Positions 1 through 43,102 of a stretch of 43,102 bases of DNA are shown one piece after another; the stretch's first letter is position 1, and every line of letters begins with the position of its first letter. The notes under the pieces were generated by a model. The model did not search any database and was not told where the DNA came from. It saw nothing but the letters and a program-made list of their open reading frames with translations. The stretch is taken from positions 1 to 43,102 of the IMG/VR virus record IMGVR_UViG_3300033182_000310. One strand, written 5' to 3'. The position numbers were made by a program, and so were the translations under genes. The stretch is from a virus.

Positions 1-171
1 ACTGTTACGGTTATGATGCCAGTCACCGCAGAAGATCGCTGTTTCGCAGCTATTCTCTTTGGCCTGTTCAATAAACCAATCTACAAATTCTTCACAATCT
101 TCGTTGTGTGTTCTACTGTTGCCTTTTAATCCAAAGTGGATGTCGGTAAAAACTGCTGCCTTTTTAAACAA
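1..171 (-). CDS. gp47: Recombination endonuclease subunit gp47 (SbcD/Mre11-like), N-terminal part, runs off the window
   Basis: This is the first 57 codons of a gene read leftwards and cut by the window edge. The residues visible are those of a calcineurin-type metallophosphoesterase: TDIHFG (Asp10, His12) and CGDWHHNR (Asp50, His52/53) are the first metal-binding motifs of the Mre11/SbcD/T4 gp47 nuclease family. In T4, gp47 pairs with gp46 to resect DNA ends during recombination-dependent replication; that role is family knowledge. No ATG is available: an in-frame stop lies just upstream, so translation must start at the TTG at 169-171, which has GGAGAA six bases before it. The gene lies immediately downstream of gp55 on the same strand but has its own sigma70-like promoter. 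The gp46 partner would be expected beyond the left edge. Confidence 0.9.
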   Translation of the reverse strand, partial: MFKKAAVFTDIHFGLKGNSRTHNEDCEEFVDWFIEQAKENSCETAIFCGDWHHNRNS

Positions 172-177
172 GTTGTA

Positions 178-183
178 TTCTCC
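178..183 (-). promoter_or_regulatory. Ribosome binding site deciding the TTG start of gp47
   Basis: GGAGAA on the minus strand lies six bases before the TTG at 171. A stop codon in the same frame lies just upstream, which rules out a longer start. Confidence 0.7.
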
Positions 184-197
184 ATACTATTCTTATT

Positions 198-226
198 AGT
201 ATATGATCTTTTAAGCGTAAAGTCAA
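198..226 (-). promoter_or_regulatory. Sigma70-type promoter for gp47
   Basis: On the minus strand TTGACT (221-226) and TATACT (198-203) are separated by exactly 17 bp. The -35 box overlaps the gp55 stop codon. Predicted initiation near position 191 gives a leader of about 20 bases before the gp47 TTG start. It resembles a host-type promoter rather than a T4 late promoter, so gp47 is probably transcribed early or mid-infection. Confidence 0.6.
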
Positions 227-1056
227 CCTCGATTAGCACGTTCTGCCTTTTCTCTAGCCATTGCTGCTTCCCATTCACCTTGGTGCTGGCGTGTATAACT
301 TGGTGTTAAGTCGTTCATTTCAAGGATGTCATCACGAATATTTTGGTTACGCTTCTCAATATTAATGATACGAACGAATGAATTAGTAACCGCAGCGGTG
401 TAATATGCGAACGGATTGTTAGATTTGCTTTCATCAAACTGTAAACCAATCTGTGCTAACTGTAAGATAGCCTGTCCTCGCATTTCGTCGTTGTAGGTGT
501 AACCACGAACGTTACCACGGGTGGCATAGCGTTCGCACAATTTCATCCACATTTTAGCAAGTTCATCAGTTGCCTGTCCCTTTTTAGGATTAAATTTACC
601 AGTATTAACATCACCTTCCCAGTGGCTTTTGCCAACACAAACAAGGTTATCGTCCTCATCAAACTTCCAATGTTGAAACGGAGGAAAGTTAAGTTTGACT
701 TTGGTATCTGCTACGGTTTTAGGATTCTTTTTACGACCCGGTTCGTCTGGAATATGGTCATACGTCATTACACGAAAAATAAGTTCTTCTTTTGTAATTT
801 TTGTATATGGAACTTCACAATCTGCTTGTTTTACTTTTTCACCTGCTTCTTTTCGAGCTTGGTAGTCTTCTTGCGACAACCGTTTCGCTTTATTACGCTT
901 TGCTTCTGCTACAGTTCGAATATTAATTTTATCTAAATCTTCTAAAATAATGTCAAACTGATGATATTCTGGCCGGACATACTCGCTGAAAGTGTTCTTA
1001 GATTTATGAATCTCTGCTAGTAAGTCTTTATTGTTTAGGTAATTTACTTTCCTCAA
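223..1056 (-). CDS. gp55: Late transcription sigma factor gp55 (T4-like)
   Basis: The 277-residue product matches T4 gp55, the phage sigma factor that directs host RNA polymerase to TATAAATA late promoters. Visible matches are the N-terminal VNYLNNKDLLAEI (T4 has YNYVNNKELLQAI) and the C-terminal core at about residues 162-240, including FDESKSNNPFAYYT and SFVRIINIEKRNQ, the region-2-like part of the family. T4 gp55 is about 185 residues; the extra length is a charged insertion at roughly residues 25-160. The C-terminus (AMAREKAERANRG) lacks the hydrophobic sliding-clamp motif that ends T4 gp55. Start is the TTG at 1054-1056, preceded by AGGAGA at 1063-1068; no ATG lies nearby. It is transcribed away from the structural genes it presumably activates. 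Confidence 0.9.
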   Translation of the reverse strand: MRKVNYLNNKDLLAEIHKSKNTFSEYVRPEYHQFDIILEDLDKINIRTVAEAKRNKAKRLSQEDYQARKEAGEKVKQADCEVPYTKITKEELIFRVMTYDHIPDEPGRKKNPKTVADTKVKLNFPPFQHWKFDEDDNLVCVGKSHWEGDVNTGKFNPKKGQATDELAKMWMKLCERYATRGNVRGYTYNDEMRGQAILQLAQIGLQFDESKSNNPFAYYTAAVTNSFVRIINIEKRNQNIRDDILEMNDLTPSYTRQHQGEWEAAMAREKAERANRG

Positions 1057-1062
1057 TGATTT

Positions 1063-1068
1063 TCTCCT
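1063..1068 (-). promoter_or_regulatory. Ribosome binding site for the gp55 TTG start
   Basis: AGGAGA on the minus strand is six bases upstream of TTG at 1056. It supports a non-ATG start for gp55, whose conserved N-terminal motif begins a few residues later. Confidence 0.65.
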
Positions 1069-1080
1069 GTTAATGCATAT

Positions 1081-1109
1081 ATTATAATATACGTAGTTAA
1101 AAAAGTCAA
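1081..1109 (-). promoter_or_regulatory. Sigma70-type promoter for gp55
   Basis: Minus-strand TTGACT (1104-1109) and consensus TATAAT (1081-1086) are separated by 17 bp. Initiation near 1074 would give a short leader containing the AGGAGA ribosome binding site. The -35 hexamer shares a base with the divergent late motif at 1109-1116. Confidence 0.75.
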
Positions 1110-1116
1110 CTAAATA
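1109..1116 (+). promoter_or_regulatory. T4-type late promoter for the baseplate block (ACTAAATA)
   Basis: ACTAAATA matches the T4 late consensus TATAAATA at six of eight positions. It ends 22 bases before the ATG at 1139, in the same range as the other late motifs here. No -35 box is expected, since gp55-type sigma factors recognise only the -10 region. Confidence 0.6.
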
Positions 1117-1138
1117 CTTTATAGGAGATTAACAAATT

Positions 1139-1951
1139 ATGCCAAATAATCCTTTACAAGGTTTTGCAAATAGAGTAGGTTCAGAAGTTGAATCTTTTGC
1201 AGGAAACGTAGTTAAACGTACAAAACAAGCAGCATTTGACGCAGTGTCAGACACTGGGTTTGGTAAAGCGTTACGATCGTTTGGATTATTATCAGGTGCT
1301 AATCCATTACAAGGAAAGTTTTCAGCAGGTTCTTGGGATACAGGTGCTAACACTGACTGGAGAGTAAAGTTATCTTTACCACCGTCTCCAGAATATACTG
1401 ATAGTGTGTTGCTTGATCCGTTAAAAGAAACAGGCGGATTTGTTTTTCCTTATACTCCTACAGTCTATATTTCACAAAGTGCTAATTACTCAGCAGTTTC
1501 TCCAGTACATAGTAATTATCCTTTTCAAGTATATCAAAATAGCAGTGTGGCTGAAATCCAAATACAAGGAGATTTTACTGTAGAAAATTCAAGAGAAGCA
1601 GAATATTGGATTGGTGCTGTTCATTATTTAAAATCAGTATCTAAAATGTCGTATGGACAGTCATCTACAAAAGGATCACCGCCACCTGTTGTTAAACTAA
1701 ATGGTTATGGAGATTATGTGTTTAATAATGTTCCAGTAGTAATAACGCAGTTTACAGTAAGTTTAGATCCAGATGTAGATTACATATCAGCGCCATTAAG
1801 TCCAAACGGTTCTTGGGCACCAGCGCAGTCAAATATATCGGTTGTACTTGCTCCTGCTTACAGTAGAGATAAAGTTAATAGATTTAATTTAAATGATTTT
1901 GTAAGCGGATCTTATGTATTAGAAGGCAGTGACGGACCAGGATATCAATAA
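1139..1951 (+). CDS. gp48: Baseplate tail tube cap protein (gp48-like)
   Basis: This 270-residue protein is best read as the gp48-type cap that joins the tail tube to the baseplate hub. The N-terminal 50 residues are a polar, probably helical lead. The core contains FTVENSREAEYWIGAVHYL followed by SKMSYGQ, resembling T4 gp48 (STEDLMAIINIYQYFNYFSYG), and then a PPPVVKLNGYGDYVFNNVPVVI stretch typical of tube-fold baseplate proteins of marine T4-like phages. T4 gp48 is longer (364 residues). It is the first gene of the structural run and sits behind a late promoter and an AGGAG site at 1123-1127. Its stop overlaps the next start (TAATG at 1949-1953). The related initiator gp54 is the main alternative. 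Confidence 0.7.
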   Translation: MPNNPLQGFANRVGSEVESFAGNVVKRTKQAAFDAVSDTGFGKALRSFGLLSGANPLQGKFSAGSWDTGANTDWRVKLSLPPSPEYTDSVLLDPLKETGGFVFPYTPTVYISQSANYSAVSPVHSNYPFQVYQNSSVAEIQIQGDFTVENSREAEYWIGAVHYLKSVSKMSYGQSSTKGSPPPVVKLNGYGDYVFNNVPVVITQFTVSLDPDVDYISAPLSPNGSWAPAQSNISVVLAPAYSRDKVNRFNLNDFVSGSYVLEGSDGPGYQ

Positions 1952-2253
1952 TGGCAAAGTATACCGGATCAAGCCCTTGGGCAAAAACAAAAATAGTAAA
2001 CAGTGATTATTTAGATACATTGTCTATTAGACCAGTGCCGGCAGAAAACGACGATGTTGTTTATCAAATACAACCGCAATATACTTACAGACCAGATTTG
2101 TTAGCGCACGACTTATACGGCGATCATAAATTATGGTGGATATTTGCTCAAAGAAATATAGATACGTTAAAAGATCCTATCTATGATTTTGTTGCTGGAA
2201 CAGAAATATATCTTCCAAAAGGACGTAATTTACAGAACTTAGAGGGTGTATAA
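1951..2253 (+). CDS. gp53: Baseplate wedge protein gp53
   Basis: The 100-residue product has the gp53 family signature YRPDLLAHDLYGD...LWWIFAQRN, DTLKDPIYDF and a closing GTEIYLP strand. In T4, gp53 is a wedge subunit that helps join the wedges around the hub; T4 gp53 is about twice as long, so this is a compact version retaining the conserved core. The C-terminal half resembles a LysM-like fold, which is known for this family. The start overlaps the upstream stop in a TAATG, suggesting translational coupling, and the hub-like gene begins two bases after the stop. Confidence 0.85.
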   Translation: MAKYTGSSPWAKTKIVNSDYLDTLSIRPVPAENDDVVYQIQPQYTYRPDLLAHDLYGDHKLWWIFAQRNIDTLKDPIYDFVAGTEIYLPKGRNLQNLEGV

Positions 2254-2255
2254 AA

Positions 2256-4955
2256 ATGCCTTTTTCTCCTCAGAATCTAATTGATCGCGCAAAAGCAGTT
2301 GGCAGGGATTTAGAAACTTATGCTGAAAAGACTGCTAGTAGTATTTCTAGCGGATTACAAAGTTCAGCAAACATTGATGTAAACGGTATACTATCATCAG
2401 TTGAAGGTTCAGCAAGTGAGTTTGTTAGTGCTATTAATAACTTGTCAGTAGCATTTAACGCAAATAATTCTTTCAGTTCAAGTTCACTATTATCAGGACA
2501 AAAATATAAAGGCGGAACAATTGAAAATCCTTTAAGTAGATTTGCCAGTTACAACTATGTGTTTACGTTTGGCCCGTTAGCAGACTGGGAAATTAATAAT
2601 CCAGATCTTACATATAGAAAAAAAGGACCTTCAACAATTATATTACAAACAGGTGGTACAGTTAACAAACAAGTTCAACATTTATACGATCAACAAAGAG
2701 GTATACACACAGAATATTTTATTGATAACGTTGAAGTATCTTGTTTAATGTCACCTAACTCAAAAACTAAACAAACTAATGCTACAAGTATTTCGTTTGA
2801 AGTATTAGAACCTTATTCTATGGGAATGTTTTTACAAACACTTCAAGTAGCGGCATTAAAAGCAGGTCACAAAAATTATCTTGAAGCACCTTACTTGTTA
2901 ACTGTTGAGTTTGTTGGATGGGACGATAATGGAAATCCACTTAAGATTCCGCAAACTACACGAATGTTTCCAATAAAACTTTCTAATACAACTTTTAATG
3001 TTACAGATCAAGGAAGCCAATATACTGTAGAAGCACTTGCTTGGCACGAACAAGCATTTGCTGATGAAGTTCAGGTATTAAAAACTGATGTAGATTTACA
3101 AGGCGGCACTATAGCAGAAATGTTACAGACTGGGGCATTAAGTTTAGCAACACAATTAAACAGTAGAGAACTTGAACAAGAAACAGCAAAGAACAAATCA
3201 ACTGGTGATCAGTATGTATTCTTATTTCCAACGATACGAAGTTCTTCAGAAGAAGGATTAACCGGCGGTGCTGAAGATAACAGTGGAGCTACTACACAAA
3301 CTTCTGCTTCAAATGATGCCGGCGGCATTAGAGATCTAACAGATAAACAAAAACAAGATTTATATCAAACATTAACAGGAATAGAAAATGGAGAAATACC
3401 TGCTGATTTTGATGCTGAGATTAATAAAATTTTAGGATATGTAATTAGACGAAACGCACTAGGAGAAGCAATTAGAGAATACTCTGAAGCACCTGAAAAT
3501 ATTAATAAAATAGGTTTGTCTAAAATCGCTAAAAGTTATTTAGACAGCGGTAAGTCTCAATTTGGTAAACCGGGTTTTGTTAAAGATAAAGATACTAATG
3601 AGTATAAGCGTGGAAACATTACTATAAGCACAGATCTTAAAAAACTACAATTTGCTAAAGGAACAAAAATACAAGATATAATAGAAGAACTTGTTCTTTT
3701 ATCAGAATACGGAAGGCAGTTTGTAACTGAAACACCTGACGAAAACGGAATGAAAAAATGGTTCCGTATAGAAACAGACGTATACAATGTTACTGATAGC
3801 GCAAACGTAGAAAAAACAGGTACAACAGCAAAGGTATATGTATACAGAGTTATTCCTTATGGTGTCCAAACGTCAAGGTTAACAGCACCAAGCCAACCGC
3901 CTCCAGGAATTCAAAATTTAATGAAGCAGGCGCTTAAAGAGTACAATTATATCTATACAGGCGCAAACGATGATATTTTAAGATTTGATATTAATATTGA
4001 TGCTGCCTTTTATAATGCTATACAAAGCGACTTTGGCCAACTACACAAAGACAGAGTCTTAGGTGGATCACAAAAAATGGTTCAAGGTGAAAAGCAACCA
4101 ATTATGGGTGCTAACGAAGGACGTTCTGATGCTTTACCTAAAACTAAACAAGTACAATCAGTTGATACTGATTCTGGTAATTTAGGTGGCGGAACAGAAG
4201 TACACCCTGAAACTCAAATAGCAAGATCATTTAACGAAGCCATTGTTAACAGTGATGTTGATTTAGTTTCTGCTGATATGGAGATATTAGGAGATCCGTA
4301 TTATATTGCTGATAGCGGTATGGGAAATTATAGTGCGTCAGAAGTTGCTAACGCAATGAATATAACGTCTGACGGTAGTATGGATTATCAAAGCTCAGAA
4401 GTAGATATTATTGTTAATTTTAGAACACCGTTAGACATTGGTAAAGATGGTTTTATGGATTTTCCAAGTTTAGGTACAAGACCAGTAGCAGAGTTTAGTG
4501 GACTATATCAAGTAGTTGAAGTACACAATAAATTCTCTGGAGGCAAGTTTACACAAGAATTAAAAACTATACGTAGAAGAGATCAAGAACAAGCACTAAC
4601 AGCATCAGCAGTTACTAGTGGTTCTGAAGCAGTAATTGAAAAAGGTGAAGAAGCAGCAATCGCTCCTGTTCCTGACATGTCATCTGGTTCTGACAACGGC
4701 AGTGATGCTTCTGCTGGAAGCATTGGCGGAACAGGTGGAGCGTCTAGTCAAGGTTCATCTCTTTCTAGTGTAGGAACTGATATCTCAGGAGCCATTAATA
4801 CGGCTAAAGGAGCCATTGATGACTTAACTAAGGGTAAGTTACCAGCAGGTCTAAGTGACGCTGCTAAACAAGCTACTGACAGTGCAGCAAATGCTGCTAA
4901 AAAAGCAGTAGATACTGCTAGTGGTATATTTGGTAACGATCCTGGAGGCGCATAA
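2256..4955 (+). CDS. Large baseplate hub-like structural protein
   Basis: This 899-residue protein lies between gp53 and the gp5-like spike, where a hub component is expected. Residues 1-90 are Ser/Ala/Asn-rich and probably helical. Residues about 95-290 (SYNYVFTFGPL, FIDNVEVSCLMSPN, ISFEVLEPYSMGMFLQTLQ, YLLTVEFVGWDDNG) look like a tail-tube or VgrG/gp27-type beta fold. A second globular part includes GTKIQDIIEELVLLSEYGRQF. The last 110 residues are low-complexity Gly/Ser then Ala/Lys, ending GNDPGGA. Homology to T4 gp27 (391 residues) is inferred from position and style, not from a clear motif. RBS GAGG lies at 2242-2245. The stop overlaps the next start (TAATG). Virion localisation is likely, and the exact role is uncertain. 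Confidence 0.7.
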   Translation: MPFSPQNLIDRAKAVGRDLETYAEKTASSISSGLQSSANIDVNGILSSVEGSASEFVSAINNLSVAFNANNSFSSSSLLSGQKYKGGTIENPLSRFASYNYVFTFGPLADWEINNPDLTYRKKGPSTIILQTGGTVNKQVQHLYDQQRGIHTEYFIDNVEVSCLMSPNSKTKQTNATSISFEVLEPYSMGMFLQTLQVAALKAGHKNYLEAPYLLTVEFVGWDDNGNPLKIPQTTRMFPIKLSNTTFNVTDQGSQYTVEALAWHEQAFADEVQVLKTDVDLQGGTIAEMLQTGALSLATQLNSRELEQETAKNKSTGDQYVFLFPTIRSSSEEGLTGGAEDNSGATTQTSASNDAGGIRDLTDKQKQDLYQTLTGIENGEIPADFDAEINKILGYVIRRNALGEAIREYSEAPENINKIGLSKIAKSYLDSGKSQFGKPGFVKDKDTNEYKRGNITISTDLKKLQFAKGTKIQDIIEELVLLSEYGRQFVTETPDENGMKKWFRIETDVYNVTDSANVEKTGTTAKVYVYRVIPYGVQTSRLTAPSQPPPGIQNLMKQALKEYNYIYTGANDDILRFDINIDAAFYNAIQSDFGQLHKDRVLGGSQKMVQGEKQPIMGANEGRSDALPKTKQVQSVDTDSGNLGGGTEVHPETQIARSFNEAIVNSDVDLVSADMEILGDPYYIADSGMGNYSASEVANAMNITSDGSMDYQSSEVDIIVNFRTPLDIGKDGFMDFPSLGTRPVAEFSGLYQVVEVHNKFSGGKFTQELKTIRRRDQEQALTASAVTSGSEAVIEKGEEAAIAPVPDMSSGSDNGSDASAGSIGGTGGASSQGSSLSSVGTDISGAINTAKGAIDDLTKGKLPAGLSDAAKQATDSAANAAKKAVDTASGIFGNDPGGA

Positions 4956-6811
4956 TGGCAAAAACGCAATCAACACGTAGTAGTTCTAAAGGGTTTGATC
5001 CTAAAGGTAATCCTGGACCATACGTTGCGATAGTTAGAAATCATCTTGACTCTAAGTATATGGGAAATCTAGAAGTTGAAATTCAATTTAGTTCAGGTTC
5101 AGGTAACTCACCTAACGTTCCTGGACGATTAGCACAAGTTAGTTACTTGTCACCTTTTTACGGAACTACTCCATACGAAGGCCTAACAAAAAACGAAGGC
5201 CATCAATATAGCCAAAAATCTTACGGTATGTGGATGGTACCACCTGATCCTGGTACAAAAGTTCTTGTTATGTTTGCTGAAGGTAATCGAGGTCAAGGAT
5301 ATTGGTTTGGTTGTATACAAGAAGATTATATGAACTTTATGGTTCCTGGTGTAAGTCCGTCTACTACATATAACGACTTTGATCTAGAAACAAAATATCC
5401 AGTTGGCGAATATAATAAAAAAGTAGAAACAGCAAAAGGACGTGATCCTACACAGTTTATAAAACCAGTGTTTGAAGATGCATATGATGTTTTAGCAGAA
5501 CAAGGATTAGAAGAAGATGAAACTAGAGGATTAACTTCATCGTCTGCTAGAAGAGAATTGCCTAGCACAGTATTTGGAATATCAACACCCGGACCACAAG
5601 ATAAAAGACCGGGCGCACCTACAGTACAATACGGTGAAAATTTTGCGCAAACAGTAACGCCATTTAACAGATTAGGTGGCACAAGTTTTGTTATGGACGA
5701 CGGTGACGCAACAATGCTCCGTGAAGGACCTGCTAGTGAAAGTCCGTATGTTTATAAAAATAAAGAAAAAGGCGAAGATGGTGGCGACCCAACTATTCCT
5801 CATAATGAGCTTGTACGTTTAAAAACACGTACTGGTCATCAAATACTTTTACACAATTCAGAAGATTTAATTTATATAGGTAATGCTAAAGGTACTACGT
5901 GGATAGAACTAACATCTAACGGCAAGATAGATATATTTGCTCAAGACAGCATTAGTATTCATACAGAGAACGATCTAAACATTACTGCTGATAGAGATAT
6001 TAATATGCATGCTGGTCGTGATTTTAATGTTAAAGCGAATAGAAATGTTAATTTAGAAAGTGTAGCAAACTGGCAAATTGTTGTAGGAGGAGATAATAAG
6101 ATTACTACCACTGGAAAAACAGAAATTAACAGTGGCGGAAATCACGTTGAAACAGCAGCACAAATTCATATGAATGGTCCAACAGCGACAAAAGCAGAAC
6201 CGCTACAAACATTTAAGTTGCCTGGAGAAACAGAAACATCAGAAGAGTCATTACATCGTAGGTTACCGCAGCACGAGCCTTGGATACATCACGAAAACTT
6301 TGACCCAACTAAATTTACAACAGAACTAACAGATATTGAACTAACAGATCCAATAGAAGATCCTGAAATTGAACCAGTACCGGATACATTCCGTAAAAAT
6401 ATACAAAGACCTGCTAATTCAAAACCTGCTACGCCACCCCCAGGTAAAGAAGCAGCAGAACCTACTAAAACACAACAACAAGAAACTGGTGTTATAAAAA
6501 GCAAATCAGATGTAACGTCTACTACAGAACCACCAGCAGATGTTACTAAAGCAATAGACGATGTAAAAACAGACCTAACTCCTGCTAACGTTTCTGTATT
6601 AGACACTGCGGTTGATAAAGCAGTAGAATTAGGTGAAATGGGTTTTGCTGCTGCCCAAAGTGCTATACAAAGCATTGACAGCACATACAAACCTACAACA
6701 CTTAAATCAATAGTTGATGCCGGTGTAGGAATTTATGAAGAAGCAAAAGTTGCTGCTTCGGACGCATTGTTACAAGTTAGGACAAAATTAGCTAAGATAA
6801 ATACGTTATGA
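4955..6811 (+). CDS. gp5: Baseplate central spike protein (gp5-like, no lysozyme domain)
   Basis: The 618-residue product has the two structural modules of T4 gp5/VgrG spikes. Residues about 21-132 form an OB-fold-like domain (GPYVAIVRNHLD, GNLEVEIQF, PPDPGTKVLVMFAEGNRGQGYWFG). Residues about 294-409 form the needle: repeated short strands such as DLNITADRDINMHAGRDFNV give a trimeric triple-stranded beta-helix. The T4-type lysozyme inserted between these in gp5 is absent; the intervening 160 residues are an acidic, Pro-rich linker. Past the needle is a further stretch of about 200 residues with an HEPWIHHENFD motif and a Pro/Thr/Glu-rich tail. The spike should puncture the outer membrane on contraction. 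The gene is coupled to the hub-like gene upstream (TAATG) and to gp25 downstream (ATGA). Confidence 0.88.
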   Translation: MAKTQSTRSSSKGFDPKGNPGPYVAIVRNHLDSKYMGNLEVEIQFSSGSGNSPNVPGRLAQVSYLSPFYGTTPYEGLTKNEGHQYSQKSYGMWMVPPDPGTKVLVMFAEGNRGQGYWFGCIQEDYMNFMVPGVSPSTTYNDFDLETKYPVGEYNKKVETAKGRDPTQFIKPVFEDAYDVLAEQGLEEDETRGLTSSSARRELPSTVFGISTPGPQDKRPGAPTVQYGENFAQTVTPFNRLGGTSFVMDDGDATMLREGPASESPYVYKNKEKGEDGGDPTIPHNELVRLKTRTGHQILLHNSEDLIYIGNAKGTTWIELTSNGKIDIFAQDSISIHTENDLNITADRDINMHAGRDFNVKANRNVNLESVANWQIVVGGDNKITTTGKTEINSGGNHVETAAQIHMNGPTATKAEPLQTFKLPGETETSEESLHRRLPQHEPWIHHENFDPTKFTTELTDIELTDPIEDPEIEPVPDTFRKNIQRPANSKPATPPPGKEAAEPTKTQQQETGVIKSKSDVTSTTEPPADVTKAIDDVKTDLTPANVSVLDTAVDKAVELGEMGFAAAQSAIQSIDSTYKPTTLKSIVDAGVGIYEEAKVAASDALLQVRTKLAKINTL

Positions 6812-7254
6812 GCACTGTAGAAAAGAATATTTACAAACAAATTACGATACCAAGTAATCAGAAACAACAACCTGTTCCTGAAAGCAGAGCTTATCGCGGA
6901 ATCAGCACAGTAAATCCTGACGCTACTAATTGGACCTTGTATGATATATCATTAATAAAGCAAGATCTTATTAATCATTTTCATATTCGCCAAGGCGAAA
7001 AACTAAGTGATCCAGAGTTTGGCACTATTATTTGGGACGCTATATTTGAGCCATTAACGGAAAATCTTAAACAGGCTATTGTACAAAATGTAACAAGAGT
7101 TGTTAATTATGATCCGCGTGTGAGTGTAGATAATATCACTGTTGATGCGTATGAAAGTGGTATACAAGTTGAGTGCGATTTAACATACCTACCTTATAAT
7201 ATTTCAGAATCTCTAAGAATGAAATTTGATGAAAACGCAGGCTTTCTAACTTAG
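6808..7254 (+). CDS. gp25: Baseplate wedge protein gp25
   Basis: This 148-residue protein is a member of the gp25/GPW family found in all contractile injection systems. Its diagnostic region is DISLIKQDLINHFHIRQGEKLSDPEFGTIIWDAIFEPL, followed by a helix and an amphipathic sheet (NYDPRVSVDNITVD). In T4, gp25 forms part of the core wedge bundle with gp6 and gp53, linking baseplate to sheath. Length is close to T4's 132 residues, the surplus being an N-terminal extension. Its ATG overlaps the gp5 stop by four bases (ATGA), so it is probably translated by coupling. A late motif begins 27 bases after its stop and serves gp6. Confidence 0.92.
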   Translation: MSTVEKNIYKQITIPSNQKQQPVPESRAYRGISTVNPDATNWTLYDISLIKQDLINHFHIRQGEKLSDPEFGTIIWDAIFEPLTENLKQAIVQNVTRVVNYDPRVSVDNITVDAYESGIQVECDLTYLPYNISESLRMKFDENAGFLT

Positions 7255-7280
7255 AATAAAGTACGCAGTTTATCAGATTA

Positions 7281-7288
7281 AATAAATA
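7281..7288 (+). promoter_or_regulatory. T4-type late promoter upstream of gp6 (AATAAATA)
   Basis: AATAAATA lies in the 55-base gap between gp25 and gp6, ending 21 bases before the gp6 ATG at 7310. It differs from TATAAATA only in the first base. A GAGAGGAAA ribosome binding site lies between it and the start. Confidence 0.6.
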
Positions 7289-7309
7289 CAAATATGAGAG
7301 GAAAGCAGC

Positions 7310-10300
7310 ATGTCATCAACAGATAGACAAAACAGATTACTAGTAGCAGAAGACTGGAAGAGGGTATATCAGTCATTCCGCAACGCCGACTTTAAGTCTT
7401 ATGATTTTGATAATTTAAGACGTACTATGATCTCTTATTTGAGAGAAAATTACCCAGAAGACTTTAACGATTATTTAGAAAGTTCAGAATACCTAGCACT
7501 AATTGACCTTATCGCTTTCCTTGGCCAAAACATTAGTTTCCGTATTGACTTAAATGCTCGTGAAAACTACTTAGAACTAGCAGAACGCCGTGAAAGTGTA
7601 CTACGTTTAGCAAGATTGCTTTCCTATAATCCTAAACGTAACCAAGCAGCAAACGGCCTACTAAAGATTGAAAGTGTTAGTACTACTGAAGAACTAGTTG
7701 ATTCTAATAACATTAACTTAGAAAACCAAACTATTGTTTGGAACGACCCTTCAAACCCTGATTGGTATGAACAATATATTAGAGTATTAAATGCTGCGCT
7801 ACCATTAAATGGAACATTTGGTAGACCAATTAAGACAGAAACAATTAACGGCATACCAACACAACAATATCGCTTTAATAGTACTAACGCAGAAGTTCCT
7901 ACTTACAGTTTTTCTAAAACTGTTGATGGAAAGAGTGCATCGTTTGAAGTTGTGTCAACAGATTTGACTAGTGATACAATAGGTGAAGAAGCACCTTTCC
8001 CAGGAAACAACTTTGCGTTTGTTTATAGAGAAGACGGAAAAGGTCCAGCAAGTTCAAATACTGGATTCTTTTGTCACTTTAGACAAGGTACACTAGACCA
8101 AGGTACATTTAATGTTACCAATCCTAGCACAAATCAAGTAGTTGCTATTGATGCTAGAAATGTAAACAATACAGATGTTTGGTTATATAAATTAGACAGT
8201 TTAGGTAACGAAGAAGAATTATGGACTAAGGTAGAAAGCGTTGAAGGTAATAACGTTATCTATAATAGTTTAAGCAAAAGCATTCGTAATATTTACAGTG
8301 TACTAACTCGTATTGAAGATAGAGTTAGTTTAATATTCTCAGATGGTACATTTGGCAATTTGCCACAAGGTAACTTCCGTGCGTATTATCGTACAAGTAA
8401 AAATCAACGTTTAATAGTTACTCCGGATGATATGAAAGGTATTTCAGTAAGAATACCTTATGTGTCTAAAAGCGGCAAAGCAGAAACGTTAGTTTTAACT
8501 TTAGAATTAAAGTATACAGTAGATAATGGAACAACGTCAGAGTCTAATTCTAGTATTAAGAATAGTGCTCCAGCAACATACTACACACAAAATAGAATGA
8601 TAACTGCTGAAGATTATCAAATAGGACCATTAACTACAAGTCAAGAAATTGTAAAAGCAAAATCAGTTAATAGAATATCAAGTGGTATTTCAAGATATTT
8701 TGACTTGATTGACGCAACTGGAAAGTATTCTACTACAAATTTATTTGCTACTGACGGTGCGTTATATAAAGAATATAAAGATTATAAGACATCGTTTACG
8801 TTTACTACAATTACAGATGTTGAAGGTGTATTAGTAAACACAGTTGAACCTATTTTAGGTAACATCAAACTTAGAAATTATTATCTAGACAGATTCCCTC
8901 AACTATTAGTTGAAGACTTGGGATCTACATGGAATCAAGTAACAGAAGGAACCAATATATCTACAGGTTATCTAAATAACCCAAATGGAGTTTCAGTTAA
9001 AGTTAGTTCTTATACTGGTTCAAACATGAAGTATGTTAAAGTTAATTCTTTGTTAAAATTTGAGCCACCGGAAGGATATCATTTCTTAAATGGTAAGTTA
9101 GAACTTGGAGAGCCTGATTTTAGAGGTGGTACAACATACCACTGGGTTAAAGTTATTAATATTGTTGATAATGGTACTGAACTTCAAGATGACGGTACAG
9201 GACCTATAACATTTAATGATATTATTCCTACTGGAGCAAAGTTAATAGAAATTCGCACTGCTCTTCCTAGCTCGTTAACAGCAGATGTTGAAGCACAAGT
9301 TACTGACCAAATATTTTCATATAAAACATTTGGTTTGAGATATTCACAAACTAATGGTGAGTGGAGACTTATTACAGAAAATAACTTAAATGCGTTTGAT
9401 GATTTTTCAATTGGTAAAACAGGCGATGTAACTAATCAACAACTTGATGCGAGTTGGTTATTACTTTTTAATACAGACGGCGAAAAGTATACAATTACAT
9501 ATCGTACAATGCGTTATATATTTGAAAGTGATACACAAGTAAGATTCTATTATGATTCTAGTGACAGAATTTATAATAATAAGACTGGAAAAATTGTTAA
9601 AGATAAAGTAAAGATTTTAAGTATCAATACACAGCCAGATTCTATCCAACCATTTAACAATGACTATGATTGGGAAATAACTGAAGAATATCGTGACCAA
9701 GAAGGATATGTTGATAGTAAAAAAATACAAGTAAGTTTTTATGATGACGACGATGACAGTGTAGTTGATAATCCTGATATTTTTAAAGATATAATTGATG
9801 AAGGAACAAATCCTGATACTAAATTAGTATTCTTAAAACAAATTACTTCTACTGAAGGTATTAATGATTTTGTATACGTTTCTAAAGACGAAATAAATGT
9901 TATTGTTTTAACACAAAAAGCATCTATAGGTGCTTTAAGTCAGTACGACGATGAACAATTATTTTATTATGTAGCAGAAGATTTATTTGAGAGATATAAC
10001 GCAGACACTAGCACATTAAGCATAGAAACTACTTATAGAGCACGTATTGGCCGTGACGGATTAAAGTTCCAATATATACATGCTGCTGACTCTAACAATA
10101 GAATTGATCCTAGTGCTAGTAATATTATAGATACATACCTATTAACTAGAGGTTATGACACACAGTTTAGATTGTGGATAGATAACGAGTTATCTAGCAA
10201 ACCTTTGCCTCCTAGTAGCGATGACTTGTATACTAACTATGCTAGTGAATTAAACAAGGTTAAGTCATTAAGTGACGAAATCATTTATCATCCAGTTAAG

Positions 10301-10759
10301 TATAAAGCATTATTTGGAAATAAAGCAGAGGCAGATTTGCAAGCACGTTTTAAAGCAGTAAAAAATCCTGACTTAGTTATTAATGATAATCAATTAAAGT
10401 CAGATATTATTAGCGCAGTAAATAGATTTTTTGCGCTAGAAAATTGGGATTTCGGAGAAAAGTTTTATTTCTCAGAATTGTCAAGTTATGTAATGAATCA
10501 GTTAAGCCCTGATCTAGTTACATTTGTTATTGTTCCTGTACAAGAAGACCAAGCATTTGGTTCGTTGTATGAAATTAAATCTGAAGCGGATGAAATCTTC
10601 ATTAGTTCTGCTTCAGTAAGTGATATTGACATTATTGATGCTGTTACAGCAAGTAGGTTAAAAGCATCAGGAGCAGTAGTAACAGAGTTAGAATCAACTA
10701 ACACTGGAATACAAAGTGGCTCATATTCTAGCTCAACTAGCGGAGGCTCAACTTACTAA
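7310..10759 (+). CDS. gp6: Baseplate wedge protein gp6 (enlarged, baseplate J-like)
   Basis: The first 130 residues are the conserved gp6 start: DWKRVYQSFRNADF, LRRTMISYLRENYPEDFNDY, SSEYLALIDLIAFLGQNISF and LNARENYLELAERRESVLRLA. In T4, gp6 dimers form the inner baseplate ring, and its sheath-proximal fold is shared with baseplate J proteins. The C-terminal 200 residues again look like gp6 (VNRFFALENWDFGEKFYFSELSSYVMNQLSP). At 1149 residues it is much longer than T4 gp6 (660); the added mass is mostly beta-rich central sequence, about residues 350-950. It ends in a Ser/Gly/Thr tail and its stop overlaps the next start (TAATG). It sits behind its own late motif and reads into the giant gene. 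Confidence 0.9.
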   Translation: MSSTDRQNRLLVAEDWKRVYQSFRNADFKSYDFDNLRRTMISYLRENYPEDFNDYLESSEYLALIDLIAFLGQNISFRIDLNARENYLELAERRESVLRLARLLSYNPKRNQAANGLLKIESVSTTEELVDSNNINLENQTIVWNDPSNPDWYEQYIRVLNAALPLNGTFGRPIKTETINGIPTQQYRFNSTNAEVPTYSFSKTVDGKSASFEVVSTDLTSDTIGEEAPFPGNNFAFVYREDGKGPASSNTGFFCHFRQGTLDQGTFNVTNPSTNQVVAIDARNVNNTDVWLYKLDSLGNEEELWTKVESVEGNNVIYNSLSKSIRNIYSVLTRIEDRVSLIFSDGTFGNLPQGNFRAYYRTSKNQRLIVTPDDMKGISVRIPYVSKSGKAETLVLTLELKYTVDNGTTSESNSSIKNSAPATYYTQNRMITAEDYQIGPLTTSQEIVKAKSVNRISSGISRYFDLIDATGKYSTTNLFATDGALYKEYKDYKTSFTFTTITDVEGVLVNTVEPILGNIKLRNYYLDRFPQLLVEDLGSTWNQVTEGTNISTGYLNNPNGVSVKVSSYTGSNMKYVKVNSLLKFEPPEGYHFLNGKLELGEPDFRGGTTYHWVKVINIVDNGTELQDDGTGPITFNDIIPTGAKLIEIRTALPSSLTADVEAQVTDQIFSYKTFGLRYSQTNGEWRLITENNLNAFDDFSIGKTGDVTNQQLDASWLLLFNTDGEKYTITYRTMRYIFESDTQVRFYYDSSDRIYNNKTGKIVKDKVKILSINTQPDSIQPFNNDYDWEITEEYRDQEGYVDSKKIQVSFYDDDDDSVVDNPDIFKDIIDEGTNPDTKLVFLKQITSTEGINDFVYVSKDEINVIVLTQKASIGALSQYDDEQLFYYVAEDLFERYNADTSTLSIETTYRARIGRDGLKFQYIHAADSNNRIDPSASNIIDTYLLTRGYDTQFRLWIDNELSSKPLPPSSDDLYTNYASELNKVKSLSDEIIYHPVKYKALFGNKAEADLQARFKAVKNPDLVINDNQLKSDIISAVNRFFALENWDFGEKFYFSELSSYVMNQLSPDLVTFVIVPVQEDQAFGSLYEIKSEADEIFISSASVSDIDIIDAVTASRLKASGAVVTELESTNTGIQSGSYSSSTSGGSTY

Positions 10760-13700
10760 TGGCTTACGACAACAATCAACAAGAATTTTCACTACCAGGT
10801 GGCGAAAATGATAGACGTCGCAGTTCAGATCATCTTCCTAAGTATTTTAGAACCCCAGTAAACACTAAGTTTTTATCAAGTACACTCGATCAGTTAATAC
10901 AACCAGGTTCTGTAGAAAAACTAAACGGCTATGTTGGACGACAACATGCTAAAGGATACAGAGAAGGCGACTTTTATGTTGGCGATGTCTCTACTGACAG
11001 AAAAAATTATCAATTAGAACCTGCTGCGGTAATTCGAGATACCTTAGATAATGTTAACTTTTATGGCGACTATAACGATTACATTAATCAAATACGTAAC
11101 TTAGACGGTAATGTTGATGACCATAGTTTATTAAACCAACAAGAATACTATGCTTGGAATCCGCATATTGATTGGGATAAGTTTGTAAACTTCCGTGAGT
11201 ATTATTGGTTGCCTAACGGCCCGCAAACTATACAAGTTGCTGGTGACAAAGTAGAAGTAGAAAGTACATACACTGTTACAGTAGTAGACAATGGTGATAA
11301 TTTTGCTTATATGTTCACTCCTAACGGATTAGATCAAAATCCTGAACTTACATTGTACCGTGGAGTAACTTATAGATTTGAAGTTGATGCTATAGGTAAT
11401 CCAATATCATTTAGAACAAAAAGACAAGAAGCACCTTTATGGAAGGCAAAGTGGTACTACAGCAATGGCGAACAAGTTCTTTATAACGGTTCTGTGTATA
11501 CGTCTTTAGGTGTACATGAATCAGGAGACACATTTGATGAAACATTGTGGGAAAGAGATACTACATTTAATCTTGAATCTCAAGTATCACAGCAAAGTGT
11601 TGAACGCGGTGTAGTTGAAGTAACGTTAGATGATGAAACACCTGACTTAATTTATTATTTGTCTGACAACGACATTTATGCTGGAGGCTTAATTAGAGTT
11701 AAAGATCCAGTTGAAGCAACGTTCCTTAATTTAGAAAATGATGTACTAGGTAAAAAAACGTATGTAACTAACAAAGGTTGGCCATTATCAAACGGAATGA
11801 AAATTAAGTTTGTAGGTCAAGTTTATCCAGAAATCTACGAGCAAGGCCAGTGGTATGTTGAAGGCGTAGGAACAGGTATTAGATTAATTTCAGAAGAAGA
11901 ATTAAATGTCCCTGCTTCATTTACTGATGATTTAATAGTAAAGTTTGATACTGACGGATTTGATAGATTACCTTATTCTGAAGCATTAGGGTATCCTGTA
12001 AACAAAGACTACATCACTATTAATAGATCAAGCGCAGACGGTAACTTGTGGTCAAAATATAACCGTTGGTTCCATAGAGATGTTATTGAATTATCTGAAA
12101 CGCTTAATGGATCAGAACTTGAATTAGATCAAAGCGCAAGAGCAACAAGACCTATTATTGAATTTGAGTCAGGTTTAAAAATATTTAATTTTGGTACTAA
12201 AGTAAAACCAAATGTAGATTTAGTTGACACGTTTACTAAAGATGTTTTTAGTACTATTGAAGGTAGCGAAGGTTATAACATTGACGGCGTAGATTTAACA
12301 AATGGAATGCGTGTTCTTTTTATAGCAGACCCTGATATTCTAGTTAACGGAAAAATTTACGAAGTAAAATTTATAATTCATAATAATACTAGACAAATAA
12401 CACTAGTTGAAACAGACGATACAACACCTTTAGAAAACGAAACTGTTTTGTGTAAACAGGGTGATACATATAAAGGTAAAATGTTTTGGTATAATGGTAC
12501 AGAATGGAAGTTGTCGCAAGATAAAACAACTATTAACCAGCCACCGTTATTTGATGTATTTGACTGCGAAGGTAATAGCTTTGGCAATCTAACAGTTTAT
12601 GAATCGTCAACATTTACAGGAACTAAAGTTTTTTCTTATAAACAAGGCTCTGGATTAAATGATCCAGAATTAGGCTTTCCATTAAGTTATAGAAGTATTG
12701 AAAACGTTGGTGATATAGTTTTTTACTTTGATCTACTTTCAGACAGTATGACTTATTGTCCAACTAATTCTACGCCACTAGAACAGATTACAGGATTAGG
12801 ATTTGTTAGACGCTACCAAAGTAGAACCCAATATCAAACTGAAAACGGCTGGAAAAAAGCACATACCTTAAGTACACAACCTGTAATACGTCAATATGTA
12901 AATGATAATACAAGAACATTTTATCCTATTGATGTATATGATAACAGTGGGTTGTTAGATGATCTATGGATTAGAGTATATGTAAACAATTCTTTAATGT
13001 TTGAGAATCAAGATTATACGTTAACTGTTGATAATACTAACCGACGTATAGTTACATTTACACAAACTTTAGAAGAAAATGCCGTCATTATAATTAAAAC
13101 AAGATCAGCAGCTCCTAAGAATGATAACGGCCTGTATGAAATACCTTCTAATTTAGAAAGAAATCCTTTGAATGAGGACATTACAGAATTTACACTAGGT
13201 GAAGTAAACGATCACGTAGGTACAATTATTGAAGAAATTGATACTTTTTATGGTGCGTATCCTGGAGTAGGAAATTTAAGAGACCTTGGACTTGTATCTA
13301 AGTATGGTAAACGAATAGTAAAACATTCTGCTCCTATGAATTTATCTTTATACCACATGATAGATAAAGATGCAAACATAGTTAAATCATTAAAGTATGC
13401 TAGAAGAGAATACGGTAAATTTAAGCGACTATTTTTGCAGAAAGCAAAAGATATTGGATTTACTGGAGATATTAAACAACACGTTGATATAATTCTTAAA
13501 GAAATAGTAAAAGATAAAACAAAGACAATGCCGTTTTATTTCTCTGATATGGTTCCGTTTGGAGCATCAGTTTACAATGAAATTGAGATAGAAGAGCCAG
13601 AAATAGAATTTTTTGCGTTGACTACACCGTTTACTCTTAATGAGGTTAACGACAAAGCAGTAAGCATATATTTAAATGGAATACAACTTCTATCTGGAAG

Positions 13701-16700
13701 AGATTATACATTTAACGATCAAGGATTTGTATCAATAACAGCAACAAAAGCAGTTGGCGATATTATTGAAATATATGAATACGAAACAACTAATGGGTCG
13801 TATGTTCCACCAACGCCTACTAAGTTAGGATTATATCCTAAGTTTGAACCTAGTAAATATACAGACACTACATACCTTGAGCCACAAGAAGTAATACAAG
13901 GACACGATGGCTCTATCTCAATAGCATTTGGCGACTATCGTGATGACCTATTAATAGAATTAGAATATCGTATTTTTAATAACATAAAAATGCCATATGA
14001 CGATCAATTGTTTAACATTTATGATTTTCTTCCTGGAGCAGATCGCAACACTGGATTATCTAGAGCACAAATTGACCATTCAATGCTAAGTGACTTTGTT
14101 AACTGGGTACAATTAACAGAAGAAGATTATACAGATCACACATTCTTTGATAGAGAAAATTCTTTTACGTTCAACTATAGAGGAATGTCAGGAATCAATA
14201 ACACAGAAACAGTTGGTTTTTGGCGCGGCATCTATAAGTATGCTTACGATACAGATCGCCCTCATACACATCCGTGGGAAATGCTAGGCTTTAGTATTAA
14301 ACCAAGTTGGTGGGAAGAACAATACGGTGAAGCACCATACACAAGTAACAACTTGTTGATGTGGGAAGATATTGAAGCAGGTAGAATACATCAACCTGGC
14401 AGTCTTCCAGTAACAAATAAGAAGTTTATTAGAAGAGGTCTAACTTCATATCTACCAGTTGATGAAGATGGAAATTTAGTAAGTCCGTTATTAAGTAGTT
14501 ATATTTCAATATATAAGACTACAAACATCGACTCAAACTTTATTTACGGTGACCACAGTCCTGTTGAAAATGCTTGGAGAAGAAGCAGCGAGTATCCGTT
14601 TGCTTTAATAACTTCTATGTTATTAAATCAACCTTCAAGAGTATTAGCAACAGCATTTGACCGCATACGTCAAAAGAGAGGACTAGCAGGAGATATAATT
14701 TATTCTTCTCCTAATAGACAAATTCGTCTAACAGACATTCAATTTCCTAACAAGGTAGATGCTGATACTAGAACATATACTTTAGGCCTGGTAAACTATA
14801 TTTACGATTACCTTGCTTCAAATGTAACGACTACATATGAATCGTACATTGATAATGTTAGAGCAATTAATAATCAATTAGGATTTAAGGTCGGCGGCTA
14901 CACGTCAAAAGATAAGTTTAAACTAGTATTAGATAGTAGAACTCCGTTAAACAAAGGTAATGTATTCATACCACAAGAAAATTATAAAGTAGTTCTTAAT
15001 AAAAGTACGCCTATTAAGAACGTGTATTATAGTGGTGTAATGGTTGAAAAACAACCTGATGGATTTATAATAAGAGGCTATAGTGCCGAACAACCATACT
15101 TTAAGTACAACAAGCCAATACCAACTGCTGGCGACCCAGTTGTAAATATTGGCGGTGTAAGTGCTAATTTCCTTTATTGGGATTCAAATAAAAACTACTC
15201 AAAAGGTAGTATAGTAGAGTTCCAAGGCTCTTATTATAGAGTAACAGAAGCACATACAAGTGGTTCAGATTTTGATAATTCAAAATATGCTAAGTTACCA
15301 CAATTGCCGTTACAAGGCGGTAGAGAAGCAACATTCTCTAAGAGATTTTCTAAGAAAGAAACTGTTATATTTTACGGTCAAATTTTAGAAACTATACAAG
15401 AAGTTGTTGACTTTTTATTAGGATACGGCAACTGGCTCGAAACACAAGGCTTTAGATTTGATTTTTATTCAGCGCAAGATGAATTTGTAGCAGAATGGAA
15501 AACTTCAGCAAAAGAATTCCTTTTTTGGACTACACAAAACTGGGCATCTGGCGCAGTAATAAGTTTAAGTCCAAGTGCAATTGGATTAAAGTTTAAATCT
15601 GAGTACGCAACAATTGATAACATTTATGATACATTCTACGGATATAGTCTATTAAAAGCAGACGGTAAAAAATTAAATCCTCAAAATGTATCGCTAACAA
15701 GAGAAGAACCAACTGAGTTTATAATAAAACCAAAAAATACAGAAGATGGCATTTTTGCTGTTCGCTTGTCCTTAGTACAAAAAGAACACGTAGTATTAAT
15801 TGATAATAGAACAGTGTTTGGCGATGTAATTTATGATCAGGAACCTGGCTATAGACAAGAAAGAATCCGTGTATTAGGTTATAGAACAGGCGATTGGGAT
15901 GGAAGTATTAATGTTCCAGGATTTATATTTGATAATGCGAAGATAACTGAGTGGGAATCTTGGCAAGACTATGCGTTAGGTGATTTAATTAAGTACAAAG
16001 AATTTTATTATACAGCAAAAAATAAAATTCCGGGAACTGAAACATTTAATCCTAAAGACTGGGCTAGACTAGACGAAAAACCAGAAACAGGATTAATACC
16101 AAACTTTGAATACAAAACAAATCAGTTTGCTGATTTTTATGACTTAGATACAGATAACTTTGACATTGAACAACAAAAGTTTGCTCAACATTTAATTGGT
16201 TATCAAAACAGAGATTATCTAGCAAACATTATTAATGATGATGTTTCTCAGTATAAGTTTTATCAAGGCATGATTCAAGATAAAGGTACTCGAAATGTTC
16301 TTGATAAACTATTTGATGTACTAAGTTCAGCAGATAAAGAAAGTTTAGACTTTTATGAAGAATGGGCAATCAAAGTAGGTCAGTATGGCGCAGCAGCAGG
16401 GTTCGAAGAAGTTGAATACTTAATTGACGAATCTAAAATGCGATTAGAACCGCAAAGTTTTGAATTAGTAACTACTGTTACTGGCGAAGAAACTGATCTA
16501 GTATATAGAATATTACCATACGAAGCATACCTAAAATCAAAAGGGTATACTCATGCTCCATTCCCTACTAAAGAAGTTAACACAACATACACAAAAAACA
16601 GTGGTTATGTAAACCCTGATGATGTTGACTTTATTGTTTCTACATATGACTCGATGCTTAATATTGACTTCTTTGAATGTACATTTGGAAGCACAGTATG

Positions 16701-19700
16701 GGTAGGTAATGACGGTTTAGAATGGAATGTTTATACTCATGTAAGAACTGAAATAGAAGTAGAAGAAATAGGAACAATTGATAATGGCGCTATAATCACT
16801 ATACCAACTACTAAACAGCCGTTTGAAAAAGATGAAATTATAGGTCTGTATAATGTTACTGGTTTACCAGCAGGCTTCTATAAGATTTCAAAAGTGTATA
16901 ATAATAAGATTGAAATTATTACAGACGCAACAGTAGAAGATGCGACAGGACTAGACGGAAGAATAACTAGACTTATAGATTCAAGAGTGTCTAATGTAAC
17001 AGAAGCAAACAACTTATTACAAACAATTAATGAAGGACTTAATAAACTTTGGATTGACGATGTAACTGACGGAAATTGGAATGTAGTTGAAAACGCAAAC
17101 GCATTTAATCAGCATCAAGTTATTACAAATCTTGACAAAGGTGACAAGCACCAATATGCTACTGCTATGACAGCAAGTAAAAATAATACTATCTTAGCAG
17201 TTGGTTCGCCTACTAACGGTGACGGTAAAGTCTTTATATACACACGAGCTGGAAATAACGGATCATATCAGTTAGTACAAGAAATTGAACCTGATGATGT
17301 ATTAGCAAAAAGATATAGTTCTTGGTATGTTCCAGTATTACCTGGAGCAACAACATATAACGTTAATGATATTATTGTTTATAATGGTTCGTTCTATAAG
17401 TGTACGTATATGTTTACAGCATCTAAGACATACGAAGAGTCATTATCCTCTGCGTGGAGTAGATATTCAGATAACTTTATAGAAATAGAAACACCAGCAG
17501 ATACACAACACTTTGGTTCAAGTGTAGCAGTATCTCCAGACGGTAAGTTCTTAGCAATTGGTTCTCCTTCTGCTACAGAAGTAAAAACACTGTTTAAAGG
17601 CGACTACATTGAAGAAAGTGATTACAATGAAGGTGATATTGTAAGTTACCAAAACACTTTGTGGCGAGCACAAGAAGACATTGAAGGCAAGGAAGCAAGC
17701 ATTCAGTTTAACAGTTTTGAAGCAGTCCCTCAAGTATTAATTGATTTAAATTTAACAGATAGCGATGACGAAAGTGTACCAATAATATTAACTGGTAATT
17801 ATCCGTTTAAAGAAGTTACAACGGATCATATACTTCTTAGAGCTCCATTAGATATGTACGATGGTACAGAAGCTGATGATATTGTACAAACTGTATGGAA
17901 TAGATTCTCGTATGCTTATCAAGATAATACAGTAATTGAAGCAACAGAACCATTTGACGGAGCAATACCTCAAATAACTAGTAACTTGTTAACTGGTGAT
18001 CTTACAATTAAAGACAAGATTGATCTTGTGTTGTTTATTGAAGAAGCAAACACTGTGCCTCTACTAGGACAAACAGTAGAAGTTCCTGGCGGTTATGGTA
18101 CTGTTGCTTATACGTTTGTACCTTCAGATATAAGTTCGCAGTCATCTAGTGCTACAATTTATGTTAAAGATGTTAACGGTGTGTTTGGCTTAGCAGGAAG
18201 TTTAACAACAACAATTGGTGAATATGTTGGCGAATATATAACAGCAGCACCGACTGATGCTTCAATTGGATTAGATGGTCGCTATGGCGGTTTTTGGTTA
18301 ATACCTTTACCTACACAAGATACCTACCAAGTTCCTTCGGACATTAATTATGATGAAGGTAGAGGTTTAATCTATAAAGATGTAATAACAGAAATTTCTA
18401 ATGATAGCACAGATCGATTCTACTATAATATTTTAGATTACGATTCAACGGCAGTATCTAGTTATAACACTAGAAATAGTGAAGTTATTACATTAACTTA
18501 TGAAGGCTTACCAGGACCTGGCGGTATTATATCTGGTATATTTCCAGACACTAGATATGTTATAAGAGCACCGTTTGAATTAACAGAAAGAATTAGAACT
18601 TCAGTGGATCCTATAACTGTTACAATGTTCTATAATAACATGACCAATTACAATACAGGTGAATGGAAAGATTTATCAAGAATTGGACTGTCTTTAGATG
18701 ATGTAAACATAACACAGAGCTTTACCGCAGACGACTTATGGGATGGTTATATTGATGTTGAACTTACAAAGGTAAATCCAGCAACTGGTGAGTATATTGA
18801 ACCTGAAGAAGGTTTGATAGTACAAGATGTTACTAACTTAGGTACAGCAGAAATAGTTAAGTATCAAAGATTTAATACTAGAAGTATTAGAATTTATGTT
18901 AAGGATGTTAGCGGAACTTGGGCACAAGGTAACTTATTTGGTGAAAACAGAGAAATACGTTTCTTAGCAGATGTAACTAATCCACAATTAGTTTACAGAG
19001 TAGATCGTGTCTTTGGACAAATACAAGCAAGAAGTTTAGGTTTAGAAGAAGATGGAATTGGAAAGTTAATAGTTATTGATACAGGATCAACTATTAGTTT
19101 ACAACGTCCGGATGATGCTGATGTTACAGACGAGTACTATAATATTCTTGACGGCGAATACTGGTTCTACGATTTCCAAACAGATATTCAAGGTATTCCT
19201 AGAGAGCCAAGTATTCCAGCAGAAAATAATAACGATTGGCTACAAGTATTTAATTTACCAGCAGCAGCATCAGGAACAGCAACTACATTTGATAGACAAG
19301 GTATGTTTAGTATCTATCAAAGAAAAGGTGTTGGACGTTTTGTTAAACTTAATTCGTATGTTGTTCCTGAAATTAATGAGTGGAAAGATGAAGCAGAAAC
19401 TGTTAATTTAGGCGAACAATTGCAATTAGGTTCAGATTTAAGATTTAGTCAAAATGGCGATTTTTATAGACTGTTTGTAAAAGCAACAGGTGATGGAACG
19501 GAACAAAGCCCAGGTAAGGTATACGTAATCAAGTATGGAACTGAAAATGAGTACTTCTATAACTGGGATTTAGGAAAAGATAAAGAATATAAAGGCGAAT
19601 TTGTTAATACAAGAAGTTACTATGAACACGACATAGTTTACATTGATAACAAGTTATATCAAGCAAATACCAATTTAACACCTGATAGTATAACTGGTAT

Positions 19701-22700
19701 TCTTGAATTTAATTTAGATGACTGGACTATAGTAGAAGGTAATAGATCTTATGTAGGTTATGTGCCTAATAATTTAGGTATTAATGTACACGATAGTAGT
19801 CAACTATTAGACGATTACGACAGCACTATAATTGACCAAGGATCCTTAATAGAATTTGCGAAAGACTTTGATTCAAACCTAAACGGTGAAGTGTTAGTTC
19901 TTTCTACAACTTATAAGAATCAAAAAATTAATAAAATTGCTGTCTATAGAAATAATAACGGACATTACGAGTTAAGTCAAACTATCAATGCTCCGTCAAA
20001 TGATATTTCATTTGGTACAACTTTAGCAATCAGTGCTGACGGTAGAATGATAGCAGTAGGTGCTCCTCTAGATGATAACCGCAATACAGACGACGGTTCT
20101 GTGTTTATATACACACAACGTAATCGCCAGTTTGAATTAACACAGACATTAAGAAGTGCTGATGATGACAGAGCAGAAATGTTTGGTTATAAAGTTCAAT
20201 TTGATGGAAATAGATTGGCAATAGGTTGTAAAGGAGGCGATGCTAATATTGAAACTTCGTTTAGCGACGGCACTACATTTGATAGAGGATTTACTAAATT
20301 TAGATCATTTACTGAAAACGCAGGTCTTGTTAAGATATATGAAAAAGTAGGTAACGATTTATTATTTGGACATAAAGTTGACTTTGACTTCGAAGATGTT
20401 GCTAACGAAGAATCGGTTACTGAGTTTGGCCGTAACGTAATAATGTCAAACAATCATGTGTATGTTGGCCTACCAAACTTAAGATATAATCCTCAGTATT
20501 CCGGCACAGTTGTTGATTACAGACTTCCTGATTATAAAAACGTATGGAATGTTTTAAGATCTATAAAAGCACCAGTTGATGTTAACAAGATAAAACGTGC
20601 TATACTTTATAATACAAAAACAAATGAATTAGTAACTTACTTAGATTACTTAGATGTGTTACAAGGCAAGATACCTGGACCAGCAGATCAAGAATTGTCG
20701 TACAAAACATATTATGATCCGGCAATTTATACTTCTGGTGTAGGTGTAAATGTTGATGAAACTAACAGTTGGGGCGAAGATCAAGTAGGTAAACTATGGT
20801 GGGATCTAACTAACGCTAAATTTATTAATGCATATCAAGGTAATGTAATATACAGCTCTAATAACTGGAACAAGCAATTTTCAGATATAAACACAATTGA
20901 TGTATATGAATGGGTTAAGTCTGAATACTTACCGTCAGAATGGGATAAACTTAGCGGCAGCGAACAAGGTATTTCGCAGGGTGTTACGGGCACAACACGT
21001 TATGGCGACGATGCGTATGTAACAAAACGTGTTTATGATAATGTTACTAAGACCTTTACAAGTTATTTCTATTATTGGGTAATTAACAAAACAACTTTAC
21101 CTAATGTAGAAACTAGAACATATACAGCACGTCAAGTATCTGACTTAATTGTTGATCCAGCAGGATCTGGATATAAGTTTATTAGTTTTATTAGCGACAC
21201 AGAGTTTGCGTTATATAACTGCGAAAACTTAATAAAAGATAAAGACGTTGCTTTAAGTGTACAGTACTGGACTATAGACGATCAAAGTATTAACATTCAC
21301 AATCAATATCAATTAGTAACGGAAGGACTAGAGTCAAGCAAACCTAGTAGAGACATTGAAGCAAAATGGTTTGATAGTTTAGTAGGATTTGACGCAGCAA
21401 ATCGTCCTGTTCCTGCTCCTGAGTTAAGCACGAAAGAAAAGTATGGTATTTTAAATAGTCCTAGACAAGGATGGTTTGTTAACAGAATTGAAGCAGTAAA
21501 ACAAGTTATTTCTAAAATAAATTCTGTGTTAATAAACACACTTATTATTGATGATAAAGATATTTCTAGACTAGTAGAAAAAGAAGATCCACCACTATTT
21601 TCGTCAAATCGTTATGACAGAACAGTAGATAACTATATTGATCTTCAATTTGTAGGTGTAGCAAAAGCACGTCAAGCAGTGTTAACTCCAACCATAGAAA
21701 ATGGAAAAATAACAGCAGTAACTATTACAGATACAGGTAGAGGTTATCTCACACCGCCAACTGTTGAAATATTAGGCACAGGACAAAATGCTGTTGTAAC
21801 TACAGAAATTAATAACTTAGGACAAATTACAAATGTAACTATTGAAAATGACGGCGAAAACTACGAAAGTAATACAAGATTGTATGTTCGTAGATACACT
21901 GTTCTAGTTAACGCTGACGAAACACTTAACGGTAAGTGGGCATTGTACGAAAGGAATGTAGAAACTAAAGAATGGATTCGTGTAGTAAGCCAGGCATACG
22001 ATGTTTCTTTATACTGGGATTATGCTGATTGGTACGAAACAGGATACAATACGTTTACTGAAATAGATCATTTAATAGATCGTTCTTATAACCTAACTAA
22101 TATTAATGACGACATTGGCGATATTATAAAAATTCAAAATGTTGGCTCAGGTGGTTGGTTGCTGTTAGAAAAGATTAACGAAGTAGAGAATTCTGACTAC
22201 TCAGTAAACTATAGAACTGTAGGCCGTCAAAACGGAACTATACAGTTTAAAGATACTTTGTATGATAATGATAAGAGTTTAGTTGGCTTTGATACAACTA
22301 CATACGACGTTCTTACATTTGATAGTTTACCTTCAACAGAAACTAGAATTATTTTAGAAGTAATTCGTGATAATGTTTTTGTAGACGATCTTGCTTTAGA
22401 ATATAATAACTTATTCTTTGCAAGTTTACGTTATGTGTTCTCAGAACAAAGTTATGTTGACTGGGCATTTAAGACCAGCTTTATTAAAGCAAAACACAAT
22501 GTTGGTAATTTGGAACAAAAACTTAATTTCCAAAATGATAACTTAGCAAACTATGAAGACTACATTAAAGAAGTTAAACCTTACAAGTCTAAAATTAGAG
22601 AGTATTTAAGTTCGTACGAAAACTTAGACCAGTCGCAGTCTATTGTAACTGACTTTGACTTACCGCCTAGATCGGTTAACGGGGAAATTTATCCGCATGT

Positions 22701-25700
22701 AGTTAAAGTAGTTAACAATCAACTGCTAGAACAAAATTCAGATCTAACACAATACCCTACTAAACATTGGGCAGATAATAGTTCTTTTAAGGTTGTTGAT
22801 ATTAAAATTGCTGACAAAGGTAGTCGATATACTACTGCTCCAGTTATTGAAATTGTAGGCGGTGGCGGCACTGGTGCAACAGCAGTTGCTTCCTTAGGAA
22901 GAAACGGTGTTATTAGTGCTATTAAAGTAGTAACTAAAGGTTCAGGATATCTAACATCACCGGAAGTTAATATAGTAGGAAGTTACGAAACGGATGGAAG
23001 CCCAGCAAAAGCAATAGCAATACTAGGCGAAACACCTGTTAGAACTTTACATACTGTAACTAAGTTTGATAGAGTTTCAGGAACTTACGAGTTTATTAAC
23101 TTACAAACTACAGAAACATTTACAACTCCGGGTAATAGATTATCTTTCTACTTAAAGTGGCCAATGGATTTAAGAAATAGTAGAGTAAAAGTTTTCTTAG
23201 ATGATAACGAAGTGTTAGGCGGACGTTATACCTATAGAAATAATCTAGACACTAGTAAAGGTTATGATAGATATTTAGGCGAAATAGAGTTCTTTGAACC
23301 ACCAGTTGGCGATCAAGAACTTCGTGTAGAATACTATAAAGACATTAAGATGCTTAATGCGCAAGATCGTATTAACTTAGCATATGAGCCGGGTGAAGAC
23401 CAGTACGGCAAAACACTAGGTCAATTGATGGATGGTGTTGACTACGGTGGTGTAGAAGTTAGATCATTTGAATTTGGCGGCACTGCTGGCTGGGATTCTA
23501 ATCCGTGGTTTGCTCAAGGATGGGATATTTATGATACAACTTACGAAGATTTAACATTTGTAAACAAAGAAGTTGAACTAACATTTAACTCTGTAGTTGA
23601 AATAAAACAAAATACAATATTAGTTCAAGAAGACACTGGAGCAACAGGTCGAGTAATTGAAGATGTAAATGGTACAAAAGTAAAACTTGAATCTACTTTT
23701 AATTCTGTATTTGATGTTAACTATCCTATTAAAAAGTATGTAACATTGAGAATACCTTTAGGCGATACAGTAACTAAAGGCGAAACAGTAGTACAAGACT
23801 TTACAAATGCGTCAGGCATCGCAGCAGAAGATAGCAACGGCACACGTTTAATTGTTATTACAGATATTACAACAGAATTTAGTGCTTTAGAAAACTTTGA
23901 ATACTATGTAGATAGTACTGAAGACGCAGATACAAATCCTATCTATGCTGCTAGTTTAGACGAATATTTGGTACTACCTACACCATTAGAAGTTGGCACA
24001 GAATATAACATTTATAGATTAGGTTATAATTCTAATAACTTGTTAATTAACAACGACAGAATAGACGATGCTAACTGGGACGGTTCTACTGTTGGTACTG
24101 AAAATAATCCTTTAGCAAGAATGTTACCAATAATCGGTAACAGCGAAGAAACTATTTCGTTAATAGACAATGATATTCCTTCTATTCCAGAAGGAGCTGA
24201 AAGTTATGTAGTATTAATTATTAGAAAGAATACCTCAGACGGTTCGTTCTTACCTGATCCGGATACATTTGATACTATAGTTCAAGGCGGTGATATAGCA
24301 TATCAGAGTGCTACAGGACTACGAGCTGAAGATATTACTATTGACGGTGACGGTTTTGTAACACAAACTACGAGTAAAGGACCTGAAGAAATTGTTCCTG
24401 GCCAAGTACTTGATACATTAGATATTAAAGTATATGAAAGAACCGCAGGCGGTGTAAGTAATATAACTTCAAGAAACTATATTGGCGATGGATCTACTAA
24501 AACGTTTGATTTAAATTCACCAATTGTTAAAGATGAAAACTTATTTGTAAAAGTAGGCTTCAATATAGTTAAGAACTACACTATTGACTACCAAGATCAA
24601 AGTATAACATTTGATTTAGCACCGCAAGCAGGTAAAAAAGTTAGTTTAGTGTCATTAGGAAATTCAGCAGAAACTATATTAGATATAGACGAATATACCG
24701 GTGACGGAGCAACAGGTGAATTCTTAACTAACGTTCGTTGGGATATTAACATAGAAGCATTTGTTACAGTAGATGGTGTTGTTACAGACGTTGAATTATT
24801 TGAATCAGATGCTACTTATGATTACCCAGATAACGTAGTAATAAAGTTTGCTACTCCGCCTAGCAATAATGCTGTAATTAATATTATGCTTGTATCTAAC
24901 GAAGAAAGTAATCCGCAGTACAGCCAAGTAAGTATTGATACTATAATTGCTGATGGTAGTACAACTAATTTTGATATTACAAATGCGCCATTTGACCAAA
25001 AGCCTCTAAGTTATTATACTGTTGTAACAGTTAACGATAGAGTATTAAGTCCTGGTTATAGTCAAGAATATGTAATAGAAAACAGCCAACGCGAATACCA
25101 GTTAAACTTAGTACAAATTCCAGCAGCAAGTTTAAACTATTACGATGTTCAAGTGTTTATTAATGGTAGACAATTAGAATATCTACAAGAATTTAGATTT
25201 GAAGGTAGTGCTCAGTTTGATCCAAACTTACCAACAGAGTTACAACCAGGAAGTACAGTAATACTTGAACGTGGTATTGGTGACAATGGCGATACTGTTA
25301 AAATATTTGTTATGGCAGATAACGATTATTCGTTTGGATATTTTGATGTAGATAATAATTTTGTTAGTACACCTAATACATTATATCTAAATGAACCTTA
25401 TAACGAAGACGATGTAATTAAAGTTTATAAGTTTAGCAATCATAATGCTCAAGCATTAGAGCGTTATACTGTTGAAGTTACTGAACAAACAGAAACAACT
25501 CCAGGTACAGATCGTTACTTTGACTTTAAACTATTACAAAGAGGTCTAATTAAGTTAAGATCTCCAGCAATTGATGCGCAATATGTTTGGGTCGCTGTTA
25601 ACGGTGTATTGCTATCGCCAAGTGTACATTATTCTATAACTGATAATAGAAATTATGTTAAATTAACTACAGAACCAGTTGAAGGCGATAAGATACAAAT

Positions 25701-26445
25701 TATACATTTTGCTGATAGTGCTGTAGTTGAAAGATTTGCTTGGAGACAGTTTAAGGATATGCTCAATAGAACGCACTATAAGCGTCTAGATGATGTATAT
25801 ACACTAGCAGAAGATTTAAACTGGTACGATAAGAGTATTGAACTAGTTGACGGTACAGGTTTACCAGAACCTGAATTTGATACTAGAAATCCTGGCGTAG
25901 TGTTTATTGAAGGCGAACGTATTGAGTTCTTTAATAGAAATGGAAACACGTTAAATCAAATTCGCAGAGGTACACTAGGTACAGGTGTAAAGGCAGTATA
26001 TGAAACAGGAAGCGAATTAGTAGATCAATCTTTAGATTCGACTATGCCATATAAAGATGAAACTGAAGTGATTACTGTTACTGCTGATGGTACAACAGCA
26101 ACATTTGAGTTACCGTTTAACACAGATTTATTTGATTTGCGTTTTGGTAGAGCAAGAGACTTAATAGAAGTATTTGTAGGCGGTAAACGTTTACATAAAA
26201 ATGAAATTGATGTCTTCAATAAAGATATTGATCAAGATTCACCAGAAGGTGACGAAGTTTATCCAGAAGAGTTTACTGTTAGTGGAAATGTATTAACATT
26301 AGCAGAAACTCCTAATGAAGGAATTAAAGTTAGCGTTATTAGAAAAATAGGAAAATACTGGAAAGAAAGTGGACAAAGGCTATCTGATAGCGATAATGAC
26401 GTAGCAAAATTCTTACGTGCCAAGACAACAGACTTACCACGATAA
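10759..26445 (+). CDS. Giant 5228-residue structural protein in the gp7 position (baseplate wedge/adhesion)
   Basis: One uninterrupted frame covers over a third of the window. It follows gp6 directly (TAATG), where T4-like phages place the wedge initiator gp7 (1032 residues in T4), so a baseplate role is inferred from position. The start looks structural (YFRTPVNTKFLSSTLDQLIQPGSVEKLNGYVGR, WDKFVNFREYYWLPNGP). A cupredoxin-like strand pair follows at about residues 185-225. Later come six carbohydrate-binding-like modules (W...Y..GDIV.Y.G.LY.A) between residues 225 and 2995, FG-GAP-like blades (FGSSVAVSPDGKFLAIGSP) around 2130-2280 and 3080-3260, two glycine-rich GY repeats (3635-3715, 4010-4090) and a C-terminal array of beta-sandwich repeats with VxVNGxxL motifs (about 4575-5200). 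No signal peptide or membrane segment was seen. It may combine wedge scaffold and surface-binding arms. The coding call is certain, the function is not. Confidence 0.75.
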   Translation: MAYDNNQQEFSLPGGENDRRRSSDHLPKYFRTPVNTKFLSSTLDQLIQPGSVEKLNGYVGRQHAKGYREGDFYVGDVSTDRKNYQLEPAAVIRDTLDNVNFYGDYNDYINQIRNLDGNVDDHSLLNQQEYYAWNPHIDWDKFVNFREYYWLPNGPQTIQVAGDKVEVESTYTVTVVDNGDNFAYMFTPNGLDQNPELTLYRGVTYRFEVDAIGNPISFRTKRQEAPLWKAKWYYSNGEQVLYNGSVYTSLGVHESGDTFDETLWERDTTFNLESQVSQQSVERGVVEVTLDDETPDLIYYLSDNDIYAGGLIRVKDPVEATFLNLENDVLGKKTYVTNKGWPLSNGMKIKFVGQVYPEIYEQGQWYVEGVGTGIRLISEEELNVPASFTDDLIVKFDTDGFDRLPYSEALGYPVNKDYITINRSSADGNLWSKYNRWFHRDVIELSETLNGSELELDQSARATRPIIEFESGLKIFNFGTKVKPNVDLVDTFTKDVFSTIEGSEGYNIDGVDLTNGMRVLFIADPDILVNGKIYEVKFIIHNNTRQITLVETDDTTPLENETVLCKQGDTYKGKMFWYNGTEWKLSQDKTTINQPPLFDVFDCEGNSFGNLTVYESSTFTGTKVFSYKQGSGLNDPELGFPLSYRSIENVGDIVFYFDLLSDSMTYCPTNSTPLEQITGLGFVRRYQSRTQYQTENGWKKAHTLSTQPVIRQYVNDNTRTFYPIDVYDNSGLLDDLWIRVYVNNSLMFENQDYTLTVDNTNRRIVTFTQTLEENAVIIIKTRSAAPKNDNGLYEIPSNLERNPLNEDITEFTLGEVNDHVGTIIEEIDTFYGAYPGVGNLRDLGLVSKYGKRIVKHSAPMNLSLYHMIDKDANIVKSLKYARREYGKFKRLFLQKAKDIGFTGDIKQHVDIILKEIVKDKTKTMPFYFSDMVPFGASVYNEIEIEEPEIEFFALTTPFTLNEVNDKAVSIYLNGIQLLSGRDYTFNDQGFVSITATKAVGDIIEIYEYETTNGSYVPPTPTKLGLYPKFEPSKYTDTTYLEPQEVIQGHDGSISIAFGDYRDDLLIELEYRIFNNIKMPYDDQLFNIYDFLPGADRNTGLSRAQIDHSMLSDFVNWVQLTEEDYTDHTFFDRENSFTFNYRGMSGINNTETVGFWRGIYKYAYDTDRPHTHPWEMLGFSIKPSWWEEQYGEAPYTSNNLLMWEDIEAGRIHQPGSLPVTNKKFIRRGLTSYLPVDEDGNLVSPLLSSYISIYKTTNIDSNFIYGDHSPVENAWRRSSEYPFALITSMLLNQPSRVLATAFDRIRQKRGLAGDIIYSSPNRQIRLTDIQFPNKVDADTRTYTLGLVNYIYDYLASNVTTTYESYIDNVRAINNQLGFKVGGYTSKDKFKLVLDSRTPLNKGNVFIPQENYKVVLNKSTPIKNVYYSGVMVEKQPDGFIIRGYSAEQPYFKYNKPIPTAGDPVVNIGGVSANFLYWDSNKNYSKGSIVEFQGSYYRVTEAHTSGSDFDNSKYAKLPQLPLQGGREATFSKRFSKKETVIFYGQILETIQEVVDFLLGYGNWLETQGFRFDFYSAQDEFVAEWKTSAKEFLFWTTQNWASGAVISLSPSAIGLKFKSEYATIDNIYDTFYGYSLLKADGKKLNPQNVSLTREEPTEFIIKPKNTEDGIFAVRLSLVQKEHVVLIDNRTVFGDVIYDQEPGYRQERIRVLGYRTGDWDGSINVPGFIFDNAKITEWESWQDYALGDLIKYKEFYYTAKNKIPGTETFNPKDWARLDEKPETGLIPNFEYKTNQFADFYDLDTDNFDIEQQKFAQHLIGYQNRDYLANIINDDVSQYKFYQGMIQDKGTRNVLDKLFDVLSSADKESLDFYEEWAIKVGQYGAAAGFEEVEYLIDESKMRLEPQSFELVTTVTGEETDLVYRILPYEAYLKSKGYTHAPFPTKEVNTTYTKNSGYVNPDDVDFIVSTYDSMLNIDFFECTFGSTVWVGNDGLEWNVYTHVRTEIEVEEIGTIDNGAIITIPTTKQPFEKDEIIGLYNVTGLPAGFYKISKVYNNKIEIITDATVEDATGLDGRITRLIDSRVSNVTEANNLLQTINEGLNKLWIDDVTDGNWNVVENANAFNQHQVITNLDKGDKHQYATAMTASKNNTILAVGSPTNGDGKVFIYTRAGNNGSYQLVQEIEPDDVLAKRYSSWYVPVLPGATTYNVNDIIVYNGSFYKCTYMFTASKTYEESLSSAWSRYSDNFIEIETPADTQHFGSSVAVSPDGKFLAIGSPSATEVKTLFKGDYIEESDYNEGDIVSYQNTLWRAQEDIEGKEASIQFNSFEAVPQVLIDLNLTDSDDESVPIILTGNYPFKEVTTDHILLRAPLDMYDGTEADDIVQTVWNRFSYAYQDNTVIEATEPFDGAIPQITSNLLTGDLTIKDKIDLVLFIEEANTVPLLGQTVEVPGGYGTVAYTFVPSDISSQSSSATIYVKDVNGVFGLAGSLTTTIGEYVGEYITAAPTDASIGLDGRYGGFWLIPLPTQDTYQVPSDINYDEGRGLIYKDVITEISNDSTDRFYYNILDYDSTAVSSYNTRNSEVITLTYEGLPGPGGIISGIFPDTRYVIRAPFELTERIRTSVDPITVTMFYNNMTNYNTGEWKDLSRIGLSLDDVNITQSFTADDLWDGYIDVELTKVNPATGEYIEPEEGLIVQDVTNLGTAEIVKYQRFNTRSIRIYVKDVSGTWAQGNLFGENREIRFLADVTNPQLVYRVDRVFGQIQARSLGLEEDGIGKLIVIDTGSTISLQRPDDADVTDEYYNILDGEYWFYDFQTDIQGIPREPSIPAENNNDWLQVFNLPAAASGTATTFDRQGMFSIYQRKGVGRFVKLNSYVVPEINEWKDEAETVNLGEQLQLGSDLRFSQNGDFYRLFVKATGDGTEQSPGKVYVIKYGTENEYFYNWDLGKDKEYKGEFVNTRSYYEHDIVYIDNKLYQANTNLTPDSITGILEFNLDDWTIVEGNRSYVGYVPNNLGINVHDSSQLLDDYDSTIIDQGSLIEFAKDFDSNLNGEVLVLSTTYKNQKINKIAVYRNNNGHYELSQTINAPSNDISFGTTLAISADGRMIAVGAPLDDNRNTDDGSVFIYTQRNRQFELTQTLRSADDDRAEMFGYKVQFDGNRLAIGCKGGDANIETSFSDGTTFDRGFTKFRSFTENAGLVKIYEKVGNDLLFGHKVDFDFEDVANEESVTEFGRNVIMSNNHVYVGLPNLRYNPQYSGTVVDYRLPDYKNVWNVLRSIKAPVDVNKIKRAILYNTKTNELVTYLDYLDVLQGKIPGPADQELSYKTYYDPAIYTSGVGVNVDETNSWGEDQVGKLWWDLTNAKFINAYQGNVIYSSNNWNKQFSDINTIDVYEWVKSEYLPSEWDKLSGSEQGISQGVTGTTRYGDDAYVTKRVYDNVTKTFTSYFYYWVINKTTLPNVETRTYTARQVSDLIVDPAGSGYKFISFISDTEFALYNCENLIKDKDVALSVQYWTIDDQSINIHNQYQLVTEGLESSKPSRDIEAKWFDSLVGFDAANRPVPAPELSTKEKYGILNSPRQGWFVNRIEAVKQVISKINSVLINTLIIDDKDISRLVEKEDPPLFSSNRYDRTVDNYIDLQFVGVAKARQAVLTPTIENGKITAVTITDTGRGYLTPPTVEILGTGQNAVVTTEINNLGQITNVTIENDGENYESNTRLYVRRYTVLVNADETLNGKWALYERNVETKEWIRVVSQAYDVSLYWDYADWYETGYNTFTEIDHLIDRSYNLTNINDDIGDIIKIQNVGSGGWLLLEKINEVENSDYSVNYRTVGRQNGTIQFKDTLYDNDKSLVGFDTTTYDVLTFDSLPSTETRIILEVIRDNVFVDDLALEYNNLFFASLRYVFSEQSYVDWAFKTSFIKAKHNVGNLEQKLNFQNDNLANYEDYIKEVKPYKSKIREYLSSYENLDQSQSIVTDFDLPPRSVNGEIYPHVVKVVNNQLLEQNSDLTQYPTKHWADNSSFKVVDIKIADKGSRYTTAPVIEIVGGGGTGATAVASLGRNGVISAIKVVTKGSGYLTSPEVNIVGSYETDGSPAKAIAILGETPVRTLHTVTKFDRVSGTYEFINLQTTETFTTPGNRLSFYLKWPMDLRNSRVKVFLDDNEVLGGRYTYRNNLDTSKGYDRYLGEIEFFEPPVGDQELRVEYYKDIKMLNAQDRINLAYEPGEDQYGKTLGQLMDGVDYGGVEVRSFEFGGTAGWDSNPWFAQGWDIYDTTYEDLTFVNKEVELTFNSVVEIKQNTILVQEDTGATGRVIEDVNGTKVKLESTFNSVFDVNYPIKKYVTLRIPLGDTVTKGETVVQDFTNASGIAAEDSNGTRLIVITDITTEFSALENFEYYVDSTEDADTNPIYAASLDEYLVLPTPLEVGTEYNIYRLGYNSNNLLINNDRIDDANWDGSTVGTENNPLARMLPIIGNSEETISLIDNDIPSIPEGAESYVVLIIRKNTSDGSFLPDPDTFDTIVQGGDIAYQSATGLRAEDITIDGDGFVTQTTSKGPEEIVPGQVLDTLDIKVYERTAGGVSNITSRNYIGDGSTKTFDLNSPIVKDENLFVKVGFNIVKNYTIDYQDQSITFDLAPQAGKKVSLVSLGNSAETILDIDEYTGDGATGEFLTNVRWDINIEAFVTVDGVVTDVELFESDATYDYPDNVVIKFATPPSNNAVINIMLVSNEESNPQYSQVSIDTIIADGSTTNFDITNAPFDQKPLSYYTVVTVNDRVLSPGYSQEYVIENSQREYQLNLVQIPAASLNYYDVQVFINGRQLEYLQEFRFEGSAQFDPNLPTELQPGSTVILERGIGDNGDTVKIFVMADNDYSFGYFDVDNNFVSTPNTLYLNEPYNEDDVIKVYKFSNHNAQALERYTVEVTEQTETTPGTDRYFDFKLLQRGLIKLRSPAIDAQYVWVAVNGVLLSPSVHYSITDNRNYVKLTTEPVEGDKIQIIHFADSAVVERFAWRQFKDMLNRTHYKRLDDVYTLAEDLNWYDKSIELVDGTGLPEPEFDTRNPGVVFIEGERIEFFNRNGNTLNQIRRGTLGTGVKAVYETGSELVDQSLDSTMPYKDETEVITVTADGTTATFELPFNTDLFDLRFGRARDLIEVFVGGKRLHKNEIDVFNKDIDQDSPEGDEVYPEEFTVSGNVLTLAETPNEGIKVSVIRKIGKYWKESGQRLSDSDNDVAKFLRAKTTDLPR

Positions 26446-26448
26446 ATA
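26441..26448 (+). promoter_or_regulatory. T4-type late promoter after the giant gene (GATAAATA)
   Basis: GATAAATA overlaps the stop codon of the giant gene (26443-26445) and ends 19 bases before the ATG at 26468. An AGGAAG ribosome binding site lies in between. The same octamer, preceded by C, occurs at 30987-30994 before another tail gene. Confidence 0.65.
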
Positions 26449-26467
26449 GTATAGCAGGAAGAAAAAA

Positions 26468-27082
26468 ATGGTAGACAATTTTAATGATTTAAACGGTGTA
26501 TTGTTAGAAGGACATATCAAGATACACAACCCTGAAACTGGGGAAGTGTTAATTGATAAACGCAATGCTATACACTATGAAAATATGAGTATATCGTTAG
26601 CAGAAAGTATTGGTAATGGCGGTACTGGCTGGATATACGAAATGAGTTTTGGCAACGGTGGTACTGCAGTTGACCCTACAGGTATTATTACATATCTAAC
26701 ACCTAACTCAACAGGAACAAATGCTAGTTTGTACAATCAAACTTACAGTAAAGTAGTTGATGATCGAAGTGTGAATAACACTGATCCAGTGCGTAACAAG
26801 ATAGAAACACGTCACGTGAGTGGTACAAATTACACAGATATACTTGTAACTTGTTTGTTAGATTATAGTGAACCTTCAGGTCAGGATGCGTTTGACAATG
26901 CTACAGACGAAAATAGCTCATTTATATTTGATGAATTAGGATTACGAGCATATTCGGCAAGTGGTACAGGACGTCTACTTACACACGTTATCTTCCACCC
27001 TGTACAAAAGTCGTTGAATAGATTAATACAAATTGATTATACAGTTAGAGTACAATCCCTATCTGGTTTTAATGAGGTGTAA
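26468..27082 (+). CDS. Virion structural protein of unknown function, 204 residues
   Basis: This short gene lies between the giant baseplate-region gene and the fibre genes, and a late promoter motif precedes it, so a virion protein is likely. Recognisable stretches are GHIKIHNPETGEVLIDKRNAIHYENMS near the start, a central MSFGNGGTAVDPTGIITYL and a C-terminal FDELGLRAYSASGTGRLLTHV followed by a hydrophobic strand. The sequence is beta-rich with no catalytic motif, signal peptide or membrane segment. It does not resemble T4 gp8, although gp8 would be expected at about this position. It may be a small connector between baseplate and fibres, but that is a guess from position. The next gene starts three bases after its stop. 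Confidence 0.6.
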   Translation: MVDNFNDLNGVLLEGHIKIHNPETGEVLIDKRNAIHYENMSISLAESIGNGGTGWIYEMSFGNGGTAVDPTGIITYLTPNSTGTNASLYNQTYSKVVDDRSVNNTDPVRNKIETRHVSGTNYTDILVTCLLDYSEPSGQDAFDNATDENSSFIFDELGLRAYSASGTGRLLTHVIFHPVQKSLNRLIQIDYTVRVQSLSGFNEV

Positions 27083-27085
27083 TAG

Positions 27086-29107
27086 ATGCCATATACTATA
27101 GCATATACAGACGAAGCAAATAACGGTACTATTACAGTAGTTGATAATACTATTGATCAAACTACTACTTTAAAACTACCTGGTAAGAATACTACTTCAT
27201 ATGGTACTGCTATTGCTGAAAACTTCCTACATTTGTTAGAAAACTTCGCTAGTGCTACTGAACCACCACGTGCCACTGAAGGACAAGTATGGTACGATAC
27301 AACTCCAGGTGCTGAGCAGTTAAAAGTATACGATGGAACAAGTTGGATTCCAAGTGGCGGCCTAAATAAAGCAGATTCTGCTCCGGATGTAGCATTTTCA
27401 CAGACTGGTGACTTATGGGTAGACACTGACAATCAACAATTATATCTTAACTCGGGTTCAGGATGGGTGTTAGTAGGTCCATCATTTAGTGATGGTTTAG
27501 CAACTGGTGCTAGTCCGTTAACTGTTATTGGAGCAGACAACGCAGAGTATACTGTTGTAGCAATAGAAGTTGAAGCACAAGTTGCTATGATAATTTCTAA
27601 TCAACAGTTTACACCTAAAACAGTTATTCCAGGATTTACAACAATTAAACCTGGCGTTAACTTGTCTAGTAAAGATATAGCAGGAGACGGTGTTGGTAAG
27701 TATTATGGAACTGCTGAAAAAGCAGAAGCACTAGTAGTTAACAATAACACAGTATTAGCGGGTAACTTCTTAAGAAGTGATATTACTAGTACTACGCTAT
27801 ATCCGCTAAACATTCAAAATAATACAGGTCTTATATTAGGTACTGACGCTGCGTTAAACATTGGTGTTGAAGGACAAGCAGGTATTATTAGACACCAGAT
27901 TGAAGGTTCTAATATTGACATACAAGTAAAGAATCAAGGTTCTACTAAAACAGTACTACGTATTGATTCAAGCGAACGCATTGGTATTAACAATCAAGCA
28001 CCTGACGAAGCACTTGATGTTGTAGGAAGTATAAAAACTAACACATCATTAATAGTAACAGGTACTACTGATAGTACAACTATTTCTACAGGCAGCATTA
28101 CAACTAAAGGCGGCGTTGGAATATCAAAGAGTTTAACTGTAGGAAGCAACTTAAAAGTTATAGGTACCACAACTTTAGGTACAACGTTGCCTGACAGCAA
28201 CAATACTAGAAATTTAGGTTCAATTACACAAAAGTGGCAAAATATGTATGCTACTAATTTTGTTGGTAACTTAACTGGTAACGTAAGTGGTGCTGTTTCT
28301 GGTATTGCTGGTAGTGCTAAAAAGTTAACGTCAGCAAGTATATTTAGAATAACAGGTGACGTAACTGCACCTGATCAAGAATTTGACGGTCAAACTGGCG
28401 GCGCAACAAAGATTTTTAATACTACAATCAGTAACGCTATTATTGCGTCTAAGGACGAAACGGTAGAAAGTCAAATTGACGACGAATTAATAATTAATAG
28501 AACTACTGGAGCAACAGGCTTATATAAAATTTCAAGAAAGAATTTACTTGATGCTGTTCCAATTAACCCAGTTGGTGCTATTATTGCGTATGCGGGCGTA
28601 ACTGCTCCATTAGGTTGGGCATTGTGTGATGGCACTGAATTACGTATATCAGATTACACTGAATTATTTGCGGTTATAGGTTATTCATTTGGTGCTGCTC
28701 CTACTGTAACTACTGGATTCTTTAAAGTTCCAGATATGAGAGGTAGATTACCATTAGGTATGGACAATATGGGCGGAACAAGTGCTGATGTAGTAACAGC
28801 AACTTACGCAGATGACATTGGTTCGTTAGGAGGATCTGAAACTAATACTATTAATGTTACTAACTTACCTGAGCACAAGCACGATATGCGTGGTGATTCA
28901 GGTGACCAGTATTATGCTATTAGAGATGTTAGTGGCACTCCTAATGATAGCGAAGCGATTGTTTATGATGCTCCTACAGCATTAGGTAACGGACAAGCAA
29001 TACCAAACAGTGGTGGTGTTATTGCTACTGGTACACTAGGACAACCGCTAAACGTTATGAACCCAACATTAACATTGAGTTATATTATCTATACTGGTAG
29101 GGATTAA
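27086..29107 (+). CDS. Tail fibre protein with C-terminal phage tail collar domain
   Basis: The 673-residue product is the first of three fibre paralogues. Residues 1-135 carry the shared module (TIDQTTTLKLPGKN, ENFLHLLENFA, GQVWYDT, LKVYDGTSWIPSGG, GDLWVDTDNQQLYL), probably the baseplate attachment part. The middle (about 300-400) is repetitive beta sequence typical of fibre shafts. Residues about 494-673 form a phage tail collar domain: NPVGAIIAYAGVTAPLGWALCDGTEL, YTELFAVIGYSFG, FFKVPDMRGRLPLGMD and NLPEHKHDM, as in T4 gp12 and many receptor-binding tips, where the conserved histidines help bind metal. It probably binds the host surface. It lies four bases after the preceding stop and four before the next start, so it is co-transcribed with both. 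Confidence 0.85.
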   Translation: MPYTIAYTDEANNGTITVVDNTIDQTTTLKLPGKNTTSYGTAIAENFLHLLENFASATEPPRATEGQVWYDTTPGAEQLKVYDGTSWIPSGGLNKADSAPDVAFSQTGDLWVDTDNQQLYLNSGSGWVLVGPSFSDGLATGASPLTVIGADNAEYTVVAIEVEAQVAMIISNQQFTPKTVIPGFTTIKPGVNLSSKDIAGDGVGKYYGTAEKAEALVVNNNTVLAGNFLRSDITSTTLYPLNIQNNTGLILGTDAALNIGVEGQAGIIRHQIEGSNIDIQVKNQGSTKTVLRIDSSERIGINNQAPDEALDVVGSIKTNTSLIVTGTTDSTTISTGSITTKGGVGISKSLTVGSNLKVIGTTTLGTTLPDSNNTRNLGSITQKWQNMYATNFVGNLTGNVSGAVSGIAGSAKKLTSASIFRITGDVTAPDQEFDGQTGGATKIFNTTISNAIIASKDETVESQIDDELIINRTTGATGLYKISRKNLLDAVPINPVGAIIAYAGVTAPLGWALCDGTELRISDYTELFAVIGYSFGAAPTVTTGFFKVPDMRGRLPLGMDNMGGTSADVVTATYADDIGSLGGSETNTINVTNLPEHKHDMRGDSGDQYYAIRDVSGTPNDSEAIVYDAPTALGNGQAIPNSGGVIATGTLGQPLNVMNPTLTLSYIIYTGRD

Positions 29108-29110
29108 TAA

Positions 29111-30970
29111 ATGAGTTATAAAATAAACAAAACAGATGGCGAACTATTAGTAGAACTAGCAGACGGTAATATTGATAATACTAGTACGGATATTACTCTA
29201 ATAGGAAGAAATTACAAAGGATTTGGTGAGCTTTTCAACGAAAACTTTGTTAAGATGTTAGAAAATTTTGCTAGTACTGCTGCTCCGGGAGCACCTTTAG
29301 TAGGACAGTTGTGGTACGATACTAGTGATGGTAGATTAAAGTTATACGACGGTACTACATTTAGAAGTGCTGCGGGAACTATTGTATCAAATACACAGCC
29401 TGAAATGGTACAGGGTGATATTTGGATTGATAATCAAAACAATCAATTGTACTTCTTTGATGGCACTGATGTACAACTAGTAGGACCGGAATATACTTCT
29501 GGTCAAGATAGAACAGGCTTTGAAGTTGCGTCAGTTATAGATATATCTTCAAGAGAACGTGTTGTTTTAAAGATTTTTGTAGGCGGTACTTTATTTGGCG
29601 TTATTGCTGACGAAGAATTTAGAGTAAGTGGAGATAACAAAGTACAAGGTTATCCAGATGACCCAGATGATGTTATTACACCTAAACGACAGTTATTTGA
29701 AAAAGGTTTCAACTTAGTTAGTGAAGATTACTGGTTTAGAGGAACCGCAGAATCAGCAAGAGCACTAGTAGATGCTCAAGGTAACGTAAGAACTACGGCA
29801 AACTTCCTACCAACTGATGACAACGGTGAAACTATTGGTAGTTTAAAGATTAAAAACTCTGCGGGTTTATCAGTAGGTATTGCTGACGCAGAATATGTAG
29901 TCTTAAAAGTTGCTGGAACAACAACGTTATTAGAAACACAACAAAGTGGACAAGACCTTGCGTTAAGAACTCGTGTTGGTAACCAATATCGACCTTCTTT
30001 ATATATTGACAGTTCTGAAAACAAAGTAGGTATATACACAGATACGCCAGGTTACACTTTAGACGTAAACGGCGACATTCGTTCTACTGGTAATACTATT
30101 ATTGATGGCGACTTATTAGTTAAAGGTGATACTACTTATTTTAACGTTTCTAAGTTAGCAGTAGAAGACAAAAATATTGAATTAGGTTTATTAGACGACA
30201 GTACTGAAGGGGCAGATGCTGACATTGACGGTGCTGGAGTTATTATTCGTTCAACAGATGGAAGTAAGGACTGGACATGGGAATTATCTACAGAAAGTTG
30301 GACATCAAATCAAAACATTGACTTATTAGTAGGAAATGAATATACTATTAACGGAGCATTAGTTTTAAGTTCAGATACACTAGGACCATTGGTTACTAAT
30401 AGTTCTTTAACAAATGTTGGAACTTTAGTAAACTTAAATGTTGATAATATTTCTTTAGATAGTAATAGAATTACTACAACATCTCTTGTAGATTTAGAAA
30501 TTGATCCAGATACATCAATAATAAATGTAAATAGTTCAACAATTACTAACTTATCTGATCCATCAAACAATCAAGATGCTGCTACTAAGTATTATGTAGA
30601 TAACAATATCGCACAAGAAAAAATTGTGTTTGCTTTAGATATATCTGGATTAAGTTCTCCAGATGACGATGTAAGAGCTATTTTAGAAAGTTTATATCCT
30701 GCGACAGCAACATATAATGGTAAAAGAGCAGTAATACACTGTACATCATACGCAAGTACAGCAGTATCAGGTATTGATATCCAAGGAGCACTTAATAAGA
30801 GTTTCTTAAGTGTGTTAACAGATGATTCAAGTGCACAATCAGTATTACAAGATATAAGTTTTAATTCAGGTACAGGTACTATTAACCCGGCACCTGCTAG
30901 ATCAACAAGAACGTATGAAATTGTAAGCGGAGCATGGGCGCATATTGGAACAGCAGTATATACACCATAA
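29111..30970 (+). CDS. Tail fibre paralogue with YVD-type distal domain
   Basis: This 619-residue protein repeats the attachment module of the preceding gene at residues 1-130 (GNIDNTSTDITLIGRNYKGFGE, NENFVKMLENFAS, GQLWYDTSDGRLKLYDG, GDIWIDNQNNQLYFFDG). The shaft includes KVGIYTDTPGYTLDVNGDI, a motif of trimeric fibre shafts, and KLAVEDKNIELGLLDDS. Near residue 490 DAATKYYVDNNIA is the well-known junction preceding a fibre tip. The remaining 115 residues form a tip of unknown fold with an ISGLSSPDDDVRAILESLYP helix. There is no collar domain, so its ligand probably differs from that of its neighbour. Start spacing to the preceding gene is three bases. Role as a fibre is inferred from domain layout. 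Confidence 0.75.
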   Translation: MSYKINKTDGELLVELADGNIDNTSTDITLIGRNYKGFGELFNENFVKMLENFASTAAPGAPLVGQLWYDTSDGRLKLYDGTTFRSAAGTIVSNTQPEMVQGDIWIDNQNNQLYFFDGTDVQLVGPEYTSGQDRTGFEVASVIDISSRERVVLKIFVGGTLFGVIADEEFRVSGDNKVQGYPDDPDDVITPKRQLFEKGFNLVSEDYWFRGTAESARALVDAQGNVRTTANFLPTDDNGETIGSLKIKNSAGLSVGIADAEYVVLKVAGTTTLLETQQSGQDLALRTRVGNQYRPSLYIDSSENKVGIYTDTPGYTLDVNGDIRSTGNTIIDGDLLVKGDTTYFNVSKLAVEDKNIELGLLDDSTEGADADIDGAGVIIRSTDGSKDWTWELSTESWTSNQNIDLLVGNEYTINGALVLSSDTLGPLVTNSSLTNVGTLVNLNVDNISLDSNRITTTSLVDLEIDPDTSIINVNSSTITNLSDPSNNQDAATKYYVDNNIAQEKIVFALDISGLSSPDDDVRAILESLYPATATYNGKRAVIHCTSYASTAVSGIDIQGALNKSFLSVLTDDSSAQSVLQDISFNSGTGTINPAPARSTRTYEIVSGAWAHIGTAVYTP

Positions 30971-30986
30971 TAAAAATGTCAAATAC

Positions 30987-30994
30987 GATAAATA
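30987..30994 (+). promoter_or_regulatory. T4-type late promoter before the third fibre gene (GATAAATA)
   Basis: GATAAATA lies in the 49-base gap after the second fibre gene and ends 25 bases before the ATG at 31020. The sequence CGATAAATA is identical to the motif at the end of the giant gene. Confidence 0.65.
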
Positions 30995-31019
30995 TGTTAT
31001 ATAACAGGGGTTCAGCAGA

Positions 31020-32519
31020 ATGGCTTACACTATAGACAGATACGCATTAGGTCAATTGACAGTTGTAGAAGACGGTACAATTGATCAGTCTACCGATATC
31101 AAATTAGTAGGTAAAAACTACGCAGGATACGGTGAAATACAAAACGAAAACTTTGTTTTCTTACTTGAAAATTTTGCTGGTGGCACAGCACCTCCAAAGG
31201 CAGTAAGCGGCCAGGTTTGGTACGATTCTAATTCAAGTAAATTAAAATTCTTTGATGGCGGCAAGTGGCGTACAACAGGCGGCGCCGAAGTTGCTGATGA
31301 AACTCCAGCAGGTCTTACAGAAGGCGACTTTTGGTGGGATACTGCTAACGAACAGTTATATGCGTACAACGGATCAGACTTTGTATTAGTAGGTCCACAA
31401 GATGCTGGCGACGGCTTAACCCAAATGAAGAGTCGTACAGTCCGTGATACCCTTGGATCAGCACACTCAATTATTACTGCTATTGTAGATGATGTTGTTG
31501 TTTACATTATTTCAAATGACACATTTACTATTGACAACACAGACGCAGAAAACGTAATTCCAGGATTTGATATTGTTAAGCAAGGTTTAACAATGGTTAA
31601 TACTCTTGCTAGTACTGGCGGCGTAACTTCTACAAACCATGTGTATTGGGGAACAGCACAAGTTGCTAAAGGTCTAGTTGTTAGCGGAGCATTTGTAGAC
31701 GCTAGTCAATTTATTCGTCAAGGTGAAGCATCGTTTAATACGTTAGCTGAATTTGCTGATATTGGTCTTGCTGTAGGTGACTCAAACGACTTACGTGTGT
31801 TTATACAAAATGATAACGAAGGTGTTATTAGTAACGAAGTTGGTAAAAAGATTTATCTTAAAGCAAAAGACAATGGCGGAACATTAAAAAATTCATTAAT
31901 TGTTGAATCAAACGCATTACTACCAGGATTACAAGGTGATGCGGTAACTACAGAAGTAGTAACATTAGGCAGCCCTACTAGATTATTCAGCAATGTATAT
32001 GCTAGTAACTTTACAGGACTAGCAGAAAAGTCAAGTACTTTAGTTGTTGGCGGAAACAATCGTTCAGGTGATGTAAACGCGGTAGCAAACACTGTAGCAG
32101 TTCGTACAGTAACAGGCGACTTAAAAGCAAATCTATTTGTTGGTACAGCAACACAAGCCAAGTATGCTGACTTAGCAGAAAAGTACACAACAGATCAAGA
32201 ATATCCAGTAGGCACAGCAATGACTATTTGTGCCCACGAAGGTCATGAAGCAGAACCAGCAAGTGCTAAAGACTTTTGTATTGGCGTTATTTCAGCAGAA
32301 CCTGCTTACTTAATGAACAGTGACGCTGATGGACAAGCAATTGGCTTAAAAGGTCGTGTACCAGTTAGGGTTAAAGGACCAGTTTCTAAAGGCATGGCAG
32401 TATATGCTTGGGAAGATGGTGTATGTACTACCATTGCGTCAAACGCATTAGTAGGTGTAGCACTTGAAACAAATAATTCAGACGAAGAAAAATTAGTTGA
32501 GTGCGTTTTAAAAGTATAA
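31020..32519 (+). CDS. Tail fibre paralogue with peptidase_G2-like C-terminal domain
   Basis: This is the third and shortest paralogue (499 residues). Its first 130 residues carry the shared module (GTIDQSTDIKLVGKNYAGYGE, NENFVFLLENFAGG, GQVWYDSNSSKLKFFDGGKW, GDFWWDTANEQLYAYNGSDF). The C-terminal part from about residue 382 (YADLAEKYTTDQEYPVGTAM, FCIGVISAEPAYLMNSD, GLKGRVPVRVKGPVSKGMAVY) resembles the peptidase_G2-like endings found on many marine phage fibres and structural proteins; some relatives of that domain cleave themselves. Which residues would be catalytic here cannot be seen. It has its own late motif and AGGGG ribosome binding site, so its expression may be partly independent of the first two fibres. 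Confidence 0.78.
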   Translation: MAYTIDRYALGQLTVVEDGTIDQSTDIKLVGKNYAGYGEIQNENFVFLLENFAGGTAPPKAVSGQVWYDSNSSKLKFFDGGKWRTTGGAEVADETPAGLTEGDFWWDTANEQLYAYNGSDFVLVGPQDAGDGLTQMKSRTVRDTLGSAHSIITAIVDDVVVYIISNDTFTIDNTDAENVIPGFDIVKQGLTMVNTLASTGGVTSTNHVYWGTAQVAKGLVVSGAFVDASQFIRQGEASFNTLAEFADIGLAVGDSNDLRVFIQNDNEGVISNEVGKKIYLKAKDNGGTLKNSLIVESNALLPGLQGDAVTTEVVTLGSPTRLFSNVYASNFTGLAEKSSTLVVGGNNRSGDVNAVANTVAVRTVTGDLKANLFVGTATQAKYADLAEKYTTDQEYPVGTAMTICAHEGHEAEPASAKDFCIGVISAEPAYLMNSDADGQAIGLKGRVPVRVKGPVSKGMAVYAWEDGVCTTIASNALVGVALETNNSDEEKLVECVLKV

Positions 32520-32522
32520 ATA
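32515..32522 (+). promoter_or_regulatory. Consensus T4 late promoter TATAAATA
   Basis: The octamer is identical to the T4 late promoter consensus and overlaps the stop codon of the third fibre gene. It ends 27 bases before the next ATG at 32550, with an AGAGG ribosome binding site between. Confidence 0.8.
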
Positions 32523-32549
32523 AAATTACGCATATAAAGAGGTTAAGCA

Positions 32550-33539
32550 ATGGCAGTTAGTCCAGGCGATAGTATAACAGCAGCGGCGTATAACACGCTA
32601 CAAGGCAGAATAGAAAATATTCTCGGCACCGGTTCTGGACAAGATGGTTACGGTCAAACCTTATCAAGTGCTTCAGTAACTCCACCTAGTTCACCAGCAG
32701 CTGGCGACGGCGCCACAGTAGAAGCAGAACAAATGCAAGAACTGTGGGACGACATGAATGCTGCGTATAAACACCAAACAGGTAACGATCTTTCTATTAG
32801 AAGAATTGTAGATGGCGATGTTATAGGTGCTGATGCTACAGGTACAGGTCTTACGTATGATTTGCTAGGTAGCTATACATTTGACAGTGAAGATACTACT
32901 GGCGGTTTTAACGACTACTTAATAGCAATGTCTACTGTAGAAGCACAACGCTTTAATATAGCAGCAGCTCAAGCAACTGTTGCCGACGCAACAACTGACA
33001 CAAGAACAACAACTTGGAACGGTACAATAAATATGACGTTTACTTGTACGTTTACTAGTGCTGATCATAGACGACACTTTTTTAATTCAGGCGGCGAGAT
33101 CCGTTTAGAAGGTAGTTTAAGTAGTGGATCAGGCGCAAAAGATACTGACTGGGCAACTATGCTATCAAATACTAGTGCTATTAGATTTGGATATAATTAT
33201 ACAAATGCTAGTAGTGGCACAGGCTCTGCTATTGGTAACTATGATCTAACATCAACGTACCAACAAATTTTTACTAAATCAGGTTCTGGTGCGTATGTTG
33301 AAAACTTATATAAAGTTGAAGCAAAAGAAAATAGTACTACTGTAATTGAATTTAAAGTTACACTAGCAGATAATGACGTAGGTGACCGAGATCTTACTGC
33401 TGGCCCTCCACCATACGGCGCACTAGTTGACGAAGACATCACCGGCGATATTACATTTACACTAGGTTTTAGAAGAGCAAGCGGCTCGTATGTTTCAGTC
33501 AATCAGCCTAGTTTCTCTGTTACAGACACATTCGAATAA
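32550..33539 (+). CDS. Probable virion adhesin or fibre-tip protein
   Basis: This 329-residue protein is not recognised as a named T4 product. Residues 1-100 are helical and polar (GDSITAAAYNTLQGRIENILGTGSGQDGYGQ, MQELWDDMNAAYKHQTG), resembling the N-terminal part of phage decoration or fibre-associated proteins. Residues 140-329 are beta-rich with FFNSGGEIRLEGSLSSGSGAKDTDWATML, a motif I associate with structural proteins of marine myoviruses. It follows the fibre genes and has the only perfect TATAAATA on the plus strand in an intergenic position, so strong late expression and a virion location are likely. An adhesin role is inferred from context only. The gene ends immediately before the sigma70-type promoter region. 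Confidence 0.6.
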   Translation: MAVSPGDSITAAAYNTLQGRIENILGTGSGQDGYGQTLSSASVTPPSSPAAGDGATVEAEQMQELWDDMNAAYKHQTGNDLSIRRIVDGDVIGADATGTGLTYDLLGSYTFDSEDTTGGFNDYLIAMSTVEAQRFNIAAAQATVADATTDTRTTTWNGTINMTFTCTFTSADHRRHFFNSGGEIRLEGSLSSGSGAKDTDWATMLSNTSAIRFGYNYTNASSGTGSAIGNYDLTSTYQQIFTKSGSGAYVENLYKVEAKENSTTVIEFKVTLADNDVGDRDLTAGPPPYGALVDEDITGDITFTLGFRRASGSYVSVNQPSFSVTDTFE

Positions 33540-33586
33540 TCACTTGACATAGACCAATTATTCATATATAATACTAGTATGAATAA
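33534..33586. repeat. Three evenly spaced GAATAA half-sites around the cassette promoter (operator-like)
   Basis: GAATAAT (33534-33540), ATTATTC (33557-33563) and GAATAA (33581-33586) are alternating copies about 23 bp apart. The second and third form a perfect 9-bp inverted repeat, TTATTCATA (33558-33566) and TATGAATAA (33578-33586), and its 11-base loop holds the -10 box. The first copy overlaps the stop codon of the upstream gene. An AT-rich background makes chance possible. Confidence 0.45.
33544..33572 (+). promoter_or_regulatory. Consensus sigma70 promoter of the glycosyltransferase/radical SAM cassette
   Basis: TTGACA (33544-33549) and TATAAT (33567-33572) are both perfect consensus hexamers with a 17-bp spacer. 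Initiation near 33579 leaves a leader of about 16 bases containing AAGAGG before the ATG at 33596. No late motif is present, so the cassette should be read by unmodified host polymerase early in infection. Confidence 0.85.
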
Positions 33587-33595
33587 GAGGTTAGT

Positions 33596-33949
33596 ATGGA
33601 CGAACGATTACAAAAAGCACTAGATTTTTCCAACTATATGGTCACGCTAAACAATCAAAAGCGTGTTCTTAAAGAAAGATACAGAGAACAAACTGTTTAT
33701 TATTACCAAGGCGGACAGTTTACAGTAACAAAAGAACTTATTACATTTGTTAGTATGCTTGTTGAACAAGGGAACGACGAAGATATCGTACTTGTTGATG
33801 ACAACGAAACACCAATTATGGTAAAAGACTTAACAGACTTTCAAGCAGAAATACTAAACACGTACTTTACCGCAGCAAACGAATATCACGCTGAGTACGA
33901 AAAACTTCGTAAAAATAGAAGTGTGGAGAAATTAGTAGAATATGAGTAA
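33596..33949 (+). CDS. Small conserved phage protein of unknown function
   Basis: The 117-residue product is acidic, with helices at both ends (MDERLQKALDFSNYMVTLNNQKRVLKE; the last 40 residues through AEYEKLRKN) around a YYYQGGQFTVTKELITFV strand. Similar small proteins are familiar in T4-like marine phages, but I know no function. There is no catalytic motif or membrane segment. It is the first gene after the consensus sigma70 promoter and overlaps the next gene by eight bases, so it is the leading product of the cassette. It could be regulatory or a partner of the enzymes downstream; nothing in the sequence decides this. Confidence 0.65.
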   Translation: MDERLQKALDFSNYMVTLNNQKRVLKERYREQTVYYYQGGQFTVTKELITFVSMLVEQGNDEDIVLVDDNETPIMVKDLTDFQAEILNTYFTAANEYHAEYEKLRKNRSVEKLVEYE

Positions 33950-34832
33950 AGGCGTATTAGTCTTTGCTCGTAATAATGCTCAAATTGACTACTGTAAGCA
34001 AGCACTATTTCTAGCAAAGCGTGTAAAACGATTTTTAAATTTACCTACTACTATTGTAACAGATAGTACAGAGTATCTATTGACAGTATTTCCAGAAGCA
34101 ACTGAAGTTTTTGACAAAATCATTAGCATTGTATGGAAAGAAGAAGATCTAACAGAAAATGCTACACTATCAAATACAGAAAGTCATTTTATTAGAACGT
34201 TTTATGACGGAACGTTAATAGAAAAGAAATTAGAATTTAAAAATGAAACTCGTACTCTAGCATATAATTTAACTCCATACGACGAAACATTGTTATTAGA
34301 TACAGACGTAGTAATTTGTAATGATATATTTAAAAACTGTTTTGGTCAAGATCATGATTTTTTAATTTATAAAAACGCATACGAATTAGTTGAAATAGAT
34401 AGAGAAGGAATATTTGAAAGAGTTTCAGATACTAGTGTACAATTTTATTGGGCTACGTGTGTATTTTTTAGAAAGACATCAACTAATAAGATTTTCTTTG
34501 ACTTATTACAGCATATACAAGAAAACTGGAAACATTATGATAGAATGTTCCAAATTAATTCTCCTTACTATCGTAACGACCATAGTTTTAGCATAGCAAT
34601 TCATATTATGAACGGTTATCAACTAGGCGAGTTTGAAAAAGAAATGCCAGGTAAGTTATATTTTACAACAGATAAAAGTCTATTATGGGAAATTAATGAT
34701 ACGTCGTTGCTAATGATGTTAGAAAAAGAACATCATAGAGGAGAGTATACATTGATGCGTATAAAAGATGCCAATGTTCATGCTATGAATAAGTTTAGTT
34801 TAAATAGGTGTATTGATGAATCAGGCGAATAA
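33942..34832 (+). CDS. GT-A type glycosyltransferase (DTD motif)
   Basis: The 296-residue protein has the outline of a small GT-A glycosyltransferase related to GT8-like families. An N-terminal Rossmann-type strand (GVLVFARNNAQIDYCKQALFLAKRV) and LPTTIVTDS are followed by YDETLLLDTDVVICND, in which Asp120 and Asp122 form the metal and sugar-nucleotide binding DxD motif. HDFLIYKN and an RNDHSFSIAIHIMNGY helix lie in the acceptor-side half. It should transfer a sugar from a nucleotide-sugar donor; donor and acceptor cannot be read. The following gene is a shorter paralogue. It overlaps the upstream gene by eight bases and the downstream one by 17, so all are coupled. No membrane anchor is visible. 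Confidence 0.75.
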   Translation: MSKGVLVFARNNAQIDYCKQALFLAKRVKRFLNLPTTIVTDSTEYLLTVFPEATEVFDKIISIVWKEEDLTENATLSNTESHFIRTFYDGTLIEKKLEFKNETRTLAYNLTPYDETLLLDTDVVICNDIFKNCFGQDHDFLIYKNAYELVEIDREGIFERVSDTSVQFYWATCVFFRKTSTNKIFFDLLQHIQENWKHYDRMFQINSPYYRNDHSFSIAIHIMNGYQLGEFEKEMPGKLYFTTDKSLLWEINDTSLLMMLEKEHHRGEYTLMRIKDANVHAMNKFSLNRCIDESGE

Positions 34833-35649
34833 AGGATTTGTAATTTTTGCGGATGGCAAAGAATACGTAAAACAAGCATATTTGTGTGCGATGAGCCTAA
34901 AAGCATCTAATAATAAGTATCCTGTAAGTATTATTACTAGCGATAATGTACTCGACAAGTATAAATGGGCTTTTGATCAGATAATTGACATTCCTTGGTA
35001 CGAAAAAGTAGAGTCAAGATTTCAAACAGAACATAGATGGAAAGTGTATCACGCATCGCCATATGAAGAAACTATTGTTTTAGATGCGGATGTTCTTATA
35101 TTACATGATTTAGAATATTTTTGGAGAATAATGTCTAACTATGATTTGTATTTTCCAACAAGGGTATTTACATACCGTAAGGATCTAGTAACTAGTTCGT
35201 ATTATCGTAAAGCATTTGTGGCAAATAAGTTACCAAATGTATATAATACTTTACATTTCTTTAAAAAGAACGACAAATGTAAAGAATATTACACATGGAT
35301 AGAACTTATATCAAATAACTGGGAGTTATTTTATGGACATTTCTGTAAAGAATATTTTCCTAAAATGCCTAGTATGGATGTAACTTGTGCTATAGCAGTA
35401 AAAATTATGGACATAGATACAGAAATTACTAATGTTAGACAAGACTTACCTATGATAGTACATATGAAGTCGGCTATACAAGGCTGGAAAGGCGGCACTA
35501 CTAGATGGCAAAATCGTGTAGGTGTATATCTTACAGAAGATTTAAAATTAAAAATAGGTAATCATTTACAAGATACTGTATTTCATTATACAGAAAATGA
35601 TTTTGTTACAGAAGATATTATAGGAAAGTATGAACAATGTCTGAAATGA
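34816..35649 (+). CDS. GT-A type glycosyltransferase (DAD motif), paralogue of the preceding gene
   Basis: This 277-residue enzyme resembles its upstream neighbour: NKGFVIFADGKEYVKQAYLCAMSLK, YPVSIITSDN and YEETIVLDADVLILHDLEYFW align with the same elements there, with Asp90 and Asp92 as the DxD motif. The pair probably arose by duplication. A TTG precedes the ATG by one codon; the ATG at 34816 is preferred because AGGTG at 34806-34810 is well placed. The C-terminal half has VTCAIAVKIMD and a HMKSAIQGWKGG segment, near where GT8-type enzymes carry their terminal metal-binding histidine. Substrate unknown. It overlaps the next gene by 13 bases. Confidence 0.75.
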   Translation: MNQANKGFVIFADGKEYVKQAYLCAMSLKASNNKYPVSIITSDNVLDKYKWAFDQIIDIPWYEKVESRFQTEHRWKVYHASPYEETIVLDADVLILHDLEYFWRIMSNYDLYFPTRVFTYRKDLVTSSYYRKAFVANKLPNVYNTLHFFKKNDKCKEYYTWIELISNNWELFYGHFCKEYFPKMPSMDVTCAIAVKIMDIDTEITNVRQDLPMIVHMKSAIQGWKGGTTRWQNRVGVYLTEDLKLKIGNHLQDTVFHYTENDFVTEDIIGKYEQCLK

Positions 35650-36212
35650 TATACGCTATTTTTAATAAAGACACAGGAGATGTGTTAAGTGTTACAAATG
35701 AAGTCAGTGACACTGACAGCTATATTCCTGTAGCCGTATCACAAGTAAAGTCAATTTTAGATGGCAAAGAACCTATAAGAAATTATATGGTACAATATAA
35801 TACAAAGACTAAAACACTAGACTTTGTATCAAGATTTGAACACGTATTTGACGCAGTTGATGTTAATGAGTTTATATACGAAATGCCAGAAGAAGAATTA
35901 GAAGACCCTGACATTTTACTTATACAAGATATCCCAAATACTTGCTGGAAGATAAAAGTAGGCGATAATTTAAAGAAAAATATTAGGGCAAAAGGTGTAA
36001 GTTTAAACGCTAATATACTTTTTAGTATTACTGCTAAAAGCGATCCTAATATTTTATATCGTACATTTTTTGTTGACTTTGGTAAAACAGTTAATGATAA
36101 TTATTTTATAGTTCCATTTGCTATGCCGTTTGAAGAAACTAATGAAGTAGTTAGCGCATATACTTCAAAAAGATTTGATACTTATCAGTATAAAAGGATT
36201 TTAAATGACTAA
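35637..36212 (+). CDS. Unknown cassette protein, 191 residues
   Basis: I do not recognise this protein. The N-terminal 75 residues (MIYAIFNKDTGDVLSVTNEV, IRNYMVQYNTKTKTLDFVSR) look like a small beta domain of a type seen in phage hypothetical proteins. The C-terminal half (DNLKKNIRAKGVSLNANILFSIT, YRTFFVDFGKT, YFIVPFAMP) is also beta-rich. No catalytic motif, signal or membrane segment is present. It lies between two glycosyltransferase genes, overlapping both (13 and eight bases), so it is made with them. It could be an acceptor protein, an adaptor or a small structural component. The evidence is only its position. Confidence 0.6.
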   Translation: MSEMIYAIFNKDTGDVLSVTNEVSDTDSYIPVAVSQVKSILDGKEPIRNYMVQYNTKTKTLDFVSRFEHVFDAVDVNEFIYEMPEEELEDPDILLIQDIPNTCWKIKVGDNLKKNIRAKGVSLNANILFSITAKSDPNILYRTFFVDFGKTVNDNYFIVPFAMPFEETNEVVSAYTSKRFDTYQYKRILND

Positions 36213-37101
36213 AATAAGAGTAGTAGATCAGGATATTATTTTCCTATCGTACGATGAACCTAACGCAGAAAAAAACTATGCTGACTTGTGTCAGAAAGTT
36301 CCTTGGGCAAAGCGGGTACATGGTGTACACGGTAGCGACGCTGCACACAAAGCCTGTGCTGATCTAAGTGAAACAGAGTATTTTATTACTGTAGATGCTG
36401 ATAATATTATTGATCCAAACTTCTTAAATGTAGAAGTTGATATTGACGAGTTGGGTGTAACACCAGAACACGTATTTTCATGGTGTGGCAAAGTTCATGT
36501 CAATGGACTAATGTACGGCAACGGCGGTCTTAAAATGTGGACACGTAAATTTGTACACAATATGCGTACACACGAAAACTCAGTTGATGGCGACGACAAA
36601 GGTTTAGTAGAGTTTTGTTTTGATGACAAGTATTATCAGTTTAACGAAAATTATAGCACAAGTTATACAAACGCAACACCTTGGCAGGCTTGGAGAGCAG
36701 GATTCCGTGAAGGTGTTAAGATGTGCTTAGACCAAGGTACTAAAGTAAATGATCTACGTAAAACATGGTGGCAAAACTTTGATCGTTTACGAGTGTGGTG
36801 TAGTGTAGGGGCTGATGTAGAAAATGGTCTATGGAGCATACATGGTGCTCGCGCAGGTCTTATTAAAACAATGTTAACAGATTGGAACCATGCTGAAGTC
36901 AGAGACTTTGAATGGTTAAACAAGCAATGGGAACAAAATGATGTCGAAGAAGGTGAAGACCTATTAGGTGCGATTGAAGGACAGGGCGAATTATTACGAT
37001 CGGAGCTCGGTATTGAAATAGCAGAACTTGATGCTAACAGCAGTCATTTTTTTAAAGCGTTATATCGTAATACACCAAGGATAATTAGAAAACGTAAATG
37101 A
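36205..37101 (+). CDS. GT-A type glycosyltransferase (DAD motif), second family
   Basis: The 298-residue product starts with VVDQDIIFLSYDEPNAEKNYADL and AKRVHGVHGSDAAHKACADL, then YFITVDADNIIDPNF, where Asp64 and Asp66 are the DxD motif of a GT2-like GT-A fold. Later WCGKVHVNGLMYGNGGLKMWTRKF and WQAWRAGFREGVKM are Trp-rich and probably line the acceptor site. It is not an obvious paralogue of the two upstream enzymes, but its first 45 residues match the partial gene at the right edge of the window. It should transfer a sugar to an unknown acceptor. It overlaps the preceding gene by eight bases and the next by four (ATGA). Confidence 0.72.
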   Translation: MTKIRVVDQDIIFLSYDEPNAEKNYADLCQKVPWAKRVHGVHGSDAAHKACADLSETEYFITVDADNIIDPNFLNVEVDIDELGVTPEHVFSWCGKVHVNGLMYGNGGLKMWTRKFVHNMRTHENSVDGDDKGLVEFCFDDKYYQFNENYSTSYTNATPWQAWRAGFREGVKMCLDQGTKVNDLRKTWWQNFDRLRVWCSVGADVENGLWSIHGARAGLIKTMLTDWNHAEVRDFEWLNKQWEQNDVEEGEDLLGAIEGQGELLRSELGIEIAELDANSSHFFKALYRNTPRIIRKRK

Positions 37102-38477
37102 ACGACGAATTAGAAAATATTAAAAAAATAATTCCTATTACTAATGCTGAAATTAGTCCTACATTTTGTATGGCTAAATGGCATCATACTACAATATACT
37201 TACAAACAGGCGAAACGCATAGTTGTTATCATCCTGCTCCTCATACTATACCGCTTGACGAGTTAAAAGATAATCCAAGTGCGTTACACAACACAGGCGA
37301 AAAAAAGAAACAACGTAAATTAATGATGGAAGGAAGACAACCAGAAGGTTGTTCTTATTGTTGGCGTATTGAAGCAATGGGACAAAATTACGTCAGCGAT
37401 AGACATATTAAAACAGCGAGTATATACACTCCTGAACGACTACAAGAAATAAAAGAAAATGGATACGAATACAATGTCAACCCTGAATATATCGAAATTA
37501 GCTTCTCGAATGAATGTAACTTTAAGTGCGGCTACTGTCACCCAAAAGCCTCAAGCCGCTTCTGGAACGAAATCAAACAACACGGCCCGTACAGTACAAG
37601 CACCGACCACCGGCAAGACATAGACTGGTTTAAAGTTTATCATAGAGAAGAAGAAAATCCCTATGTTGACGCATGGTGGAAATGGTGGCCTGAAGTAAGT
37701 AAGACACTTAACATACTGCGCATTACAGGTGGCGAACCTTTATTACACAAATCAACATGGGAACTATTTGAGCGTTTAGATAAAGATCCTAAGCCACACA
37801 TTCAAATAGAACTTAACAGTAACCTAGGTGTAAAACACAGCCTTGTACAAAAACTTGCTAATACCGTAAGACGTTTAAAAGACGAAAACAAGATTCGTAG
37901 TTTTAAATTATATACAAGTATTGACACATGGACTGAACGTGCTGAATATACACGCACAGGTTTAGATATTAATCTTTGGGAAAAGAACTTAGATTACTAC
38001 CTAAGTAATACAGGATGGCCTGTAACGTTTATGATTACATTTAACCTGTTCAGTGTTACAAGTTTTACAACTTTATTAGAAAAGATCTTAGAATGGCGTG
38101 AAAAATATAATTCAACTGCGAACGAAACACAATGGCAACGTGTAAGATTCGACACACCGCATTTAAAAGAACCTAGTATATTTGATATGAATATTCTTCC
38201 TAAAGACGAATTCATGCCTTATATGCGCGAGCATCTATCATTTATAAAAGACAATTTAGATGATAACGATCGTACTAAGTTTACAACCCTAGAATATGAA
38301 AAATTTAAACGTGTTGTAGATTATATGGAGTCTACGTTTTACGAAGATAAAAAATTAAGCGAAGCACGTAAAAATTTTTACAACTGGTTTACGGAATACG
38401 ACAGCAGAAGAAATAGCGATATGATTGCTACGTTTCCGGAGTTAAAAGACTTTATGGAACTATGTAAGAATGTCTAA
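37098..38477 (+). CDS. Radical SAM enzyme with cysteine-rich N-terminal domain (1)
   Basis: The 459-residue protein has the radical SAM signature CNFKCGYC (Cys140, Cys144, Cys147) for a 4Fe-4S cluster and the SAM-binding GGEP motif (RITGGEPLLHKSTW). Before it, residues 20-95 carry extra cysteines (Cys24, Cys43, Cys85, Cys88; EGCSYCWR), a twitch or SPASM-like auxiliary cluster region placed at the N-terminus instead of the usual C-terminus. Such N-terminal-twitch radical SAM proteins occur in phages and some bacterial surface-modification loci. The radical SAM barrel continues through HIQIELNSNL and FMITFNLFSVTSF. Substrate unknown: a peptide or sugar modification is possible. It is coupled to the glycosyltransferase upstream (ATGA) and overlaps a second radical SAM gene by eight bases. 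Confidence 0.85.
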   Translation: MNDELENIKKIIPITNAEISPTFCMAKWHHTTIYLQTGETHSCYHPAPHTIPLDELKDNPSALHNTGEKKKQRKLMMEGRQPEGCSYCWRIEAMGQNYVSDRHIKTASIYTPERLQEIKENGYEYNVNPEYIEISFSNECNFKCGYCHPKASSRFWNEIKQHGPYSTSTDHRQDIDWFKVYHREEENPYVDAWWKWWPEVSKTLNILRITGGEPLLHKSTWELFERLDKDPKPHIQIELNSNLGVKHSLVQKLANTVRRLKDENKIRSFKLYTSIDTWTERAEYTRTGLDINLWEKNLDYYLSNTGWPVTFMITFNLFSVTSFTTLLEKILEWREKYNSTANETQWQRVRFDTPHLKEPSIFDMNILPKDEFMPYMREHLSFIKDNLDDNDRTKFTTLEYEKFKRVVDYMESTFYEDKKLSEARKNFYNWFTEYDSRRNSDMIATFPELKDFMELCKNV

Positions 38478-39627
38478 CACATTTTGTATTTTACCTTGGA
38501 TCCACGTTTATGCTAACGCAGACGGAACAGTTCATCCTTGCTGTATAGGCGACTATAAATATCCTCTTGGTAATTTACAAAAAGAAAGTTTAGAACAAGT
38601 TTGGAATAACGAAAACTATAAACGCCTACGCCGCAATATGTTAGAAGGTAAGGAATGTAAAGAATGTACTGCGTGTTATTCTGCTGAACAATACGGTTCA
38701 AGTTTTAGAACACATTCTAATAAACAGTTTGAAAAATATATTCCAGTTAAAGATACTACAAATGCTGACGGAAGTTTAGACGAAATGACTCTGCGTTATT
38801 TAGATGTACGTTGGAGTAATATTTGTAATTTAAAATGTAGAACTTGTAGTCCTACATATAGTTCTAGTATAGCAAAAGAGGAAGGACGAGATAAGATTTA
38901 TATCTTTGCTGGAGGCGAAAGCAACGATACTTTATACGAACAGTTTGAGCAACACTTTGATACTATAGAAGAATTTTATTTTGCTGGTGGCGAGCCGTTG
39001 CTAATGGATACCCATTATAAAATACTTAATCGACTAATTGATAGCGGAAAGACTGATGTAAAATTAAGATACAACACTAACTTGACTTCATTAAAATATA
39101 AAGGTGTAAGTATAACAGACTACTGGAGAAACTTTTCTAACATACAAGTTTTTGCTAGTTTAGATCATTACGGAGAACGTGCTGAATATATTAGAGAAGG
39201 CACAAATTGGAAAACAGTAGAAGATAATATTCGTAAAATTAAATATGAAGCGCCACACGTAGACTTACAGGTTAGTACTGTAGTTAGTGTTTTTAATGTT
39301 TCTACGTTAACAGACTTTTTAGATTATTTGCTGGAAGATTTGTTTGATATTAAAAAGTTTAGCCCGCAGTTTTATAATATTATAAATCCTGAGTATTATA
39401 CATTTGATGTACTTAAAGATACTCAAAGTATAATTGATAACCTAAAAGAACGATCTTATAATAAACATATAGATAATCAACTTAATAATGTTATAAACTC
39501 GTTATCTAACTCTCAATATAATGATAATTTATTTAAAGAGTTTAGATATGTAACTGATATGTATGACATTAAGAGAAAGAAAAACTTTTCAAAAACATTT
39601 CCTGAATTACAGAGCATGTTTTTGTAA
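38470..39627 (+). CDS. Radical SAM enzyme with N-terminal SPASM/twitch-like domain (2)
   Basis: This 385-residue protein is related to the one upstream. Its N-terminal domain begins FCILPWIHVYANADGTVHPCC and continues with PLGNLQKESLEQVW and CKECTACY; Cys6, Cys24/25, Cys63, Cys66 and Cys69 look like ligands of an auxiliary iron-sulphur cluster of SPASM/twitch type. The radical SAM cluster motif is CNLKCRTC (Cys119, Cys123, Cys126) and the SAM-binding motif is AGGEPLL. The order twitch then radical SAM matches a family described in phages. No precursor peptide is evident within the cassette. Its last codons overlap, tail to tail, the gene on the opposite strand by 21 bases. Confidence 0.85.
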   Translation: MSNTFCILPWIHVYANADGTVHPCCIGDYKYPLGNLQKESLEQVWNNENYKRLRRNMLEGKECKECTACYSAEQYGSSFRTHSNKQFEKYIPVKDTTNADGSLDEMTLRYLDVRWSNICNLKCRTCSPTYSSSIAKEEGRDKIYIFAGGESNDTLYEQFEQHFDTIEEFYFAGGEPLLMDTHYKILNRLIDSGKTDVKLRYNTNLTSLKYKGVSITDYWRNFSNIQVFASLDHYGERAEYIREGTNWKTVEDNIRKIKYEAPHVDLQVSTVVSVFNVSTLTDFLDYLLEDLFDIKKFSPQFYNIINPEYYTFDVLKDTQSIIDNLKERSYNKHIDNQLNNVINSLSNSQYNDNLFKEFRYVTDMYDIKRKKNFSKTFPELQSMFL

Positions 39628-39630
39628 TTC
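39604..39630. terminator. Inverted repeat at convergent gene ends, possible bidirectional terminator
   Basis: GAATTACA (39604-39611) and TGTAATTC (39623-39630) form a perfect 8-bp stem with an 11-base loop, followed on the plus strand by TGTTTT. It spans the tail-to-tail stop codons of the radical SAM and SGNH genes. The stem is AT-rich and the U-run short, so termination is plausible but not strong. Confidence 0.35.
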
Positions 39631-40479
39631 TGTTTTAACCTCAGTTAATCTTTTTAGTTCTAATTGATCTTTTTTATCTACTTGATAAATTGCGTAAGAG
39701 GTAGAATGTTTTTTATTTTCTTCTAATATAAAATTAATGTAATTTTTTTGAACTCTAGAAGCTTCGTTATATGTTTCTGGTCTAAAATTATGACTGGTAA
39801 AGATTCTTTCTAAATACTTGTAATGTTCCATAGGACTAGGATGGCCATCAGAATATTGACCACCCCATATATTCTTTTCCTTTAACAATTTATTTCCGTA
39901 AACATTGTTTTCCCAAAGTACGTCAAAAAAACTAGGTTGAATAGTATCTAAAGTTTCGCTATATTTTTTACACAATTCCTCGTGTATTAATTTATATTTA
40001 GGTTCTATGCCTTTACTTGTTTGACTTTGATCAATAGTAGTTTGTATATTACACATTGAAAGCATATGATATTTACATTTTTTATTATCTAATAAGTTCT
40101 TAGTTAAATGAATAGACGCAAAATCTCTAATCATATAACCAACAGGATCAGCCCATTTTCTTACAAACGTTTCGTCATAGTCGCCTTGTGTAAAAATATT
40201 TCCTGGAGTAACCCAATCACCTTTAACCCAACGATCTTCACGAGCAACGTTAGTCCATGTTATCATAACTAAATCGTCTTCGTCAAAGCTATATGTAGCA
40301 TCTGCTTGAGCAACCATATTACTAATGTACTGATTACCGGCACCACTTCTGCCATAATTATAGTAAGGAATATTTAAGTCATACGCAACAAACTCAGGCC
40401 AAGTAGTCCAATGGTATCTTGTAAAACTACAACCAAATGCGAATAAACGTTTAGGTCTTTTAGTTGCTAACTCTGTCAT
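39607..40479 (-). CDS. SGNH/GDSL-type hydrolase
   Basis: The 290-residue product has the blocks of an SGNH hydrolase: GCSFT near the N-terminus (nucleophile Ser18), GRSGAGNQ (block II Gly), ITWTNVAREDRW (block III Asn) and SDGHPSPMEH near residue 211 (the Asp/His pair). The fold acts as esterase, acetylhydrolase or, in related sugar proteins, O-acetyltransferase; the substrate cannot be read. In phage context it may remove or add acyl groups on surface glycans. No signal peptide is present. It overlaps the upstream minus-strand gene by 20 bases, so the two are a transcriptional unit read towards the convergent cassette. The ribosome binding site is weak, so it may depend on coupling. Confidence 0.78.
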   Translation of the reverse strand: MTELATKRPKRLFAFGCSFTRYHWTTWPEFVAYDLNIPYYNYGRSGAGNQYISNMVAQADATYSFDEDDLVMITWTNVAREDRWVKGDWVTPGNIFTQGDYDETFVRKWADPVGYMIRDFASIHLTKNLLDNKKCKYHMLSMCNIQTTIDQSQTSKGIEPKYKLIHEELCKKYSETLDTIQPSFFDVLWENNVYGNKLLKEKNIWGGQYSDGHPSPMEHYKYLERIFTSHNFRPETYNEASRVQKNYINFILEENKKHSTSYAIYQVDKKDQLELKRLTEVKTELQKHAL

Positions 40480-41683
40480 TTAATTTTTCCAAAAATTTTG
40501 CTAATTTTTCAGTTGAAAGTTCTGTGGATAACATCTTTTTATAATTGTGCATTAATAGTTCTTTATTTTTATAACGCCATTCAACACGGTTCTGTCTCGA
40601 TAACCCATTAAGAAATTTACAAGTTTCTGTTAACGATTGGATTAATTTTTTATATCTTTTGATAGGATCTTCTTCGTCGTCAAAACTTAAATCAAACCAT
40701 TCATCATATGTTTTATATCCTAAATTACTTAGGTACTTATTAGCATGAGTTTGCCCCCAAATTACAAAAGGTTGAAACTGTGCCATTGGCTTAAAAGATT
40801 TTTCACTATAAAATAAACTAGTTGAATGTTGATCATCGACTAGTGTTTCATTTACTATTTGAAAAATAGTTCTTGCGTGTATATGCTCATATGGAGTGTC
40901 AATAGCCCAGTTTTTACTAAAGTCCTGTCGATCAACTACTAATGGTAAACTTTTAGCCCATTGTTTAATTTGTTTATCTGTATATCCTTGTGAGTATAAT
41001 AAGTCCTTGTATTGATCAAGTGTGCGTACTCTGTCATGGCTTATAAGACCTTTATCTGCTATTTCACTTTGACATAACATAAAAGTACCAAGGGTTCGAT
41101 AGTCTCTGTTAACACGACTTAAACTAGAAAAGTATTTGTCGTCGTGTAAGTCAACACATAGTCCAAATGTTCTATTATACTGATCTATTGGTCGTTGACG
41201 ACCATAACGTTGATCATAAGTAAGCACTTGTTCAAACGAAGGATACGAAAACACGTTAATAGGTTCTACACCTTTTTCTTTAGAATATTTGTCAATATTG
41301 TTTTCGTCTAATAAATTAGCAGAAACGTAGATAATCATTTTAGGATCTACTTTATATTTTTCACAGTTATAATATAATAAATCAAAAAATGGAAATTCGT
41401 ATATAGGACTAAATCCTTCTGTACTAGCGTCAAATACAAAAAATATTTTGCCTTTTTGTAATTGAAATAACATATGGGGAGCTAAGAATTGAAATATATC
41501 TGTAGTAGGTTTCCACTCGGGGTATTGTAAAAGGCCGTGTACATACTCCATCTCTCTTAACCAAAGAAATGAATTTTCGTATTGTGTATTACAAAGTAAG
41601 TGATGTAAAAGAACTGTAAAAGTAGTATCGGGACAGTTCATTAGGTGTGTCTCTGTAATTAGAGCGTTCTGAATCTTCTTCAC
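40460..41683 (-). CDS. Unknown protein, possibly glycan-related
   Basis: This gene encodes about 407 residues from a GTG at 41681-41683; a TTG five codons earlier (41698) is possible. The GTG is preferred because GAGG lies five bases upstream and because the late promoter at 41712-41719 would leave almost no leader for the TTG. Features seen are FFVFDASTEGFSPIYEFPFF, VDPKMIIYVSANLLDE and near the C-terminus FYSEKSFKPMAQFQPFVIWGQTHANKYLSNLGYKTYDEWFD. That last region resembles the sugar-nucleotide-binding C-terminal part of some GT-B-like or exostosin-like proteins seen in phage and marine genomes, but no diagnostic motif settles it. It is co-transcribed with the SGNH hydrolase downstream. Function is not established. 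Confidence 0.6.
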   Translation of the reverse strand: MKKIQNALITETHLMNCPDTTFTVLLHHLLCNTQYENSFLWLREMEYVHGLLQYPEWKPTTDIFQFLAPHMLFQLQKGKIFFVFDASTEGFSPIYEFPFFDLLYYNCEKYKVDPKMIIYVSANLLDENNIDKYSKEKGVEPINVFSYPSFEQVLTYDQRYGRQRPIDQYNRTFGLCVDLHDDKYFSSLSRVNRDYRTLGTFMLCQSEIADKGLISHDRVRTLDQYKDLLYSQGYTDKQIKQWAKSLPLVVDRQDFSKNWAIDTPYEHIHARTIFQIVNETLVDDQHSTSLFYSEKSFKPMAQFQPFVIWGQTHANKYLSNLGYKTYDEWFDLSFDDEEDPIKRYKKLIQSLTETCKFLNGLSRQNRVEWRYKNKELLMHNYKKMLSTELSTEKLAKFLEKLNDRVSN

Positions 41684-41697
41684 GTAAGCCTCAATCA

Positions 41698-41705
41698 ATT
41701 AAATA
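41698..41705 (+). promoter_or_regulatory. Probable T4-type late promoter for the dehydrogenase (ATTAAATA)
   Basis: ATTAAATA ends 24 bases before the ATG at 41730, the same distance as the other late motifs, with AGGAG at 41719-41723 between. It differs from the consensus in the first and second bases. Confidence 0.45.
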
Positions 41706-41711
41706 CGTACA

Positions 41712-41719
41712 TATTTATA
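41712..41719 (-). promoter_or_regulatory. Consensus T4 late promoter on the minus strand (TATAAATA)
   Basis: On the minus strand the octamer is exactly TATAAATA. Initiation about six bases further on would give a leader of about 20 bases before the GTG start at 41683, including GAGG. It lies within 15 bases of the divergent plus-strand late motif. Confidence 0.7.
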
Positions 41720-41729
41720 GGAGTATTAT

Positions 41730-42959
41730 ATGAACATAGGATTTATTGGTGTAGGCAAACTTGGTATGCCATGTGCTGAAGCAATAGCACAAAAAGGCCA
41801 TATAGTAGAAGGATATGATGTAGCACCAGTAACAAGCGAATATGTTGGCGTTGTTGAATCTATTGAAGGTGTAGTAAAAGATAAAGACATTGTGTTTATA
41901 GCAGTGCCTACTCCACACGATCCGGACTATGATGGCAGAGCACCTACTGCTCATTTAGATCCAAAAGACTTTTCTTATCATATAGTAGAAGAAGTATTAA
42001 CAGAAGCAAACAAGTATATGAATAAAGATCAATTACTTGTGCTTATTAGTACAGTACTTCCTGGAACGACTCGTAGACAATTTGTTCAATTAATCAATAA
42101 TACTCGTTTTGTTTATAATCCTTACTTGATTGCTATGGGTAGTGTAGCATGGGATATGGTTAATCCTGAAATGGTAATGATTGGTACAGATGATGGCACT
42201 GAAACAGGCGATGCTAAACAACTTGTAGACTTCTACAAAACTGTAATGGAAAACGATCCACGTTATGTTGTTGGAACTTGGGACGAGTGCGAATGTATTA
42301 AGGTATTCTATAACACATTTATTAGTGCTAAGATTGGTCTTGTTAACATGATACAAGATGTTGCTGAAAAGCAAGGTAATATTAATGTAGACATAGTAAC
42401 AGAAGCATTGGCACATAGTACAATGCGTATCATGGGACCACAGTACATGACAGCAGGCATGGGTGATGGCGGTGCTTGTCATCCACGTGATAACATTGCT
42501 TTACGTTATATGGCTAAGAATTTAGATTTAGGTTATGATTTATTTGACAGTATTATGAATGCTCGAGAAGTACAAGCAAAGAATCTTGCTAACGAACTAG
42601 TCCAACATGCTGATGAAAATGCTATGAAAATTTATATTCACGGAAAAGCATATAAACCTGGTGTTGAATATTTAGATGGTAGTTATAGTTTGTTAATAGG
42701 TCATTATTGTAAAGAGTTAGGCTATGACGTAACTTATGTCGATCCTAAAACAGGAGACAATAATCATCCTACAGAACCTTGTGTAATGCTTATGGCGCAT
42801 AGTGCTAGTACAACATACAAGTATATGAAAGAAGAAGGTGATAGTACTGATTTACTATATTGTGTTATACCAGCAGGTAGTATTGTAGTTGATCCTTGGC
42901 GTAAATTTACATCAAATGCTAGTAAAGTAATTTATTATGGAAATACTAGAACTAGGTAG
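41730..42959 (+). CDS. UDP-glucose/GDP-mannose dehydrogenase family protein
   Basis: The 409-residue protein has an N-terminal Rossmann domain with the dinucleotide motif GVGKLG (Gly7, Gly9, Gly12), followed by VFIAVPTPHD and LISTVLPGTTRRQF, both typical of nucleotide-sugar dehydrogenases. The central helix has KVFYNTFISAKIGLVNMIQDVAE. The catalytic cysteine is probably Cys250 in GDGGACHPRDN; family members usually read GGSCFPKD, so Ser-Cys-Phe-Pro-Lys has become Ala-Cys-His-Pro-Arg. The enzyme should oxidise a UDP- or GDP-sugar to a uronic acid with NAD, feeding glycosyltransferases. Start ATG is preceded by AGGAG (41719-41723). It follows a divergent junction and precedes another glycosyltransferase-like gene. 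Confidence 0.85.
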   Translation: MNIGFIGVGKLGMPCAEAIAQKGHIVEGYDVAPVTSEYVGVVESIEGVVKDKDIVFIAVPTPHDPDYDGRAPTAHLDPKDFSYHIVEEVLTEANKYMNKDQLLVLISTVLPGTTRRQFVQLINNTRFVYNPYLIAMGSVAWDMVNPEMVMIGTDDGTETGDAKQLVDFYKTVMENDPRYVVGTWDECECIKVFYNTFISAKIGLVNMIQDVAEKQGNINVDIVTEALAHSTMRIMGPQYMTAGMGDGGACHPRDNIALRYMAKNLDLGYDLFDSIMNAREVQAKNLANELVQHADENAMKIYIHGKAYKPGVEYLDGSYSLLIGHYCKELGYDVTYVDPKTGDNNHPTEPCVMLMAHSASTTYKYMKEEGDSTDLLYCVIPAGSIVVDPWRKFTSNASKVIYYGNTRTR

Positions 42960-42991
42960 ACAAACGTTCTAAAAGATGTTATAGTAATATA

Positions 42992-43102
42992 ATGTACGAT
43001 ATAGTCTTTATTTCATATGGCGAAGCCTACGCAGAAGATAACTGGAACTTACTAAAAAGTAGATTTCCTACAGCAAAGCGTGTTGATGGTGTAAAAGGAA
43101 TA
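42992..43102 (+). CDS. Glycosyltransferase-like gene, N-terminal part, cut by the window edge
   Basis: The 37 codons visible read MYDIVFISYGEAYAEDNWNLL and then FPTAKRVDGVKGI. They align with the first 45 residues of the glycosyltransferase at 36205-37101 (DIIFLSYDEPNAEKNY, WAKRVHGVHGS), so this is probably a second member of that family, whose DxD motif would lie just beyond the edge. The gene starts 33 bases after the dehydrogenase stop and is probably co-transcribed with it, supplying a user for the oxidised nucleotide sugar. The full protein cannot be assessed. Confidence 0.65.
   Translation, partial: MYDIVFISYGEAYAEDNWNLLKSRFPTAKRVDGVKGI

Follow-up and report, generated by a model that had tools for sequence, protein, structure and literature searches.

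Why does a block of putative sugar-transferring and radical SAM enzymes, headed by an early-type promoter, lie among the late tail-fibre genes of a virus, and on what would its products act? The block occupies positions 33596-39627 of a 43,102-nt viral sequence (IMG/VR record IMGVR_UViG_3300033182_000310; this whole stretch is referred to below as the window). The answer towards which we tentatively lean is that it is an early glycan-modifying core operon of a host-recognition region, controlled by a lock in which the promoter lies inside a hairpin, and that it probably alters the surface of the host.

A conserved five-gene core behind the tail adhesins

Seven open reading frames run head to tail on the plus strand, each overlapping the next, at the position given in an earlier note on this DNA: gene a (33596..33949, 117 aa), GT1 (33942..34832, 296 aa), GT2 (34813..35649, 278 aa), U191 (35637..36212, 191 aa), GT3 (36205..37101, 298 aa), rS1 (37098..38477, 459 aa) and rS2 (38470..39627, 385 aa). 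Successive overlaps are 8, 20, 13, 8, 4 and 8 nt; the second becomes 17 nt if GT2 begins at the ATG at 34816, and with that start the 4-17 bases reported previously are right. Directly upstream is the tail adhesin gene adh329 (32550..33539, plus strand), which has a late-type box (TATAAATA) at 32515; late-type TAAATA boxes lie ∼27-35 nt ahead of several of the upstream tail-fibre genes. Downstream are three variable accessory genes. The first two form a minus-strand pair: a 290-aa protein (39607..40479) whose likeness to SGNH hydrolases is confined to motifs (GCSFT, GRSGAGN) and which matches no Pfam family, and a 412-aa protein (40460..41698) with a late-type box (TATAAATA) at 41719. The third, on the plus strand (41730..42959), belongs to the UDP-glucose/GDP-mannose dehydrogenase family (PF00984; phrog_9148, E 1e-99). 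The cassette is placed, as first described, between virion adhesin genes and a late minus-strand pair. The host-recognition cluster of pelagimyophages is bounded by VrlC and gp14; here a 5228-aa virion protein takes the position that VrlC has in HTVC008M, and the window ends ahead of any gp14.

The block was compared among 93 distinct viral loci from marine and freshwater samples. In every one gene a is the first gene of the block and gene a, GT1 and GT2 lie upstream of GT3; U191 is present in 91, and the exact order a-GT1-GT2-U191-GT3 is likewise found in 91, with median overlaps of 4-13 nt. What follows GT3 is less constant: one radical SAM gene in 51 of the 93 loci, a second GT3-like gene in 35, and in the freshwater branch no radical SAM gene immediately after GT3. 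The conserved unit is thus a-GT1-GT2-U191-GT3, to which radical SAM genes are accessory and variable in number, and the cassette is not one fixed five-enzyme pathway. The linkage proposed in the earlier note stands for the first five genes and fails in part for the radical SAM genes. Within the block GT3 is the best conserved gene (mean pairwise identity 66%, across marine and freshwater lineages) and U191 the fastest evolving (27%).

Searches of 50,697 phage records (tblastn, HTVC008M included) gave no match to gene a, GT1, U191 or GT3, a single weak metagenomic match to GT2, and weak matches to rS1 and rS2, mainly in Vibrio phages K566/K567. The block is carried by a large group of T4-like aquatic phages from sea and lake, most of them uncultured.

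A comparable composition, of which the earlier note knew no example, has been described: in pelagimyophages the host-recognition clusters combine tail fibres with glycosyltransferases, UDP-glucose dehydrogenase and radical SAM cassettes, a combination interpreted as surface modification against coinfection (PMC7029224). A literature search on radical SAM enzymes, glycosyltransferases and phage recovered this paper and no description of a pathway. The two systems share a T4-like aquatic phage background, a position after the baseplate genes and the combination of fibres with glycosyltransferases; however, the pelagimyophage cluster is described as hypervariable, whereas the present cassette has a constant core of five genes behind a promoter of its own.

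Putative glycosyltransferases and accessory radical SAM enzymes

The motifs expected of three DxD enzymes and two radical SAM proteins are present in all five gene products so described. The DxD motifs are LDTD in GT1 (residues 120-122), LDAD in GT2 (91-93) and VDAD in GT3 (64-66), and both aspartates are invariant in alignments of 24-26 relatives of each protein. GT2 matches the Pfam glycosyltransferase family Mannosyl_trans3 (PF11051) with 24.7 bits (cut-off 22), as do five of 25 GT2 relatives. GT1 is assigned as a glycosyltransferase because profile comparison ties it to GT2, its paralog (hhalign probability 99.7, E 4e-26). For GT3 the evidence is structural: the AlphaFold2 model (pLDDT 89, pTM 0.89) has a predicted GT-A fold, with Foldseek probabilities of ∼1 to several glycosyltransferases and a VIA Z of 9.7 (rmsd 3.4 over 138 residues), a fold that is also compatible with nucleotidyltransferases. 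A PDB sequence search with the GT1 and GT3 profiles returned nothing significant. On motif, profile and model we regard all three as putative GT-A-like sugar-transferring enzymes. The cassette has no Pfam match to the GtrA flippase or the bactoprenol glucosyltransferase GtrB of gtrABC-type seroconversion.

Gene a has no credible match in Pfam or PHROG; a near-noise Pfam match to HSF was disregarded together with others of that level. The AlphaFold2 model of U191 (pLDDT 90) predicts a small N-terminal beta domain followed by a C-terminal Ig/FnIII-like sandwich. Its fold search gave no PDB match with E <0.001, the best structural match (VIA Z 5.4 over 81 residues) being too weak for naming a family, and matched three metagenomic phage proteins in BFVD.

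Both radical SAM proteins score over the curated cut-off (170 bits) of the twitch domain family NF033640, rS1 with 313.9 bits and rS2, a twitch/SPASM enzyme, with 374 bits. Like the family they carry CxxxCxxC (CNFKCGYC in rS1, CNLKCRTC in rS2); N-terminal auxiliary cysteines are present, rS2 has an N-terminal SPASM domain (PF13186, residues 6-69), and in these phages the genes come in multiple tandem copies. Related stretches of rS1 number 388 in viral contigs. Bacterial twitch radical SAM homologs lie among mixed metabolic genes, with no glycan gene clusters, an absence that counts against reading the cassette as a glycan operon; several contigs in the bins used for these neighbourhoods are clearly from phages.

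Known DNA modification pathways also include glycosyltransferases and radical SAM enzymes, which lends something to the idea that the cassette protects phage DNA from host nucleases by modifying it. The location in the tail-fibre region and the lack of any nucleotide-metabolism gene inside the cassette speak against this, and we consider it very improbable.

An early-type promoter within a coevolving inverted repeat

Ahead of gene a, at 33544..33572 on the plus strand, is a sigma70-type promoter that matches the consensus at 12 of 12 positions (TTGACA at 33544-33549, a 17-nt spacer, TATAAT at 33567-33572). Among the 50 sites returned by a scan of 9 kb it scores highest; chance alone would give ∼42 promoter-like sites there, all scores counted. 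Of 106 distinct regions that precede gene a in relatives, 79 have a box of at least 10/12, compared to ∼4 expected from shuffles, and the promoter is therefore more than a chance occurrence. The single early-type promoter that had been proposed for all seven genes is thus borne out by a perfect and conserved box. Early expression, also proposed, would apply to most lineages and not to all: 27 of the 106 regions have no good sigma70 box, and a late-type box takes its place in eight of 25 distinct regions examined among these (it occurs in one of 80 sigma70 loci), so early-only expression is not universal.

An inverted repeat, which the earlier note did not mention, encloses the -10 element. Its 5′ arm (33552..33567, plus strand) lies inside the -35/-10 spacer and is absent from transcripts that start at this promoter; its 3′ arm (33577..33592, plus strand) contains the ribosome-binding site of gene a, GAGG. 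From the position of the -10 element the transcript start is expected at ∼33579, inside the 3′ arm. Given this arrangement late read-through transcripts should hide the ribosome-binding site, and the promoter's own transcripts should leave it free. Folding predictions are consistent with such a difference: the predicted hairpin of the window has a dG of -13.2 (z -3.3), the mean z over 80 loci is -3.56, and mean predicted dG is -13.1 for read-through RNA against -0.4 for the own-promoter transcript. The ribosome-binding site is mostly paired (at least three of four nt) in the predicted fold of 55 of 79 loci; in the window itself the predicted fold pairs two of the four bases only.

Further evidence comes from an alignment-free test in which arms were swapped between 26 non-redundant loci. 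Arms pair with their own partners at -10.1 kcal/mol and with exchanged partners at -5.4 kcal/mol (z -10.7), whereas 40 sigma70 promoters from elsewhere in these phages give values of -4.8 and -4.7 (z -0.5). Comparable hairpins are absent from other sigma70 promoters. The arms coevolve. In the freshwater set 86.5% of cells are paired, against 34-56% for slid structures, and seven pairs show double changes. RNAalifold found no consensus pairs in the marine hairpin set, which aligns poorly: the arms shift in register and MAFFT does not bring them into line, so that for these loci the evidence comes from the exchange of arms.

Two further explanations of the repeat were considered. It could be a DNA operator to which a regulator of the early promoter binds: its centre is at the -10 region, and in four freshwater loci the hairpin is retained although the sigma70 box is missing, a situation in which an RNA lock on read-through would leave no translated transcript. 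However, arm sequences diverge widely between loci while complementarity is kept, and G-U accounts for 142 of 1216 predicted pairs; this pattern is expected of RNA rather than of a protein site whose sequence is fixed, making an operator unlikely. Alternatively, the repeat could end transcription of the tail-fibre operon, as a terminator overlapping the early promoter. A T-rich stretch follows 17 of 80 hairpins, but the T run is missing in the other 63, the stems consist mainly of A-U pairs and terminator prediction in the window makes no call at this site. With so few T runs this reading was set aside as slightly less probable again than an operator.

An RNA lock of related design is known from T4, where genes e, soc, 49 and I-TevI have a promoter in the DNA of the 5′ arm, such that only their own transcripts leave the ribosome-binding site free; there, early read-through is silenced and the promoter inside is late (PMC3014915). 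The cassette resembles gene e in its promoter in the 5′ arm and in the predicted pairing of the Shine-Dalgarno sequence in the longer transcript (half paired in the window). It differs in timing: the promoter inside is of the early type, and late read-through is what would be silenced. Given the box frequencies above, the cassette appears to be a mirror image of the gene e lock and not a member of its kind. Transposase genes of IS10 and IS50 have fold-back protection too, transcripts entering from outside hiding the ribosome-binding site. There, a mobile element protects itself from being activated by chance; the arrangement proposed here would instead be a timing device within a late region of a phage.

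Host surface or phage protein

Under the favoured reading host sigma70 RNA polymerase would read the operon early, from transcripts that begin past the 5′ arm and would for that reason be translated, the overlapping downstream genes probably by translational coupling. Late tail-fibre transcripts, presumably those of adh329, would run into the cassette; both arms would then pair, the ribosome-binding site would be hidden and the genes silenced. GT1, GT2 and GT3 would transfer sugars, the likeliest acceptor being a glycan of the host surface, such that the altered infected cell and its debris would cease to bind additional phages of this kind. The radical SAM enzymes, the UDP-glucose dehydrogenase and other downstream genes may add lineage-specific changes. 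An early promoter with predicted late silencing suggests that the early phase of infection is when the phage requires the sugar modification.

A close rival, to which we give appreciable though lesser weight, holds that the enzymes modify not the host surface but a phage protein, such as a tail adhesin encoded nearby, U191 or the product of gene a. An adhesin gene lies directly upstream of the block in 85 of the 93 loci; GT3 is more conserved than the adhesins, suggesting a conserved acceptor; and U191 identity tracks adh329 identity beyond that of adh499 (partial correlation 0.49, without a significance test). In some lineages, furthermore, the boxes in use appear to be of the late type. Agrobacterium phage Atu_ph07 and Sinorhizobium phage Phosso, relatives by the gene g204, have a cassette at the same genome position amid related baseplate and fibre genes, with several radical SAM genes that are peptide-maturase-like and a CHxSCHASCHxS-tailed protein; these radical SAM genes are of other families, and the CHxS-tailed protein stands instead of homologs of GT1, GT2 and GT3. 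Against a phage-protein target, most lineages combine an early-type promoter with a predicted lock against late translation, for which a virion-modifying enzyme would have no use. Nor was a candidate acceptor repeat found in this clade, whose viral loci show no C-terminal HxS-repeat precursor beside the radical SAM genes of the kind seen in HxsABCD-like His-Xaa-Ser systems. With the conservation of GT3 across lineages a conserved phage acceptor agrees just as well as a host glycan does.

The two ideas can be joined: a promoter-in-hairpin switch, the reverse of that of T4 lysozyme, would silence an early operon within a late cluster, and the operon would encode a glycan and radical-SAM modification, widespread though undescribed, whose target is U191 or an adhesin of the phage itself. 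We hold this combination to be rather unlikely.

If the favoured reading is true, it shows how an early operon can be kept in a late tail-fibre region without being turned on by the strong late transcripts: the promoter sits within the very hairpin that it must escape. By naming a fixed five-gene core in sea and lake phages it would also make of the ‘hypervariable glycosyltransferase region’, so far described loosely, a pathway that can be tested and that is tied to host recognition, in which the choice of acceptor, host surface or phage protein, is made explicit.

Composition and conservation of the cassette

Genes on the 43.1-kb IMG/VR virus record include those for a T4-type late sigma factor and for the baseplate wedge and hub, as well as four that encode tail fibres or adhesins. 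A giant virion protein of 5228 aa (10759-26445) follows the baseplate wedge gene; Phosso and Atu_ph07 carry a protein of about 4500 aa at this position. The matches to a 204-aa gene at 26468 are jumbo myophages, headed by Sinorhizobium phage Phosso (59%), then Agrobacterium phage Atu_ph07 (54%).

The seven head-to-tail overlapping genes claimed by the earlier note (33596-39627, plus strand) are present: gene a (117 aa), the glycosyltransferase-like GT1 and GT2, U191 (191 aa), GT3, and the radical SAM genes rS1 and rS2. GT2 matches Mannosyl_trans3 narrowly over the Pfam cut-off, as do 5 of 25 relatives. GT1 has no Pfam match; profile comparison identifies it as a paralog of GT2 (probability 99.7), and both DxD aspartates are invariant in the alignment of relatives. 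GT3 has only weak Glycos_transf_2 matches, and its predicted structure (pLDDT 89, pTM 0.89) contains a GT-A domain at residues 1-160. Both rS1 and rS2 belong to family NF033640. U191 is predicted to fold as a small beta domain followed by an Ig/FnIII-like sandwich, a model for which structure search found no secure PDB relative. Family matches gave no function for gene a.

Loci were collected with three independent anchors (rS1, GT1 and GT3), all of which retrieve the same block. Each of the 93 distinct loci with sufficient flank has a, GT1 and GT2; 91 have U191, and 91 keep the exact order. GT3 is followed by a radical SAM gene (51 loci) or by a second, shorter GT3-like gene (35 loci, mostly of the freshwater branch as assigned by sample and sequence group); in seven the block ends there. 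Downstream, the fetched flanks hold zero to six radical SAM copies, interspersed with UDP-glucose dehydrogenase and proteins of 412 and 290 aa. Divergent phage contigs in bacterial MAG bins retain a-GT1-GT2-x-GT3-radical SAM; in several of them a small ORF of about 70-95 aa takes the position of U191. Because block order is kept while downstream radical SAM content varies, and U191 is replaced in several divergent contigs, sequence comparison points to the three transferases plus gene a as the pathway core, with the radical SAMs as accessory.

Seven such MAG contigs (L218, L220, L223, L229, L230, L275, L276) are binned with Verrucomicrobia, Pelagibacter, Rhodobacteraceae, Rickettsiales and Betaproteobacteria; since they look like phage contigs, the bins are probably mixed.

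An early-type promoter within an inverted repeat

Late-type boxes (ATAAATA or CTAAATA) sit 27-35 nt 5′ of the genes at 1139, 7310, 26468, 31020 and 32550, and another (41719) precedes the minus-strand pair (290-aa protein, 39607-40479; 412-aa protein, 40460-41698). The genes for the 412-aa protein and UDP-glucose dehydrogenase are divergent across 31 bp (41699-41729), with AAATA late-like boxes in both directions. The same check of window genes found no late-type box upstream of gene a; the sigma70 promoter proposed there is borne out by a perfect box (TTGACA-17-TATAAT, 33544-33572).

Of 106 distinct regions upstream of gene a, 79 have a sigma70 box (10 or more matches), its spacer nearly always 17 nt, where shuffled sequences would give about 4. 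The other 27 lack a good box. Among 25 distinct ones examined, eight carry a late-type box at promoter distance; in one more marine lineage, GTAAATA lies 8-14 nt before the gene a ATG. Given this loss or replacement, expression timing appears to have changed, at least in some lineages. In L275 (near 2500) and L220 (near 215) the gene a start codon lies just 6 nt past the -10 box; mRNA from such a promoter would be nearly leaderless.

An inverted repeat encloses the -10, its 5′ arm (33552-33567) within the spacer and its 3′ arm (33577-33592) at the ribosome-binding site. In predicted folds of 80 loci, RNA arriving from upstream with both arms averages -13.1 kcal/mol (mean z -3.56), whereas RNA begun at the cassette promoter, without both arms, averages -0.4 kcal/mol. 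Arm sequences diverge strongly among loci with their mutual fit retained: when arms are swapped among 26 non-redundant loci, pairing drops from -10.1 to -5.4 (z -10.7), and a swap at 40 further sigma70 promoters of these phages shows no such effect (-4.8 versus -4.7). Pairing in the freshwater set reaches 86.5% of cells, compared with 34-56% when the structure is slid, and 7 of the 19 pairs show double changes. The remaining sigma70 promoters, both in these loci and in three longer records, have no comparable hairpins. The sequences show this layout and the coevolution of the arms. G-U pairs make up about 12% of those predicted, a point in favor of RNA as the acting form.

In T4, genes e, soc, 49 and I-TevI have hairpins that cover the ribosome-binding site when the RNA comes from early read-through, and in gene e the late promoters lie inside the 5′ arm (PMC3014915). 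The cassette is the mirror image of gene e, with an early-type promoter inside and inferred late read-through outside. Late read-through RNA carrying both arms would be predicted to fold into the hairpin, hide the ribosome-binding site of gene a and so repress the cassette; RNA from the cassette's own promoter, without both arms, would leave the site free. With only two of four Shine-Dalgarno bases paired in its predicted fold, the window's lock may be weaker than that of its relatives. Four freshwater loci (L144, L151, L128, L156) retain the hairpin after loss of the sigma70 box, a pattern that a read-through lock leaves unexplained; the hairpin may therefore have a second role.

A minus-strand DUF2201 VWA-like gene (about 394 aa) of freshwater loci such as L126, L130, L144, L165 and L184 has a GC-rich hairpin wholly within the -35/-10 spacer of its promoter (TTGACA CCTCC-nnnn-GGAGG TGT TATAAT). 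The arms differ by locus (CCTCC, GGACC, CCACC, CCGCC), with complementarity retained in 12 loci.

The enzyme families and the general concept of a glycosyltransferase-rich host-recognition region are already known. The fixed core of this clade and the early promoter within a hairpin are new relative to the open-access literature searched, where we found no description of either.

Host surface or phage protein as acceptor

An environmental T4-like genome has been reported to carry 12 radical SAM genes (PMC5332604). In the Vibrio phages K566/K567 (L117), at least three twitch-like radical SAM genes cluster with a PagP-like gene and several unknown ones. In Phosso (L115, 22318-23238) and Atu_ph07 (L116, 23086-23976), a gene just after the tail-fibre gene encodes a protein of ~300 aa whose conserved tail carries His-Xaa-Ser repeats (...YCHTSCHASCHSSRSRR). 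Around it stand at least four radical SAM/SPASM genes and one that is cupin-like, a cluster possibly devoted to peptide modification of a phage protein.

That these peptide-maturase-like genes lie at the same position, beside a CHxS-repeat-tailed protein, favors a phage protein as acceptor for the cassette's enzymes too. So do the mean pairwise identity of GT3 (66%, above the 36-50% of the adhesins) and the behavior of U191, the fastest-evolving gene (27%), which tracks the neighboring adhesin (partial correlation 0.49, without a significance test and with a possible contribution from saturation). Modification of the host surface is suggested by the early timing, the linkage to adhesins and the surface-modification reading published for pelagimyophage clusters, in which tail fibres occur together with glycosyltransferases, radical SAM cassettes and UDP-glucose dehydrogenase (PMC7029224). 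We lean only slightly towards the host surface as acceptor, and do so chiefly on account of the early promoter and the predicted lock.
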